This document shows, piece after piece, positions 1 to 64,000 of a DNA stretch of 64,000 nt. Position numbers and translations under genes: made by a program. Position 1 is the stretch's first letter. Every line of letters starts with the position of its first letter. The notes beneath the pieces are model-generated. The model did no database searches, was not told the DNA's origin, and saw only the letters and a list, made by a program, of their open reading frames with translations. Origin of the DNA: Candidatus Sulfopaludibacter sp. SbA3 (GTDB lineage Bacteria; Acidobacteriota; Terriglobia; Bryobacterales; Bryobacteraceae); the NCBI GenBank assembly GCA_945890485.1, contig CAMDCN010000005.1, forward strand, positions 1 through 64,000, given 5' to 3'.

Positions 1-1178
1 GGGGCAATATAGCCACTCGGCAAGAAACGAACACCGACAGCCCCGGCCTGCTCAAGAAACTGAGGTGTGGGATGGCCAGCGAGGACGCAGAGTTCGATGA
101 TTTTCTGCGTTCCACGTCCCCAACGTTCAACTAGACCGCGACGGAAGAACACCTCAGCGATGAGCGGATTCCGAGGCCGTGACAGGTGCTCCTTCGCCAG
201 CGCTTCGACCGTTAAGCCAAAGGGGAGCCGCCCGTCGCTCCAGATCTCCAGCCGATCGTCGTAGATGGCGACATTGACGGCCCCGCCGGGGATTGAATAG
301 TCCCGATGGACGAAGGCGTTGACTAGGGCTTCCCGCAAGGCTACCGGGGGAAATAGGGGAGCGTCTACCCGCTCGAACACCCCAGGTTCGATCCGACCGG
401 AAACTGGGAGGTGACGGTTCATAAATTGGACAGCCTCCGTAAGGAGGTGAAAGGCGTTTCCGTTCAACTGCCGCTGGTCCAGGAATTCATTCTTGTCGAT
501 TCCCCGAAAACGGGCCAATCGCAATTGGCACTGTGGATAGTGCGCGGATTCGTGTTTTGCGAAGAGGACGGCGGCGGCGTTTGTCAGGGCTTGCCCAGAC
601 CGGAGGCCGAAGCGATCCAAGATGTCGCCCGGCTCGACCGAAGCGGTTGACGGAATTCGTCCGGATTCAATACCCCTGCGCACGGTGGCGCGAAGCTCCG
701 AAAGATCGAGGTCCCTCAGATGGATGGGCGAGGCACTGTTTTCCCACCGTTTGTGGGAGTGCGTTCGATCCATCAGCAAGCGCTGATAGGTCTCTTGTGG
801 CATGACCTGTGTTGTCGAGCCAACGCGCTGATAGGCGCGGCCATCAAACGCAAACACGCGGCTATCGTCGTCAGGTGATACGGACAACGCGAGTATTTCG
901 CTTCGGCTACCCGGTAATTTTATGCGGTCGATGCCCACGGCGACGGGTGGCTCGATTCGCCGTAGGGTCTCGGCAACGTCGCGAAGAGTATTGTCACTGA
1001 CGAGTTGCCCCACCACGGAACCGTCGTTCGCGACCCCGAAAAGAACGGTTCCTCCAGTCCCATTCAGGAAGGCGCACAACGTCTCCGCGGCCCGTGAAAG
1101 TTGGCCAGTTGATTTCTTGAACTCGACCGACGCCGACTCACCGTTTGCGATCAGCGTCTTTACATGGGCAAGAGTCAT
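1..1178 (-). CDS. AlbA_2 (Schlafen-AlbA) DNA-binding / RecG-like ATP-binding protein, C-terminus off the window
   Basis: Translating the minus strand from an ATG at 1178 gives an open frame of more than 390 codons that runs off the left edge. The N-terminal AlbA_2 domain shows the usual S-x-VEFK start and a NGTGGTVLFGV core. The C-terminal half has GHKL-like ATPase features: LREALVNAFVHRDY (N-box), an EIWSDGRLP strand, and RNPLIAEVFFRRGLVERWGRG. Proteins of this type are often annotated as putative transcriptional regulators or RecG-like helicases. They are common in defence and mobile islands, but their biochemical role is mostly unproven. The gene lies 34 bp downstream of the RepA-like gene on the same strand, so the two are probably cotranscribed. 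No good ribosome-binding site sits near the ATG, so the exact start is uncertain. Confidence 0.85.
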   Translation of the reverse strand, partial: MTLAHVKTLIANGESASVEFKKSTGQLSRAAETLCAFLNGTGGTVLFGVANDGSVVGQLVSDNTLRDVAETLRRIEPPVAVGIDRIKLPGSRSEILALSVSPDDDSRVFAFDGRAYQRVGSTTQVMPQETYQRLLMDRTHSHKRWENSASPIHLRDLDLSELRATVRRGIESGRIPSTASVEPGDILDRFGLRSGQALTNAAAVLFAKHESAHYPQCQLRLARFRGIDKNEFLDQRQLNGNAFHLLTEAVQFMNRHLPVSGRIEPGVFERVDAPLFPPVALREALVNAFVHRDYSIPGGAVNVAIYDDRLEIWSDGRLPFGLTVEALAKEHLSRPRNPLIAEVFFRRGLVERWGRGTQKIIELCVLAGHPTPQFLEQAGAVGVRFLPSGYIA

Positions 1179-1212
1179 TCTGAGGTGCGGGCGGAGAGTT
1201 GATTCTCCTTCC

Positions 1213-2133
1213 CTATTGTCCACTGAAGCGAACTTGCACCGCAGCACGGCGGTCGATCTTTAGATTCTGACCATCTCCGCTAATAGCCGCGGGACAATCT
1301 GGCCAAAGAGCCCGGATCGTCCGCAACCACTGTTCGAGCATGGCCCGGAATCGACTTGGGCGGGAGTACTCAACACAGCCCAGTTGCCGGGTGAGTCCAT
1401 ATGGGCCAAAGAGCGGGATCGACTCGGGACCTTTGGCAACGAAGCACCGGTAGCTCAGCCACATGAACAAGTCGAGAAGCGCTGGCGCGGCGGCGAGGAC
1501 TTTGACTGCTTCGAGGTCCGCGGGAATGGGATGGCATGAGATTTCGGAATAGAATTCGTCGCTGAGGGTGATTGTGTTATAACCAGACGGCGCTTCCCCG
1601 GAGCGGCTATACCAAATCTCCGCTTCCTTTAGGAAGTTGAATCGGCTGCGGTGGATGACAGTGGCCGTCGAGCGAGTAAATTCGGTTGAAAAGAACATGG
1701 AGGCACCGAATATTCGCTCAAAGGCCGCCACAATCCGTCGGTACTCTTTGCCGCCCTTCGCCATTCCGAAGGTGTCGAGCATCTCGGCCGCCGACCGGAA
1801 TCGGACTGTCTGGCTTTTCTGCCGTACCGCCAGCGTCGCTAGGAAAATGAGAACTAGGCGGTCTTGCCCGAAAGGAAGTCCGAACTGGGGGTGGCCGGTG
1901 ATCTGGAGGAGGAAGTTGCCGTTACGCCGCTCAAAGAGCAGTTGTTCGTTCGGAGGTCGCCGGATCGGCAATCCACACAAGATGAAGGGGCGGGAAGTAA
2001 ACGCTAACGGCTGTCGGCCCTCCTCACGGTTGGCGCGGACAAGCGCGATGCCCTCCGCCTGTTTGAGCCGGTACCGGGAAACCAGCAGGTCTCCGTGGCT
2101 ATCCCTGAGTATCGTTTCAGCCTTTACCAGCAA
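1213..2133 (-). CDS. RepA-like plasmid replication protein, element A copy
   Basis: This 306-residue protein resembles the plasmid-encoded RepA family (RepA_C type). Typical segments are GHPQFGLPFGQDRL, a basic FGMAKGGKEYRRI helix (about residues 121-133) and a leucine-rich ALLDLFMWLSYR segment near residue 220. It would be expected to bind iterons and start replication of an excised circular form. It is about four-fifths identical by eye to the protein at 7089-8036. The start is a TTG codon, supported by GAGGTGA just upstream. The paralogue has the same Shine-Dalgarno sequence before an ATG. Its C-terminal tail differs from that of the paralogue. A RepA homologue on a chromosome without partition genes fits an integrative element or satellite. 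The family call is from memory of the family. Confidence 0.75.
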   Translation of the reverse strand: MLVKAETILRDSHGDLLVSRYRLKQAEGIALVRANREEGRQPLAFTSRPFILCGLPIRRPPNEQLLFERRNGNFLLQITGHPQFGLPFGQDRLVLIFLATLAVRQKSQTVRFRSAAEMLDTFGMAKGGKEYRRIVAAFERIFGASMFFSTEFTRSTATVIHRSRFNFLKEAEIWYSRSGEAPSGYNTITLSDEFYSEISCHPIPADLEAVKVLAAAPALLDLFMWLSYRCFVAKGPESIPLFGPYGLTRQLGCVEYSRPSRFRAMLEQWLRTIRALWPDCPAAISGDGQNLKIDRRAAVQVRFSGQ

Positions 2134-2213
2134 GCCCTCACCTCACGCATTTCGGTTGCGTGAGGGGCTAAATCGCCATCAGGTTGAAGAAGGAATTTGC
2201 AGTTCCAGACTCG

Positions 2214-2231
2214 TTACTGCGATTACTGCGT
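2214..2231 (+). repeat. Iteron-like direct repeat upstream of RepA (element A)
   Basis: Two adjacent 9-bp units, TTACTGCGA and TTACTGCGT, lie about 80 bp upstream of the RepA-like start. The same layout, with ACTCCG in place of ACTGCG, occurs 64 bp upstream of the second RepA-like gene. Paired 9-bp direct repeats next to a rep gene suggest RepA binding or an origin. That role is inference. Confidence 0.5.
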
Positions 2232-2322
2232 TAAGCCCGGTTTTCACTTTTCTCTAAGGTTCCAGGTGGTCAGGATTGCCGCCATGGTCGCATATGTTCT
2301 TTATTTGCGAATGATCGTCGGA

Positions 2323-2373
2323 TTCCCAAGCTGGACGTCGTGGGTTCGAATCCCATCTCCCGCTCCATTTAGA
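2323..2373 (+). repeat. Attachment-site copy 1: 3' half of tRNA-Gly(CCC)
   Basis: These 51 bp are identical to 8219-8269. They contain the anticodon loop (TTCCCAA, anticodon CCC), the 3' side of the anticodon stem, a complete T-arm (GGGTTCGAATCCC) and an acceptor 3' strand ending in CCA at 2365-2367, typical of a bacterial tRNA-Gly. The sequence 5' of the anticodon loop cannot form a D-arm or a 5' acceptor strand, so this is a fragment and not a tRNA gene. The repeat starts at the anticodon loop, which is a common crossover point for tRNA-targeting tyrosine recombinases. Confidence 0.9.
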
Positions 2374-2398
2374 ATCAATCAGTTACAGTGATTTCGAG

Positions 2399-2420
2399 GC
2401 ACCCAATTGGGTGCTTTTTT
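2399..2420 (+). terminator. Intrinsic terminator at the left end of element B
   Basis: A perfect 16-bp palindrome, GCACCCAATTGGGTGC, is followed directly by six T. It lies 32 bp past the CCA end of the tRNA-Gly fragment. Such an element end would supply a terminator for the tRNA that is rebuilt when it integrates. That role is inferred. Confidence 0.8.
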
Positions 2421-2488
2421 CATGTGAGTTGGACGTCGGAACTGCAAGCTGTTGATTGGAGGGAGGTTATGGTCCACTCCCAAAACGC

Positions 2489-2508
2489 AAACGGAGTAAT
2501 CGGAGTAC
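2489..2508 (+). repeat. 20-bp motif, left-end copy
   Basis: AAACGGAGTAATCGGAGTAC is the exact reverse complement of 8100-8119 at the other end of element B. It contains two CGGAGTA(A/C) units at 9-10 bp spacing. It may be a binding site for RepA or for a recombinase or excisionase arm. Confidence 0.75.
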
Positions 2509-2645
2509 AGCGGGCACTTTTCGTGTTTTCAATGACTTGGTGGGCCTACCGCCTCGCAAAGCCGTGCGAACAGTCGTGGATAAGCTGGACGTCATCCGCC
2601 TCAGAACCGCGCACTGGAATGGCATGATAGGGACAGCGACGCTCC

Positions 2646-5030
2646 ATGGGAAAAGACGAACTGCTCGCCGCGTTACTGGCTGAAAACCGGCGTTTGCGGG
2701 AATTGCTGGTTCTCCATGGCATTCCGCCCGACCTACCAGAGATAGTCGCAGCGACGCCAGAACCGGCGGCGCCGGCTCTTTCAGAGACAGAAAAGATTCG
2801 CATCTTTCGAAACCTGTTTCGGGGGCGGGAAGACGTCTACGCCGTTCGCTGGGAGCGGGCGGATGGCCGCAAGGGATACATGCCTCGGTCGGAGCGGGAC
2901 TGGCGGGCCTACAACGCTGCCCCGCAATCGGACAAAGAACGCGTTGACCGGGAGACGCGAAAGTACTTCCCTCTCGACGATGAGGCAGTTCGAGCTCATC
3001 TTCAGGGAAGGCTGACGATCGGGATCTACCCGCTCCTACAAGACGAAACCTGCTGGTTTCTGGCGGCGGATTTCGACAAGGCATCATGGCGCGACGACAC
3101 GGCCGCGTTTCTGAAAACCTGCGAAAAGTATGGCGTGCCGGCGTATCGCGAGGTCTCCCGCTCTGGCAATGGCGGCCATGTATGGATCTTCTTTGAGCAG
3201 AACGTCCCGGGGAGTTTGGCCCGGCGGCTTGGCGCATTCCTGCTGACTCAGACGATGGAGAGCCGCCACCAGATCGGGCTCGATTCCTACGACCGGTTCT
3301 TCCCGAATCAGGACACGCTTCCGAAAGGAGGCTTCGGAAATCTGATCGCCGTTCCCTTGCAGCGGAAGCCGCGCAACGAGGGCAAGAGCGTCTTCGTCAA
3401 TACTGACCTGGAACCGCATCCGGACCAGTGGACCTTTCTGTTGGGCGTCAAGCGCCTTCGACTGTCTGACCTGGAAACACTTGTGGCTGAGGCGCAAAAA
3501 CAGGGAGACATCATTGGGGTCCGGATAAGCGCGATAGACGATGACGACAGCCCGGATCCTTGGACCCTGCCGCCGTCACGAAAGCGTCCGGATAGGCCAA
3601 TCGATGGCCCCTTCCCACGCGAGGTTCATGTCGTCCGCGCCAATCAAGTATTCATTGAGAAGCAGGGCCTGCCGGCTGCCATGTTGAATCGACTCCTGCG
3701 GATTGCGGCATTTCAGAACCCCGAGTTTTATAAAGCACAGGCGATGCGCCTGCCGACGTTCGGCAAGCCCCGGGTGGTGTCGTGTGGCCAAGACCTTGCC
3801 CGGCACTTGGCGTTGCCGCGCGGCTGTTTGCAGGAAGTCGCCGCGTTTCTCAAAGAGTACGGTATTCAGATGGTGACGCGGGACGAACGGTTTGCCGGGA
3901 CTCCGCTTTCGTGCTCGTTTCAAGGAACGCTTCGTGTGCACCAGGCTGAGTCGGTGGACGCGATTATGCAGCATGATGAGGGTGTCGTGAGCGCCCCAAC
4001 CGCCTTTGGTAAGACGGCGATCGCCTCGTGCTTGATTGCCAGGCGAGGTGTCAACACGCTGGTGATTGTCCATCGGCAGCAGTTGTTGGACCAATGGCGG
4101 GAGCGGTTGGCTATGTTTCTGGAACTGCCAATTGGCGAGATTGGACAGATTGGCGGGAGCAAAACGAAGCGCACGGGGCTGATCGATGTTGCGATTGTTC
4201 AGAGCCTCTATCAGGACCACGCAGTGAAGGATTTCGTTGCGGAGTATGGACATGTCGTAGTCGACGAATGCCATCATCTCTCGGCGGTCACCTTTGAAAA
4301 AGTGCTGGCAGCGGTAAAAGCGAAATACATCCTGGGGCTGACTGCCACGCCGGTCCGTAAGGATGGGCATCAACCGATCATCTTCATGCAGTGCGGGCCT
4401 ATTCGATACAAAATGGATGCCAGGCTAATGACTGAGCAGAACCCATTTGACCATGTCGTTCTTCCACGTTCCACCGCGTTTACCGGCATGACGCAGGCTG
4501 GGGACGCGAGCATTCAGGATCTGTATGCCGAAATGGTGAAAGACGCTGACCGCAATGAGCAGATCGTTGCCGACATGATGACCGCGGTGGATGGTGGCCG
4601 CTCCCCGCTTTTGCTGACAGGGCGAACGGAACATCTGGCGTATTTTGCATCCGCACTGGCCGGACGCGTCCAACACGTTCTTGTACTTCGGGGCGGGCTG
4701 GGCGCCAAGCAGCGCAAGGAGCTATGGCAGCGACTGGCAGCGATTCCGGAGTCGGAGCCGCGGGTGATTCTTGCCACGGGCAGCTACGTTGGCGAGGGCT
4801 TTGACGATGCACGGCTCGACACGCTATTCCTTGCGATGCCGATTTCGTGGAAGGGAACGCTACAGCAGTACGTGGGACGCTTGCATCGGCTGCACGACAA
4901 CAAGAGGGTCGTCCAGGTTTATGACTACGTCGACGTCAATATCCGGATGCTCGCGCGGATGTACGAACGGCGACTCCGCGGATACTCCGATATGGGCTAC
5001 CGGATCGGTGGCACGAATCAGACGGAATGA
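2646..5030 (+). CDS. TOTE conflict-system type primase-helicase (AEP primase + superfamily 2 helicase)
   Basis: This is a 794-residue two-part protein. Residues 1-20 form a short helical segment. The archaeo-eukaryotic primase domain has a DFD metal-binding pair at about 142-144 (AADFDK), an SRSGNGGHVWIFF motif near 171-183 and a NLIAVPLQ strand, the pattern of the TOTE-type AEP domain. The helicase half has Walker A APTAFGKT at about 450, DECHH near 540, GLTATP near 563 and QYVGRLHR near 740, so all core SF2 motifs are intact. TOTE systems were proposed from comparative genomics to act in conflict with invasive DNA; the activity of this protein is inferred. The gene is the first cargo gene of element B and is followed, after 258 bp, by an AlbA_2 ATPase. 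An ATG start fits the beginning of the helical segment. Confidence 0.88.
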   Translation: MGKDELLAALLAENRRLRELLVLHGIPPDLPEIVAATPEPAAPALSETEKIRIFRNLFRGREDVYAVRWERADGRKGYMPRSERDWRAYNAAPQSDKERVDRETRKYFPLDDEAVRAHLQGRLTIGIYPLLQDETCWFLAADFDKASWRDDTAAFLKTCEKYGVPAYREVSRSGNGGHVWIFFEQNVPGSLARRLGAFLLTQTMESRHQIGLDSYDRFFPNQDTLPKGGFGNLIAVPLQRKPRNEGKSVFVNTDLEPHPDQWTFLLGVKRLRLSDLETLVAEAQKQGDIIGVRISAIDDDDSPDPWTLPPSRKRPDRPIDGPFPREVHVVRANQVFIEKQGLPAAMLNRLLRIAAFQNPEFYKAQAMRLPTFGKPRVVSCGQDLARHLALPRGCLQEVAAFLKEYGIQMVTRDERFAGTPLSCSFQGTLRVHQAESVDAIMQHDEGVVSAPTAFGKTAIASCLIARRGVNTLVIVHRQQLLDQWRERLAMFLELPIGEIGQIGGSKTKRTGLIDVAIVQSLYQDHAVKDFVAEYGHVVVDECHHLSAVTFEKVLAAVKAKYILGLTATPVRKDGHQPIIFMQCGPIRYKMDARLMTEQNPFDHVVLPRSTAFTGMTQAGDASIQDLYAEMVKDADRNEQIVADMMTAVDGGRSPLLLTGRTEHLAYFASALAGRVQHVLVLRGGLGAKQRKELWQRLAAIPESEPRVILATGSYVGEGFDDARLDTLFLAMPISWKGTLQQYVGRLHRLHDNKRVVQVYDYVDVNIRMLARMYERRLRGYSDMGYRIGGTNQTE

Positions 5031-5062
5031 GCCCGTGGCTCACGCCCGCGGTTAGACCTCGG

Positions 5063-5166
5063 CGCCTTTGATGCAAAATGCACCGTCTAGTATCAAAAGG
5101 CGATGCATAGAAGTGATTGATAAGAAAACGTTTGCGATTCTTGCTTTGCGTTTCTTTGCATCGCCT
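5063..5166. repeat. Nested inverted repeats between the two cargo genes of element B
   Basis: AGGCGATGCA at 5098-5107 pairs perfectly with TGCATCGCCT at 5157-5166 across a 49-bp A+T-rich spacer. CGCCTTTGAT (5063-5072) is also nearly complementary to ATCAAAAGGCG (5092-5102). The repeats fill most of the 258-bp gap before the ATPase gene. They could be an operator, an origin-like site or a terminator region; no function can be assigned. Confidence 0.55.
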
Positions 5167-5288
5167 AAAGTCTGTTCCAATCATCCGAGTCGGAAGAACT
5201 TGCGGCAGGTCCTGATAAATGCTCCATTCCGGGGTGCATCGCGCGACTTCCGACCACCGGGGCGCAACACCGATAATAGAGGTGGTCC

Positions 5289-6980
5289 ATGACTGCCGCC
5301 GAACTGCGCCCAAAGCTCGAAGAACTTCGCCGGCTCCCCGCTGAGACGGAGTGGGTTGAGTTCAAGCACAACAACTCCAACCCTGAGGAGATCGGCGAGT
5401 ACATCTGCGCGATCTCGAATGGTGCAGCTCTCCATGGCAAGCACATGGGGTACGTCGTTTGGGGGGTAGAGGACGGTAGTCGCGCCGTCGTGGGGACACG
5501 CTTTCAACCGAAGACCGCAAAGAAAGGCAATGAGCAATTGGAGAACTGGTTGCTTCGGCTGCTCGAACCGCGGATCGACTTTTCCATCCACGAGTTCGAG
5601 GTCGATGGTAAACCCATCGTGCTGTTCGCTGTCCAAGGTGCCAATTCACGCCCGGTACGGTTCGGTGGCGAGGAGTATATTCGCGTCGGAAGCTACAAAA
5701 AGAAGCTGAAGGATTATCCAGAGAAAGAACGTCGGCTTTGGCAACTGCTGTCGAACCACAACACTGATTGGTCAGCGCAAATCGTTCCGAGTGCGACCAT
5801 TGCGGATCTCGATCGGGCTGCGCTCGATTTCGGCCGGGCTCAGTACCGCCAGAAGAATCTGCAAAATGCGGCGGAGATCGACGCCTGGGACGACGTCACC
5901 TTTCTGAACAAAGCCAAGGTCCTTATCGGCGGTAAGGTGACGCACACCGCCATTGTCCTTCTCGGAAAGCCAGAGACGGCCGCGTATATTGCACCTGCTC
6001 AGGCGCGAATTACCTGGGTGCTTCGGGACGAGAGGAATGAGGAGAAGGACTACGCCCACTTCGATCCTCCGTTCCTCCTGGCGAGTGACAACGTCCTAAA
6101 CAAAATTCGAAACCTCACGATTCGCCATCTGCCGAGCGGTACGCTGTTTCCACAGGAGCTGTCACAGTATGACCCGTGGGTGATCCGAGAGACGCTGCAT
6201 AACTGCATCGCCCACCAGGACTATAACCTGCGGGCTCGGATCAATGTGGTCGAGTCGCCGACATCCCTCCTTTTCACCAACGCAGGCAGCTTCATTCCTG
6301 GCAGCGTGGAGGAGATGATTCGCAGTGATGCTCCCCCTGGTATCTACCGCAATCCGTTCCTTGCCCAGGCGATGGTTAGCTTGAATATGATCGATACGAT
6401 CGGCAGCGGTATCAAGAGGATGTTCAGGCGGCAGAAGGAACGAAGTTTTCCGATGCCAGACTATGACCTGAGCTCAGACGAACGGGTCGCGGTGCGTTTG
6501 ACCGGCCAGGTGCTCGACGAGAATTACACACAGCTCTTATTGAGCGCTACGGAACTTGACCTCCTGGACGTGATCGCGCTCGACCGTGTTCAGAAAAAGC
6601 TGCCGCTGAGTGACGAGGCTTTCGCACGCTTGAAAGCGGAGAAGCTCATCGAGGGACGGCGGCCCAATATCTACGTCTCCGCAAGGGTCGCTACCGTAAC
6701 CGGGGACAAAGCCGCCTACATTAAGAATCGAGCGTTCGATAAGACTCACTATAAAAGTATGGTGATTGGGTACCTGCGCCAATTTGAACAGGCCACCCGC
6801 AAGGATTTGGATGCACTTCTCATCGCGAAGCTCTCTGAAGCTATGAACGCGAAGCAAAAGAAGGCGTTCGTAACGAATTTGCTGCAAGAGATGAAAATGG
6901 ACGGTCAGATTGAGCCGGACGGGGTGACCCGTTGGGCAACGTGGCGTCTGCCTAAGGAGCGGAGAAAAGAGGGTTCTTGA
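5289..6980 (+). CDS. AlbA_2 (Schlafen-AlbA) domain ATP-binding protein, element B
   Basis: This 563-residue protein starts at an ATG preceded by GAGGTGG. Residues 1-150 are an AlbA_2 domain (TEWVEFKHNN, an YICAISNGAALHGK helix and an YVVWGVED strand). The middle has a GHKL-like ATPase region with RETLHNCIAHQDY (N-box), LLFTNAGSFIPG and NPFLAQAMVSLNMIDTIGSGI. The last 150 residues look like winged-helix segments. The protein is longer than, and clearly different from, the AlbA_2 ATPase of element A, although the fold is the same. AlbA_2 ATPases often accompany helicases in defence loci, and its position beside the primase-helicase suggests a shared function. That partnership is inferred from context. 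It is convergent with the RepA-like gene. Confidence 0.85.
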   Translation: MTAAELRPKLEELRRLPAETEWVEFKHNNSNPEEIGEYICAISNGAALHGKHMGYVVWGVEDGSRAVVGTRFQPKTAKKGNEQLENWLLRLLEPRIDFSIHEFEVDGKPIVLFAVQGANSRPVRFGGEEYIRVGSYKKKLKDYPEKERRLWQLLSNHNTDWSAQIVPSATIADLDRAALDFGRAQYRQKNLQNAAEIDAWDDVTFLNKAKVLIGGKVTHTAIVLLGKPETAAYIAPAQARITWVLRDERNEEKDYAHFDPPFLLASDNVLNKIRNLTIRHLPSGTLFPQELSQYDPWVIRETLHNCIAHQDYNLRARINVVESPTSLLFTNAGSFIPGSVEEMIRSDAPPGIYRNPFLAQAMVSLNMIDTIGSGIKRMFRRQKERSFPMPDYDLSSDERVAVRLTGQVLDENYTQLLLSATELDLLDVIALDRVQKKLPLSDEAFARLKAEKLIEGRRPNIYVSARVATVTGDKAAYIKNRAFDKTHYKSMVIGYLRQFEQATRKDLDALLIAKLSEAMNAKQKKAFVTNLLQEMKMDGQIEPDGVTRWATWRLPKERRKEGS

Positions 6981-7088
6981 TGAGCCTTCGCACAGGCGCC
7001 AAGCCGCAAGCCATTATGTTTCAACAGTTTGCGTATATCTAGGCAGGGCCTCGGAGAGTTCCGCTAGATTGAGATTTAGATATACGGC

Positions 7089-8036
7089 CTACGTGGCAAT
7101 TGGAATAGGCAGAATTGCGGTGCGCCGATCGATTCTCAGTGAGCGTCCATCGGCCCCGATGAATGCGGGACACTCCGGCCAGAGGGAGCGGATTGTCCGG
7201 AGCCATTGCTCCAACATCGCGCGGAATCGGCTGGGGCGAGAGTATTCGACGCAGCCGAGCTGCTGGGTGAGTCCGAATGGGCCAAACAACGGGATGACCT
7301 CCGGGCCCTTGGCTACGAAACAGCGATAGCTGAGCCACATAAACAGATCCAGTAGCGCCGGCGCCGCCGCGAGGATCTTGATTGCTTCGAGATCGGCCGG
7401 GATCGGGTGGCCGGAGACCTCAGCGTAGAACTCATCGGTAAGCGTAATGACGTTTTCGCCGGTGGAACCCTCCGCGGAGCGGCTGTACCAGATCTCAGCC
7501 TCCCGCAGGAAATTGAAGCGGCCACGGTGGACAACGGTCGCCGTGCAGCGGCTAGATTCCGCTGAAAAGAAGATCGTCGCGCCGAAGATGCGTTCAAAAG
7601 CGCCCACGATCCGGCGATACTCCTTTCCGCCCTTCGCCATGCCAAAGCAATCGAGCATCTCCGCGGCGGAACGAAACCGGACAACCTTGCTTTTCTGGCG
7701 GACTGCCAGAGTCGCCAGGAAGATGAGGACCAGCCGGTCCTGCCCAAACGGCAGGCCGAATTGAGGGTGTCCGGTAATCTGAAGCAGAAAGTTCCCGTTC
7801 CGCCGCTCAAAGAGCAACTGGTCCGTCGGCGGCTTCCGGACGGGGAGACCGCAAAGTATGAACGGGCGGGAAGTGAAAGCAAGCGCCTGCTGCCCGCTCT
7901 CCCGATTGGAGCGGACCAACGCAATTCCCTCCGCCTGCTTGAGCCGATAGCGCGAGACGACAAACTCGCCGTGCGTCTCGCGTAGTACGTCTCCGGCTCT
8001 TGCCAAGCCTCGATTTTCGGAGCATACTTGCCCCAT
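7089..8036 (-). CDS. RepA-like plasmid replication protein, element B copy
   Basis: This 315-residue homologue of the protein at 1213-2133 shares long identical blocks, for example GHPQFGLPFGQDRL and ALLDLFMWLSYR. The first 10-15 residues and the last 10 or so differ. The ATG start is preceded by GAGGTGA at ideal spacing. The iteron-like repeat lies 64 bp upstream and the att copy 183 bp upstream. The strong conservation of RepA against fully different cargo suggests that RepA and the right end are the constant core of a family of elements. The expected role is replication initiation of an excised circle, inferred from the family. Confidence 0.78.
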   Translation of the reverse strand: MGQVCSENRGLARAGDVLRETHGEFVVSRYRLKQAEGIALVRSNRESGQQALAFTSRPFILCGLPVRKPPTDQLLFERRNGNFLLQITGHPQFGLPFGQDRLVLIFLATLAVRQKSKVVRFRSAAEMLDCFGMAKGGKEYRRIVGAFERIFGATIFFSAESSRCTATVVHRGRFNFLREAEIWYSRSAEGSTGENVITLTDEFYAEVSGHPIPADLEAIKILAAAPALLDLFMWLSYRCFVAKGPEVIPLFGPFGLTQQLGCVEYSRPSRFRAMLEQWLRTIRSLWPECPAFIGADGRSLRIDRRTAILPIPIAT

Positions 8037-8082
8037 GGATCACCTCTTTCGAAGGCAATCCGGTGCTCTTGGGGACCCATCC

Positions 8083-8120
8083 TAAACGGAGCAATTTTTG
8101 TACTCCGATTACTCCGTTTA
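8083..8120. repeat. RepA-proximal repeat region and right-end copy of the 20-bp motif
   Basis: The exact reverse complement of 2489-2508 lies at 8100-8119. It contains two ACTCCG units 10 bp apart. TAAACGGAG (8083-8091) and CTCCGTTTA (8112-8120) form a perfect inverted pair around them, giving three CGGAGT-like half-sites in 38 bp. The layout resembles a compact rep-binding or recombination arm site. Confidence 0.65.
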
Positions 8121-8218
8121 AGCGCGTTTTCGGGTACAACATGAAAACTCAGCGTATTTCTATGGTCAGGATTTACGCCATGGACGCAGAAGTTCTTTAT
8201 TTTCAAATGACCTGCAAG

Positions 8219-8269
8219 TTCCCAAGCTGGACGTCGTGGGTTCGAATCCCATCTCCCGCTCCATTTAGA
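8219..8269 (+). repeat. Attachment-site copy 2: 3' half of tRNA-Gly(CCC)
   Basis: This is the second identical copy of the 51-bp tRNA-Gly fragment, with CCA at 8261-8263. It ends element B; the next gene is chromosomal-type arsC 46 bp further on. The intact tRNA-Gly gene is not in this window. By the usual geometry it would lie left of element A. Confidence 0.88.
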
Positions 8270-8295
8270 CCGTTTCGCACGCACGGCCGCCACAC

Positions 8296-8316
8296 AGCAA
8301 GGCTAGGTTCCTTGCT
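8296..8316 (-). terminator. Hairpin just after arsC
   Basis: AGCAAGG (8296-8302) and CCTTGCT (8310-8316) form a 7-bp stem with a 7-nt loop directly at the arsC stop codon. No T-run follows, so this is at best a weak or factor-assisted terminator. Confidence 0.35.
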
Positions 8317-8729
8317 TACGCTTTCCTCCCGAATTCGCGCACCAATACAAGAAGTTCATCCCGAATCCGGCGAAACGCCGCTCGCCTTTCCTCTTCGCTT
8401 CCCGTCACTGCCGCCGGATCTTCGAGCCCCCAATGAATTCTCCGCGTTGCAGCGGGAAAAACCGGACAAGACTCTTTAGCGTTGTCACACACCGTCACGA
8501 CATACGCAAACTCCTGCCCCAGAAACTCATCGATCGTCTTCGACCGGTGCGTCGACAGGTCGATTCCTATCTCCGCCATCACGGCAACAGCCTCCGGTCT
8601 GACGAATGTAGCCCGTGTGCCCGCGCTAAACACGTCGAATCGGTCGCCCACCTCACTACGAAACAGGCCCTCGCCCATCTGGCTCCGGGCCGAATTCGCC
8701 GTGCACAAAACTAAAATCTTCGGCTTCAT
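8316..8729 (-). CDS. arsC: Arsenate reductase, thioredoxin-coupled low-molecular-weight phosphatase type
   Basis: This 137-residue protein is the usual length for the family. It reduces arsenate to arsenite in the cytoplasm. The P-loop is C9-TANSA-R15. The two resolving cysteines, C81 and C88 (VCDNAKESC), sit where the Staphylococcus-type enzyme has C82 and C89, so the triple-cysteine relay looks complete. It is the last gene of the arsR-led minus-strand group, six bases after the secreted paralogue. The product would feed the Acr3 exporter encoded divergently. Confidence 0.93.
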   Translation of the reverse strand: MKPKILVLCTANSARSQMGEGLFRSEVGDRFDVFSAGTRATFVRPEAVAVMAEIGIDLSTHRSKTIDEFLGQEFAYVVTVCDNAKESCPVFPAATRRIHWGLEDPAAVTGSEEERRAAFRRIRDELLVLVREFGRKA

Positions 8730-8735
8730 ACAGGC

Positions 8736-9224
8736 CTATAGCTTCTTGCGGATCGCCGTCTCGTAGTACTCGCGGAATCGCTTCTGGATGTCATCCCGCA
8801 CGGTGCGGAACACTGCCAATTTCTCCGTATCGGTCCCGGTAGCCTTCGCCGGGTCGGGAAATCCGATATGTACGCGCTTGCCCACCTTACCCGTAAAGTT
8901 GGGACAGTTTTTATCGGCGTCGTCGCAAACCGTGATCACGAAATCGAACGATTGCCCTGTGAACTGGTTCACCTTCTTCGGATATCCGCTGGAGATGTCC
9001 ACGCCAACTTCCTTCATCGATTGGATCGCGAACGGGTTCACGCGCGGCGAGGGGTTGGTGCCCGCGGAAAATACCGCCAAGCGGCTGTCCCACGACTGCA
9101 GGAAACCCGCCGACATTTGGCTGCGGGCCGAATTGCCCGTGCACAAAATCAGCACGCGAGCTTTTGGCGGCGCCTCGGCCAAGGCAAATGACGAAACAAG
9201 CAGGAAACTAACTAAGAATTTCAT
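8736..9224 (-). CDS. ArsC-like low-molecular-weight phosphatase with a signal peptide
   Basis: This 162-residue protein starts at an ATG that overlaps the arsR stop (ATGA) and has CAGGAG upstream. Residues 1-16 (MKFLVSFLLVSSFALA) are a clear export signal. The rest matches ArsC: C28-TGNSA-R34 and VCDDADKNC with both resolving cysteines. All three catalytic cysteines are therefore kept in a protein that appears to be exported, which is unusual because the known relay depends on cytoplasmic thioredoxin. It could be a periplasmic arsenate reductase using another thiol donor, or a phosphatase. A longer reading upstream is unlikely because it would run inside arsR. Confidence 0.85.
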   Translation of the reverse strand: MKFLVSFLLVSSFALAEAPPKARVLILCTGNSARSQMSAGFLQSWDSRLAVFSAGTNPSPRVNPFAIQSMKEVGVDISSGYPKKVNQFTGQSFDFVITVCDDADKNCPNFTGKVGKRVHIGFPDPAKATGTDTEKLAVFRTVRDDIQKRFREYYETAIRKKL

Positions 9225-9580
9225 CTGGACTCCTGACGGCAGATTTTGAAAACGCTCTCCGCTTCGACGACATGCGTCTTCGCGCAGCATTGGGAAAACA
9301 AGAAAGCCAATAGGTCTTCAAGCACCTTCGGGTTCGCCGTGTAACGCAAAAACGTTCCTTCGCGTTGGACATGCACCAAGTCTTCAATTTTGAGCTTCTC
9401 AAGATGGTGCGACACCGTGGATGGCTGCATCCCCAACTCATTCTGGATTTCGCCCGCCACCATCCCGCCCGGATGCGCCCGCAGCAAATGGTAAATGATC
9501 CGCAGACGGGGCTCCGTCCCTAGCGCCGCCAAAATATCGGCGAACTTCACGAAATCGATGCTCTGCTCTCTTGGCGGCAA
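9221..9580 (-). CDS. arsR: ArsR-family repressor of the arsenic genes
   Basis: This winged-helix repressor would release DNA on binding arsenite. The HTH region (VAGEIQNELGMQPSTVSHHLEKL) and the wing (EDLVHVQREGTFLRY) are clear. The classic ELCVCDL metal motif is absent; a C-terminal cysteine pair (SQCCAKTH) is the likely sensor. A TTG at 9580 was chosen because AAAGGG lies six bases before it. A TTG at 9610 is also open but has no ribosome-binding site and would leave only 28 bp to the divergent acr3. Its stop overlaps the start of the next gene. Confidence 0.88.
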   Translation of the reverse strand: MPPREQSIDFVKFADILAALGTEPRLRIIYHLLRAHPGGMVAGEIQNELGMQPSTVSHHLEKLKIEDLVHVQREGTFLRYTANPKVLEDLLAFLFSQCCAKTHVVEAESVFKICRQESR

Positions 9581-9638
9581 TCGTGTCCCTTTGGTACTTT
9601 GATATTTCAACTATAATCGAAACAAGGCGAAAGTCAAG
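9581..9638. promoter_or_regulatory. Divergent arsR/acr3 promoter-operator region
   Basis: The gap contains a perfect TATAAT at 9612-9617 for acr3, with a TTGGTA 15 bp upstream. It is inside an A+T-rich, imperfectly palindromic stretch (TTTGATATTTCA...ATCGAAA). An ArsR operator here would control both directions; this is inferred from position. Confidence 0.5.
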
Positions 9639-10685
9639 ATGAACCTCTTTGAACGATATCTGACCCTCTGGGTGGCCCTCTGCATGGGCCTCGGAATCCT
9701 ATTGGGCAAGCTTGCGCCGGGGACGGTCGACTGGCTCCGGAGGTTAGAGATTGGAGAAGGAAGCCAGATCAACGGTCCCATCGCCGTGCTCATCTGGCTG
9801 ATGATCGTGCCGATGATGATGAAAGTGGACTTCGCCGCCATTCGTCGCGTCGGGGAGCGGCCTCGCGGTTTACTGATCACCCTGTTCGTCAATTGGGTCG
9901 TAAAGCCTTTTACCATGGCCTTCCTGGCCTGGGTCTTTTTCCGTTTCGTTTTCGCCGCATGGATCACTGAGGCAGAGGCCTCCCAGTACATTGCCGGCTG
10001 CATTATCCTCGCGGCCGCTCCCTGCAGCGCGATGGTGTTCGTGTGGAGCTACCTTACCGAAGGGGATGCCGCCTATACCCTGGTACAGGTCTCGGTCAAT
10101 GACCTCCTGATGCTGGCCCTCTTCGCGCCCATTATCCGGTACCTGGTCAGCGGCGCGGCCTCGCTCGAAGTACCGTGGCAAATTCTGGTCTATTCCGTCA
10201 TTGTCTTCATCGTGATCCCCCTCGTCGCCGGAGTCCTGCTGCGGAACTGGTTTGTGTCGCGACGCGGTCTCACCTGGTTTGATGAGACTCTGATGCCGCG
10301 GTTCGCCCCGGTCAGCATGGCCGCCCTGCTGCTCACTCTCGTCCTCATCTTCGGGTTCCAGGCCGACAACATTACCGGAAAGTTCAGTCACGTTCTGTTG
10401 ATCGCGGTTCCCATTTTGCTACAGGTCTACTTCATCTTCGCGCTAGGCTACGGGTTGATGGTGTGGTTCAAAGTTCAATACAACGTGGCGGCGCCGGGGT
10501 CGTTGATTGGCGCTAGCAACTTCTTTGAGATCGCCCTGGCTACCGCCATCGCCCTCTTCGGCCCGGAGTCGGGCGCCGCGCTGGCGACCGTTGTCGGTGT
10601 TTTGATTGAGGTTCCAGTTATGCTTTCCATTTGCGTGATGTGCAATCGAACACGGCACTGGTTCCCGGATTACCAAAGCGAATAG
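9639..10685 (+). CDS. acr3: Arsenite efflux permease, ACR3 family
   Basis: This 348-residue inner-membrane protein has about ten hydrophobic segments and exports arsenite. The conserved AAPCSAMVFVWS segment, with the family's essential cysteine, lies near residues 125-136. Other family features are WLMIVPMMMKVDF in the second helix and a C-terminal NNFE-like segment (ASNFFEIALATAI). It is divergent from arsR and shares its short control region. An AAGG lies 13 bases before the ATG. OsmC and pirin genes follow on the same strand with gaps of 7 and 25 bp. Confidence 0.95.
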   Translation: MNLFERYLTLWVALCMGLGILLGKLAPGTVDWLRRLEIGEGSQINGPIAVLIWLMIVPMMMKVDFAAIRRVGERPRGLLITLFVNWVVKPFTMAFLAWVFFRFVFAAWITEAEASQYIAGCIILAAAPCSAMVFVWSYLTEGDAAYTLVQVSVNDLLMLALFAPIIRYLVSGAASLEVPWQILVYSVIVFIVIPLVAGVLLRNWFVSRRGLTWFDETLMPRFAPVSMAALLLTLVLIFGFQADNITGKFSHVLLIAVPILLQVYFIFALGYGLMVWFKVQYNVAAPGSLIGASNFFEIALATAIALFGPESGAALATVVGVLIEVPVMLSICVMCNRTRHWFPDYQSE

Positions 10686-10692
10686 TGCAACC

Positions 10693-11103
10693 ATGATCCC
10701 CTTACTCGAATACAGCGTCACCGCGCGGCGCATCAGCCCTGACGAAAGCCGGGCCAACTGCAAAGAGTCCGAGCTCATTCTCGACACCGCGCTCGCCGGC
10801 CGGCGCGACGCGTTTAACCCCGCCGAACTCTTCCTCGCCTCCATCGCCGCCTGCATGTTGAAGGGCATCGAACGCGTAGCGCCGATGCTCCAGTTCTCCT
10901 TCCGTGGCGTCACCGTTCGTCTGCACGGCATACGCCAGGACAAACCACCGAAGATGCTGCGCGTCGATTACGAAATTACGGTGGAAACAGACGAGCCGGA
11001 CCGTCGGCTCGAGCTCCTCCACGAAAACATCCGCAAGTTCGGAACAATCTCGAACACTGTGGCCGCGGCCTGCATCCTAGAAGGGAAAATTATTCGCAAG
11101 TAG
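10693..11103 (+). CDS. OsmC family protein
   Basis: This 136-residue protein of the OsmC/Ohr fold is a cytoplasmic thiol peroxidase-like family. The conserved helix NPAELFLASIAACMLKGIERVA carries one cysteine. The second conserved cysteine is in AACILEGKI near the C-terminus. It starts seven bases after acr3, so the two are probably cotranscribed. Its role may be defence against oxidative by-products of metalloid stress. That role is inferred from context. Confidence 0.85.
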   Translation: MIPLLEYSVTARRISPDESRANCKESELILDTALAGRRDAFNPAELFLASIAACMLKGIERVAPMLQFSFRGVTVRLHGIRQDKPPKMLRVDYEITVETDEPDRRLELLHENIRKFGTISNTVAAACILEGKIIRK

Positions 11104-11128
11104 GGCCGTCTAGGCCCGCAAGGAGACG

Positions 11129-12001
11129 ATGATCGTGGAGAAGAAAACGCTTCTGAGTCAACATGCCTTCGGTTCGCAGCATTGGGTCGGCGACGGGTTC
11201 CCCGTCCGCAACCTGTTCCCGTCGAATGGGGTCGCTGACGAGATCAACCCCTTCCTCATGCTGGACTACGCCGGCCCTGCCCACTTCCCGCCGTCGGATC
11301 AGCCCCGCGGCGTCGAGGAGCATCCTCATCGCGGCTTCGAAACCGTCACCATCGCCTATCAAGGCTCCGTCGACCATCGCGACTCCGCAGGCAACGCGGG
11401 CACCATTCACCCCGGCGACGTCCAATGGATGACTGCCGCCTCCGGTGTCGTTCACGAAGAAAAGCACGGCCGCGAATTCACCGCCACTGGCGGGACGTTC
11501 GAAATGGTCCAACTTTGGGTGAATTTGCCAGCGGTCGTCAAGATGACCCCGCCCCGCTATCAGAGCATCACGAGCGCCGAGATTCCGTCGGTCGACCTAG
11601 CCCACGGCGTGGTCGCCCGCGTCATCGCCGGCGAACTCAGCGGAGCACACGGCCCAGCCAAAACCTTCACTCCCATCACGCTCGTCGATCTCCGCCTTGC
11701 CGCCGGAAGCCGCGCCACGCTGGAACTGCCCGCCGGCCAGAACCTCGGCGTCGTCCTGCTCCGTGGAGAGGTCTCCGTCCAGGGCCAGCCGATGAGCGGC
11801 GAAGCGCAGATCGCCCTGCTTAGCCCTTCCGGGCAAGCGCTCGAACTGGGCGCCGAAACCGACTCCCTTGTGCTCCTGCTCGGCGGCGAACCGATCAACG
11901 AGCCCGTCGCCAGCTATGGCCCGTTCGTCATGAACACGCAGGACGAAATTCGCCAAGCGGTTGCCGACTATCGGGCCGGACGCATGGGTTCGCTAAGCTG
12001 A
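11129..12001 (+). CDS. Pirin family bicupin
   Basis: This 290-residue protein has the pirin N-terminal cupin with the metal-binding cluster EEHPHRGFETVT (around residues 63-74) and DVQWMTAASGVVHEE further on. The C-terminal cupin is about residues 170-270. An AAGGAG lies four bases before the ATG. Bacterial pirins include quercetinase-like YhaK and redox-sensing members; the substrate here is unknown. It ends the acr3-osmC-pirin run and overlaps the convergent DUF2892 gene by nine bases. Confidence 0.9.
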   Translation: MIVEKKTLLSQHAFGSQHWVGDGFPVRNLFPSNGVADEINPFLMLDYAGPAHFPPSDQPRGVEEHPHRGFETVTIAYQGSVDHRDSAGNAGTIHPGDVQWMTAASGVVHEEKHGREFTATGGTFEMVQLWVNLPAVVKMTPPRYQSITSAEIPSVDLAHGVVARVIAGELSGAHGPAKTFTPITLVDLRLAAGSRATLELPAGQNLGVVLLRGEVSVQGQPMSGEAQIALLSPSGQALELGAETDSLVLLLGGEPINEPVASYGPFVMNTQDEIRQAVADYRAGRMGSLS

Positions 12002-12184
12002 TCGGACGCCGATCTTTTTCAAGATCGTAATCATCGGGCACCAGTTGGAAAACGCCGACTGGAACAGGTTCAGCCCAATGAAAATCGTGAAGTAGATCCA
12101 GCGTGGATCCACATAGTGGCTCAGCGCGAGGCTGACGAGAATCAGCGCCCCGGCAATCATTCTTAGGTAACGGTCAACAGTCAT
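11993..12184 (-). CDS. DUF2892 (YgaP-like transmembrane) protein
   Basis: This 63-residue protein has two predicted membrane helices (about residues 8-22 and 28-45) and the family segment FSNWCPMITILKKIGV. GAGGAG precedes the ATG. It lies two bases downstream of the RND pump gene and is probably the last gene of that operon. DUF2892 proteins are often linked to sulfur or metal stress genes, but no function is established. Confidence 0.85.
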   Translation of the reverse strand: MTVDRYLRMIAGALILVSLALSHYVDPRWIYFTIFIGLNLFQSAFSNWCPMITILKKIGVRSA

Positions 12185-12186
12185 GG

Positions 12187-15338
<3,152 letters not shown>

Positions 15339-15342
<4 letters not shown>

Positions 15343-16493
15343 GGACGCACCTCCACCGGCGCACCATCCGCCAAGCCAGCCGGCCGCTGCAGAATCAACC
15401 GGTCCCCGGCCCGCAGCCCGGAAAGAATCTCCACCATGTCTTCCCGCGAAGCGCCCAGACTCACGAGCCGCGCACGCGCATATCCACTCTCTTCCACCAT
15501 CACGGATTGCAGTTGCCCCTGCGCCAGAACGGCTCCCCGAGGCACCGCCAACACCTGTCGCTGGCCTGTCGCGAATCGCGCCCGGCCGAACAAGCCGCCC
15601 CGCAACGCCGGATGCGCCGGCAAGTCGATCTTGGCCAAAAAGGCCCGCGACCCTGGGTCAACAGACGGAGCAATTTCCACGACCCGTCCCGTCATCGGCG
15701 TATCGATGGCATCAATCGTCACACTGATTGACGCCCCCTGCTTCACCGCGGACAGTCTGCTCTCTTCCACGCTCGCTTCCAGGCGATACGTCCCCGCCTG
15801 TTCCAAGTCCACTAGCGGCGCGCCCGGCGCCGCCAATGCCCCCGGCTCCACCCGTCGCGCAATCACCATTCCAGAAAACGGCGCCTTTACCTCGGAATAG
15901 CCTCGCGCGATCGAAGCCTGTTGCACCGCCTGTTCTGCCTGCCGGATCTTATCGTTGATCTGATTCCGCCTCGCCCGCGCCATCGACACCGCCGCTTCGT
16001 GTACCTTCACGCGCGAAGTGAACTCATCGAATTCCTGCGCCGAAAGCGAACGCTTATCAAACAGCTCCTTCATCCGCCGCAGTGTCGATTGCGCCAGTTC
16101 CAACTGCGCCTGCGCGGAGACGATTGCGCTATCGGCTTCCGGAATCGCGCTCTTGGCTTCGTCCAATCCCGCCTGCGCCTGCCGCTGGCCCGTCTCCAGG
16201 TCCCGCGAATCCACGGTCACCAGCGTTTGCCCCGCAGCCACCCGGTCGCCCGCCTGCACCCGGACCTCCAGCACCGTTCCCATCACGCGGCTCGATAGCG
16301 TCGTCGATGTCCGCGCGCGCACCGTGCCCACCGCCTCAAAGCTGTCCGGCCACTCGGTCATAGCCAGCGACGTAACGGTCACGGGTACCTTGGCAGCCGG
16401 AGCGGTCTTGGCCGCCTCCGGCGCATGCTTGCCGCCGCAAGCGCTCAGCGCCACCAGGGCCACCGGCAGTAGAGCAAGTTTATTGAAGAACAT
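15339..16493 (-). CDS. RND periplasmic adaptor (membrane fusion) lipoprotein
   Basis: This 384-residue protein starts at an ATG with GGAG upstream; a longer open frame exists but has no export signal. Residues 1-19 form a lipoprotein signal ending LVALSACGG. It is followed by the barrel-sandwich region ([18 protein letters not shown]), a coiled-coil hairpin (about residues 100-190) and the second half motif [18 protein letters not shown]. It links the pump to the TolC-like channel. It overlaps the TolC gene by 14 bases and the pump gene by four. Confidence 0.92.
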
Positions 16494-17811
16494 TCGAATC
16501 TCCAGAAAGGGTGCCCGCGGCAAGCTGAACAGCAACAGCCGCCAGGCGATGATCGTAGATCGCGGCAATGCGCCGCGTTGTGGCGTCGAGCAAAGCAGTC
16601 TCTGTACGCAGCAGATCCGTGACCGTCGCCAGTCCGGCCTCATAGCGGTTCTTGGTGATTCGCAAGCTCTCTTCCGCTTGCGCCACGGTCGCCGTCGCCA
16701 CCTCGATCCGTTGCTGCGCCGCAGTGAACGCCGCCTGCGATTGCCGCAGTTCCAGGTTCACCCCGGCCTGCGTCTCTCGCTCATTTGCTTTCGATTTCAC
16801 GAGCGCCTGGGCCGACTCGTCCATCCGCGCTCGGTTCGCAAACCCGTCGAACAGATTCCACCGCAACCCCACGCCGAAGTACCAGTTGGTGCCGCCTTGG
16901 TTCACGAACCGTCCCCGATCGGCCTCGAACGCCGCCCGCCCGGTGATTTGCGGATACAGCGCTGACCGAGCCCCAGCTACCTGCGACTCTGCTAACTCCC
17001 GCGCCAACCCGGCCTGCCGTAACTCCGGACGTTCGATCGTCGAACTCACTGTGGGAGCCGCCGGGGCCGCGGTCAGCGGCGTCGACAGCGAAACGACTTC
17101 GTCGAGCGGCTGCCCCAACGCCTCGTTCAATGCCGCCCGTGCGATATCCACTCCCGATTGCCGCTGAATCTGTTGCTCCCGCATTGCTGCCAAGTGAACC
17201 CTAATGGAGAGCACATCCGCATCCGTCGATAGGCCGGCTGAACGAACCGCCTCGGCCCGCGCCAAGTCGGCTTCCGCTGACTGCACCGCCTGTTGCGCCG
17301 CCTTCAGAAACTGCTCCGCCAACGTCACCGTGTGATAGGCACGAGCCACCTTCGCAATGAGTTGCATTTTTGTGTGCCGCTCCTGCTCCGCGGAAAGCTT
17401 CTCGCCAAGCTGCGCCGATTTCACCCCGGAACGTACGCCGCCGAAGTCGTAGAGCACCTGGTCAACGCTGACCAGCGATTGGAAATTGTTGACGAACCCC
17501 GGCCGGTTCAGCGCGTCGATCGCGAAGTTGGCTGCCGAAAATCGCCGCTGCGTCAACAGCATCGAGAACGCGAACACCGGATTATTCGATGTCTGGAACG
17601 ACTCGGCGTAGTTCACTTTGGGCAGGTAGCCGGAGCGCGCCTGCGCCGTCCGGGCCACGGCGGCGCCGGTCTGCGCCTTCGCCGCATCCATCGACGGGTG
17701 CTGAGCCAAGGCTTTGGCGACCGCCTCGGGCAAGGTGAGTCCTTCAGCGCGCAAGGGAGAGGCGATCACCCACAGGGCAAGTAGGGGAATGGGAAGCAGG
17801 TTTCTGGTCAC
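16480..17811 (-). CDS. TolC family outer-membrane efflux channel
   Basis: A protein of about 443 residues with two copies of the outer-membrane efflux (OEP) repeat, for example YLPKVNYAESFQTSN and YPQITGRAAFEADRG, and long helical stretches. A signal peptide (LLPIPLLALWVIASPLRA) follows closely after a GTG at 17811, which was chosen as the start. A TTG at 17850 is also open but neither has a good ribosome-binding site. It is the first gene of the tripartite efflux operon. Confidence 0.9.
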   Translation of the reverse strand: MTRNLLPIPLLALWVIASPLRAEGLTLPEAVAKALAQHPSMDAAKAQTGAAVARTAQARSGYLPKVNYAESFQTSNNPVFAFSMLLTQRRFSAANFAIDALNRPGFVNNFQSLVSVDQVLYDFGGVRSGVKSAQLGEKLSAEQERHTKMQLIAKVARAYHTVTLAEQFLKAAQQAVQSAEADLARAEAVRSAGLSTDADVLSIRVHLAAMREQQIQRQSGVDIARAALNEALGQPLDEVVSLSTPLTAAPAAPTVSSTIERPELRQAGLARELAESQVAGARSALYPQITGRAAFEADRGRFVNQGGTNWYFGVGLRWNLFDGFANRARMDESAQALVKSKANERETQAGVNLELRQSQAAFTAAQQRIEVATATVAQAEESLRITKNRYEAGLATVTDLLRTETALLDATTRRIAAIYDHRLAAVAVQLAAGTLSGDSNVLQ

Positions 17812-17900
17812 GTCGATTGAAAGGATACGTTTTGCGGCAAAAAGTGACAAGGGTAATTTCCGTCGCTGAGGACGAGGCGATGCGGTATACTAAAGGGATT

Positions 17901-17978
17901 CGGGCCGTAGCGCAGCCTGGCTAGCGCGCTTGCTTGGGGTGCAAGAGGTCGCGAGTTCGAATCTCGCCGGCCCGACCA
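17901..17978 (+). tRNA. tRNA-Pro (anticodon GGG)
   Basis: A 78-nt cloverleaf includes an encoded CCA. The acceptor strands CGGGCCG and CGGCCCG pair fully. The anticodon stem CTTGC/GCAAG encloses TTGGGGT, giving anticodon GGG. The T-arm is GCGAG-TTCGAAT-CTCGC. Confidence 0.97.
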
Positions 17979-17992
17979 TTTCCGACCCCACC

Positions 17993-18020
17993 ATAACCAA
18001 CCTTTCCGGTTGGTTATTTG
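17993..18020 (+). terminator. Terminator of tRNA-Pro
   Basis: ATAACCAACC (17993-18002) and GGTTGGTTAT (18008-18017) form a perfect 10-bp stem with a 5-nt loop, followed by a T-rich tail (TTGTTTTGG). It lies 15 bp after the tRNA end. Confidence 0.8.
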
Positions 18021-18065
18021 TTTTGGCGCTGATAGAGTGGAAAGCACCCCGTCAGGAGTAGCCCC

Positions 18066-20498
18066 GTGTCTCGCCTCTTTCCGCTCCTCTGCATCGCCCT
18101 TCCGCTCGCCGCCCAATCCGGCGACGAACTCTTTCTCCAAAAGATCCAGCCCGTCCTCGTCCGCGATTGCCAAGGCTGTCATGGACCCACCCAAGCTCTC
18201 TCGAAGCTTACCGTCAGCTCTCGAAACGGCCTGCTTCAAGGCGGCGCCCGCGGTGCCGCCATCCTCCCCAACCAACCGGACCAGAGCCTGCTGCTCCAGG
18301 TCCTCGAAGGCCGCAACGGGCTCCAAATGCCCCCCGGCGGCCCCAAGCAGAAGCTCCCCCAGGAAACCATCGCCGCCTTCCGCGAATGGATCGCCGCCGG
18401 CGCCGTCTGGCCCACCCGTCCAGCCGAAACCAAATGGTCCTATAAAGACGAGGACCTCTGGGCCCTCCGCCCCGTCCGCCCCTTCGATCCCGCGAAGACC
18501 ATCGACGCCTTCCTGAAAACGGCCGACCCCCGCGCCGACCGCCGCACCCTCATCCGCCGCGCCACCTTCGATCTCACCGGCCTCCCGCCCACCCCCGAAG
18601 AGGTCAACGCCTTCCTCGCCGACAAGTCCCCCCAAGCCTGGGATAAACTCATCGACCGCCTCCTCGCCTCCCCCCGCTACGGCGAACGCTTCGGGCGCCA
18701 CTGGCTCGACGTCGTCCGCTACGCCGATTCGAGCGGCTACTCCAACGACTTCGAACGCCCCAACGCCTGGCGATACCGCGACTACGTCATCCGCAGCTTC
18801 AACCAGGACAAACCCTACGACCAGTTCATCCGCGAACAGATCGCCGGTGACGAGCTCTACCCGGGCAATCCCGAAGCCTTGATCGCTACGGGCTTCCTCC
18901 GCTCCGGCCCCTGGGAACACACCGCCATGTCCGTCGAAGCCGTCACCCGCCAGCTCTTCCTCGACGACGTCGCCCACAACACTGTCAGCACCTTCCTCGG
19001 CCTCACCCTCGGCTGCGCCAAGTGCCACGACCACAAGTTCGACCCCATTCCGACCAAGGACTACTACCGGGTCCAAGCCGTCTTCGCTTCCACGGAATTC
19101 GCCCGGCCGAAACTGCCTTTCCTTCCCGCCGAGAACACCGCCGACCTCCCCGCCGGGGCCGCCCATATTCAGGCCCTCTACGATCGCACCCTCGCCAGTA
19201 TGAAGGAGTTCCGCCGGGATCACCCCGCCTCCGAAGAATACGAAGAGTTCAAGCTCTACCGGAAGCACTCGCAACTCTACAAGGAGTCGCTCAACCGTTT
19301 CCAACCTCTCGCTTTTACCGTCTCGAGCGGCCCGCTCGACGGCCAAACCGACGGCGGCCCCACTCTGAAATATCCGCCGATGGCCGAATACCGCCCCGCC
19401 CCCGTCCACATCCTCCCCGGCGGCAACATCCAGTCGCCCGCCGAAGCGGTCACCCCCGGCGTCCTCTCCGCGCTCGAAAAGGCCGGCCAGTATCCCGCCA
19501 TCGAAATCCCCAATACAGTCGCCGGCCGCCGCAGCGCCTTCGCTCGTTGGATCGCGAACGCCAGAAATCCGCTCACCGCCCGCGTCATGGCCAATCGGAT
19601 CTGGCAAACCCACTTCGGCGAAGGCATCGCCGGCGACCCAAGCAACTTCGGCAAAATGGGCAAGAAGCCCATCAACTCTGAACTCCTCGATTGGCTCGCC
19701 GGAGCCCTCATCCAGAACGGCTGGCGCATCAAACCCATTCACCGCCTCATTCTCCAATCCGCCGCCTACCAAAGCACCAACTTCCAACCCCGCCGCCTCG
19801 AAGCCGAAGCCCTCCGCGACAGCCTTCTCGCCGTCAGCGGCGAACTCAACCTCGAAGCCGGCGGCCCCGGCGTCTTCCCACAAATTAACGAGGACGTCGC
19901 CCGCCAACCGCAGCACCGCATGGGCTCCCTCGCCCCGGCTTACGCGCCCTCGCCCCTCCGGCGCCAACGCAACCGGCGAACCATCTATACCTTCCAGCAG
20001 CGCAGTCTCCCGGACCCGCTCGTCGAAGTCTTCAACGGCCCCACCCTCGATCTCTCCTGCGAACGCCGCGAAGCCTCCACCGTTCCCACGCAAGCCTTCG
20101 GCCTGCTCAACAGCCAGTTCACGAACGATCTCGCCCTGGCTATGGCCGCTCGCCTCGAAAAGGAAGCGCCCACCCTCAACGCCCGTCTCCGCCGCGCCTT
20201 CGAACTTGCCTTCAACCGTCCCGCCGAACCCGCCGAGCTCCAAGCCGCCACCCGGCACTTTAACCGCATGCTGGCTTTTCACAAAACGAACCCACCGCCC
20301 TCCAAGGCCAAGCCCCAGCCCCTCGTCCACAAAATCACCAGCGAACTCACCGGCGAAACCTCGGAGTTCGTCCAGGCGCCAGACCCCGCACCCTACGAAC
20401 CCAACCTCCACCCGTCCGATGTCGGGCCGGCCACCCGCGCCCTCTCCGACGTCACCCTCATGCTCCTCAATGCCAACGAGTTCGTCTATGTCTATTAA
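18066..20498 (+). CDS. PSCyt1/DUF1549/DUF1553 haem-binding secreted protein
   Basis: An 810-residue protein with a short signal peptide (residues 1-17). A planctomycete-type cytochrome c domain has CQGCH at 35-39. DUF1549 occupies about 150-330 and includes a second haem-like motif CAKCHDHKFDP near 317. DUF1553 occupies about 490-720. Such proteins occur widely in Planctomycetes and Acidobacteria, paired with DUF1501 genes, and some are linked to polysaccharide or sulfate-ester use. No reaction is established. The 3' end overlaps the DUF1501 gene by 11 bases. Confidence 0.93.
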   Translation: MSRLFPLLCIALPLAAQSGDELFLQKIQPVLVRDCQGCHGPTQALSKLTVSSRNGLLQGGARGAAILPNQPDQSLLLQVLEGRNGLQMPPGGPKQKLPQETIAAFREWIAAGAVWPTRPAETKWSYKDEDLWALRPVRPFDPAKTIDAFLKTADPRADRRTLIRRATFDLTGLPPTPEEVNAFLADKSPQAWDKLIDRLLASPRYGERFGRHWLDVVRYADSSGYSNDFERPNAWRYRDYVIRSFNQDKPYDQFIREQIAGDELYPGNPEALIATGFLRSGPWEHTAMSVEAVTRQLFLDDVAHNTVSTFLGLTLGCAKCHDHKFDPIPTKDYYRVQAVFASTEFARPKLPFLPAENTADLPAGAAHIQALYDRTLASMKEFRRDHPASEEYEEFKLYRKHSQLYKESLNRFQPLAFTVSSGPLDGQTDGGPTLKYPPMAEYRPAPVHILPGGNIQSPAEAVTPGVLSALEKAGQYPAIEIPNTVAGRRSAFARWIANARNPLTARVMANRIWQTHFGEGIAGDPSNFGKMGKKPINSELLDWLAGALIQNGWRIKPIHRLILQSAAYQSTNFQPRRLEAEALRDSLLAVSGELNLEAGGPGVFPQINEDVARQPQHRMGSLAPAYAPSPLRRQRNRRTIYTFQQRSLPDPLVEVFNGPTLDLSCERREASTVPTQAFGLLNSQFTNDLALAMAARLEKEAPTLNARLRRAFELAFNRPAEPAELQAATRHFNRMLAFHKTNPPPSKAKPQPLVHKITSELTGETSEFVQAPDPAPYEPNLHPSDVGPATRALSDVTLMLLNANEFVYVY

Positions 20499-21891
20499 GC
20501 ACTCCCGCCGCGATCTCCTCTTTAGCGCCGGCATGGGCCTCGGCACCGTCGCTCTCAATGCGCTACTCGCCGAACAGGCCAACGCCGGCCCCCTCACGCC
20601 GAAAACGCCCCACCATCCTGCCAAAGCCAAGCACTGCATCTTCCTCCTCATGGAAGGCGGCCCCAGCCACATCGATACCTTCGACCCCAAGCCCAAACTC
20701 GCCCAGCTCCACATGACCCGCTTCGCCAAGCAGCAGAACAAGTTCGAAGCCAACATGAACACGGGCGAGCGCTACTACGTCAAGAGCCCCTTTAAATTCC
20801 GCCGCGCCGGCAAAATGGGCATCGAGATCAACTCGCTCCTCGAAAGCTTCAGCGAAGTGGTCGACGATTGCTGCTTCTACCGCGGCCTCAAAGGCGACAG
20901 CGTCAACCATCCCACCGCCCTCTACCACCTCAACACCGGCAACCAATTCGGCGGCGACCCCGCCCTCGGCGCCTGGGCCTCCTACGGCCTCGGCACCGTC
21001 AATCAGAACCTGCCCTCCTTCCTCGTCCTGCCCGACGTCGCCTATCCCCAGGGCGGCGCCGCCAACTGGTCCAACGGCTTCCTGCCTGCTTACTATCAAG
21101 GCACGCCCCTGCGCCCCGAGGGCGCGCCGATCCTCGACATGGCCCCGCCCCCCGGCATGACCAAAGAGCGCCAACAGGCTAATCTCGGCTTCTGGAAAGA
21201 ACTCAACCAGTTCCATCGCGCCCGCCGCCCTGACCACGCCGAACTCGACGCCCGTCTCGAAAGCTACGAACTCGCCTTCCGTATGCAAGCCGAAATGCCC
21301 GGCATCGTCGACCTCGAAAAAGAGTCCCCCGCCACCCTCGCGATGTACGGTATCGGCGGACCCAACAAAGACGCCGACGCCCTCGGCCGTCGCTGCCTCC
21401 TCGCTCGACGCCTCGTCGAAAAAGGCGTCCGCTTCGTCCAGGTCATCGCCATGGGCTGGGACTCCCACGACTACATCGACAAGGCCCACGGCTCCCGCCT
21501 CCGCGCCATCGATAAGCCCATCAGCGGCCTGCTCAAAGACCTAAAACGAACCGGCCTCCTCGACGACACCCTGGTCGTCTGGGCCGGCGAATTCGGCCGC
21601 AGTCCGGACAACGGCATCCGCCGCGGCAGCCAAGCCTGGGGCCGCGATCACAATGCGAACGCCATGTCGATGTGGCTCGCCGGTGGCGGCGTAAAGGCTG
21701 GCAACATCATCGGCGCGACGGACGAAGTCGGCGGCATGGCCGTCGAGAACGTTCACCCCTTGCGCGACCTCCACGTCACCCTGCTCCACCTGCTCGGCCT
21801 CGACGACTCGAAGCTCCGCTACCTCCACGCCGGCCGCGAAAAGCAGCTCAGCCAGGTGGGCGGCCAAGTCATTCGCGAACTCCTCGCCTAG
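20488..21891 (+). CDS. DUF1501 domain protein with Tat signal
   Basis: A 467-residue protein starting inside the end of the preceding gene. It begins with a twin-arginine signal (HSRRDLLFSAGMGLG), so it is probably exported folded. Family features include FLLMEGGPSHIDTFDPKP, VWAGEFGRSPDNG and GRDHNANAMSMWLAGGGV, which resemble alkaline-phosphatase or sulfatase-like metal sites. The partner DUF1549/1553 protein is encoded upstream, and the two are probably one functional unit. The upstream in-frame extension is not coding. Confidence 0.92.
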   Translation: MSIKHSRRDLLFSAGMGLGTVALNALLAEQANAGPLTPKTPHHPAKAKHCIFLLMEGGPSHIDTFDPKPKLAQLHMTRFAKQQNKFEANMNTGERYYVKSPFKFRRAGKMGIEINSLLESFSEVVDDCCFYRGLKGDSVNHPTALYHLNTGNQFGGDPALGAWASYGLGTVNQNLPSFLVLPDVAYPQGGAANWSNGFLPAYYQGTPLRPEGAPILDMAPPPGMTKERQQANLGFWKELNQFHRARRPDHAELDARLESYELAFRMQAEMPGIVDLEKESPATLAMYGIGGPNKDADALGRRCLLARRLVEKGVRFVQVIAMGWDSHDYIDKAHGSRLRAIDKPISGLLKDLKRTGLLDDTLVVWAGEFGRSPDNGIRRGSQAWGRDHNANAMSMWLAGGGVKAGNIIGATDEVGGMAVENVHPLRDLHVTLLHLLGLDDSKLRYLHAGREKQLSQVGGQVIRELLA

Positions 21892-23240
21892 CGCCGCAGA
21901 ATCACCTTCAACGAGTCATCGTCCAGTTGCGATGACGTCGGCCGCAGCCCCGCCGCGTGAAACATCCGCGCATACTCGTCAATCGAGAAGATCTGCTCGT
22001 TCACCCCGTGCTCCAGCACTTCCACAATCTGCGGATGCGGCCGCTCAAACTCGTGTCCCGTCGGCTCGCACATCACGGCCACGAACCCCCCGGGCTTCAC
22101 CACACGCGCCGCCTCCCGCAGCACGCTCACCGGATCCGCGAAATGGTGCAGCGCCGCAAAAGTCGCCACGAAGTCGAACGTCTCCGCCGCAAACGGCAGC
22201 CGCAGCGCATCGCAACAAGCGAAGATCACGTTGCTATAGCCGCGCTTTTCAAACACCACCTGCGCCGCCTGCATCGTCTGCGCGTCAATGTCGATGTTTA
22301 CCGTCAGGCATCCCAAATTACAAGTGGCCGGCGACGACGAACTCGCAATCTCCAGTCCCCGCCGCGCATGCGCCAGGTTCACCGCCCGCTCCACCAGCCG
22401 GATCCCAATCCGGTGGTCCTCATCGTAGTCCGCCGCCAGCGGCCCGCGAATCGGATCCAGCGCACGATACGGCCGCTGCACCTTCTCGACGATCGCAATC
22501 GAAAACCTCTCGGCGCCATCCAGCACCCGCCCATCGGCATGCACCAGCACCACGCGCAACTCGCCCTTTCCCGCCGCCTCCGGTGCAGTCAGCCGCACCG
22601 GCAAGCTGATCTCCCTCCCCGGCAACACCGTCACCGGAAGCGGCGTTAACCCCGCCTCCGGCCCCTCGGCCCAACGAAACGCCAGGCTCCATCCGCCTCG
22701 AGCAAACCGCAGCAGCGGCTCCGTGCCCGTGTTCCGAATCCGCACGTTGTGGCTCGTGCCCCCGCCCCGCGCCAAAGTCTCCGGGACATAGTGCCGGACA
22801 ACCGCAAACGCTGCCACGCCCGTACCCGGCTCCGCCAGTGCCTCTACCGTCGGACGCGCCTCCCGATTGATCGCCAATCGCTGCAGCAGGTAGTTGTTCT
22901 CCGCCTCCAAAAACGACTCGTCGAACTGATACGTCTGCGCAAAGATCGCCGCAAAACGCGCCCGCGTCGCCGCGTCGTCCTTGATCCCAAACGCCGCCAC
23001 CACCTGCCCCACCTCAGCTTCCGTCAACGGAGCCGCCGCCTGCGAAGACCGGAAGTTCGGCAGCAGCATCGGCACCTCCGCAATCACCGGATACGCTTTG
23101 CCGCAGCCACACCGCAGCGAGTTCTCCGCTCTCCGCAGCACCGCCCCACACTCCAAGCATCGGAAAAGCTGCCCCCGCCAAACGCGCGAACCCAGCGTCT
23201 CGAGTCCCAGCCGATCTAGCCACGTAACCAGATTGCTCAA
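21888..23240 (-). CDS. SAM-dependent methyltransferase with N-terminal zinc ribbon
   Basis: A protein of about 450 residues. It starts with a Trm112-like ribbon (CLECG...CGCG, with YPVIAEVPMLLP), then a region with beta-sandwich character (about residues 150-260), then a methyltransferase domain (about 290-450) with FDFVATFAALHHFADPVSVL and a VKPGGFVAVMCEP strand. The glycine-rich SAM loop is unusual (GLEIASSSSPATCNLG). A TTG at 23240 overlapping the stop of the upstream gene (TTGA) is the likely start. The upstream gene encodes a secreted protein of unknown function. The substrate is unknown. Confidence 0.8.
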   Translation of the reverse strand: MSNLVTWLDRLGLETLGSRVWRGQLFRCLECGAVLRRAENSLRCGCGKAYPVIAEVPMLLPNFRSSQAAAPLTEAEVGQVVAAFGIKDDAATRARFAAIFAQTYQFDESFLEAENNYLLQRLAINREARPTVEALAEPGTGVAAFAVVRHYVPETLARGGGTSHNVRIRNTGTEPLLRFARGGWSLAFRWAEGPEAGLTPLPVTVLPGREISLPVRLTAPEAAGKGELRVVLVHADGRVLDGAERFSIAIVEKVQRPYRALDPIRGPLAADYDEDHRIGIRLVERAVNLAHARRGLEIASSSSPATCNLGCLTVNIDIDAQTMQAAQVVFEKRGYSNVIFACCDALRLPFAAETFDFVATFAALHHFADPVSVLREAARVVKPGGFVAVMCEPTGHEFERPHPQIVEVLEHGVNEQIFSIDEYARMFHAAGLRPTSSQLDDDSLKVILRR

Positions 23241-24100
23241 CGCGTCTGCACCGAAATCTTCACCGCCACCCCATTGATGAAAATCACCTTCGTCGCTCCT
23301 CCGCTCTGCACCCACGTCGCGGTCACCTGTTCAAACTCCCCCAGGGTGCCCCGCGTCGTATCCGACGGCTCCCCCAGAATTCCATAAACCTCGTCCGTCT
23401 GCATCCCCTTCCGCACTTGATTGGACCGAGGCATCGCCGGCTCTCCATTCCCCGCCGACCCATCAAAATCCACGTACTCCGCCAGCATCGCCCGGATCTC
23501 CTCCGGCGTCGGCACGCTCTCTTTCAAGTAGTTGTCCGGGAACCGCAGATTAAACCGCGACCCCGCCTGCAACCGCTTCTCTTCGATCTCCCGCTGCCGC
23601 AGCGCCGAAAGCTCCACTTCTCTAGCCCGCCGGTCGCTGTTCTCCCGCTCCCGATCCGCGGCCAGCCGGGACAGTTCCCGGCTCAACTGGTTGCGCCGGC
23701 TCTGATTGGTTTCATTCCGGATATCCCGCTCCAGGTCCTGTTCCCGCCGGCTCTTCGACACCGTACCGAGCGAGACGTTACCGCTGGGGTCACCCATCGT
23801 GCCATAGCCCCCGCCGCCCAGTTGAAACTCAATGTTCTTGCCCTTCACCCGGAGAGTGGTCACCATCACGCTGTCCCCATTCCGCAGCGAGACGCCGTAC
23901 CGCTTGATGCGCTGCGAGTAGCTCCGGAAGTCCAGCGGCGGCTCCCCGCGAACCTGGATATCCACCCCCTCGTTGGTCGCCGGCAGGTCCATCTTCACCC
24001 GAACCGACTTCCCCTCAAAGGCCTGGCGCAGCGCGCTCTCCGACTGGGCGTGTAAACAAACGACCCCAGAAATTAGAAGTACGAAGAATTTCGTTGACAT
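23237..24100 (-). CDS. Secreted coiled-coil protein of unknown function
   Basis: A 287-residue protein with a signal peptide (LLISGVVCLHAQS). A beta-rich region (residues 25-110) is followed by a strongly charged coiled coil (about 115-175, rich in R, E and Q) and a C-terminal segment with RKGMQTDEVYGILGEPSDT, reminiscent of the SmpA/BamE-type small repeat. It is translationally coupled to the methyltransferase gene downstream. Its start codon overlaps the -35 box of the divergent blaI-type gene, so it may be under the same repressor. Confidence 0.7.
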   Translation of the reverse strand: MSTKFFVLLISGVVCLHAQSESALRQAFEGKSVRVKMDLPATNEGVDIQVRGEPPLDFRSYSQRIKRYGVSLRNGDSVMVTTLRVKGKNIEFQLGGGGYGTMGDPSGNVSLGTVSKSRREQDLERDIRNETNQSRRNQLSRELSRLAADRERENSDRRAREVELSALRQREIEEKRLQAGSRFNLRFPDNYLKESVPTPEEIRAMLAEYVDFDGSAGNGEPAMPRSNQVRKGMQTDEVYGILGEPSDTTRGTLGEFEQVTATWVQSGGATKVIFINGVAVKISVQTR

Positions 24101-24122
24101 TACGAATGGCTTCGTATGTAAT
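24094..24122 (+). promoter_or_regulatory. Promoter and palindromic operator of the BlaI-type regulator
   Basis: TTGACA (24094-24099) and TGTAAT (24117-24122) are separated by 17 bp. The spacer contains the palindrome TACGAA-TGGC-TTCGTA (24101-24116), nested in TTAC...GTAA. BlaI-family repressors bind TACA/TGTA-type dyads, so autoregulation is likely. The -35 box contains the start codon of the divergent gene. Confidence 0.75.
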
Positions 24123-24128
24123 CATCGC

Positions 24129-24488
24129 ATGAAGGCAACGCCAGCGGAATGGGACATCCTCCAGGTACTTTGGGAGCGAGGCCCGCAGACAGTCCGAGAA
24201 GTTCATGAGGCGCTCGGCGCCGGTGGCTACACCACCACGCTGAAGCTGATGCAGATCATGCTGGCCAAGGGTTTGGTCATTCGCAACGACTCCGCCCGCG
24301 CCCATGTCTTCTCCCCCGCCATGCCTCGGGAACAGATGCAGGGCAGCTTCCTCGAAGAGATTCTACCCCGTGTTTTCGGAGGCTCCGCCGCCGCTCTGCT
24401 CCAGGGAGCCCTCAACGGCGCCAAGCCCGCAGCCGACGAACTCGCCGCCATGCGCCGCCTGCTCGACGAGTACGAGGAGAAGCAATGA
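24129..24488 (+). CDS. BlaI/MecI/CopY-family repressor
   Basis: A 119-residue winged-helix repressor. ATPAEWDILQVLWERGPQTVREV is the family N-terminus, followed by GYTTTLKLMQIMLAKGLV and a C-terminal dimerisation helix. It lies seven bases after a consensus-like promoter with a palindromic operator, so its leader is very short and no ribosome-binding site is seen. It overlaps the M56 peptidase gene (ATGA); this pair is the standard two-gene sensor/repressor unit. The signal is unknown. Confidence 0.92.
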   Translation: MKATPAEWDILQVLWERGPQTVREVHEALGAGGYTTTLKLMQIMLAKGLVIRNDSARAHVFSPAMPREQMQGSFLEEILPRVFGGSAAALLQGALNGAKPAADELAAMRRLLDEYEEKQ

Positions 24489-25768
24489 ACACCCATCTCG
24501 AATCCGCGGGACTCGCCCTGCTGCACTCGCTCTGGATCGGCGCCGTTGTCGCCGCAGCTCTCGGCTTCGCCTTTCTCTTCCTCCGCAGCGCTCGCGCCCG
24601 CTACAACGCGGCAGTCCTTGGCCTGTTCCTCTTTGCCCTGGCGCCCCTGCTCTGGCTGATCCCCGAACCCGCCCTCACCGTCGCCCCCTTCGCCCCACCC
24701 GCCGCGGGCCCCGGCAGCTTTGCCACCTCGACCCCGGCTCCAGACTGGCTCCGCCTCCTCCCCTGCGCCTGGGCTCTAGGCGTTGCCATCTTTGCCGTCA
24801 GAGCGCTTGGCGGCTGGGCTGTCGTCCTCCGCCTCCGCCGTCAAGGCGCCCCGGTGCTTGACCCGTTCATCCTCGGCGCTGTCCAGAAGTGGTCCGCTGA
24901 ACTCGGCATCACGCGGCGCATCCATGTCCTCACGGCCGCCGTGGAATCCCCCGTCACCATGGGCTGGTGGCGGCCCGTCGTTCTGCTGCCGCTCTCCGCT
25001 CTCACGGGCCTCGGCCGCCCTGAACTCGAAGCCGTCCTCGCCCACGAACTCGCCCACATCGCCCGCCGCGACTACCTCGTCAACTGGCTCCAAGTCTGGT
25101 TCGAAGTCGTCTACTTCTACCATCCCGCCGCGTGGTGGATCTCCGCCGTCATCCGCCGCGAGCGGGAACATTGCTGCGACGATGTGGCCGTCCAACTCAG
25201 CGGAGACCGCACCCGCTACGCCCGCGCCCTGCTGCGACTGGCTGAACTGCAGTCCTGCGGCCAACCTGCCCTCGCCGCCCGCCAAGGTGAGGTGGAACTC
25301 CGAATCAGGAGAATCCTCCAAATGAATCAGAAAGCAACATCGCCCGTCTGGGCGCTCCCCTTAGTATTGGCCGTCGCCACAATCCTCAGCGCGCAGCAAC
25401 CCGCTGCGAATAACTGCGCCTCACTCCCGCAACACCAATCCTGGCTCAATACCCAAGTCCAGTGGATCATCGAAGGCCGCGAGCGCGACGCCTTCCTGCG
25501 ACTAAAATCCCCCGCCGAATGCGACCGCTTCGTCGAGCAGTTCTGGGCGCGTCGCGGCGAAGCCGCCCAAGCCGAACACAAGCGACGCATGAGCTGGGCC
25601 ACCGGTCGTTATCCCAATCTCGAAGTCGCACGCCGCACCTACGTCCAACTCGGCCCGCCCGACGAAATCGAGTCCCATCCCAACGAAGGCTACGAATTCT
25701 GGCGCTACCGCAGCCTGCCCGGCAAGGAGAAGAACCACACCATTCGCTTCGACCTCAAAGGGCGCTAG
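24485..25768 (+). CDS. M56 (BlaR1-like) membrane metallopeptidase fused to a GWxTD domain
   Basis: This 427-residue protein has three or four N-terminal helices. The zinc-protease motif HELAH lies near residue 187 in LAHELAHIARRDYLVN, with EREHCCDD near 220. In BlaR1 and MecR1 the periplasmic C-terminal part is a penicillin sensor. Here it is a GWxTD-type domain (QVQWIIEGRERDAFLRLKS, then YVQLGPPDEIESHP), seen often in acidobacterial proteins. The signal is therefore probably not a beta-lactam. On activation it would cleave the partner repressor. Confidence 0.9.
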   Translation: MNTHLESAGLALLHSLWIGAVVAAALGFAFLFLRSARARYNAAVLGLFLFALAPLLWLIPEPALTVAPFAPPAAGPGSFATSTPAPDWLRLLPCAWALGVAIFAVRALGGWAVVLRLRRQGAPVLDPFILGAVQKWSAELGITRRIHVLTAAVESPVTMGWWRPVVLLPLSALTGLGRPELEAVLAHELAHIARRDYLVNWLQVWFEVVYFYHPAAWWISAVIRREREHCCDDVAVQLSGDRTRYARALLRLAELQSCGQPALAARQGEVELRIRRILQMNQKATSPVWALPLVLAVATILSAQQPAANNCASLPQHQSWLNTQVQWIIEGRERDAFLRLKSPAECDRFVEQFWARRGEAAQAEHKRRMSWATGRYPNLEVARRTYVQLGPPDEIESHPNEGYEFWRYRSLPGKEKNHTIRFDLKGR

Positions 25769-25781
25769 CTATACTGGCCCT

Positions 25782-26201
25782 ATGGCCGCCCAAAGCTTCA
25801 AGAGTCACACCCAGTGGGATCCCTGGTTTCACTTCCTGCTCTCCCCGATCCTGCTCATCAACGTGGCCCTCGCCGTAAAGCACGCCTGGGCCTACCCGGC
25901 CTACACCACCGTAGTCGCCGTCGTCATGGCCATCGCTCTCTTCCTGCTGGCCTTCAAGATGCGCCTCTATTCCCTCAAGGTGCAGGACCGCGTCATCCGC
26001 CTCGAAGAGCGTCTCCGTCTGCAGGGCCAACTCCCCGCCGCCGAGATCGCCAAGCTCACCGAAAAGCAGTTCATCGCCCTGCGCTTCGCCGCTGACGACG
26101 AAGTCGCCGCCCTCGCGCAGAAAACCATCGCCGGCAATTGGAACCAGAAGCAGATCAAGGCCGCCATCAAAATCTGGCGGCCCGATCACTTCCGCGTCTA
26201 G
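25782..26201 (+). CDS. DUF6526-like small membrane protein
   Basis: A 139-residue protein with two hydrophobic helices (about residues 17-35 and 40-60) and a cytoplasmic helical tail with VIRLEERLRLQ and IKIWRPDHFRV. The pattern matches small acidobacterial and Bacteroidetes proteins annotated DUF6526. Function is unknown. It starts 13 bp after the M56 gene and overlaps the convergent cysN end by four bases. Confidence 0.75.
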   Translation: MAAQSFKSHTQWDPWFHFLLSPILLINVALAVKHAWAYPAYTTVVAVVMAIALFLLAFKMRLYSLKVQDRVIRLEERLRLQGQLPAAEIAKLTEKQFIALRFAADDEVAALAQKTIAGNWNQKQIKAAIKIWRPDHFRV

Positions 26202-27901
26202 ATCCCTTCGCCCACTTCGAAGCGCTCTTTCCGCCGCAGCACGCCACGGTCTTCGAGCATCTTCATCAGCACTTCACTAGCTTCTTCGTCATGCACCGGC
26301 AGCTTCTGCGGATCCACCAACAGGAACCGCGTATCGCCCGCCAACTCCTGTGCCCGCTGCGCCTCCGCCGGATCCGGCGAAGCTATCGAGCAGATCGCGA
26401 TCAGCCCCGCGCTGTTCAGCACCCGCGCCAATTCCGGCAGCAAATGGCTCTCCCGGTCATCCGCCAGCACATGCACGTAGCAGCCAAGGTCAAACAGCTT
26501 CCGCTCCAACATCCCGGCCAGGTCCTGACGCGCTGTCAGCCACACCGTCGCCGGATAGTGGCCCGCCCGCTTATAACGCTCCGCCGGCGTAACCGTAGCC
26601 TCGGTCTCGCCGCTGAACTCCAGGCTCCCCAACTTCAACGGCTCTAAGGACTCCGCCGTCGACTCCTCAATCATCCCGGCCGCCACCGTGGCGTTCGAAA
26701 CCGGGTCGATCAGGATAAACGAGCCCGTCGTACGGTTCTGTCCGTACGAATCGAAGAACAGCGGCCGCCGCGTCTCCACCTGGATCGACGCGATCTCGTT
26801 CAGCTCCAGCTTATTCGCCGGCTGCTCGGCTAGTGTGTTGATGTCGATCCGGTGCCGGATCTTCGAGATCTGCGCCCGCACGGTCTGCGACGTGTGCTTC
26901 AACAGATAGTCGCGCTCCGCCTCGCCCGGCGTCTCGTGCATCCAAACCAGCTTCGCCGCGAACCGCCGCGAAACATGCGGAACCCGATCCGGGTCCACCA
27001 ACATATCGCCGCGGCTGATGTCGACCTCGTCTTCCAGACACACCGTCACCGACATCGGCGGAAACGCCTCGGACAGGTCGCCGTCAAAGCTCGGCAGCGA
27101 CTTCACCTTCGTAATACGTCCCGATGGCAGCGTCATCACCGTCTGCCCCGGCCGCAAAATGCCGCTCGCCAATTGGCCCGTGTACCCGCGGAAATCGAGC
27201 GTCGGCCGGTTCACATACTGCACCGGGAAACGCAGATCCGTGAAGTTCCGCGCCTCCACCAGGTCGACATTCTCCAGGTGCTCCAGCAGTGACGGCCCCG
27301 TGTACCAGGGGGTCCGCGCGCTCGGCTCCGTGATGTTATCGCCTTCGAGAGCGCTGATCGGGAAGAACGCCACGTTCTTCAGCCCCACGCTCTGCGCATA
27401 CGCCATAAACTCGGTTTCGATCTTTCGGAACACGTCCTCCCGGAAGTCCACCAAATCCATCTTGTTCACAGCCACCGCGACGTACCGGATCCCTAGCAGC
27501 GACGTAATGAACGCATGGCGGCGAGACTGCACCAGCACGCCCTTCCGCGCGTCAATCAACACAATCGCCAGGTCGGCCGTCGAAGCGCCCGTCGCCATGT
27601 TCCGCGTGTACTGCTCATGTCCCGGCGTATCGGCGATGATGAATTTCCGTCGCGGCGTCGCCGCATAGCGATACGCGACGTCGATTGTAATGCCCTGTTC
27701 CCGTTCGGCCCGCAGACCGTCCGTCAACAGCGAAAAATCGATCGGCCCCGTCGAGCGGTTCACGCTCGAATTCTGCACACTGGCAAGCTGGTCTTCGTAG
27801 ACGCCCTTGGCCTCATAGAGCAGGCGGCCGATCAAAGTCGACTTCCCGTCGTCCACGCTGCCGGCGGTGGTAAAGCGAAGGAGTTGGCTTTCGACGCTCA
27901 T
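26198..27901 (-). CDS. cysN: Sulfate adenylyltransferase large subunit with degenerate APS-kinase tail
   Basis: A 567-residue GTPase that drives ATP sulfurylase (sulfate to APS) with CysD. The G motifs are intact: GSVDDGKST (residues 14-22), DTPGH (about 91) and NKMD (about 145). Domains II and III follow to about residue 440. The last 125 residues match an APS-kinase (CysC) fold, e.g. PATVWLT and GLIAICSIASP. However, the CysC P-loop GxSGxGKST is replaced by ARQDLAG, so the kinase domain cannot bind ATP in the normal way. It is therefore a CysNC-type fusion with a dead kinase half. It lies two bases after cysD. Confidence 0.92.
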   Translation of the reverse strand: MSVESQLLRFTTAGSVDDGKSTLIGRLLYEAKGVYEDQLASVQNSSVNRSTGPIDFSLLTDGLRAEREQGITIDVAYRYAATPRRKFIIADTPGHEQYTRNMATGASTADLAIVLIDARKGVLVQSRRHAFITSLLGIRYVAVAVNKMDLVDFREDVFRKIETEFMAYAQSVGLKNVAFFPISALEGDNITEPSARTPWYTGPSLLEHLENVDLVEARNFTDLRFPVQYVNRPTLDFRGYTGQLASGILRPGQTVMTLPSGRITKVKSLPSFDGDLSEAFPPMSVTVCLEDEVDISRGDMLVDPDRVPHVSRRFAAKLVWMHETPGEAERDYLLKHTSQTVRAQISKIRHRIDINTLAEQPANKLELNEIASIQVETRRPLFFDSYGQNRTTGSFILIDPVSNATVAAGMIEESTAESLEPLKLGSLEFSGETEATVTPAERYKRAGHYPATVWLTARQDLAGMLERKLFDLGCYVHVLADDRESHLLPELARVLNSAGLIAICSIASPDPAEAQRAQELAGDTRFLLVDPQKLPVHDEEASEVLMKMLEDRGVLRRKERFEVGEGI

Positions 27902-27903
27902 GT

Positions 27904-28809
27904 TTAGAAATACCCCTCGCGTTTCTTGATCTCCATCGACCCTTCGGTGTCATGGTCGATAATCCGGTTCTCGCGCTCCGAACGCTTGAACTGCACCAGT
28001 TCATCCATCAATTGCGGCAACGTCTCCGCATCGGAACGCATCGCGCCCGTGCAGTACGTGCATCCCAGCGAGCGCATCCGCACCTTCACCATCTCCGGCT
28101 TCTCGCCTTCCTTCACCGGGTAGTTGTGTTCCAGCGGAATGATGCTCGATCCCCGCACCAGCATCGGCCGTTCCTTGGCCAGATACAGCGGCACAATCGG
28201 AATGTTTTCCACTTCGATGTAGCGCCAGATATCCAGCTCGGTCCAGTTCGAAAGCGGGAACACGCGAATCGTCTCGCCCTTCTCAATCTTGCAGTTGTAG
28301 ACGTTCCAAAGCTCCGGACGCTGATTCTTCGGGTCCCACTGCCCGAACTTATCGCGGAAGCTGTAGATTCGTTCCTTCGCTCGAGACTTCTCCTCGTCCC
28401 GCCGTGCTCCGCCGAACGCCGCATCGTAGCCGCCCGCTTCCAATGCATCCAGCAGCGCCCGCGTCTTCAACTGCGCGCAGCACTTCTGCGTGCCCAAGTC
28501 GAACGGGTTTGCCCCAGCGTCCAACGCCGCCTGATTCTTATGCACGATCAGGTTCAGGCCCAGCTCCTTCGCCAGATTGTCCCGGAACTCGTACATCTCC
28601 TCGAACTTATAACTCGTGTCGATATGCAAAACCGGAAAGGGAATTTTAGCCGGGTGGAAAGCCTTCTGCGCCAAACGCAGCATCACCGAGCTATCTTTCC
28701 CAACGCTATATAGCATTACGGGGTTAGAGAACTCAGCGACCACTTCTCGAAAAATATGAATGCTCTCCGCCTCAAGCGCGCGAAGATGACTGAGGATGCG
28801 GGTCTCCAT
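27904..28809 (-). CDS. cysD: Sulfate adenylyltransferase small subunit
   Basis: A 301-residue PP-loop enzyme that forms APS from sulfate and ATP in complex with CysN. The PP-loop is SVGKDSSVM at about residues 35-43. Family segments [16 protein letters not shown] and [12 protein letters not shown] are present and length is typical. The gene runs with cysN, and no cysH, cysI or cysC is seen nearby, so the rest of the assimilatory route must be elsewhere. The upstream 93 bp to the divergent peptidase gene should hold the promoter, but no clear boxes were identified. Confidence 0.95.
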
Positions 28810-28902
28810 ATGAATTTTCAGGTTACCAAGACAATGCCCTTTATGTCTATCGGAATAGGGGTATTTCTTGCGTTGAAGGTCCCGGCAAGTACACTGAAGT
28901 GA

Positions 28903-30498
28903 ATGAGGATCCTCCTGCTTGGTCTAGCGTCTGTCACGCTTTGGGGACAGACTGAAATCTCCGGCGCGCGCATCCGCGAGCACGTCAAGTTCCTCTCGAG
29001 CGACTTGCTCGAAGGCCGCGGCGTCGGCACTCGCGGAGGCGAACTCGCCACGGCCTATCTCGCCTCGCAAATGGCCCTCGCCGGTCTCCAACCCGCCGGC
29101 GATAACGGAACTTTCTACCAGCGAGTCGACCTCGTCGGCGTGGAGCCCCAGTCCTCCGCCAAGCTCACCCTTGGCTCCACCAACCTCACTTGGGCCGTCG
29201 ATTTCGTCGGCAACACCCAGCAGCAGAAGAGCCTCGCCGAGTTCGGCGCTGAAGCCGTCTTCGTCGGCCACGGCATCACCGCCCCCGAGTTCGGCTGGGA
29301 CGACTACGCCGGCGCCGACGTGAAAGGTAAAGTCGTTGTCCTCTTCACGAACGAACCGCCCAGCAACGATCCCAAGTTCTTCGGCGGCAAGGCCCTCACC
29401 TACTACGGCCGTTGGACCTACAAGTATGAAGAAGCCGCCCGCCGCGGAGCCATCGGCTGCATCATTCTCCACACCACCCCCACCGCCGGCTACGGCTGGG
29501 AGGTCGTCCGCAGCTCCTGGGGCAAGGAAGATCCGCAGGTAAAGCTCGATCCCGGCGCCGCCGCCCTCGCCTTCGCCGGCTGGGTCACCCGCCCCTCCGC
29601 CGAAAAAGCGCTCGGCAAAAACCTCGATGAACTCCTCGCCCACGCCAACACCCGCGGCTTCCGGGCCGCCCCACTCGGCCTCTCCATCAGCGGCTCCATC
29701 CCAACGAAGATGCGCGCCATCCGCGCCGCCAACGTCGCCGGCATCGTCCGCGGCTCCGACCCCGAACTCAGCAAGCAAGCCGTCGTCTTCAGCGCCCATT
29801 GGGACCATCTCGGCGTCGGCGCGGAGAAGGGAAGTGACGCCATCTATAACGGCGCCGTCGACAACGCCACCGGCTGCGGCATCCTGCTTGAAGCCGCTCG
29901 CGCCTGGGCCGCCCTCCAACAGCGCCCCAAGCGCTCGGCCATCTTCATCGCCGTCACCGCCGAAGAAAGCGGCCTCCGCGGTGCCGAGTTCTACGCCGCC
30001 AAGCCGGTCATCCCCGCCGGCCTGACCATGCTCAACGTCAACTACGACTCCTTCTACCCCTTCGGTGCCGTCAAGGACGTCGTCGTCATCGGCGCGGAAC
30101 GAACCAGCGTCTATCCCACCGTCGAAGCCACCGCGAAACGCTTCAACCTCAAAATCAAACCCGACCCCCATCCCGAGCAAGGTCACTACTACCGCTCCGA
30201 CCACTTCGCCTTCGCCCGCGCCGGCGTCCCCGCCTTCTCCGTCAACATGGGCACCGAGTACTGGGGCAAGGACGAAACCTTCGGCGACAACATCGTCTAC
30301 GAGTACAACGCGAAGAACTACCATCAGCCCTCCGACGAGTACAAGGACAACTGGGACTTTGCCGGCATGGAGCAGATGGGACGTTTCGGCTGGACCGTCG
30401 GCCTCACCATCGCCAACTCCGCCGTCGTCACCACCTGGCGCGATGGCGACGAGTTCCTCCCCGCCCGCCAGCGCAGCTTCAGCGCGCTTCCGCGATAA
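28903..30498 (+). CDS. M28 family metallopeptidase with PA domain, secreted
   Basis: A 531-residue protein with a short signal peptide ([15 protein letters not shown]). A protease-associated domain lies at about residues 115-250. The M28 zinc core has [38 protein letters not shown] and [17 protein letters not shown], covering the expected His/Asp/Glu ligands. It is probably an aminopeptidase or similar exopeptidase outside the cytoplasm. It overlaps the convergent P450 gene by 20 bases. Acidobacteria encode many such peptidases. Confidence 0.92.
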
Positions 30499-31816
30499 CC
30501 TTGATCCCGTGTTTCGAGCGCAAGGTGATCAACGCCTTGCGCTCCACCACGTGACCTGGCTGCAGCCGGAATCGCCACCGTTGGGCAATCACAGCGAGTA
30601 GCAGCACTCCTTCCATCCACGCAAACCGTTCACCCACGCAGATGCGCGGCCCCCCGCCAAACGGGAAGTAGGTGAAGTCGCGCTTGTAGAAATCGCCGTC
30701 GGCCCAGCGCCCGGGGTCGAACCGATCCGGCTCCGTCCAATACTTCGGGTTCCGGTGCATGATCGCCGGGCTCATGATCACGATCGACTTCACCGGCAAC
30801 GTATACCCCGCCAGTTCCAAGGGTTCTCTCGCCATCCGTCCGATCGCCCAAGCCGGCGGGTACAGCCGCATCGACTCGGCAAACACCTGCTGCGTGTACT
30901 TCAGTTGCGGCAGATCGTCAAAGCCCGGCAGCCGTCCACCCAGCACCGTTGCCAACTCCGCATGCATCGCCGCCTCGGCCTCCGGATGCTGCGCGAGCAG
31001 GTACCAGGTCCACGCCAGCGCTGTCGCCGTCGTCTCGTGCCCCGCCAGGAACAGCGTCAACGCCTCGTCCCGCACCTGCTTGTCCGACATCGCCGAGTTG
31101 TCTCCCTCGGCGTCGCGCGCGTTCATCAACATCGAGAGCAGATCGCCGGGGTTCTCCCCCGACGCCCGCCGCTCGTTCATGATCCGGAAGATCGTGCTCT
31201 CCACCAGCTTCGAAGCCCGCAGGTATCGCCGCGTCGCCGGCAGCGGGACATACTCAATGAACTGCGACCCCGGCAGCATCAGCAGCGGCATGATCGCGAT
31301 GAGGGCGTTCATCGCCTCGCCCACCTGAGGCGCTTCGTCCTCCACATCGGCGCTGAACAGCGTCTGCCCGACGATGGCCAGGGTCAGCCGCATCATCTCC
31401 TGGTCGATATCGAGAACGGCTTCGTTTCGTAATTTGCCACAAGCCTTGTCCGCCAGCGCCACCATCTGCGCGCCGTAGGTCACCAAATGGTCCCGGTAGA
31501 AAGCCGGTTGCACCATTCGCCGCTGCTTAATGTGGCTCGCGCCTTCGTTGGTCAGCAGCCCTTCGCCCAACAACGACTTCGCCCGCTGCAGAATGCGGCT
31601 CTTCGTGAACAGGCTGTTCCGCGTCACCAGTACATCGCGGATCATCTCCGGTTCGTTGACGAAGTAGATGTGCTGATGCCCGGCCTGGAAGTACGCGAAC
31701 GATCCGTAGTCCGCCGCCAACTTTTCGAGGTAAGCCAACGGATCCCGGCGAAAGCTGAACAGGCCGCCTGAGAAGAAGCCTGCCTGCGGTCCCGGCGGTC
31801 TGACGATTTCCGCCAT
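30479..31816 (-). CDS. Cytochrome P450
   Basis: This 445-residue enzyme has all core P450 motifs: AGHETTA in the I helix (about 258-264), ESMR in the K helix (about 306), and the haem loop [12 protein letters not shown] near residues 381-392 with the cysteine ligand. It has no membrane anchor and is a soluble bacterial P450, similar in pattern to CYP102/CYP4-like haem domains without a reductase. AGGAGG precedes the ATG. It starts seven bases after a copper monooxygenase-like gene on the same strand, so the two oxidative enzymes are probably coexpressed. The substrate is unknown, and no ferredoxin gene is close. Confidence 0.95.
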
Positions 31817-31823
31817 GGGCCTC

Positions 31824-33089
31824 CTAGAGCGGCTGATTGAACGGCACGATGTTCTCGCGGTCGAAGGTAATGCCCAGGAAGCCGATGCACATCTCGTCCT
31901 CGGTCCCCTCTCCCCATCGCACGGTTTTCAGCGGATTACTCGGGTTTCGCGGATTGTTCTCCGAGTTATCGAACGTACAAGTCGCCCGCACCCGGTCAAA
32001 CCCGTTCAGCCGGATTGGCTGTTGATATTGGTAGAAGCCTTGCCAGTTGAAGTCCCAGTTGTCGATGTAGATCAGCGGCTCGGTTCGCCCATTGGGCCGA
32101 ATCTTCTCAAGCTTGAACTGCCGGCCCAGCAGATGCATATGCGGCGCCACCAAGTAGGCCGTTGCATCGAACAGCGGCGGTATCGGAAAAGTCGCTGTCA
32201 CTTCGTGGCTCTCCGCCCCGGGCGGAATCTGGAACCGCGTATTCAGAATCGGCAGATACACCAGCCGCTTGTTCACCTCGCCCTGCGCGAAGTACAGGCC
32301 GACTTTCGTCTGGTCTTCCTGCTCAGTCCGCCCACAGGGATAGTAGTGAACCTGCATGATGATATCGACGTCCTTGGGCAGCAGCGTCCCGATTCCCTCG
32401 GGGAACCGATTCGCCCGCATCCCCGGCACCCAGCCGCCCGCCATGCTCGAAAGCGTCAGCGGAATCCCGTCGCCCGGACCGCCGAAGCAGTCGTAACCGG
32501 GGTTCCCATCCTGCCCGTCCATCTGCCGCGCCTTCCCCGAAGTATCCAAGTACAGGATCACGTGGTGAACCACCTGCCGATTCCCCGGCACCACCTGAAA
32601 TGCGTCGATAAACCGGTCCGACCCGAAATCCGTCGGGATCACGAAACACCGGTATGTGTCGCCCCGCCGTGTAAGCGAGTAAGTCTGCGGCATCGTCAGC
32701 ACCACGTCGGGGTCGCCGAGTTGAAACTCGCCCCCCGGCGCTACCGCCTCCGGCAGATCCCGCGGGTCACCCTCTTCTGCGCCGCCCCGGTACCAGTTCA
32801 GAATCAGGTCCCGCTCCTCGGCTGAAAGACCGAAGTTATGCTGAAACTCCCCAAAGCCGTCCACCGGCTTCCACGGCGGCATCCGCCGTTCCTCAATGGC
32901 GCGTTGAATATCCTCGCCCCAAGTCATCGCGGCTTCGTAGGAATCGAGTGCAAACGGGGCGATGTCGCCTTCCCGATGGCACTGCTGGCACTTCGCTTGA
33001 AAGACGCGCGAGATGTCTCGCGTGTAGGTCACCTGACCAAACGCACCCACGGCCAATGCGATCAACGACAGGACGAGCTTCACAGACAC
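31824..33089 (-). CDS. Copper type II ascorbate-dependent monooxygenase-like protein with haem c motif
   Basis: A 421-residue exported protein starting at GTG, with a signal peptide (residues 1-18). A cytochrome c-like CQQCH motif lies at 34-38. The PHM/DBM-like core follows, with QVVHHVILY (CuA-type His pair), MQVHYYPCG and APHMHLLG (CuB-type H-x-H). Related proteins are common in Acidobacteria and have no assigned substrate. Fusion of a haem c domain suggests electron input by a cytochrome and not by ascorbate. It lies six bases after ispF and just before the P450 gene. Confidence 0.87.
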   Translation of the reverse strand: MSVKLVLSLIALAVGAFGQVTYTRDISRVFQAKCQQCHREGDIAPFALDSYEAAMTWGEDIQRAIEERRMPPWKPVDGFGEFQHNFGLSAEERDLILNWYRGGAEEGDPRDLPEAVAPGGEFQLGDPDVVLTMPQTYSLTRRGDTYRCFVIPTDFGSDRFIDAFQVVPGNRQVVHHVILYLDTSGKARQMDGQDGNPGYDCFGGPGDGIPLTLSSMAGGWVPGMRANRFPEGIGTLLPKDVDIIMQVHYYPCGRTEQEDQTKVGLYFAQGEVNKRLVYLPILNTRFQIPPGAESHEVTATFPIPPLFDATAYLVAPHMHLLGRQFKLEKIRPNGRTEPLIYIDNWDFNWQGFYQYQQPIRLNGFDRVRATCTFDNSENNPRNPSNPLKTVRWGEGTEDEMCIGFLGITFDRENIVPFNQPL

Positions 33090-33095
33090 CCCTCT

Positions 33096-33587
33096 CTAAT
33101 CGTTAGTATCGCGCACGATCGTAACTACCGCTTGCGCTTCCGCCGACCGCTCTTCGCCCACCGGCCCCACTTTCTCGGCCGTTTTAAACTTCACGTTCAC
33201 CCGGTCGAGCGGCAAACCCACCAACTCCGCCAGACTCACTCGGATCGTTTCCCGAAAGTCCTTCAACTTCGGCCGCTGAAGCACCACCGTCGTATCGACG
33301 TTCGAAAGCCGGTAGCCCTTCTCATGGACCAGCGCCAGCGCATGCCGCACAAACCGGTCCGACGACGCGCCCTTCCACTGCGGATCCGTATCCGGAAAGT
33401 GCATCCCGATATCACCCAGCGCCACGGACCCCAGCAACGCATCCGTCACCGCGTGCAGCAAAATGTCGCCGTCCGAATGCGCCTCAAAGCCGGTTTCGTG
33501 CGGAATCACCACCCCGGCCAGAATCAAAACCCGCCCCGGCGCCAGCCGATGGTTATCCCAGCCGAGCCCGGTCCGATAATCGGTCAT
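33096..33587 (-). CDS. ispF: 2-C-methyl-D-erythritol 2,4-cyclodiphosphate synthase
   Basis: This 163-residue enzyme catalyses the fifth step of the MEP isoprenoid pathway. Metal-binding residues are in GWDNHRL (family D-x-H) and the SDGDILLHAVTDALLG helix. The substrate-binding KTAEKVGPVG lies near the C-terminus. It starts inside the end of ispD (ATGA), so both are made together. Length is typical. Confidence 0.96.
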   Translation of the reverse strand: MTDYRTGLGWDNHRLAPGRVLILAGVVIPHETGFEAHSDGDILLHAVTDALLGSVALGDIGMHFPDTDPQWKGASSDRFVRHALALVHEKGYRLSNVDTTVVLQRPKLKDFRETIRVSLAELVGLPLDRVNVKFKTAEKVGPVGEERSAEAQAVVTIVRDTND

Positions 33588-34303
33588 GCCGATTTCCGGG
33601 CCGCCTCTTCGGCCAAAAATGCCTTGGCCAGTTCCAGGTCGGTCGGCTTGGTGATCTTGATGTTCCGGTCGCTGCCCGGCACCACATGCACGTCCACGTT
33701 TTCGAGTCGTTCCACCAGTGACGATTCGTCCGTGCCCGTGAAGCTATCGGCGGTGGCCTGCGCGAAGGCCTGCTTCAAAAGCGCAAACCGGAACACTTGG
33801 GGAGTCTGCGCCAGAACCAGCCGTTCCCGCGGAATGGTCGTTTCAATGCGGTGGCGCGAGACGCGCTTCACCGTATCCACTGGAACCACGCCCAGAATCG
33901 CCGCGCCGCAGACGGCTGCTTCGGCGATCACCGCTTCAATCTGTTCCAGGCTTACAAACGGCCGCACGGCGTCATGCACCGCGACAAGTTCCACTGACTC
34001 ATCAAGCGCTTCCAGTGCATGCTCCACAGACTCCTGTCGCGAATCGCCGCCCACCACCAGCCGCACCGGCTTGGCCAAGCCCTCTTTGTCGAGCAGTTCC
34101 TGGAACCATCCAATATCGTCCCCCCGCAAGGCGACAACGATCTCAGAGACGGTCGCGCTCTGGGCGAACTTCCGGATCGTATGCATCAGGATCGGCGAGC
34201 CTTCCAACACCAGAAATTGTTTCCGATTGTGGGCCGCGTCCGGTTGCGATTTGGCCATGCGGGTGCCGAGACCCGCCGCCGGGAGGATGACAGCTACTCT
34301 CAT
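33584..34303 (-). CDS. ispD: 2-C-methyl-D-erythritol 4-phosphate cytidylyltransferase
   Basis: This 239-residue enzyme couples CTP with MEP. The CTP-binding LPAAGLGTRM loop is at residues 7-16. VAVHDAVRPFVS, with the conserved D-A-x-R-P, is near 105. A C-terminal NIKITKPTDLELA segment closes the family pattern. It overlaps ispF and follows the PIN-TRAM gene by 11 bases. Confidence 0.96.
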   Translation of the reverse strand: MRVAVILPAAGLGTRMAKSQPDAAHNRKQFLVLEGSPILMHTIRKFAQSATVSEIVVALRGDDIGWFQELLDKEGLAKPVRLVVGGDSRQESVEHALEALDESVELVAVHDAVRPFVSLEQIEAVIAEAAVCGAAILGVVPVDTVKRVSRHRIETTIPRERLVLAQTPQVFRFALLKQAFAQATADSFTGTDESSLVERLENVDVHVVPGSDRNIKITKPTDLELAKAFLAEEAARKSA

Positions 34304-34314
34304 GGTCAGGGACT

Positions 34315-35349
34315 CTAGTGTAGCGCGGCCTGAACCTTTTCTGCGGAATGGGTCCGCTCGTCGAAGCGGCCGAAGATCATCTTGCCGGCTGTCGTCTGCA
34401 GCACGCTGGTAACGGAAATCTCAATGGTCTTCGAGATCATCTTCCGCGCGTTGTCCACCACCACCATCGTCCCATCGTCGAGGTAGGCGACGCCCTGATT
34501 CTGCTCCTTGCCCTCTTTCAGGATAAAGACCTTCATCAGCTCCCCAGGCAACACCACCGGCCGCAACGAGTTCGCCAGTTCATTGATGTTGAGCACTTCG
34601 ACGCCGTGAATCTGCGCCACCTTGTTCAGGTTGAAGTCGTTCGTCACCACCTTGCAATGCAGGTGCTTGGCCAGTTCCAACAACTTCATGTCCACATCGC
34701 GCACCTGCGGAAAATCCTCTTCCACGATGCGAATGTGCAGGTCGGGGTTCTTCTGAATACGGCTCAAGATGTCGAGCCCCCGCCGGCCCCGGTTCCGCTT
34801 CATCGAGTCGGCCGAATCGGCCACCAACTGCAACTCCCGCAGCACAAAAGTCGGGATGATAAACGTGCCATCAATGAAGCCGGTCTCGGCGATGTCCGCG
34901 ATCCGTCCGTCGATGATCACGCTCGTATCGAGAATCTTCAGGTCCTCTTTCGCCGCCGTCGAAGTCTCTCCGCCGAACATGCCGCCGCAGGCGCTCAGGT
35001 TTAGCATCTCGCCTTTGCTCGCTCCGACCACCAGTCCGCAGTAGGTCATCCACAGCAGCAGCATGATCTGCAGGAAAGGCACTGTGTCGTGATTCATCGG
35101 GAAGGCCTGCGCCAGCACGAGCGTCATCAGATAGGCCCCAAAAATCGCGAGAATGCTGCCCACGGCGGCACCCAGCAACCGCTTCAGCGAAATCTGCCGT
35201 ACCCGCAATTCGAATCCCACGATCAGCGCACCAGCCAAAGCTCCTACCCCGGCTGCGAGGAACGGCGGCAGTCCGCCCGGCTGCAGCACATAGGCGGCGG
35301 CGGTGAGCGCGAGTACGAAGACAAGTCGGACTATGAGCAGGTCAGTCAC
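34315..35349 (-). CDS. Membrane-anchored PIN/TRAM domain protein (YacL-like)
   Basis: About 344 residues. Four N-terminal helices (residues 1-115) are followed by a PIN nuclease domain (about 140-255) with acidic residues in KILDTSVIIDGRI, DVDMKLLELAK and VVTNDFNLNKVA, and a C-terminal TRAM RNA-binding domain (about 270-330). It resembles Bacillus YacL. A GTG at 35349 was taken as the start because it opens directly into the first helix; a TTG at 35421 is less likely. It belongs to the ispD-ispF run, a common neighbourhood for this family. Confidence 0.88.
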   Translation of the reverse strand: MTDLLIVRLVFVLALTAAAYVLQPGGLPPFLAAGVGALAGALIVGFELRVRQISLKRLLGAAVGSILAIFGAYLMTLVLAQAFPMNHDTVPFLQIMLLLWMTYCGLVVGASKGEMLNLSACGGMFGGETSTAAKEDLKILDTSVIIDGRIADIAETGFIDGTFIIPTFVLRELQLVADSADSMKRNRGRRGLDILSRIQKNPDLHIRIVEEDFPQVRDVDMKLLELAKHLHCKVVTNDFNLNKVAQIHGVEVLNINELANSLRPVVLPGELMKVFILKEGKEQNQGVAYLDDGTMVVVDNARKMISKTIEISVTSVLQTTAGKMIFGRFDERTHSAEKVQAALH

Positions 35350-35433
35350 AGTGGAATCCCAACGGTTGAAGCGTGAAATGCAGGGCCTGATTAAGCTACC
35401 GCAGTAAACAGGCCCGTGCAAGGGGACCGCCGT

Positions 35434-36351
35434 CTACGGAATAAAGTTCTTCAGGTACCGGCCGCTCTGCACAAGCGACGCCTTCCGCAGGTCAACCGAG
35501 CCCTCATACGCCCGATCCTCCACTTCAATGCAGACCGCGCCGTTGTAGCCGGTCTCCGTCAGCACGCTGAAGAACTTGCCCCAGTTCACATCGCCCAGGC
35601 CCGGCAGCTTCGGCGTATGGAACAGATTGGGGTGCGCGAACACGCCCACCTGGTTCAGCTTTTCGGTATCGATGCGCGCGTCCTTCGCATGCATGTGGAA
35701 CAGCTTCGGGGCGAATTCCCGCATCGCCTGCAAGTAGTCCATGTGCTGGAGGATGAAGTGCGACGGGTCGAAGTTCAGGCCGAAGTTGTCGCTCGGAATA
35801 TCGTTGAACGCACGGCGCCAAATGGCTGGCGACGTCATCAAATTCTTGCCCCCGGGCCATTCGTCCTTCGTGAACGACATGGGGCAGTTCTCAATGCCTA
35901 CCTTGACGCCCTGGTCCTCGGCGTACTTGATCAACGGCTTCCACGTCTTCAAAAAACGGGGCCAATTCTCGTCTACGGACTTCGTGTGGTCTCGGCCGAC
36001 GAAGGTGTTCATCACCCCGATGCCTAACATCCGCGACGCCTTGATGACGGCCTTGATGTGATTCGTATAGAGCTTCGACTCATCGGCGTCCGCGGTGAGC
36101 GGGTTCGGGTAGTAGCCCAGGCCGCTGATCGAAACGCCGAACTGCGCCGTCAGATCGTGAATCCGCTTGGCGTCATCGGCCATGAATCCGGCGACATCAA
36201 TATGCGTTACCCCGGCGTAGCGGCGCTCCGCCTTGCCCTGGGGCCAGCACATCACTTCAACAGCGGAGAAGCCGTTTTGAGAGGCAAAACTCAGTACCTC
36301 TGCGAGGGAGAGATCCGGCAGAATCGCCGTGACAAATCCGAGAGTAAGCAT
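35434..36351 (-). CDS. Sugar phosphate isomerase/epimerase family protein
   Basis: This 305-residue TIM-barrel protein is of the xylose-isomerase-like AP_endonuc_2 family. Metal-site segments are [29 protein letters not shown] and [11 protein letters not shown], which carry the expected Glu, Asp/His, His and Glu ligands. The substrate is unknown; relatives act on sugars or sugar acids. It is 27 bp downstream of murB and in the same direction as the isoprenoid genes. Confidence 0.9.
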
Positions 36352-36378
36352 GCTCCCCAGTTTGTCACGAAAGGTTTG

Positions 36379-37341
36379 TCAGGAAAGGAATTGGACCTCC
36401 TCTTCAATCACCAAGCCAAACCGCTCCCGAACTCTCCGCTTGAGTTCATTCAACAGCGCCACCAACTCAGCCGTCGATCCGCCACCCGAGTTATAGACCA
36501 GGTTGCCGTGATAGTCCGCCACGCGAATCGCGCCCACGGTCATGCCCTTCGCGCCGACCTGCTCGAGAAACCATCCCGCCGGAATCTTGCCTTCGCGGAT
36601 GACGTTGGCCGGCACCTGCGCCGCCACCTCCGGCGCCAACTCTCGCAGCAGCAGGTTCTTGAAGATCGAACCGGCGCATTGCATCGTCGGCGGGAACTTG
36701 GCGTCCCGCGTCGCGCGGATCTCCGCCGAACGCGCCTCTAGCGCCACCCGGTCCCCCGGCGTCAGCACCAGCCCGGCCGAAAGAATCTGCCAATCTTTAT
36801 TTCGTTTGAAGATGCTTTCCCGGTACCGGAATTCGCACTCCGCCCGGCTGAACTGGTGCACCTGATCGCGAATTACGAAACGAACCCAATCGATCCGTTC
36901 GGCGATCGACTGCCCGTACGCGCCAGCGTTTCCATAGATTGCCGCGCCCACCCAGCCCGGAATCCCCGCCATCGCTTCGAGGCCCGCCAAGCCGTTGGCA
37001 TTCGCGAAGTCGACCAGTGCATTGAGTTCGGCGCCGGCGTCGACGTGCACGGTCGAGCCCTCTACGGCCAACTCGGCCGCCGCGTACTGCAGCACCAGCC
37101 CCGGATAGCCGGCGTCGCTGACGATCAGGTTCGTCCCCCCGCCGATCGTCGTCCACGTCAGGCCGGACCCGGTCAGAACCCCGAGCGCCGCACGGTAGGC
37201 CGCCTCGTTCGCCGTTACCAGCAGCGCTTCGCAGGGCCCGCCGAGCCGGAATCGGGTGTAGTCCCGCAAAAGTGCGCCCGGTCGCACCGATAAGCCCGGG
37301 ATAGTCTGGAGACGCTCCAGTGCCGCGAGGGCCAAAGTCAT
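36379..37341 (-). CDS. murB: UDP-N-acetylmuramate dehydrogenase
   Basis: A 320-residue flavoenzyme that reduces UDP-GlcNAc-enolpyruvate in peptidoglycan synthesis. The FAD-binding segment is TWTTIGGGTNLIVSD, followed by GAELNALVDFANANGL and GIPGWVGAAIYGNAGAYG. The type-I style YRESIFKRN and a C-terminal AGSIFKN and AGWFLEQVGAKG follow. Length is typical. Its 5' end shares a perfect inverted initiation sequence with the divergent sigma-factor gene. Confidence 0.96.
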   Translation of the reverse strand: MTLALAALERLQTIPGLSVRPGALLRDYTRFRLGGPCEALLVTANEAAYRAALGVLTGSGLTWTTIGGGTNLIVSDAGYPGLVLQYAAAELAVEGSTVHVDAGAELNALVDFANANGLAGLEAMAGIPGWVGAAIYGNAGAYGQSIAERIDWVRFVIRDQVHQFSRAECEFRYRESIFKRNKDWQILSAGLVLTPGDRVALEARSAEIRATRDAKFPPTMQCAGSIFKNLLLRELAPEVAAQVPANVIREGKIPAGWFLEQVGAKGMTVGAIRVADYHGNLVYNSGGGSTAELVALLNELKRRVRERFGLVIEEEVQFLS

Positions 37342-37394
37342 TTTTCCGATTATGGCTAACCGCGATGCCGCGTGTCAGTCTAATCGGAAAAATG
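37339..37394. promoter_or_regulatory. Perfect inverted repeat spanning both start codons of murB and the sigma factor
   Basis: TAATCGGAAAAATG occurs at 37381-37394 on the plus strand and as its exact reverse complement at 37339-37352. Both copies end in the ATG of the gene that they precede. The two arms are 28 bp apart, so the whole divergent intergenic region is one large palindrome. It could be a shared operator or matched translation-initiation signals. No clear promoter boxes were found between the arms. Confidence 0.75.
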
Positions 37395-37928
37395 CACGAG
37401 ATCGATCTCACGGTGGTCAGCCGGGTGCAAGCAGGCGAAAAGGACGCGTTCGGACTCCTCGTCGAACGCCACAGCCAAAGTGTGTTCCGCGTCGCCTTTC
37501 GCATCACCGGCAACGAAACCGACGCGGACGAAATTGTGCAGGAGACGTTTTTGCGAGCCTACCGGGAGATCCATCGCTATGAGTCGCGGGCCAGTTTTTC
37601 CACGTGGATTCATACGATTGCAAGGAATCTCGCGCTGGACTCGCTGCGGAAGAACAAACCCGGAGCGCCGGACCTGGAACTGGTCTCAACCGCTCCCACC
37701 CCGGAGCGGCTGGTCTCTTCCAAGCTGCTGGGGGAACGGATTTCGGAGGCGATGAAGCAGTTGAGTCCTCATGAACGGGTGGCCTTCACCATGCGGCACT
37801 ACGACGGAGTGCCGCTTGTCGAGATCGGCGAATCGCTCGGCCTGAGCGAAAACGCAACGAAACAAAGTATCTTTCGGGCGGTCCGCAAATTGCGGCGGGC
37901 GCTCCTCCCCTGGGTGACGCTGACATGA
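37392..37928 (+). CDS. ECF-type RNA polymerase sigma factor
   Basis: A 178-residue sigma factor with region 2 (FGLLVERHSQSVFRVAFRITG and DADEIVQETFLRAYREI) and region 4 (MKQLSPHERVAFTMRHYDG and VEIGESLGLSENATKQSIFRA). Region 3 is absent, as in ECF factors. The ATG at 37392 was chosen because it begins the conserved N-terminus; an upstream open frame overlaps the murB start. The zinc anti-sigma gene overlaps its end (ATGA), so the pair is coupled. Confidence 0.93.
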   Translation: MHEIDLTVVSRVQAGEKDAFGLLVERHSQSVFRVAFRITGNETDADEIVQETFLRAYREIHRYESRASFSTWIHTIARNLALDSLRKNKPGAPDLELVSTAPTPERLVSSKLLGERISEAMKQLSPHERVAFTMRHYDGVPLVEIGESLGLSENATKQSIFRAVRKLRRALLPWVTLT

Positions 37929-38632
37929 ATCATCTTTCTGAAGAACAATTAATTCTTCATTACTACGGCGAAGCCGGGCCGGATAGCGCCGAAACTCATC
38001 TGGACGAGTGCCCAGACTGCCGGACCGCCTATCAGGGCCTGCAACGGGTGTTGAACTCGCTCGACGCCGCGCCGGTGCCGGAACGCGGTCCGGACTATGG
38101 CCGCCAAGTTTGGCAGAAGGTCAGGCAGCAGGCGGAGCCGCGGCGCGGCTGGCCCCGGTCGGCATTTCTGTTGGCCGTGGCGGCAGCGGTCCTCGTCGGG
38201 GCCTTCCTTGCTGGTTCAGCGTTTGAGCGAGCGAGAATCCCAGCACCGCCTGCGGTGGCGGCGGTGGATGACCCTACGCCTCGGCTGCTGCGGGTCGCTC
38301 TCGACGGCCATCTGGCCAGCAGCTTGATGGTGCTGTCCGAAATTCAGAACGCTCCGGCCGGCGCGATGGATATCTCCTGGCAGCAACAACATGCGGAGCA
38401 ACTGCTCGGCGACAACCGGATCTACAAGCAGACGGCGGAGAACGCGCAGGAGGCTCGCGTAGGCCAGTTGCTGGCCGGACTCGAAGAGATCCTGCTTGAA
38501 ATCGCCCACAGCCCCGCGAAGCTGGACCCCAAACAACTCAATAGTCTGCGGGCCCGCATCGCCCGCAAAGGCATCGTATTTGAAATTCGCATTCTGGCGG
38601 CAGAGCCGGCCATGGAAAAAGGAATCTTATGA
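37925..38632 (+). CDS. Zinc-binding anti-sigma factor, membrane-bound
   Basis: This 235-residue protein has the ZAS motif H-x3-C-x2-C (HLDECPDC) near residues 24-31 and one hydrophobic helix at about 77-98. A periplasmic helical domain follows. It would hold the partner sigma factor inactive at the membrane until a signal arrives. The stop overlaps the start of the next gene. The tail is rich in charged helices and has no recognised sensor domain. Confidence 0.85.
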   Translation: MNHLSEEQLILHYYGEAGPDSAETHLDECPDCRTAYQGLQRVLNSLDAAPVPERGPDYGRQVWQKVRQQAEPRRGWPRSAFLLAVAAAVLVGAFLAGSAFERARIPAPPAVAAVDDPTPRLLRVALDGHLASSLMVLSEIQNAPAGAMDISWQQQHAEQLLGDNRIYKQTAENAQEARVGQLLAGLEEILLEIAHSPAKLDPKQLNSLRARIARKGIVFEIRILAAEPAMEKGIL

Positions 38633-39723
38633 TCTCAGTTACTTTCTTTGAACTCACGCGTAGAACCGTTCGTATCTGCCTAACAGAAATGACCCTGGCT
38701 CTGATCAGCTTCGGACAACCGGCTCCGCCGACGCCTCCGTCTCCCCCCACCCCTCCCGCGCCACCGGCCAAATTCGCATGGGCGGGCCGGGATTCCTATG
38801 AACGTGCTGCCCGCGAGCTAGACCGCAAACAGTATGAACGCGCTGCCGAGATGTTTGGCCAGGTAGCCGAGCGGAAGGCCGCCCGCGCGGATGGCGCTTT
38901 GTACTGGAAAGCCTATTCTCTCTCCCGTCTCGGCCGCTCTACGGAAGCGTTGGCCGCGCTTGCCGACCTCGAAAAGACTTATCCCAAAAGCGGCTGGCTG
39001 AACGACGCCCGTGCCCTCGCCGTCGAGACGAAGCAGGCCGCCGGTCAGCCCCCTCGCCCGGAATCGGAAGAGGATGAAGAGCTGAAGCTGATCGCGATTA
39101 ACGGGCTGATGCATAGCGACCCCGAAGCCGCCGTGCCGATGCTGGAAAAAGTTCTGAATTCGCCGAAGAACGGGCCGAGGCTTAAGAAGCGCGCGCTGTT
39201 CGTTCTGGCGCAGGGACGCAGTCCGCGTTCCCGCGAGATCGTCACCAGCTACGCCAAGGGCGGCAGCAATCCGGACCTGCAAGCGACAGCCGTCGAGTAC
39301 CTCGGCGTGCTGAACACGCCGGAGTCCCGGCAGGCTTTGGCTGACCTGTACTCCACGACGTCCGACGTGAACGTGAAGCGCGCTGTGCTGCGCGGGTTCA
39401 TGATCGGCCGCGACAAAGAACGTCTACTGATGGCCGCGAAGTCCGAAAGCAACCCGGAGTTGCGCCGTGAAGCGCTGCACATGCTCGGAGCCACGGGCGG
39501 CCATGCGGAACTCGCTCAGTTGTATCCCAGCGAAACGGACAAGAACGCCAAGCGGGCCATTCTCGACGGTCTCGCCGCGAGCCGCAAGGCGGAGTTACTG
39601 ATCGAGATTGCCCGCAAAGAGACCGACAGCGAATTGAAGCGGTCAGCCGTCGAACGGCTGACCGGAATGAAAAGCAAAGAAGCAACCGCCTACTTGGTCG
39701 AGTTGCTTGGGAAAGACGAATGA
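38629..39723 (+). CDS. Exported TPR/HEAT-repeat protein
   Basis: A 364-residue protein. The first 35 residues contain a hydrophobic segment (MTLALISFG), which may be a signal from a second ATG at residue 21. It is followed by a proline-rich linker of repeated PP(T/S/A)P units. A tetratricopeptide-like part lies at about residues 60-120 (DRKQYERAAEMFGQVAERK). HEAT-like repeats fill residues 130-360 (for example RREALHMLGATGGHAELAQL). It sits between the anti-sigma and ABC genes with 4-base overlaps at both ends. It may be a scaffold or sensor for the anti-sigma factor. Confidence 0.8.
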   Translation: MISVTFFELTRRTVRICLTEMTLALISFGQPAPPTPPSPPTPPAPPAKFAWAGRDSYERAARELDRKQYERAAEMFGQVAERKAARADGALYWKAYSLSRLGRSTEALAALADLEKTYPKSGWLNDARALAVETKQAAGQPPRPESEEDEELKLIAINGLMHSDPEAAVPMLEKVLNSPKNGPRLKKRALFVLAQGRSPRSREIVTSYAKGGSNPDLQATAVEYLGVLNTPESRQALADLYSTTSDVNVKRAVLRGFMIGRDKERLLMAAKSESNPELRREALHMLGATGGHAELAQLYPSETDKNAKRAILDGLAASRKAELLIEIARKETDSELKRSAVERLTGMKSKEATAYLVELLGKDE

Positions 39724-40421
39724 CACCTATTATTGAAATGACTAGCGTCAGCAAGCGCTTCGTGACCGACGAAGTGGAGACCCACGCCCTGCAAGGGATC
39801 GAAATGCAGATTGAGCGCGGCGAGTATGTCGCCATCTCCGGTCCTTCCGGTTGCGGGAAGTCGACGCTACTGGCGATTCTTGGTCTACTCGATTCCCCGA
39901 GTGGCGGTAGCTATACCCTGAATGGCCATGCCGTCAGCGGGCTGAAGGCCGGAGAGAGAGCGCGGATTCGCAACCGTGAGATTGGCTTCATCTTTCAGGC
40001 CTTCAATCTAATCGGCGATTTGACCGTCTATGAAAACGTCGAACTGCCACTGACGTACCGCAACATGCCGGCGTCCGAACGCAAAAAGGCGGTCCGCGAT
40101 GCCCTGGAACGGGTCAGCATGAGCCATCGCGAACGGCACTACCCCTCGCAGCTCTCGGGCGGTCAGCAACAGCGTGTCGCCGTGGCCCGGGCCTTGGCCG
40201 GCAACCCCTCCATCCTGCTCGCTGACGAGCCCACCGGCAACCTCGATTCGCAGAACGGCGAACAGGTGATGGCGCTGCTCGAAGAGCTGCACCGCGGTGG
40301 CGCGACCATTTGCATGGTCACACACGACCCGCGTTTCGCCAACCTGGCGGGACGGAGTGTCCATCTCTTTGATGGCCGTATCGTCGAAGAGTCCCGCCGG
40401 CAGGTCGTCGCTTCCGCGTAA
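39720..40421 (+). CDS. ABC transporter ATPase, LolD/MacB type
   Basis: A 233-residue ATPase with Walker A GPSGCGKST (about residues 40-48), Q-loop GFIFQAFNLI, signature LSGGQQQRVAVARAL and Walker B ILLADEPTGNLD, all intact. The LolD/MacB/FtsE subfamily works with FtsX-like permeases. No permease gene follows: the next gene encodes a DUF2461 protein. The ATPase is the last gene of a four-gene overlapped operon led by the sigma factor. Confidence 0.93.
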   Translation: MTPIIEMTSVSKRFVTDEVETHALQGIEMQIERGEYVAISGPSGCGKSTLLAILGLLDSPSGGSYTLNGHAVSGLKAGERARIRNREIGFIFQAFNLIGDLTVYENVELPLTYRNMPASERKKAVRDALERVSMSHRERHYPSQLSGGQQQRVAVARALAGNPSILLADEPTGNLDSQNGEQVMALLEELHRGGATICMVTHDPRFANLAGRSVHLFDGRIVEESRRQVVASA

Positions 40422-40430
40422 TCTGGAAGC

Positions 40431-41141
40431 ATGGCAACAGCGTTCCGCGGCTTCCCGGAAGCCGGCTTCGATTTCCTGTGCGAACTCAAGGACAACAATC
40501 AGCGCGACTGGTTCCAACCGCGCAAGGAGGTCTATGAGTCTGCGGTGAAGGCTCCGATGACGGATCTGGTGGAGGCGTTGAACGCCGAGTTCGCCCGCTT
40601 CGCGCCGGAGTACATTACGGAGCCGAAGCGCGCCATGCACCGGATCTACCGGGACGTCCGGTTCAGCAAGAACAAGAACCCCTACAAGACCAACTCCTCG
40701 GCCAGCTTCCATGTTTCGGCGGAAGACAAGGAGTCGATGGCCGGGTTCTACTTCTCGGTCTCGCCATTCCAGATTGAATTCGCGGGCGGCGTCTATATGC
40801 CCCAACCCGATCAAATGTTGGCGATCCGGAATCGCATCGCCTCCGAACTGGACGAATGGACCGCCTTGGTGGAGAACAAAAGCCGAAAGAGAGTCTTGGG
40901 CGAACTGCAGGGCGACTCTCTCACCCGGCCGCCGAAGGGCTTTCCAAAGGACCATCCGGCCGATTTCTGGATTCGGAAGAAGCAGTGGCTCTATTGGGAT
41001 ACGAGTGTCGATCCTTCGCTGGCGCTCAGCGGGAAGTTCGTCAAGGAAACCACCCGGCGGTTCGAGGCGATGTACCCGGTGATTCAGTTCCTGAACGGCG
41101 CCATGGGCAAGAAGAAGGCTAGCCATTCGGACTTCTTCTAG
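40431..41141 (+). CDS. DUF2461 domain protein
   Basis: A 236-residue protein of the TIGR02453 family. Family hallmarks are FRGFPEAGFDFLCELKDNN, NQRDWFQPRKEVYE, MHRIYRDVRFSKNKNPYKTN and LTRPPKGFPKDHP. The function is unknown; it occurs widely in bacteria as a single-domain soluble protein. It starts nine bases after the ABC gene, on the same strand. Confidence 0.9.
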   Translation: MATAFRGFPEAGFDFLCELKDNNQRDWFQPRKEVYESAVKAPMTDLVEALNAEFARFAPEYITEPKRAMHRIYRDVRFSKNKNPYKTNSSASFHVSAEDKESMAGFYFSVSPFQIEFAGGVYMPQPDQMLAIRNRIASELDEWTALVENKSRKRVLGELQGDSLTRPPKGFPKDHPADFWIRKKQWLYWDTSVDPSLALSGKFVKETTRRFEAMYPVIQFLNGAMGKKKASHSDFF

Positions 41142-41181
41142 GGCCTTCCGATCCCCCTAGTTGCCATTCGGTTGCATTGTT

Positions 41182-41210
41182 TTGACGCAAAAGAGGAAAC
41201 GCCCTTATCC
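41182..41210 (+). promoter_or_regulatory. Possible promoter of the nuo cluster
   Basis: TTGACG (41182-41187) and TTATCC (41205-41210) are 17 bp apart in the 132-bp gap before nuoC. TACAAT at 41221-41226 is an alternative -10 without a good -35. The gap otherwise holds no gene. Confidence 0.35.
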
Positions 41211-41273
41211 TGATAGGGATTACAATGGAGGGTTGAACCTTCCGGTGCATTTGACGCGCCAGTCCCCCATTTG

Positions 41274-41819
41274 ATGGCAGAAGAACCAAAACCCGTGAAG
41301 GCTCCGGCCGTGATGGCCACTGTTCCGTGGGAAGGTCCTATTCCGGATCTGCTGCGCGAACATTTCGGCGCGGCGGTGCTCGAAACCAGCTCGTACCTGG
41401 ATCAGCCGTTTGCCGTTGTCACGCTTCCGGCCATGGTGCCGGCGCTCGAACTCCTTCATGCCGAAGCGGATTTTGACTACCTGGTCGATATCACCGCCGT
41501 TGACTACCCGAAGCGGACCCCCCGGTTTGAACTTGTCTATATCGTCTATAGCCACCTCCGCAATGAACGGATCCGGCTGAAAGCGGCCGTCGGGCTGGGT
41601 GAGCAGCCGCTCTCCGCAGTGCCAGTTTTTGTCGGAGCCAACTGGCTGGAGCGGGAAGTCTACGATATGTTCGGGATTACGTTCTCGGGCCATCCGGATC
41701 CGCGCCGCATTCTGATGCCGGATGAATGGACGGGCTTTCCGCTGCGTAAAGACTACGGCATCGTGGAAATGGACAATCGCTGGGTGCAAGCGAACCTCGG
41801 CATCGAGAGCGGCCAATGA
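41274..41819 (+). CDS. nuoC: NADH-quinone oxidoreductase subunit C
   Basis: A 181-residue peripheral-arm subunit of complex I. The family core is [13 protein letters not shown], followed by [32 protein letters not shown]. The ATG at 41274 starts a short charged tail; no ribosome-binding site is seen. It is the first gene of a nine-gene overlapped cluster and it overlaps nuoD. The fused nuoCD form is not used. Confidence 0.95.
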
Positions 41820-42919
41820 CGTCGCTTGACAGTAACGAGATGGTCCTCAACATGGGGCCGCAGCATCCCTCTACGCACGGGGTGCTCCGCATCGTGCTGA
41901 AGCTTGATGGCGAGCGGGTGACGGGCACCGATTGCATCATCGGCTACCTGCATCGCGGCGTCGAGAAGATCGCGGAAAACCGCACGTATGTGCAGTTCGC
42001 GCCGTACGTGGACCGGATGGACTATTTGGCCGCCGTCTCGAACGGGTTGGGCTATTGTCTGGCCGTGGAGAAGTTGATGAACGCCGTCGCGACGCCGCGC
42101 GCGCAGGCGGTTCGCGTGATTCTGACGGAGCTCAACCGCATCGCCTCGCACCTGCTGTGGCTGGGAACGCATGCGCTCGATATCGGCGCGATCACGCCGC
42201 TGTTCTATACGCTGCGGGAGCGGGAAGCGGTCCTGAAGATTTTCGAGAACTATTGCGGGGCGCGGCTGACGACGCACGCCTTCCGCATCGGCGGCTTGCA
42301 GTACGAGTTGTACGACGGCTTCGAGAAAGAAGTGGAAGCCTTCTGCACCCAGTTTCTGCCAAAGGTAGACGAGTACGAGGAGTTGCTGAGCGGCAACCGC
42401 ATCTGGCGGGAACGGCTGCGCGGTGTCGGCGTCATTGATGTCGAGACGTGTAAGCGGTTTGGCGTTACCGGGCCGGTGCTCCGCGCTGCCGGGCTGGCTT
42501 GGGATCTGCGTAAGTCTCAGCCGTACTCGGGCTACGAACAGTATGAGTTCGACGTGCCGACGCGTACGTCCGGCGATACGCTGGACCGCTACTTCGTCCG
42601 GCTCGACGAGATGCGTCAGTCCGTGCGCATTATCCGGCAGGCGGTAGCGAACATTCCGTCGGGACCGATCATGACGAAGATCGCCAAGGTCGTCAAGCCA
42701 GCGGTGGGCGAAGCGTACGTTTCGATTGAAGCGCCGAAGGGCGAACTCGGCTATTACATTGTGAGCGACGGCACGACGCATCCCTATCGGCTGCGCGTTC
42801 GCCCGCCTTCGTTTGTCAATCTGCAGGCTCTGGGCCACATGGCGAAAGGGGCGTTGGTGGCGGATGTCGTGGCGATCATCGGGACCATCGATATCGTGCT
42901 CGGCGAGGTGGACCGATGA
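41816..42919 (+). CDS. nuoD: NADH-quinone oxidoreductase subunit D
   Basis: A 367-residue 49-kDa-type subunit that lines the quinone-binding site. Family features are [50 protein letters not shown] and a C-terminal [13 protein letters not shown]...RPPSF segment. It pairs with NuoB, which is not encoded in this window. Overlaps with neighbours are 4 bases on both sides. Confidence 0.97.
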
Positions 42920-43371
42920 TGAAATTCCTCCGCAGCTTTTTATTGATCGACCTGCTCCAAGGGCTGTGGGTAACGTTCCGGCATCAGAGCCCGAGCCAGA
43001 TTGAGACTGAGCAGTATCCCAGCGAGCGCCCGGCCGTGAGCGAGCGGTACCGGGGCGCGCCGCGGCTGAACGTGCATCCGGAAACGCAGGAAACGCTCTG
43101 TATTTCGTGCAATTTGTGCGCGGTGGCGTGCCCGGAGAATCTGATTGTGGTGGGCAGTGTCCGCAACCCGGAGACGAAGCGTAAAGACCTGGTGACCTTC
43201 ACCTACGACCTTTCCCGCTGCATGTTTTGCGGCCTGTGCGAAGACGCCTGCCCGGTGGACGCGCTCGAGCTCACACAAGACTTCGAAATTGCCAGCTATA
43301 CTCGCGAAGGTCTCATTTGGGACCGCCAAGCCCTGGAGGAGGGGCCCCGGCCCACCCAATACCGGCAATGA
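42916..43371 (+). CDS. nuoI: NADH-quinone oxidoreductase subunit I
   Basis: A 151-residue subunit with two 4Fe-4S ferredoxin motifs, [12 protein letters not shown] and [12 protein letters not shown] (clusters N6a/N6b). The N-terminus has the amphipathic membrane-contact helix. It carries electrons towards the quinone site. The start overlaps nuoD (ATGATG) and the end overlaps nuoJ. Confidence 0.96.
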
Positions 43372-43862
43372 CTCTGGAAGCTTTTTTCTTTTACGCGTTC
43401 ACGACGCTCGCCTTGGGCGGCGCCACGCTGGCGATCACCCGGCGCAGCGCCGTACATGCGGCCATCTCATTGATGGTGTCGCTGCTTGGCGTGGCGGGGC
43501 TGTATTTGCTGCTGAACGCGGAGTTCCTGTTTGTCTCGCAGATCATCCTCTACATCGGCGGGATTCTGTTGCTGTTCCTGTTTGTGATCATGCTGGTGAA
43601 CCTGGACGCGGGGCGCGGCTTGCGGCAGTTCCATCAGCGCTGGCCGCTGGGCGCCGCGGTGACGGCGATTGCTGGCGTAGCGTTCGCGATTCTGTGGAGC
43701 CGGGCGAAGTTGCCGCCGTCGCAGACGATGCCCGATGTCGGCAACGTCGAACTGGTGGCCGATACCCTGTTGCAGGATTACCTGGTGCCGTTTGAAGTGG
43801 TCTCGTTGCTGCTGCTGGTGGCAGTGGTCGGCAGCGTTCTTCTGGCGAGGAAACGCGCGTGA
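43368..43862 (+). CDS. nuoJ: NADH-quinone oxidoreductase subunit J
   Basis: A 164-residue membrane subunit with five hydrophobic helices. The family helix [20 protein letters not shown] is present with the conserved Y/G break. The ATG overlapping the nuoI stop was chosen over a longer upstream open frame, which only reads through nuoI in another frame. Confidence 0.95.
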
Positions 43863-44161
43863 TTACGACGATGCACTATGTCGCCGTCAGCTTGGCGATG
43901 CTGCTGATTGGTACCGCGGGCCTGCTGACCCGCCGGAATATTGTCATCATCCTGATGTCGATTGAGCTGATTTTGAACGCGGTGAATATCAACCTGGTGG
44001 CTTTCTCGAAGCACCATGGGAACGCCGCCGGCCAAGTGTTTGCGATCTTTGTGATCGCGGTTGCCGTGGCTGAGGCGGCCGTGGGATTGGGCATTCTGCT
44101 CGCATTGTTCCGGAACCGTGAAACGGTGCAGGTCGATGAAGTCGACCTGTTGAAATGGTAG
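43859..44161 (+). CDS. nuoK: NADH-quinone oxidoreductase subunit K
   Basis: A 100-residue membrane subunit with three helices and the conserved glutamates in [17 protein letters not shown] and [16 protein letters not shown]. It starts at a GTG overlapping the nuoJ stop (GTGA). Typical length. Confidence 0.96.
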
Positions 44162-44171
44162 GACCGGCCAG

Positions 44172-46175
44172 ATGAACTTTCTCGATACCCTCTGGCTGAT
44201 TCCTGTGTTCCCGCTGCTGGGCGCGGCGCTGATGATGCTGCTTGGCCGGCATCAGTTTCTTGACCCGCAGATAGAGAATGGCTCCGTTGGGCACCATCAC
44301 CATCATGACCGCGGCCATGATCAGGACCTGCGTCCGCGGCAGGGTTCGCGGTGGTTGATTGGTCCGCTCTGCTCCGGGTTCGTTTTGCTCTCGTTCGTAT
44401 GGAGCCTGGGGGCGGTGTTCGCCGGGCGCACGGAACAGGTTTTATTCACTTGGGTGGCGGGCCTGCCGTTTCCGGCCTTCGATGGACGGATAGTGACCTT
44501 GACCGCCGACTGGGGCTACCTGCTCGATCCGCTGAGCGCGGTGATGATTCTGATGGTGACGGGAATTGGCTTCCTGATTCACATTTACTCGATCGCCTAC
44601 ATGGCGCATGACGGTGGGCTCTATCGCTACTTCGGCTGCCTGAACCTGTTTGTGTTCTTCATGCTCGTTCTGGTGATGGCGAACAACTACCTGCTGCTCT
44701 TTGTGGGTTGGGAGGGCGTGGGTCTCGCCAGCTACCTGCTGATCGGTTTCTACTTCAAGCGCAAGCCAGCGAGCGATGCGGCCATCAAGGCGTTTCTGAT
44801 GAACCGCATCGGCGACGCGGGCTACCTGATGGCGCTGTTCTTCCTGTTCGGTATCTTTGGCACGGTAAGGTTCACGGAGATGCAGGCTTCGGCGCATCCG
44901 CTGTTGCCGTGGGCGACGCTGCTGCTGCTGGCGGCGGCCGTCGGCAAGTCGGCACAGATTCCGCTGTTCACATGGCTGCCGGATGCGATGGAAGGTCCAA
45001 CACCGGTTTCGGCGTTGATGCACGCGGCAACGATGGTGACGGCTGGCGTTTATCTGATCGTCCGCGCGGAACCGTTCTTCCGCTTGACGCCGGAGGTTGG
45101 ATCGCTGACGGCCGCCATTGGCGCGGCGACGGCCGTGATCGCTGCCTCGATTGCGCTGGTGCAGCATGACATCAAGAAGGTGCTCGCCTATTCGACGGTC
45201 AGCCAGTTGGGTCTGATGTTTATGGCGCTGGGCGTAGGGGCGTACTGGGCGGCTTTGTTCCACGTCGTGACGCATGCGTTCTTCAAGGCGCAGTTGTTCC
45301 TGGGCGCTGGGTCCGTGATCCATGCGCTCGATGGGGAACAGGATCTGCGATTCATGGGAGGCTTGCGCCACCGGATGCCGCAGACGTTCCGCACGATGTT
45401 CATCGGTACGCTGGCGTTGGCTGGTTGGCCGGGGCTGGCGGGCTTCTTTTCGAAGGATTCCATTTTGACGAGCGCTTGGGCGGCGTCACCGGTGTTGTTC
45501 TGGGCCGGGTTGTTTACGGCGCTGTTGACGGCCTTCTATATGGGCCGGCTGCTCTTCCTGACCTTCTTTGGCGCTTACCGGGGCGATCAGCATATTCATG
45601 AGTCGCCGAAGCGGATGACTGTGCCGCTGTGGGTGCTCAGCATTGGCTCGATCAGCGCGGGTTGGTTTGCGACTCCGTTCGCGGGTTGGCTGGGCGCGAC
45701 GCCGGAGCCACACTCCTGGACGATCATGGTGGCGTCGGCTGTCGTCGCGATTGCGGGCCTTGGCCTTGCGTATCACTTTTACTTGAATCGTCCGGGGACG
45801 GCAGATCGTTGGGAGGAGGGCGTTGCACCGGTGGCCCGGTTGCTCCGCGCCCGTTGGTACTTCGACGATTTATACGAGATGGTGTTCGTCCGGGGTCTGG
45901 CGCGGCAGGGTGGCGACTGGCTTTCGGCGTGGGACCGGAGAGTGGTCGACGGTGGAGTGAATGGCGCGGGGTGGCTGGCGCGGAAGGTGGGCGATATCAG
46001 CAAGTGGAGCGATACCTGGATTGTTGACGGCGCGGTGAATCTTACGGCCATTTCCGTGAAGCTCTCTTCGTTCCCGGTTCGCTATCTGCAGACGGGTTTG
46101 GCGCAGAGCTATGTGTTTTTGATCGTGTTGAGCTTGGCTGCTATGGCCGGCTGGTACCTGCTGAGGAGCGCCTGA
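44172..46175 (+). CDS. nuoL: NADH-quinone oxidoreductase subunit L, with a His-rich loop
   Basis: A 667-residue proton-pumping antiporter-like subunit, full length, with a conserved core (GLASYLLIGFYFKRKPA, GKSAQIPLFTWLPDAMEGPTPVSALMHAATMV and LVQHDIKKVLAYSTVSQLG) and the long C-terminal lateral helix. The odd feature is a loop between the first two helices (about residues 26-58). It carries five histidines in a row (residues 41-45, bases 44292-44306) and DRGHDQ. It may bind metal or be a lineage-specific insert. Confidence 0.96.
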   Translation: MNFLDTLWLIPVFPLLGAALMMLLGRHQFLDPQIENGSVGHHHHHDRGHDQDLRPRQGSRWLIGPLCSGFVLLSFVWSLGAVFAGRTEQVLFTWVAGLPFPAFDGRIVTLTADWGYLLDPLSAVMILMVTGIGFLIHIYSIAYMAHDGGLYRYFGCLNLFVFFMLVLVMANNYLLLFVGWEGVGLASYLLIGFYFKRKPASDAAIKAFLMNRIGDAGYLMALFFLFGIFGTVRFTEMQASAHPLLPWATLLLLAAAVGKSAQIPLFTWLPDAMEGPTPVSALMHAATMVTAGVYLIVRAEPFFRLTPEVGSLTAAIGAATAVIAASIALVQHDIKKVLAYSTVSQLGLMFMALGVGAYWAALFHVVTHAFFKAQLFLGAGSVIHALDGEQDLRFMGGLRHRMPQTFRTMFIGTLALAGWPGLAGFFSKDSILTSAWAASPVLFWAGLFTALLTAFYMGRLLFLTFFGAYRGDQHIHESPKRMTVPLWVLSIGSISAGWFATPFAGWLGATPEPHSWTIMVASAVVAIAGLGLAYHFYLNRPGTADRWEEGVAPVARLLRARWYFDDLYEMVFVRGLARQGGDWLSAWDRRVVDGGVNGAGWLARKVGDISKWSDTWIVDGAVNLTAISVKLSSFPVRYLQTGLAQSYVFLIVLSLAAMAGWYLLRSA

Positions 46176-46178
46176 TCC

Positions 46179-47654
46179 ATGCCATGGCTCACTGCGCTAT
46201 TGGCGCTTCCTTTTTTTGGTTTGATCGTGCTGCTGGCGATTCCGGGGCAGGCACGGAACCTCGTCCGCCTTTGGGCGAATGCCGTGCTGCTGGCTGGCTT
46301 GGGCTTGGCGTTGCCGCTTTGGCAAGCGTTCGACCGCTCGGCTGGAAGTTATCAGTTCGTTGACCGGATGCCGTGGATTCCAACGCTGGGCGCGCAGTTC
46401 CTGCTGGGGGTTGACGGGATCAGCCTGCTGTTGGTGCTGTTGACCTCGCTGCTCGGGCCGATCGCGGCGCTCGCTTCGTGGAATGCCATCGAAGACCGCA
46501 CTAAAGAGTTCTACGCGATGCTGCTGCTCTTGCAGTTCGGCATGTTGGGGCTGTTCCTTTCGTTGGACCTGCTGCTGTTTTTTGTCTTCTTCGAAGTGGT
46601 GCTGGTGCCGATGTACTTCCTGATTGGCATCTGGGGCGGGGAGCGGCGGCTCTATGCCGCGATCAAGTTCTTTCTCTATACGCTGGCCGGCAGCGTAGTG
46701 CTGCTGCTCGGAATCATTGCGCTCTATTGGCAGGGCGGCCTGCAGTTGGCGCAGCCAACATTTGAGATCGCTGAACTGTTGAAGTTGCGTATGCCGCTCG
46801 ATGTACAGCGGTGGCTTTTCTGGGCGTTTTTTGTGGGCTTCGCGATTAAAGTGCCAATGGTGCCGTTCCACACGTGGCTGCCGGATGCGCATACGGAAGC
46901 GCCGACAGCGGGCTCCGTGCTGCTGGCCGGGGTGTTGTTGAAGATGGGCACGTACGGGTTCGTCCGGCTTTCGTTGCCGCTGTTCCCGGAGGCCGCGCAG
47001 GAGGCGGCGCCGATTCTCGCGGTGCTCTCGATTGTGGCGATCCTGTATGGCGCTTTGATCAGTTTGATGCAGCAGGATTGGAAGCGGCTGGTAGCGTATT
47101 CGTCGGTGAGCCACATGGGCTTCTGCACGTTGGGCCTAGCCGCGATGAACAGCAACGGCATCGCCGGGAGCGTGCTGCAGCAGGTTAACCACGGCATCTC
47201 AACGAGCCTGCTCTTCCTGCTGGTCGGGTTCATTTACGAGCGGCGGCACACGCGGCAGATTGCAGATTTCGGCGGCCTCGCGGTGGTGATGCCGCGGTTT
47301 GCGTTCGTCTTCGCGGTGGCTGTTTTTAGTTCGGCGGGTTTACCGCTGCTGAACGGGTTCATCGGCGAGTTCACGATTCTGCAAGGCGCGTTTATTGTGA
47401 GCCGGACGTGGGCGGCCTTCGCCGTCTTCGGGATTGTGCTGGGAGCGGCGTACCTGTTGTGGCTCTATCAGCGCACGATGTTGGGCGATTTACGGAACGA
47501 AGCCAATCGCGGCTTGGCGGATCTGTCGCCGCGGGAGTGGGCTACCGTGTTGCCGTTGCTGGCGCTGGCGCTGGCGATTGGCGTGTATCCGAAACCTTGG
47601 TTTGCGGTTCTGGAACGGCCGGTGCTCGAGATCGTCGGGAGGTTCGGACGATGA
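46179..47654 (+). CDS. nuoM: NADH-quinone oxidoreductase subunit M
   Basis: A 491-residue proton-pumping subunit with about 14 helices. Conserved segments include FFVFFEVVLVPMYFLIGIWG, KVPMVPFHTWLPDAHTEAPT and LMQQDWKRLVAYSSVSHMGF, with the key Glu, Lys and His residues. It starts three bases after nuoL and overlaps nuoN. Confidence 0.96.
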   Translation: MPWLTALLALPFFGLIVLLAIPGQARNLVRLWANAVLLAGLGLALPLWQAFDRSAGSYQFVDRMPWIPTLGAQFLLGVDGISLLLVLLTSLLGPIAALASWNAIEDRTKEFYAMLLLLQFGMLGLFLSLDLLLFFVFFEVVLVPMYFLIGIWGGERRLYAAIKFFLYTLAGSVVLLLGIIALYWQGGLQLAQPTFEIAELLKLRMPLDVQRWLFWAFFVGFAIKVPMVPFHTWLPDAHTEAPTAGSVLLAGVLLKMGTYGFVRLSLPLFPEAAQEAAPILAVLSIVAILYGALISLMQQDWKRLVAYSSVSHMGFCTLGLAAMNSNGIAGSVLQQVNHGISTSLLFLLVGFIYERRHTRQIADFGGLAVVMPRFAFVFAVAVFSSAGLPLLNGFIGEFTILQGAFIVSRTWAAFAVFGIVLGAAYLLWLYQRTMLGDLRNEANRGLADLSPREWATVLPLLALALAIGVYPKPWFAVLERPVLEIVGRFGR

Positions 47655-49084
47655 GCCACTTTTACACCGACGTTGACCACTTTGCGCTGCTGCCGGCGAT
47701 TCTGCTGGCTTTGTTTGGTTGTGCGATCTTCCTGTTTGATTTCCTGCTCGGGGAACGGTCGCGGCGCTGGCAATTGACGCTGGTGCTGCCGGGGCTCGCG
47801 CTGACGGGTTGGCACCTGTGGAAGCAGGGGCAGATCGCGCCGTTCACGGCGTTCCACGGGGCGTTGACGATTGACGCGTTTGGTCTGTTCTTCAACTGGT
47901 TGTTCCTGTTGACGGCCGCGCTGATCGCGGTGATCAGCTACCGGTATTTGGAGATCGAAGACGAGCATCAGGGCGAATACTACGGCTTGGTGCTAATGGC
48001 GCAGACCGGGGCCTACTTTATGGCCGTGGGTACGGAGCTGATCACGATTTTCGTGGGCTTGGAGACGATGTCGCTCAGCTTCTACGTGCTCGTGGGGTTT
48101 CTGCGGCGGAGCCGGCGGTCGAATGAAGCGGCACTAAAGTATTTAATTTTAGGTGCGTTTTCGAGCGGCATCCTGGCCTATGGGTTCTCGATTCTCTACG
48201 GCATCGCGGGTTCGACGTATCTGACGGATATTGCCGTGGCGGTGGCCGCGCGGCCGGCGTTCGATCCGCTTACCGTTCTCGCTATTTTGACCGTGAGCGC
48301 GGGAATCCTGTTCAAGATCTCCGCCGCGCCGTTCCATATGTGGGCGCCGGATGCTTATGAAGGCGCGCCGACAGCGGTGACGGCGTATCTGGCGGTTGGC
48401 TCGAAGATTGCGAGTCTTGCGCTGCTTTTGCGGTTGTTTCTGGGGCCGTTGGGTTCGGCGCGAGAGGCTTGGGAGCCTCTGCTGGTTTTGGCGGCGATCG
48501 CCAGCCTGACGGTGGGGAACCTTGCCGCCGTGACGCAGACGAACGCCAAGCGGCTATTGGCTTACAGCTCGATCGCCCACGCGGGTTACCTGTTGCTGGG
48601 GCTGGTGGCGGGGAACGCGACCGGGTTGCAGGGTATTGCGATTTACACCGGCGCTTATGTGTTCATGACGATTGGCGCGTTTCTGGTGCTGATGGCCGTG
48701 CATGGTGAAGAGATCGAAGACCTGAACGGGTTCGCGCGGCGGCATCCGGTGTACGCAGTGCCGATGGTGGTCTTCCTGCTCTCGCTGGCGGGGTTGCCAC
48801 CGACGGCTGGCTTTCTGGGCAAATACTACATCTTCCTGGCGCTGATCGAGAGCGGCCGCTATGTGCTTGCGTTGATTGGGGCGGCGTACGTGGCCGTCGC
48901 GCTGTTCTACTACTTCCGGCTGGTCCGGTCGATGTTTCTGCTGCCTGCGATTGAGGTGGAGAGGCCGAAGGCTTCGAGCCTGGGGCTGCGGGTGGCGCTG
49001 GGGGCGACGGGCCTGATCACGCTTGGCGCGGGCATCTATCCGGAGCCGTTCTTGCAGCTTGCCATGAGGTCGTTGCTCAAATGA
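47651..49084 (+). CDS. nuoN: NADH-quinone oxidoreductase subunit N
   Basis: A 477-residue antiporter-like subunit with 14 helices. Conserved parts are [44 protein letters not shown] and [20 protein letters not shown]. The ATG overlapping the nuoM stop (ATGA) was chosen over a longer open frame that begins inside nuoM. Confidence 0.95.
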
Positions 49085-50244
49085 TCGAATTCTGGCTTAT
49101 TCCTGTGGTGATGATGCTGGTGATTGTCGGGCTGTTCCCGCCGATCGCCGGGTACATCGTGTTGGTGGAGCGGAAGGTACTGGCCGATATGCAGGTCCGG
49201 CTGGGACCGATGCGGGTGGGTCCGCATGGTCTGCTGCAGCCGCTGGCGGATGCGTTGAAGCTGTTGCTGAAGGAAGACATTATTCCGCGGGATTCCGACA
49301 AAGGGATCTTCTATGTCGCGCCGATCCTTTCGATGTTTACGGCGTTTGTTGCCTTTGGCGTCGTTCCGTTTTCTGAACAGTTCCGCATCGCGGACGTGAA
49401 TGTAGGGTTACTCGTTATCAGCGCGCTGGGGAGCGTCGGGATACTGGGCATTGTGCTGGGGGGGTGGTCGTCGAACAGCCATTACCCGCTGCTCGGCGCG
49501 CTGCGCAGTTCGGCGCAGCTAGTGAGTTATGAGCTGGCGATGGGGCTGGGCTTGGTCTGCGGAGTGATGTCGGCGGGGACGCTGAGCATGGTGCAGATTG
49601 TTCGCAATCAGCAGACGCAGGGCGTCTGGTACGTCTTCGACAATTGGGGCGCGATGGCGCCCGCGTTTCTGATCTTCTTTATTGCGGCCGTGGCGGAAAC
49701 GAACCGGTCTCCCTTTGACTTGCCGGAAGCAGAGTCGGAGCTGGTGGCTGGGTTCCATACGGAGTACAGCGGCTTCCGCTGGGCGCTCTATATGTTGGCG
49801 GAGTACGGCAACATCTTCGTCGTGTCGGCGGTGTCGGTGACGTTGTTTTGGGGCGGCTGGCTACGGCCGTTTCCGAGCGTCGGCTGGCTTGAAGTTCCAT
49901 TGAATTATGGCGTGCCGTTCCTGCTGTTCGCCGGACCGGGGATCGCGTCGATTGTGTTGCTGGCCCCGAAGTTGAAGTACGCGCCGCATCGTTACGGGAT
50001 GTTGGTCGTTGGTGGGGCGTTGACGTTGGTTGGCGCTATTCTACTGATCCCGGCGGTGAACGCCGTGGCGGCGGCGCCTTTCTGGTTCCTGCTGAAAGTC
50101 GCCTTCTTCCTGTACGTGATGATCTGGTTTCGCGGGACCTTTCCGCGCTACCGATACGACCAATTGATGGACATCGGTTGGAAGGTTCTGATTCCGCTTG
50201 GGCTGGGGACGATTGCCTTGAACGCAGTCGTCGGAATGATCTAA
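49081..50244 (+). CDS. nuoH: NADH-quinone oxidoreductase subunit H
   Basis: A 387-residue subunit with eight or nine helices that forms the quinone tunnel entry with NuoB, D and A. Conserved segments are [33 protein letters not shown]-like (read in parts), [21 protein letters not shown] and [15 protein letters not shown]. It is the last gene of the cluster. In most nuo operons it lies between nuoG and nuoI. Overlap with nuoN is four bases. Confidence 0.96.
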
Positions 50245-50303
50245 AAAAGTTGCGTTTGAGCGGAACGTTTTTAAGTTCGATCCGTATAAGCTTTCAACGG
50301 TAA

Positions 50304-50353
50304 CGTCTCCGCTAAAGTACCTTTCCCCAACGACAACCCCTTTAGCGGAGACG
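50304..50353 (+). promoter_or_regulatory. Long hairpin between nuoH and the beta-lactamase-like gene
   Basis: CGTCTCCGCTAAAG (50304-50317) and CTTTAGCGGAGACG (50340-50353) pair perfectly over 14 bp with a 22-nt loop. No T-run follows. The 3' arm holds GGAGAC, the only ribosome-binding-like sequence before the TTG at 50364, so the hairpin could hide it. A hairpin with the same TCCGCT/AGCGGA stem core precedes the RRM gene at 55812. Confidence 0.65.
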
Positions 50354-50363
50354 CCCGGTTTAA

Positions 50364-51365
50364 TTGAGTCAAAAACTGGTCTTGGCAATTCAGGAGCCTG
50401 GACTGTTCAAGATTCCCAGTTACGGACAGAATATCATTTTTTACGCAACTGTCATTTTATTCGCGGCGAGCTTGCCGGAGATACTTTCCGGCATCGGATC
50501 GTCCATTCCGGGGCGCGTTGGTGTATGCGTCCAGAACGATGCGGGGATACATTGCACGCGCGGCGCGGAGCGATTTTCCATGCAAAGCGTGATGAAGCTC
50601 CTGGTTGGTGTCGCGGTGCTCGATCGCGTCGACCGGGGTGAATGGCGGCTGACGGATGAGGTGATTGTCCGGCGGGAAGACTTGAGCGTGCATGTTCAGC
50701 CGCTGGCCCGGCTGGTGGGAGAACGTGGTTTCGCCACGGATATCGGTGACTTGGTGCGGCGCGCCGTAATTGCTAGCGATAGCGCGGCCACGGATGTCTT
50801 GCTGGCGCGGTTGGGTGGTCCGGCGCGGGTGCAGGCGTTGCTGCGCGCGAAGGGCGTCACCGGCATTCGGATCGACCGCGATGAGCGGCATCTGCAGACC
50901 GAGACGATCGGACTGAAGTGGCGCCCGGAGTTTGTGGATGCGGCGGCATTCGACCGTGCCGTGGCGGCCGTTTCGACGGCGCGGCGGGCGGCGGCGTACC
51001 GGCGGTATCAGGCCGATGCGCGGGACACGGCAACACCGCAAGGGATGACGGAGCTGCTCTGGGCCTTGGCGCAGGGCCGGTTGTTGTCGCCCAACTCGAC
51101 CGAATTTCTGTTGCAGGCGATGCGGGATACGACGACCTTTCCCGACCGGTTGAAAGCGGGTCTGGCGCCGGGGTGGAGCATCGGTCACAAGACAGGGACG
51201 AGCGGCGCGTGGGAGGGTGTGACGGCGGCTACCAACGACGTTGGCATTTTGTTCGGACCGAAGGGCGAGCGGATTGCGGTGACGGTGTTTATTGGAGACT
51301 CGACGGCCTCCGCGGCCGACCGCGCCGCGGTGATGGCGCGGATCGCAGCCGCCGCAGTTCGATAA
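50364..51365 (+). CDS. Class A beta-lactamase-like serine hydrolase
   Basis: About 333 residues. A hydrophobic segment at residues 24-43 may be an export signal or anchor. The active-site motif is S75-V-M-K78 within FSMQSVMK, a wording close to the PER/subclass A2 type. The second motif is S138-D-S140, where class A enzymes have SDN. The third is KTGTSG in IGHKTGTSGAWEG. DTATPQGMTELLWAL follows the usual pattern, and an acidic residue expected in the omega loop is not clear. The SDN change and the unclear Glu make a beta-lactam-hydrolysing role plausible but unproven. The start is uncertain: a TTG at 50364 is used, and no ATG lies before the catalytic serine. Confidence 0.8.
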   Translation: MSQKLVLAIQEPGLFKIPSYGQNIIFYATVILFAASLPEILSGIGSSIPGRVGVCVQNDAGIHCTRGAERFSMQSVMKLLVGVAVLDRVDRGEWRLTDEVIVRREDLSVHVQPLARLVGERGFATDIGDLVRRAVIASDSAATDVLLARLGGPARVQALLRAKGVTGIRIDRDERHLQTETIGLKWRPEFVDAAAFDRAVAAVSTARRAAAYRRYQADARDTATPQGMTELLWALAQGRLLSPNSTEFLLQAMRDTTTFPDRLKAGLAPGWSIGHKTGTSGAWEGVTAATNDVGILFGPKGERIAVTVFIGDSTASAADRAAVMARIAAAAVR

Positions 51366-51380
51366 ACTCGGGCAACGCCC

Positions 51381-52436
51381 ATGTCAACGCCTACGCCTCC
51401 GGTTCTGGGGGACCGCCTTCTTTCGCTCGACGCCTTTCGCGGCTTCACGATGCTCCTGCTGATATCCCACGGCTTCGGGATTTTTGCCGCCTTTAAAGAT
51501 CAGTACGCGTTCGCCCACCAGTTTGAACACGTCGCCTGGACCGGGTGTACGCTTTGGGACCTGATCCAACCGGCTTTTACGTTCATCGTCGGGGTGGCCG
51601 TGCCGATTGCTCTGGGGCGCCGTACGGCGGCATGGCGCCATGTGGCTTGGCGGGCGATCTTGCTGGTCGTTCTTTCCAATGTTCTTTCGAACTGGGGGAC
51701 GACGGGGCCGCTGAGGCTGCAACTGATCAATGTCCTGTGCCAGATCGCGTTTTCGTATGTGCTTTGCTACTTCGTGTTGCAACTGCCGTTCCGCGGGCAG
51801 GTGGTGGCGGCGTTGGCGATTCTGGTGGGACATCACGCGCTGTTCTTCGCGTTCCCGGGACCGGCCGGACCGTTTGATCCGCAGGCGAACCTTGCGGCGC
51901 GGGTTGATTTGGCCGTGCTCGGCTACAACTACTCGGGCTTCTATACAACGCTCAATTTCCTGGGCAATGCGCTGACTGTGTTGTTTGGTTGTTGGACCGG
52001 GCTGCTGTTGCTCTCAGACCGGACGCCGGCGGCGCGGCTGCGGATCCTGCTTGGCTGCGCCGTGGCGGCCTTTGCATTGGGATTGGCGATGGAGTCCTCG
52101 ATCCCGATGGTGAAGCGACTGTGGACGGGTTCGTTTTTGTTCTTCAGCACCGGTTGGGTGCTGGTAGGATTTGCCGTGTTCTATTGGCTGATCGAGATGC
52201 GGGGCTTGCGCGGGTGGACGTTTCCGTTGGTGGTCGTCGGGGCGAACAGCATATTCATCTACGCGTTTTCGCAGGTGCTGCGGGGCTGGCTTTCAAAAGG
52301 GCTGGCCGCTTTCGACGGCCAGCAGTTTGCGTTTCTCGGAACAGTGGGCGCAGTCCCCCACAACATCGTGGTGATGTTGGTGATGTGGGGGCTCTGCTAC
52401 TGGCTATACCAGCGACGAATTTTCTTCAAGATTTAG
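51381..52436 (+). CDS. DUF5009/YeiB-like membrane acyltransferase family protein
   Basis: A 351-residue protein with about ten helices. It begins with RLLSLDAFRGFTMLLLISHGFG, the hallmark of the heparan-alpha-glucosaminide N-acetyltransferase (HGSNAT)-like/DUF5009 family. GNSIF-like (GANSIFIYAFSQV) and W-rich helices follow. Members may acetylate glycans across the membrane; the substrate is unknown. It starts 16 bases after the serine-hydrolase gene. Confidence 0.85.
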   Translation: MSTPTPPVLGDRLLSLDAFRGFTMLLLISHGFGIFAAFKDQYAFAHQFEHVAWTGCTLWDLIQPAFTFIVGVAVPIALGRRTAAWRHVAWRAILLVVLSNVLSNWGTTGPLRLQLINVLCQIAFSYVLCYFVLQLPFRGQVVAALAILVGHHALFFAFPGPAGPFDPQANLAARVDLAVLGYNYSGFYTTLNFLGNALTVLFGCWTGLLLLSDRTPAARLRILLGCAVAAFALGLAMESSIPMVKRLWTGSFLFFSTGWVLVGFAVFYWLIEMRGLRGWTFPLVVVGANSIFIYAFSQVLRGWLSKGLAAFDGQQFAFLGTVGAVPHNIVVMLVMWGLCYWLYQRRIFFKI

Positions 52437-52879
52437 CTCAGCGCGGCGCGCACCTTATCGCTAAGTACTTTTCCGTCTAACCGTTTGCCGGCCAGTTTGG
52501 CCTTGGCCGCGTTCATGACGAGACCCATCTTCGCTTTGTCGGTGACGCCGGTTTCGGCGACGGCGGCAGCAATGGCGGCGTCGATCTCGGCTTCGGTGGG
52601 CGCGGCGGGCATGTAGCTTTCGACGATCGCCAACTCGGCTTCTTCCTTGGCGGCGGACTCCTCGCGTCCGGCGTTGCGGAACATCTCGATGGATTCCTTT
52701 CGTTGTTTGACGAGAATAGAGAGGATTTGCAGCTCGGCGGCCTCATCGAGCGGCTTGGCGTTGTCGGCCTGCCATTTGCTGAGCGCGGTCTTAATCATGC
52801 GCACGGCGCCGAGACGCACCTCCTCTTTTGCTTTCATTGCGGCGACCATGTCGCGCTGGATCTGATCAAGAAGAGGCAT
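52433..52879 (-). CDS. GatB/YqeY domain protein
   Basis: A 148-residue YqeY-like protein with VRLGAVRMIKTAL at residues 21-33, helical KQRKESIEMFRNAGREE and a C-terminal tRNA-binding-like half (MGLVMNAAKAKLAGKRLDG). The ATG at 52879 fits the family N-terminus (MPLLDQIQRDM). The role is linked to tRNA or amidotransferase biology but is not settled. Its end overlaps the convergent acyltransferase gene by four bases. Confidence 0.9.
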   Translation of the reverse strand: MPLLDQIQRDMVAAMKAKEEVRLGAVRMIKTALSKWQADNAKPLDEAAELQILSILVKQRKESIEMFRNAGREESAAKEEAELAIVESYMPAAPTEAEIDAAIAAAVAETGVTDKAKMGLVMNAAKAKLAGKRLDGKVLSDKVRAALS

Positions 52880-52927
52880 TGTATTTGCTATTCTAATAGT
52901 TCCCCCGATCTTTCTCATTCCTCACTC

Positions 52928-54097
52928 ATGCACATCAAAAAACAACGCCTATTGACTCCGGGGCCGACCCCTCTTTACCCACCGGCGCTGCATGCGATGA
53001 TGGCCAGCGATGTCCACCATCGGACCCAGGATTTCATTAAAATCCAAGGTTCCGCCATGCAGGGTCTGAAGAAGGCCATGGGCACGTCGAACGACACGCT
53101 CATCCTTACTGCGTCCGGTTCGGGCGCCATGGAGGCTTCGGTCTCGAACTTCTTCTCGAACGGGGACAAAGTCGTAGTCTGCTCGGCGGGCAAATTTGGC
53201 GAGCGCTGGGCGGAGATGGTGAAGGCTTTCGGCCTGGACGCCATTGTCCTGACAGAAGAATACGGCAGTGTGGTGAGCCCGGAAAGGCTTGCCGAGACCC
53301 TGAAAGCGAACCCGGACGCGAAGGGTGTTTTCATTCAGGCTTCGGAAACCTCGACCGGCGCGGCGCATGATGTCGAGGCGATGGCCAAGATCATTCGCGA
53401 GACGGACGCGATCTTCATCGTTGACGCCATTACCGGGCTGGGTACGATGCCGCTCGACATCGACGGATGGGGCATCGATATCTGCATTGGCGGTTCGCAG
53501 AAGTCGTTTATGATTCCGCCGGGTCTGGCGTTCATCAGCGTGAGCCCGAAGGCGTGGGGCTTGAATGCGAAGTCCTGCATGCCGCGTTACTACTTCGATC
53601 TGAAGCGGGAAAAGAAGATGGCGGATAAGGGCGAAAGCTCCTGGACGCCGAACACTTCGCACCTGATTGCGTTGAACGTCGCGCTCGAATACATCAACAA
53701 CCTGGGCATGGACAAGCTGATTGAGAATGCCCAGTTACTGGCGAAGGCCACCCGCAACGCAGCCGCCGCGCTCGGCCTGGAGCTGTTCTCGCCTAACAAT
53801 CCCGGTTCGTCGGTTACTGCTATCAAGGCGCCGGCGGGCATCGACTCGGGTGTCATCGTCAAGGGCTTCCGGAATCATTTCGGCGCCATTATTGCCAACG
53901 GCCAAGGCTCCATGCAGGGAAAGATTTTCCGCATGGCGCACCTGGGTTACTTTGACTTCGCGGATATGTTTGCCGTTATCGCCGGCCTGGAACTGCTGCT
54001 GCAGCAGAACGGGCATCCGGTGGAGCTCGGCAAGGGTGTCGCCGCTGTCCAGCGGCTCTATGCCGAAGTTGCCATGCCGCAGCCTGTGAAGGCCTAA
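52928..54097 (+). CDS. Class V aminotransferase (alanine-glyoxylate/phosphoserine type)
   Basis: A 389-residue PLP enzyme. LLTPGPTPLYPPALHAMM starts the family pattern, and ILTASGSGAMEASVSNF and GSQKSFMIPPGLAFI (with the PLP lysine) follow. The next gene is serA, 19 bp downstream, so it probably acts as the phosphoserine aminotransferase of serine synthesis. That assignment is inferred from context, because the sequence type alone also fits alanine-glyoxylate aminotransferase. The ATG at 52928 was chosen over a longer frame that reads into the yqeY gene. Confidence 0.9.
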   Translation: MHIKKQRLLTPGPTPLYPPALHAMMASDVHHRTQDFIKIQGSAMQGLKKAMGTSNDTLILTASGSGAMEASVSNFFSNGDKVVVCSAGKFGERWAEMVKAFGLDAIVLTEEYGSVVSPERLAETLKANPDAKGVFIQASETSTGAAHDVEAMAKIIRETDAIFIVDAITGLGTMPLDIDGWGIDICIGGSQKSFMIPPGLAFISVSPKAWGLNAKSCMPRYYFDLKREKKMADKGESSWTPNTSHLIALNVALEYINNLGMDKLIENAQLLAKATRNAAAALGLELFSPNNPGSSVTAIKAPAGIDSGVIVKGFRNHFGAIIANGQGSMQGKIFRMAHLGYFDFADMFAVIAGLELLLQQNGHPVELGKGVAAVQRLYAEVAMPQPVKA

Positions 54098-54116
54098 GAG
54101 ACCAAAGGAAATCAAT

Positions 54117-55709
54117 ATGAAAATTCTGGTAGCGGAACCGATTGCCGCCGCCGGCGTGGAGTTGTTGCGCGCGCAGGCTGGTTGGGACATTGTGATCTCA
54201 GATCCAAAGGGATATGCGGCGCACCTCGCCGATTGCGACGCTTTGCTCGTTCGCAGCGCGGTGAAGGTGAATAGCGATGTTCTGTCGAAGGCGCCGAAAC
54301 TTCGCGTTGTGGGCCGCGCCGGGGTTGGCGTGGATAACGTTGATCTCGATGCCGCCACGGCCGCTGGCGTGCTGGTCATGAACACCCCGGGTGGGAACGC
54401 CATTTCGGTAGCCGAGCATGCCATCGGGCTGATGCTGTCGCTGGCTCGGCAGATCCCGGCCGCGAGCGCTTCGACCAAGAGCGGCAAGTGGGAAAAGAAG
54501 AAGTTCCAGGGCAATGAGCTGCGCGGCAAGACGCTTGGCGTGCTGGGTTTGGGCGCCATCGGGCGGCACGTCGTCACCCGGGCGCAGGCGTTCGAGATGA
54601 AGTGCATCGCCTACGACCCTTTCGTGAACCCGCAGACGGCGGCCGACTTAGGGGTTGACCTTGTCTCGCTAGATAAGCTCTATGCGGACTCGGACTACAT
54701 CACGCTGCACATGGCGTTGACGCCGGAGACGCAAGGCATTCTCAACGCGTCGGCTTTCGCCAAGATGAAGCCCGGCGTTCGCATTATCAACTGCGCCCGC
54801 GGCGAACTACTGAATGGCGCGGACCTTGCCGAAGCACTCGCCAATGGTACGGTGGCAGGCGCTGGTCTGGACGTGTTTGAATCGGAGCCTCCGGCGGCCG
54901 AGGATCCATTGCTCAAGGCGGAAGGCCTTCTGGCTACCCCGCACATCGGCGGATCGACTGAAGAGGCGCAGGAGACCGTTGGCGTCCGTATCGTGGAGCA
55001 GGTGATCGAGTACCTCACGAATGGGGTCGCGCTGAACGCGGTGAACATGCCGGCGCTATCGCCGGAAATGTACAAGGCGGTTGGCCCTTATATCGAACTT
55101 GCCGAGCGGCTGGGCGGCTTTGCCGCTTACATCGCCAAGGGCAATCCGAAATCGGTTCGGCTCGTTTACTCGGGGCGGATTGCGGACTTCAACACCGTAC
55201 TGCTGCGCAACGCCGGCTTGGCGGGTGTTCTGAACCGTTCGCTGTCTTACCGGGCTAACCTGGTGAACGCCATGCCGATTGCCACGCAACGCGGTCTGAA
55301 CGTGGCAGAGACGCACGAGACGCAGCGTACGGGCCATATCGACTCGATCCGCCTGGAGCTGGAAACCGAGACCGGGATTACCGTGGTGGAGGGTGCGGTG
55401 ATTCTTAACTGCCCCCGCCTCATCATGGTGGACGGTATTCCCTGCGAGGCGAACCTCAGCGGCCACCTGCTGTATCTGAAGAACACCGACGTTCCTGGGG
55501 TGATCGGCCACGTTGGTTCTGTCCTTGGGCGGAACTCGATCAATATCGCGAACTTTTCTCTGGGCCGTACCCCGAAGCCTGCTCCGGGTCAAGCCATCCT
55601 GGCGATTGCCGTGGTTGAGGTCGATGCTCTCGTCCCGGAAAACGTCATTGCCGAACTCAAATCGAACCCCGCCGTGCTGGCTGCCCGGCCGGTGGAATTC
55701 GCGGTTTAA
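54117..55709 (+). CDS. serA: D-3-phosphoglycerate dehydrogenase, long form
   Basis: A 530-residue enzyme that starts serine synthesis by oxidising 3-phosphoglycerate. AAGGAAA precedes the ATG. The catalytic and NAD domains (residues 1-315) show GRAGVGVDNVDLDAATAAG, GVLGLGAIGRHV, NCARGELL (catalytic Arg) and TPHIGGSTEEAQ (catalytic His). An ASB domain (about 320-440) and a C-terminal ACT domain (about 455-530, DVPGVIGHVGSVLG) follow, so serine feedback is likely. It follows the aminotransferase gene. Confidence 0.96.
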   Translation: MKILVAEPIAAAGVELLRAQAGWDIVISDPKGYAAHLADCDALLVRSAVKVNSDVLSKAPKLRVVGRAGVGVDNVDLDAATAAGVLVMNTPGGNAISVAEHAIGLMLSLARQIPAASASTKSGKWEKKKFQGNELRGKTLGVLGLGAIGRHVVTRAQAFEMKCIAYDPFVNPQTAADLGVDLVSLDKLYADSDYITLHMALTPETQGILNASAFAKMKPGVRIINCARGELLNGADLAEALANGTVAGAGLDVFESEPPAAEDPLLKAEGLLATPHIGGSTEEAQETVGVRIVEQVIEYLTNGVALNAVNMPALSPEMYKAVGPYIELAERLGGFAAYIAKGNPKSVRLVYSGRIADFNTVLLRNAGLAGVLNRSLSYRANLVNAMPIATQRGLNVAETHETQRTGHIDSIRLELETETGITVVEGAVILNCPRLIMVDGIPCEANLSGHLLYLKNTDVPGVIGHVGSVLGRNSINIANFSLGRTPKPAPGQAILAIAVVEVDALVPENVIAELKSNPAVLAARPVEFAV

Positions 55710-55723
55710 CTGATTAAATTTTT

Positions 55724-55766
55724 TCCGCTGAGAACACTGTGTTACGCTAAAAGTGCTCTCAGCGGA
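55724..55766 (+). promoter_or_regulatory. Hairpin leader upstream of the RRM protein gene
   Basis: TCCGCTGAGA (55724-55733) and TCTCAGCGGA (55757-55766) pair perfectly. CACT/AGTG continues the stem after one mismatch, leaving a 13-nt loop. It is preceded by T6 and not followed by T, so it is not an ordinary terminator for serA. It may be a leader hairpin for the RRM gene. AGGAG at 55791-55795 is the ribosome-binding site. Confidence 0.55.
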
Positions 55767-55811
55767 CCTCCCCGGTTCAACATCCTTCCCAGGAGTAGTT
55801 TTTACCCTTCA

Positions 55812-56243
55812 ATGAGTTTCACCGTTTTTCTTGGCAATCTCCCGGTTTGGGTGACTGCCGATGACATCAAGTCATGGCTCACCGCAGAAAACCTTGTCGC
55901 CGATTCCATCAAAGTTATCCGTAACCCCGAAACGCAAGAATCGAAAGGATTCGCGTTTATCGAAGCGCCAAATGGCGAAGAGATGAATTCGATTATCCGT
56001 CGTTTTGACCGCGCACCGCTCGAAGAGCGTCTGTTGCGTGCCAACCCCGCTCAACCGCCGAAAGGCAAAACCCCTCTCCGGGGAGCCGCTCCTATGGCCG
56101 GCGCCGGAGCTCCGCCGCCATCCGCATCGACGACGATGATGATGGGCGATAAGTCCCGTCGCGGAGGCAAGAAGCACAAGAAGCCGACCCGCCCGTCGGG
56201 TCCGCCGAGCGCGTTCGCTGAGGAACTCGCCAAAGCCCTCTAG
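55812..56243 (+). CDS. RRM-type RNA-binding protein with basic tail
   Basis: A 143-residue protein. The RRM domain (residues 1-80) has RNP2 VFLGNLP and RNP1 KGFAFIEA. A Pro/Ala/Met linker and a basic tail (DKSRRGGKKHKKPTR) follow. Similar bacterial RRM proteins bind RNA and can be cold-induced. The tail is longer than in single-domain cyanobacterial Rbp proteins. A hairpin leader precedes the gene and a strong terminator follows. A DEAD-box helicase gene is 1.1 kb downstream. Confidence 0.9.
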   Translation: MSFTVFLGNLPVWVTADDIKSWLTAENLVADSIKVIRNPETQESKGFAFIEAPNGEEMNSIIRRFDRAPLEERLLRANPAQPPKGKTPLRGAAPMAGAGAPPPSASTTMMMGDKSRRGGKKHKKPTRPSGPPSAFAEELAKAL

Positions 56244-56271
56244 GGCCTCACTCCTCCTGGCAGATGTAAGT

Positions 56272-56317
56272 AAAGCCGCCCCCGTCCACATGGATGGGGG
56301 CGGCTTTCGGTTTTTAG
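56272..56317. terminator. Bidirectional terminator between RRM and bestrophin genes
   Basis: AAAGCCGCCCCC (56272-56283) and GGGGGCGGCTTT (56296-56307) form a 12-bp stem. TCCA/TGGA pairs inside the loop. TTTTT follows on the plus strand at 56312, with A-rich DNA on the other side (TAAA). It serves the two convergent genes. Confidence 0.9.
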
Positions 56318-57213
56318 AGGCCTTCCGGCATCACTTCCCGCTCCAGCGTTTCGAGGCCGGCTAGCGCGTAGACATTGCGATGGATGGTTTCGCAGATGTC
56401 TTCAAGCGGCAGGTCGTTGGCGTCATGCCCAAACGGCCCTTCGATCTCGACGCCAATCTCTTCAATGCCAAAGAAAACGTAGCTGATGAACGCTACGTCC
56501 AGCACGGTCAGCCAGCCGAACGAATCCACCATGGCGAACGGCAGCGTCAGGCAGTACAGGACCATCGAACGCCGCAGATGGACGGCATAAGCAAAGGGCA
56601 GCGGGGTTTTCCGGATTCGTTCGCAGCCGCCGAGGTAGTCCACCAGCAACTGGATGTTCTGGTCGAGCGCCACCATCACAATGTCGGTGATGGCCCCGCG
56701 TTGCCGGGCCATCGCCAGGCATTCGGTCATCGCCTGCGCGACGGCCACGGGCGTATGCTGCGCGTTGATCACTGCTATGCGGTCCAGCTCCGGCACGCGG
56801 TCGCTGTAGGGTCCGAGCCCATCGACGCTGCGCAGCTCATTCATCGCCGACCAAGGGAACACCGCGGTCCAGCGCACGAGGCGGTGCAATAACTCCGGCT
56901 CGTCGGCCAGATGGACGCGGGCCCCGCGGATGAGGTTGCGGGACTCATTCACGATCCCGCCCCAGAGCCGCCGCCCTTCCCAGAACCGGTCGTAGGAAGC
57001 ATTGGTGCGAAAGACAAGCAGCAAACCGAGGGCTCCACCGAGAAGTGTGTGGAGCAGCGAGGGCATACTGACGTCAGTCCAGTTCCGATCCACCCACACA
57101 ACACCGATGGCCCAGACGATGCATAACGCGACGCGCGCACCAATCTCGCGCAGGAGAGATCCGCGAATCTGGAAGAAGTGGCTGAACCAATGATGAGGGT
57201 CGTAGTGAATCAT
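56314..57213 (-). CDS. Bestrophin family anion channel
   Basis: A 299-residue membrane protein of the bestrophin/UPF0187 family. It has four helices and the family pattern SLLHTLLGGALGLLLVFRTNASYDRFWEGRRLWGGIVN (read in parts), with the FGIEEIGVEIEGPFGHD-type acidic end. It probably conducts chloride or bicarbonate; specificity is unknown. It lies alone between a terminator and the divergent helicase gene. Confidence 0.93.
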   Translation of the reverse strand: MIHYDPHHWFSHFFQIRGSLLREIGARVALCIVWAIGVVWVDRNWTDVSMPSLLHTLLGGALGLLLVFRTNASYDRFWEGRRLWGGIVNESRNLIRGARVHLADEPELLHRLVRWTAVFPWSAMNELRSVDGLGPYSDRVPELDRIAVINAQHTPVAVAQAMTECLAMARQRGAITDIVMVALDQNIQLLVDYLGGCERIRKTPLPFAYAVHLRRSMVLYCLTLPFAMVDSFGWLTVLDVAFISYVFFGIEEIGVEIEGPFGHDANDLPLEDICETIHRNVYALAGLETLEREVMPEGL

Positions 57214-57320
57214 GGCAAAATGCGCTATCCTACTTAGAGTACTGGAAGTTTGTTCTACCGCACCCGCTTGCCCTCCTGTTTGCCGGTTCGCTCGATCGGC
57301 CTTCCCACCAACACAACTGA

Positions 57321-58616
57321 ATGAATACTTTTGCTGACCTTACGTTGTCCCCTGTTTTGAAGGGCAACCTGGCCAAGCACGGATTTGTCACGCCGACACC
57401 CGTGCAGGCTCAGGCTATCCCGCCTGCTCTTGAAGGTAAGGACCTTGTCGCCACCGCCCAAACGGGCACCGGCAAGACCCTTGCTTTTGTCCTCCCCCTC
57501 CTCGAACGGATTCTGAAGAACAAGACGGCCAAGGGCGCTCAGGCGCTGATCTTGAGCCCCACCCGCGAACTCGCGGTACAGATTTCAGAGACGTTCAATA
57601 AACTGGCCCCCGGCACCGGCATCCGCGCCGCTGTTGTGGTTGGCGGCCTGAGTGAACGTCCGCAACTCGCCGACATCAAGCGCGGCGCCCAAGTGATCAT
57701 CGCCACCCCTGGCCGGCTCTCCGATTTCATCGAGCGCCGCTTGGTCAGGCTCGATTCGATCAATCTGCTCATCCTTGATGAAGCCGACCGCATGCTCGAT
57801 ATGGGCTTCTTGCCCTCCATCACCCGCATCATGGGCCTGCTCGCCCCGGTTCGCCAAACCTTGTTCTTCTCGGCAACGATTGAGAGCTCGGTGGCCCACC
57901 TCATCAACAAGTACCTTGTTACTCCGGTCCGGATCGCGATCGGCTCTACCACCAAGACGGCTGACCAGGTCGACTTGCACATGTACGAGCTCGACCAGGA
58001 TCACAAGATCGGTACGCTTGAGCACATGCTCCGCATTCACGAAGGCACCTTCATGGTGTTCGTCCGCACCAAGCACGGCGCCGATCGTTTGGCGAAGCGT
58101 TTGGAAATGGACGGCATCAGCTCCACCAGCATCCACGGCAACCGGTCCCAGGGCCAGCGCAGCCGTGCGTTGAAGGGCTTCCAGGACGGCGAGTTCCGCG
58201 TTCTGGTCTGCACCGACGTGGCCGCTCGCGGTCTTCATATCGAGGCCGTCGCGCACGTCATCAACTTTGACGTGCCGAAGGTTCCCGAGGACTTCATCCA
58301 CCGTGTCGGCCGTACGGGCCGCGCTGGATTGAAGGGTGTCGCGACCACTTTCGTGACGCGCGCCGAATGGAACGACGTCCGCCGGATCGAGCGCAACTTG
58401 AATGTGCGCCTGGAACGGCAGATGGTCAACGCTGCCGACAAGGCCGCCATTGCCGCCATCCCGGAACGGATTGCCATGGCTCCTACCCCGAAGCTCGAAT
58501 TGGTCCACAACGCTCCGGCTCGCCGGCCCTTCTCGGGCGGCGGTCGCCCGGCGGGTGGCTCGTTCGGCGCCAAGAAGACCTTCAGCTCGCGTCCGAGAAA
58601 GTTCTCGGCCCGCTAG
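57321..58616 (+). CDS. DEAD-box RNA helicase, RhlE-like
   Basis: A 431-residue helicase with Q-motif PTPVQAQAIPPAL, motif I AQTGTGKT, Ia PTRELA, II DEAD, III SAT and VI HRVGRTGRAG. All are intact. The C-terminus is a short basic Gly/Pro/Arg tail (SGGGRPAGGS, SSRPRKFSAR) typical of RhlE types. It acts in RNA remodelling in the cytoplasm. The gene is divergent from bestrophin. Confidence 0.95.
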   Translation: MNTFADLTLSPVLKGNLAKHGFVTPTPVQAQAIPPALEGKDLVATAQTGTGKTLAFVLPLLERILKNKTAKGAQALILSPTRELAVQISETFNKLAPGTGIRAAVVVGGLSERPQLADIKRGAQVIIATPGRLSDFIERRLVRLDSINLLILDEADRMLDMGFLPSITRIMGLLAPVRQTLFFSATIESSVAHLINKYLVTPVRIAIGSTTKTADQVDLHMYELDQDHKIGTLEHMLRIHEGTFMVFVRTKHGADRLAKRLEMDGISSTSIHGNRSQGQRSRALKGFQDGEFRVLVCTDVAARGLHIEAVAHVINFDVPKVPEDFIHRVGRTGRAGLKGVATTFVTRAEWNDVRRIERNLNVRLERQMVNAADKAAIAAIPERIAMAPTPKLELVHNAPARRPFSGGGRPAGGSFGAKKTFSSRPRKFSAR

Positions 58617-58623
58617 TTTTTAC

Positions 58624-59049
58624 TTAGTCCGGAATCGTGGCGACTTTCGTGGTCTGATGACCCGCAAGTCGCCACGTTCCGTTTTGCTTCACCCAAAAGT
58701 GAATCAGCATCACCTTGTCGTCGAACTTTCCGTCCTGGTTTACGCCGGTCACGTGCATCCACGAATGGGTCAAGGCCGAAGCTCCGTATAGATTTACGGT
58801 GATTTTCTTCTGCTCTAGCGTCTGGTAAAGCTGCTTGCCGGACTTAACCTTGGCAATATAAGTTGCCTTCGTGTCGACGATTCCCGTCGCATGGCCGTAG
58901 ACCAGATCGTCGGCCAGCATCTTGTCGAGCGCTGCCGCATCCTTCGCGAGAATCGCTTTTCGCCATGCCTGGTCCAGCCCCAGGATATCGGCCTTCGTTT
59001 CCGCACCCAACAGTGCTGCCAAGGCCATCGCCGCCAAGATCATTCGCAT
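58624..59049 (-). CDS. Secreted NTF2-like (SnoaL/DUF4440) protein
   Basis: A 141-residue protein with a signal peptide (MRMILAAMALAALLGA). The NTF2-like fold is suggested by DQAWRKAILAKDAAALDKMLADDLVYGH and a C-terminal HFWVKQNGTWRLAGHQTTKV strand pair. The start at 59049 was chosen because the longer frame has no signal peptide. It is convergent with the helicase gene and divergent from the CE15-type esterase gene by 32 bp. The function is unknown. Confidence 0.85.
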   Translation of the reverse strand: MRMILAAMALAALLGAETKADILGLDQAWRKAILAKDAAALDKMLADDLVYGHATGIVDTKATYIAKVKSGKQLYQTLEQKKITVNLYGASALTHSWMHVTGVNQDGKFDDKVMLIHFWVKQNGTWRLAGHQTTKVATIPD

Positions 59050-59081
59050 GCGGCGAAGTATATCAGCGATACAATCGGCCC

Positions 59082-60359
59082 GTGCATTTCCTTCCACTTT
59101 TTGTCCTCTGCCTGATTGCCGCTGACCCTCCACCAGTCCAATTCACCGCGGCAGAAGACCATCGACGCCTTCTCGCGTTGCTGAAGATCACCGAACTCCG
59201 GCGCGGCGCCGACGGCCGCAACCCGCAGGCGACCAACGCCGCAAACTACGACGAAGCGAAGGCGACGCCCTATCCGAAGCTCCCGGATCCGCTCCGTTCC
59301 AACAAGGGCAAGAAAATCTCCAAGCCGGGGCGATGGTGGAAAGATCGCCGCCCGGAGATTCTGGAACACTTCGACCGCGAGGTGTATGGACGCATGCCCA
59401 AAGTCACCCCGGCCGTTCGCTGGGAGGTGACGGCCACGATGCGGGAAACGGAAGCGGAGATCCCGGTGATCAAGAAGATTTTGCGAGGCCATGTCGATAA
59501 CTCCGCTTATCCGCAGATCAAAGTCGAAATTGAATTGACTCTCGTTACCCCTGCCGCGGAGACGCAGGTTCCGGTGGTGATTGAGTTGAGCTTCACGAAC
59601 TTCGCACGCCGCGATACGACTTGGCAGAAGCTGATTCTCGAGAGAGGCTGGGGCTACGCGATTCTCGCTCCCACCTCCATCCAGCCGGACAACGGCGCTG
59701 GGCTCACGCAGGGCATCATCGGCTTGGTCAACAAGGGCCAGCCTCGGGGCCTAGAAGATTGGGGCGCCCTTCGTGCTTGGGCCTGGGGCGCCTCGCGCGC
59801 ACTCGACTACTTCAGTACGGATGCCGCCGTCGATTCGGCTCGCGTGGCGCTCGCGGGCCACTCCCGCTATGGCAAGGCCGCCGCGGTTGCCATGGCGTAC
59901 GACCAACGCTTCTCGGTCGCGTTCCTGAGTTCTTCCGGGGCCGGAGGCGTCAAGCTCCATCGACGCTACTACGGCGAGCAGGTGGAGAATGTTGCCGCCC
60001 CGAATGAGTATCACTGGATGGCCGGCAATTACCTGAAGTACGCGGGTCCGTTGACCGCCAACGATCTGCCTGTGGACGCCCACCACCTCATCGCCCTTTG
60101 CGCTCCCCGGCCGGTCTTCATCAGTTCGGGGGACCAGGGCGATGGCTGGGTGGATGCGAAGGGGATGTTTCTGGCCGGCGCCGGCGCGGAACCCGTCTAT
60201 CGACTGCTGGGGAAACGGGGCCTCGGAACGGCCGAGTTTCCAACGCTCGAAACTTCGCTGACCAACGGCGAAATCGCCTTTCGCCAACACCGGGGCGGGC
60301 ATACGCCGGGCCCGAACTGGCCGGTGTTCCTCGACTTCGCTGGACGATACTGGAAGTAG
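59082..60359 (+). CDS. Carbohydrate esterase CE15-like (glucuronoyl esterase type), secreted
   Basis: A 425-residue protein with a signal peptide, starting at a GTG. The nucleophile elbow is AGHSRYGKAA with Ser near 261; family CE15 uses G-x-S-R-x-G-K. The DQRFSVAFLSSSGAGG and NEYHWMAGNYLKY segments and a late RQHRGGHTPGP histidine support the family. CE15 enzymes cut lignin-carbohydrate ester bonds, so a role in plant or soil polysaccharide use is likely. TACAAT at 59071-59076 may be part of its promoter. Confidence 0.88.
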   Translation: MHFLPLFVLCLIAADPPPVQFTAAEDHRRLLALLKITELRRGADGRNPQATNAANYDEAKATPYPKLPDPLRSNKGKKISKPGRWWKDRRPEILEHFDREVYGRMPKVTPAVRWEVTATMRETEAEIPVIKKILRGHVDNSAYPQIKVEIELTLVTPAAETQVPVVIELSFTNFARRDTTWQKLILERGWGYAILAPTSIQPDNGAGLTQGIIGLVNKGQPRGLEDWGALRAWAWGASRALDYFSTDAAVDSARVALAGHSRYGKAAAVAMAYDQRFSVAFLSSSGAGGVKLHRRYYGEQVENVAAPNEYHWMAGNYLKYAGPLTANDLPVDAHHLIALCAPRPVFISSGDQGDGWVDAKGMFLAGAGAEPVYRLLGKRGLGTAEFPTLETSLTNGEIAFRQHRGGHTPGPNWPVFLDFAGRYWK

Positions 60360-60363
60360 TCCA

Positions 60364-61281
60364 TTGCGCGAATCCCTCGGCCTTTCGGCCGTTCTCACTG
60401 CCATCGCCGTCTCCATCCTTTGGGGCGGCAATATCGTCTCGATCCGCGTGGGTGTGGAGAGCATCCCGCCGCTTTGGAGCGCTTTCTGGCGCATGTTGAT
60501 TGGCGTCGTATTCGTCGGCCTATGGGCCCGGCATCGCGGCGTCGGATTCTGGCCTACGCCGGCGGAATGGCGCCCGCTTTTCTGGCTCGGCGTTCTGTTC
60601 ACGGTGCAGATCGGCCTGCTGAACTCCGCCGCCGCGCTGACTTCGCCGGCCTATGGCGTCGTCATCCTTAACGCCTATGCGGTGTTTTCGAATCTGACGG
60701 GGCACTTTTTCTTCAAGCATCTCGAAGACCCGCTGACTCCGGCGCGAATCCTTGGACTTGGGCTGGCGCTTTCCGGCGTCACGATTCTCGCGGTGGGCCA
60801 GACGGCGTCCACGCTCGCGCCGAATCCGTTGCTCGGCAACGCGTTGATGATTCTGTCTTCGGCGCTGCTCGGCTTCCGCCAGGTCTATACCCGCTCACTC
60901 GTGCAAACCATCCATCCCACCCGCGCCGTCGTCTGGCAGATGGTCTGGTCGGTGCCGCTTTTCCTCGTGATTGCCTTTCTCTCCGAGCCGCCTACCCTTC
61001 GGGCGGTTACTTGGCAAGCCTTGGCGGCGATCTCCTATCAGGGCATCGTCGTGGCGGGCCTCTGCTTCATCCTCTGGGCGCAACTGCTGCAGCGGTATCC
61101 AGCCGGAGCGCTGTCGATGTATGCCTTTCTGGTTCCGATTTCCGGTATCGCTCTGAGCGCCTGGATATTCGATGAACCCATTCGGCCGACCCTGTTGGCG
61201 GGAGGGGCGCTTGTTCTGGCGGGTTTATATGTCGTCGCCAAGAAGCCAAAGGCCGACGCGTTGACCGCACGAAATTCGTAA
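60364..61281 (+). CDS. EamA/DMT family transporter
   Basis: A 305-residue inner-membrane protein with ten helices and two EamA repeats (AVSILWGGNIVSIRVGVESIPP and LSMYAFLVPISGIALSAWIFDEP, read in parts). It starts at a TTG four bases after the esterase stop, so it is probably cotranscribed with it. It could export or import a metabolite; the substrate is unknown. Confidence 0.9.
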   Translation: MRESLGLSAVLTAIAVSILWGGNIVSIRVGVESIPPLWSAFWRMLIGVVFVGLWARHRGVGFWPTPAEWRPLFWLGVLFTVQIGLLNSAAALTSPAYGVVILNAYAVFSNLTGHFFFKHLEDPLTPARILGLGLALSGVTILAVGQTASTLAPNPLLGNALMILSSALLGFRQVYTRSLVQTIHPTRAVVWQMVWSVPLFLVIAFLSEPPTLRAVTWQALAAISYQGIVVAGLCFILWAQLLQRYPAGALSMYAFLVPISGIALSAWIFDEPIRPTLLAGGALVLAGLYVVAKKPKADALTARNS

Positions 61282-61327
61282 AGGCGCGCGATTGAAATCG
61301 ACCGCGGTCTGCGCCCCTCCTTCCAGA

Positions 61328-61471
61328 ATGAAGAATCCCAACCTACGATTCCACCCCGCGGTTACCCTGTTCGGCCGCCTGCCGGCTTGGCTCTCCACGG
61401 CCATCATGGCTTTCATCGTCTTCCAGGTGATCGCCACCTTCGCCGCCATTGTTTGGATCGCCGTCCGGTAA
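61328..61471 (+). CDS. Possible small membrane peptide
   Basis: This 47-codon open frame runs from ATG to TAA and has one strong helix (AWLSTAIMAFIVFQVIATF, then AAIVWIAVR) after a short polar start. It fills the gap between the EamA and PadR genes. No clear ribosome-binding site precedes it. It may be a real small membrane protein or a chance frame in G+C-rich DNA. Confidence 0.4.
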   Translation: MKNPNLRFHPAVTLFGRLPAWLSTAIMAFIVFQVIATFAAIVWIAVR

Positions 61472-61485
61472 CTCGATATTTCTTC

Positions 61486-61514
61486 TTGACTCGCTCCCTG
61501 TTCCGGGCTATACA
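61486..61514 (+). promoter_or_regulatory. Promoter of the PadR/permease pair
   Basis: TTGACT (61486-61491) and TATACA (61509-61514) are 17 bp apart, 20 bp before the padR start. The -10 box lies in CTATACATAG, a small dyad that PadR could bind. AAAGGGAAG serves as the ribosome-binding site. Confidence 0.75.
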
Positions 61515-61534
61515 TAGTTCAGAAAGGGAAGCGA

Positions 61535-61861
61535 ATGACCCAACCTGATCTTCTCCCCGGAACCCTCTTCCTCCTCATTCTCCGCGTCCTCGACGGCGGG
61601 CCGCTCCATGGCTACGCCATCGCTAAGCGGATCAAGGAGTGCTCTCAGGAATTCCTTTCGGTCGAAGAAGGCAGCCTGTATCCGGCCCTGAACCGGATGC
61701 TGGTGAAAGGTTGGGTCACCGCGAAATGGGGTTTGTCGGAAACCAATCGCAAAGCGCGTTTTTATGAGTTGACACTCGAAGGCCGGCAGCAGTTAGACGC
61801 CGAGAGCCAGGGCTTCGATCGGATGGTCGCAGCCATTCAACTCGTCCTTAAAACCGCGTGA
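61535..61861 (+). CDS. PadR family transcriptional regulator
   Basis: A 108-residue winged-helix protein with the family pattern LLLILRVLDGGPLHGYAIAKRI, then SVEEGSLYPALNRMLVKGWV and ARFYELTLEGRQQL. In Acidobacteria, PadR genes of this type precede MacB-like permease genes, as here with a 9-bp gap. It would repress its own promoter. Confidence 0.95.
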   Translation: MTQPDLLPGTLFLLILRVLDGGPLHGYAIAKRIKECSQEFLSVEEGSLYPALNRMLVKGWVTAKWGLSETNRKARFYELTLEGRQQLDAESQGFDRMVAAIQLVLKTA

Positions 61862-61870
61862 GGAACTCCG

Positions 61871-64000
61871 ATGAGCATTTTCAGGAAACTCGCCTTTTGG
61901 CGTCAGACTTATTTCGAGGCTGATCTCTCCGAGGAGATGCGCTTCCATCAGGAGTGCCGTATCGACGAACTTACGGCCAGCGGAATCTCGCCGGCTGACG
62001 CGGCGATCCAGGCCCGCCGCGAGTTCGGCTCTTTCCTCCGCGTGACGGAACGCGCCCGTGACGAATGGACCTTTCGCTGGCTCGAAGACCTGCTCACGGA
62101 TCTTCGCTATGCAGCCCGCGCCCTCGCCCGGGATCGCGCGTTCACCCTTACCGCGCTGGCCTCGCTCGCCCTGGGCATCGGCTGCAACACGACGATCTTT
62201 AGCGTCACGGCGGAACTCCTCTTCAGCCAGCCTTCGGTTCACTCCCCTGAAACGTTTGTGCGCTTTATGCCCGCCGGCAACAGCCACATCCCGATGACCG
62301 AGTACCGCTATCTTGCCGAGAACAATCTGTTTCCCCTTGGTATCATTGGCTCTCGCGAAGATAGCGAAGTGAATTGGCGGCAGGGCGGGGAGAGCTACCG
62401 GCTGTTCGCGACGCGCGTGACCGGCAACTATTTCTCCGTGGCCCAGGTCCCCCTGGCCTCCGGTCGCGGCATCGCTCCAGGCGAAACCAATACAGCCGTC
62501 CTCACCCACCATTTCTGGCAGACTCGTCTCGCCGCGGACCCGGCGATTGTCGGCCGGACACTCACTTTCGATGGCCGCCCTTTCACCGTAGTCGGGCTGC
62601 TCCCGGCCAACCATCGCACCATCTTTGGTTTTGGACTCGCTCCCGCCGTCTATCTCCCCGCCGATGAGCGCACGATGCTGGCACTCCATACCCGCACCCT
62701 GGACGGCGAAGCCGCCCCTGGCACCCGCGCCCGCGTTCTTGCTGCACTGAATGCTCTGGACCAGGCGCATCCCCGCACGGGCAGCCACAAGTGGTCGGAG
62801 CACCTCCAGGTGCGTCCCATTGTTGGCCTGGCCAGTATGAAGAACGGGCCAGGGAATGCTGTTGCTCTCTTCTTTGTCATGCTGCTGACGGTGGTTGGCC
62901 TGCTGTTGCTCATCGCGTGCACCAACGTCGCCAATCTCCTTTTGGCCCGATCCTCGGCCCGGCGGCAGGAGTTCGCCATCCGCGCGAGTCTTGGCGCCAG
63001 CCGCGGCCGGCTCCTCCGCCAACTGCTGACCGAAAGCTTGGTGATCTCGCTCCTCGGAGCCGCGGCCGGGCTTGCTTTGAATTTCGCACTCACCGGTCTC
63101 CTCAACCGCTTTGAACTCTCCGCGCCGGTGCCCCTGCGGCTGCAGATTGAACCGGACTGGCGTCTGTTGGCGTATACCGCTGCCCTGGCCGTTCTCAGCG
63201 CCGTCCTCATCGGCCTCCTCCCCGCATGGCGAGCGACGCGGCCGAGTGTGAACGAAGATCTCAAACGCCACACCCCTTTCAATCTCCGCAACATCCTGGT
63301 GGTGGGGCAGCTCACCGTGTCGATCGTCGTGCTGGCCGCAGCCTTCCTGTTCGGTCGCAACCTTGTCCAGTCCCTGGCGATGAATCCTGGCTTCGATACC
63401 CAACAAACGATCTGGGCCAACTTCCGACTGGTACCCGAAAACTACGCCACCCCGGAGAAGCGCGCCGCCCTCACCCAAGCCGCTCTGGATGGCTTGCGCC
63501 AACTGCCCGGCGTCGAGGCGGTATCGATGACGGATACCGTACTCCTCAACGATGACACCACCCACGGTGGCCCCATCCGCACCGACCTAAGCCCCGATGC
63601 CGTCCTTTTACAGCGCTATTGGACCCGTGTCGGCCCCGGCTATTTCGCCACCATGGGCATACCCGTTGTCGCCGGACGCGAGTTCAATGATACGGATCAG
63701 AATGGTGTTGTTGTTAATGAGGCCCTCGCCCGGCGGCTCTTTGGGAATGTCAATCCCATCGGCCACACGTTCAACAACCAGCCGATCCTCGGCGTAGTTC
63801 GTAACACCAAGTACTTCTCGCTCGCCGAGCATCAGCGCTACGCGGCGTTCGAGGCGCACCCCCGCAATACCGGCCCGATCATCCACTTGATGATTCGGAG
63901 CGCCGTTCCGCCGGATACGCTCCTGCGCCCGATTCAGCAGGCGCTGCTCGATCTCGACGGCTCCGCCGCGCTCGAAGTCCGGCCCATGAGCCGGGCCATG
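61871..64000 (+). CDS. ADOP-type MacB/FtsX ABC permease, C-terminus off the window
   Basis: More than 710 residues are visible and the frame is open to the right edge. The acidobacterial N-terminal extension (residues 1-75) has EADLSEEMRFHQECRIDEL and DAAIQARREFGS. A first helix near residue 95 (LTALASLALGIGCNTTIFSV) and a MacB periplasmic core follow. An FtsX domain lies at about 325-450 (LLLIACTNVANLLLARSSARRQEFAIRASLGASR), then a second core begins. Such ADOP permeases lack their own ATPase and their substrates are unknown. AGGAACT precedes the ATG. Confidence 0.93.
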   Translation, partial: MSIFRKLAFWRQTYFEADLSEEMRFHQECRIDELTASGISPADAAIQARREFGSFLRVTERARDEWTFRWLEDLLTDLRYAARALARDRAFTLTALASLALGIGCNTTIFSVTAELLFSQPSVHSPETFVRFMPAGNSHIPMTEYRYLAENNLFPLGIIGSREDSEVNWRQGGESYRLFATRVTGNYFSVAQVPLASGRGIAPGETNTAVLTHHFWQTRLAADPAIVGRTLTFDGRPFTVVGLLPANHRTIFGFGLAPAVYLPADERTMLALHTRTLDGEAAPGTRARVLAALNALDQAHPRTGSHKWSEHLQVRPIVGLASMKNGPGNAVALFFVMLLTVVGLLLLIACTNVANLLLARSSARRQEFAIRASLGASRGRLLRQLLTESLVISLLGAAAGLALNFALTGLLNRFELSAPVPLRLQIEPDWRLLAYTAALAVLSAVLIGLLPAWRATRPSVNEDLKRHTPFNLRNILVVGQLTVSIVVLAAAFLFGRNLVQSLAMNPGFDTQQTIWANFRLVPENYATPEKRAALTQAALDGLRQLPGVEAVSMTDTVLLNDDTTHGGPIRTDLSPDAVLLQRYWTRVGPGYFATMGIPVVAGREFNDTDQNGVVVNEALARRLFGNVNPIGHTFNNQPILGVVRNTKYFSLAEHQRYAAFEAHPRNTGPIIHLMIRSAVPPDTLLRPIQQALLDLDGSAALEVRPMSRAM

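Follow-up and report, generated by a model that had tools for sequence, protein, structure and literature searches.

Integrase-less elements that are flanked by att sites and lie in tandem with ICE-type elements are described as CIMEs (cis-mobilizable elements), and in the parts of the review considered here they usually appear as decayed remnants (PMC5704250). TOTE conflict systems are composed of TPR, OB, TBP and Effector, according to the sections used of PMC12458937. The portion consulted of the Ellin6076 genome paper describes genomic islands with integrases and tRNAs (PMC3174227). In the literature searched, neither the ICE presented below nor integrase-less, RepA-ended elements at tRNA-Gly were found to be described. 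Actinomycete AICEs of the pSAM2 type target tRNAs and carry the initiator near att, with int/xis adjoining the initiator. SGI1 and SXT encode their own integrase.

The locus lies at the beginning of the window, i.e. the whole stretch of 64,000 nucleotides that was analysed (bases 1–64000 of contig C5). The genome (G000) comprises 7.13 Mb in 35 contigs. All evidence stems from assemblies, mostly MAGs. A first-pass annotation of the window had proposed two tandem elements (A and B) at a tRNA-Gly and knew of no named family with their composition. The latter was not upheld, as the anatomy is that of a CIME in the part of PMC5704250 considered. We regard it as likely that A, B and probably the unit on contig C34 are integrase-less, att-flanked derivatives of an ICE family at tRNA-Gly(CCC), which would be mobilised by the ICE integrase and replicated by RepA.

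Att copies and element structure

The window contains a perfect direct repeat at 2323–2373 and 8219–8269 (both + strand; 51 of 51 bp identical). Of these, 46 bp correspond to the 3' half of tRNA-Gly(CCC), starting with the first anticodon-loop base and ending one base beyond the tRNA, with zero mismatches with respect to the intact tRNA at C10:231307-231381. The mismatch-free half is found at four sites of the genome: twice on C5, once on C34 and in the intact tRNA on C10. No intact tRNA is present at either repeat of the window (ARAGORN reported a single tRNA for the whole window, a tRNA-Pro at 17901). The first copy is the right end of element A and the left end of element B, and the second copy is the right end of B. 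The repeat, its start at the anticodon loop and its position around B and at the end of A had thus been read correctly in the first-pass annotation. The 51-bp repeat is nested in a repeat of 107 bp (2267–2373 and 8163–8269, 88% alike). The 56 bp preceding the core are 77% alike, close to the previous estimate by eye (about 75% over the last 59 bp).

Element B (2369–8218) is complete, with ~5.9 kb from att to att. On the left, an arm-type motif (TACTCCGATTACTCC, 2493–2507, − strand) is located 125 bp inward of the 46-bp core. It is followed by a fusion of an AEP primase (PF22548 AEP-TOTE) and a DEAD/ResIII helicase (2646–5030, +; 794 aa, E 1.9e-90 for the AEP-TOTE primase model), an AlbA_2 + HATPase_c_4 protein (RecG C-terminal-like; 5289–6980, +) and RepA (7089–8036, −; PF10134, PF04796). 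The same arm-type motif (TACTCCGATTACTCC) recurs at the right end (8101–8115, +). None of the three genes with Pfam matches in B is one for conjugative transfer, as in a CIME; element A is incomplete. No PF00589 integrase was found on C5 before 326249 and none on C34 (11 PF00589 matches genome-wide). Among the genes of B, there was no TPR, OB or TBP partner, which sets B apart from TOTE conflict systems; its primase-helicase could serve defence or the replication of the element itself. The ars genes at 8270–11167 were considered as part of B and rejected, because they lie outside its right att.

Only the right end of element A (1–2373) is contained in the window. Window base 1 is contig base 1, the remainder lies past the contig end, and a complete element A inside the window was rejected. 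The right end carries an AlbA_2 + HATPase_c_4 protein with its 3' end cut by the contig end (3–1247, −; PF04326, PF13749), RepA (1213–2133, −; PF10134, PF04796) and an arm-type motif (TACTGCGATTACTGC, 2215–2229, +). The AlbA_2-ATPase theme shared by A and B and the two RepA genes pointing away from the right att had both been noticed before and are confirmed.

A third RepA-att end was found on C34, a contig of 5.6 kb whose first 2393 bases are 93% identical to window 1–2394. The AlbA_2 + HATPase_c_4 proteins of both copies are 96% identical over 414 codons. Past its own att copy, C34 carries other genes, including a 361-aa protein without Pfam match and a 656-aa reading. The latter has no Pfam match itself, and by eye it continues a protein of locus L028 that was matched as 2OG-Fe(II) oxygenase (PF13640). 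L028, from another MAG (on a contig of G407), shows in one piece of 6.6 kb an intact tRNA-Gly, pieces resembling the 361-aa protein, the oxygenase, an AlbA_2 gene, RepA and att. Based on this order, element A probably consists of C34:2323-5646 (left end) and C5:1-2373, with a gap between them. C34:1-2373 would then close a different unit on its right side, which may be a third small element or the ICE described below.

The near-identical starts of C5 and C34 in a repeat-broken assembly would also be expected from an assembly artefact or from a local segmental duplication of the tRNA fragment with the RepA gene. The same architecture occurs in many independent assemblies, including G063 with 4 contigs and G252 with 2 contigs, which makes this explanation extremely improbable. 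The tandem accretion of site-specific elements at one tRNA-Gly proposed at first pass is supported.

The ICE family at tRNA-Gly(CCC)

The intact tRNA-Gly(CCC) on C10 is followed, 149 bp downstream, by a tyrosine integrase reading towards the tRNA. Behind the integrase there are a signal peptidase S26-like protein, a VirD4-type coupling protein, an ArdC-like protein and a relaxase, and further on a ParA-like protein (slightly under the Pfam cut-off) and a VirB-type set (VirB4-, TrbI- and VirB11-type). The stretch hence holds the genes by which an ICE is recognised: integrase (PF00589), relaxase (PF03432), coupling protein (PF02534) and T4SS (PF03135/PF19044, PF03743, PF00437). There was no second att or motif on C10 up to the contig end at 279125, 48 kb on; the terminal sequence is transposase-like by eye, and the contig breaks off before the ICE reaches its right end. 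As in CIMEs, the attL and attR copies flanking the small elements are related to the att copies of an ICE. The first-pass annotation had expected an intact tRNA-Gly to the left. Such a copy exists and has an integrase beside it, but on the separate contig C10, and we infer the tandem order of the ICE and A/B in this genome across contigs.

Three adjacent tyrosine recombinase matches were seen elsewhere in the genome (G000:C19:801-3216) and also in G252, G195 and G335. We take such triplets to resemble 'recombinase in trio' elements.

The complete layout of the family is visible in G063. The order is tRNA-Gly(CCC), arm, integrase, T4SS, cargo, RepA, arm, a 48-bp att, arm and a second integrase. 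The ICE measures 75.8 kb, and its 48-bp att has exactly two identical copies in the 124 kb read. Another 23 relatives of C10 genes, including the VirB-type set, are in the same order, and a 24th is outside, left of the tRNA. Junctions of integrase, att and RepA were also found in L030, L033, L043 and G252. Within this ICE family, RepA marks the right end and the integrase the tRNA-proximal left end.

The previous idea of exchangeable cargo around a constant RepA-plus-end core was supported; what it missed, given the layout in G063, is that this core forms the right-hand terminus of an ICE family. By sequence comparison, the small elements appear to have kept the right end of the parent (RepA, arm motif, ~107 bp and att) and mostly a left end with att and arm. 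The cargo seems swappable and defence-like, with AEP primase-helicase, AlbA_2/HATPase and AbiE-like pairs.

Arm-type motif and tRNA target

The tandem-half-site motif TACT[CG]CGATTACT[CG]C (TACTSCGATTACTSC) had 7 matches in 7.13 Mb, all beside att copies, and 0 in the reversed control. One site is present at each RepA end of A, B and C34, one is inverted at the left end of B, a palindromic pair follows the att of C34 (the presumed left end of A), and one lies between the tRNA and the integrase on C10. Across the class, 40 matches were found in 20 of 399 genomes, compared to 6 control matches in 6 of 399. Nearly all (37 of 40) were ≤200 bp from a tRNA-Gly or its 3' half, one of the 37 being at a tRNA-Gly(TCC). 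The others are in L175 (cut by a contig end), L176 and L179.

All 15 Gly-type RepA-att intervals contained the motif within 1 mismatch (12 exact, 3 with one mismatch), while it was absent within 2 mismatches from all nine Met/Leu-type intervals. The motif thus follows the tRNA target and not RepA, so it probably goes with the integrase. Other tandem half-sites were seen by eye in the Met and Leu intervals, namely TTGGTGACAGT twice in several Met loci and GTAAAC twice in L045.

A different reading of the motif is that of a RepA iteron, i.e. an origin, with the ends defined by RepA instead of the integrase and RepA perhaps acting as directionality factor. The location between RepA and att in every Gly-type interval would agree with this, and the direct half-sites are iteron-like. 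However, the motif also occurs between tRNA and integrase at ICE left ends that have no RepA (C10 of G000, G063, G234, G308 and G323), and it is missing from the five aligned RepA proteins' loci at tRNA-Met, these proteins being 47–69% identical to the RepA of B. We therefore consider an iteron improbable.

An integrase relative (E ≤ 1e-40; best four candidates per genome scored) was found in 15 of the 20 arm-bearing genomes, with partial matches in G332, G397 and G077. At this threshold and among these candidates, there was none in G093, G279, G080, G356 and G364. G080 has a short integrase-like ORF, and the tRNA contig of G279 stops 188 bp past the arm, before any integrase could appear. G093 and G279 have Gly-type RepA ends with no visible helper integrase; either the helpers have departed or lie in assembly gaps, or the elements are stranded.

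RepA

The RepA proteins of A and B match RPA (PF10134) and RepA_C (PF04796) over the cut-offs and are 79% identical to each other. Including both, three such relatives (A, B and C34) are found in the genome. With tblastn, the RepA of B found 278 plasmid records (23–33% identity among the 20 plasmid RepA records listed), and no phage record was among the relatives. A sequence search of the PDB gave no credible match. The top Foldseek match was RctB with E 0.01 and none reached E ≤ 0.001, a weak result from a model with mean pLDDT 56 (a first model with mean pLDDT 46 was dropped). Judged by its domains, RepA is a plasmid-type replication initiator, with initiation itself being predicted.

The 27 named loci that contain a close relative of RepA all came from MAGs of Acidobacteria or of a subgroup of these, 10 of them from Bryobacter, Bryobacteraceae or Bryobacterales. 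Two loci (L026 and L036) begin inside RepA, leaving 25 with upstream sequence. A tRNA 3' end was beside RepA in 24 of these 25 (15 Gly(CCC), 8 Met and 1 Leu); for tRNA-Gly, this is the association that the first-pass annotation had suggested looking for. Of the eight Met-type loci, seven have an intact tRNA and one has a 3' half; the Gly 3' end in L040 is broken by NN. No tRNA 3' end was found beside RepA in L039, which has NN near the place. In the 450 bp upstream, 28 of 44 RepA genes had a tRNA 3'-end pattern, compared to 6 of 236 other ORFs of the same loci; the former count is low since the pattern does not fit this tRNA-Met.

In the Met-type loci L037, L041, L042, L044, L046, L047 and L049, RepA is at the tRNA-proximal end, opposite to the Gly type. 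By eye, the cargo of some of them resembles restriction, AlbA_2 or metal-efflux genes. The seven stretches yielded no second copy of the tRNA 3' half.

The dN/dS of RepA was 0.07–0.12 in six of ten pairs, with dS saturated in the other four. RepA is under purifying selection, which could partly reflect time spent inside ICEs.

Integrase-less elements in related genomes

Besides B (5.9 kb), several complete att-to-att elements yielded no tyrosine integrase: L027 of G383 (6.5 kb), L028 (6.6 kb), L038 (3.4 kb), one element in G093 (23.7 kb), two in G252 (26.7 and 20 kb), one in G400, which spans 29 kb between the intact tRNA and att, and the 9.9-kb L045 at tRNA-Leu. PF00589 was searched in ten genomes (G000, G252, G063, G195, G356, G029, G093, G383, G332 and G335). 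For L028, L038, G400 and L045, the absence is based on similarity to the C10 integrase and on ORF reading. L027 carries an AbiE-like pair and a primase-helicase, and L038 contains RepA and an AbiE-like pair, with no intact tRNA within the 20.9 kb around the element. L028 and G400 are located directly at an intact tRNA-Gly(CCC) and are complete to the distal att; the contig of G400 does not extend past its att. Just past the right att of L028, there is a fragment similar to the helicase of B (E 8.5e-7), and the notion of L028 as a lone element was rejected for this reason. An exact left-end arm motif was absent from G400, from the two complete G252 elements and at the third RepA of G252.

The element at tRNA-Leu(GAG) (L045:8925-18962) is bounded by a 71-bp repeat and by eye has sensor kinase, regulator and RND metal-efflux-like genes; its RepA ORF is short (169 aa). 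The 23.7-kb element of G093 (L097/L190, G093:C33:184386-203046) has two giant ORFs of 3467 and 2608 aa, the second SpvB/Tc-like by eye. No intact tRNA-Gly(CCC) was found in G093 (97% complete) and G249 (93%), the matches being limited to Gly(GCC)-type and weaker ones; even so, two tRNA 3' halves are present in G093.

The left end of B (att, 125 bp, inverted arm and primase start, with no integrase; 340 bp) aligns with two places in G383 as well as with L029 and G279, and in part with L038. In G406, a B-type left end is directly at the intact tRNA, and the primase is 92.7% identical to that of B. One of the G383 copies follows a 7.9-kb unit that starts with an integrase relative at the intact tRNA, which makes a possible helper there. 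The RepA end is that of the 75.8-kb ICE, but at the left end the B type is unlike the integrase type.

Between B and G383, dS was 0.31 for the primase and 0.41 for RepA. Both host genes examined in G000 and G383 were saturated at synonymous sites (pS 0.79 for CysD and 0.87 for LysR). Given this discrepancy, movement of the element between lineages is most likely. Each element copy has an att core that corresponds to the tRNA variant of its own host, with two differing sites between G000 and G383 (window 2323–2368). Such host-specific cores next to closely related element genes are as expected from repeated recombination at the tRNA.

These data also bear on the reading that A, B and C34 are passive CIMEs, i.e. 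ICEs which decayed independently in place, kept RepA by chance and were moved solely by a neighbouring ICE in cis. The elements do fit the published description of CIMEs, and there are traces of decay. Next to its left att, the 3.8-kb element of L043 has sequence that weakly resembles an integrase (E 1e-7; the longer ORF has no Pfam match), which is a sign of it. Moreover, the second copy in G063 is a broken ICE with a RepA remnant, and the RepA reading of L028 has one stop. Independent decay is, however, at odds with the same integrase-less left end in several genomes, with synonymous divergence from G383 far below that of the two host genes and with the conservation of RepA, and we regard it as rather unlikely. 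The preferred reading remains that of derivatives mobilised by an ICE. A and B look like more than local wreckage, because the B-type left end is recurrent, the divergence is low compared to host genes, RepA is under selection and elements lie directly at intact tRNAs.

Chromosomal site

The RepA att of G093 lies 157 bp from a stretch that is collinear (86%) with window 11167–21151, meaning that two species share the chromosomal site of the distal end. Between the right att of B and this stretch (8270–11167), the window has arsenate reductase-like, ArsR-like and Acr3-like genes by eye, which are absent there in G093. A similar ArsC/Acr3 pair is found in G252, 17 kb past the third RepA gene and possibly inside that element.

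For the empty site in relatives that the first-pass annotation had asked for, one probable case was found. In G405, the tRNA-Gly(CCC) is near an alcohol dehydrogenase-like gene, and by eye the same gene is upstream of the tRNA in G406 and G404. No arm, RepA or C10-type integrase was present in the ~12 kb after the tRNA in G405 (genome 83% complete). Hence, G405 is probably an empty site and G406 its filled counterpart, as a single case. A pirin-like neighbour revealed no empty site: 32 of 121 genomes matched, and in the 30 loci scanned within 1.5 kb, att was found only in G093. The search with the LysR neighbour covered 19 genomes, 11 of which had a close LysR (71–100% identical). In seven of the 11, a tRNA-Gly(CCC) was beside it, followed by an integrase relative in five, by an AlbA_2 gene in G314 and by an arm motif in G279, where the contig then breaks off. 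The stretch fetched from the other four had no tRNA-Gly(CCC).

Proposed mechanism and significance

Judging from the anatomy, excision, replication and transfer of the small elements would depend on the integrase of an ICE. The integrase of a co-resident ICE would bind the arm motifs and recombine the 46-bp core, in cis or in trans. The element could then leave or enter alone or jointly with the ICE. In the excised circle, the predicted order is RepA, arm, ~107 bp, core, ~40 to 125 bp and arm. RepA would initiate replication of this circle, which would make its transfer and re-insertion more probable.

The integrase-less form looks like a lineage, with the same ends, a conserved replication gene, low divergence and rotating defence-like cargo. 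If helper-dependent excision holds true, the elements would form an ICE satellite class comparable to phage satellites. They would have a signature that is searchable in any genome (an arm motif, and RepA separated by ~160–300 bp from the 3' end of a tRNA), and the turnover of defence-like genes in these bacteria would be tied to one tRNA site. More tentatively, and with a chance of perhaps one in three in our estimation, this is a distinct class: minimal replicons that possess an initiator and both recombination ends of their own, gave up integrase and conjugation for good, exploit those of helper ICEs of the same tRNA specificity and carry exchangeable anti-phage genes across these Acidobacteriota. 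Sister lineages with arm motifs of their own would then exist at tRNA-Met, tRNA-Leu and other tRNAs.

Comparison with known systems

With TOTE conflict systems, element B shares the match to the AEP-TOTE primase; its other genes, AlbA_2/HATPase and RepA, are different. AICEs of the pSAM2 type are similar in having a replication initiator close to the att of a tRNA-targeting element. Here, in contrast, the ICE has its integrase at one end and RepA at the other, with an initiator of the RPA/RepA_C type. SXT/R391 and SGI1, as ICEs/IMEs with plasmid-type replication in the parts considered of PMC5704250 and PMC4489591, likewise have a replication initiator on an integrating element and toxin-antitoxin cargo, whereas the small elements described here are without integrase.

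There is also a likeness to CIMEs that lie in tandem with an ICE, such as the ICESt1-related elements of Streptococcus thermophilus, which in the portion considered of PMC5704250 share att on both sides, the lack of integrase and transfer genes and the accretion with ICE-type elements at one site. Unlike these, the present elements keep their own RepA and arm motifs at the ends, recur between genomes in the same integrase-less form and also lie directly at an intact tRNA with no integrase unit between. As far as can be judged from sequence, A and B would thus be classed as CIMEs on anatomical grounds; their replication gene is unusual, and there are signs that they spread independently.
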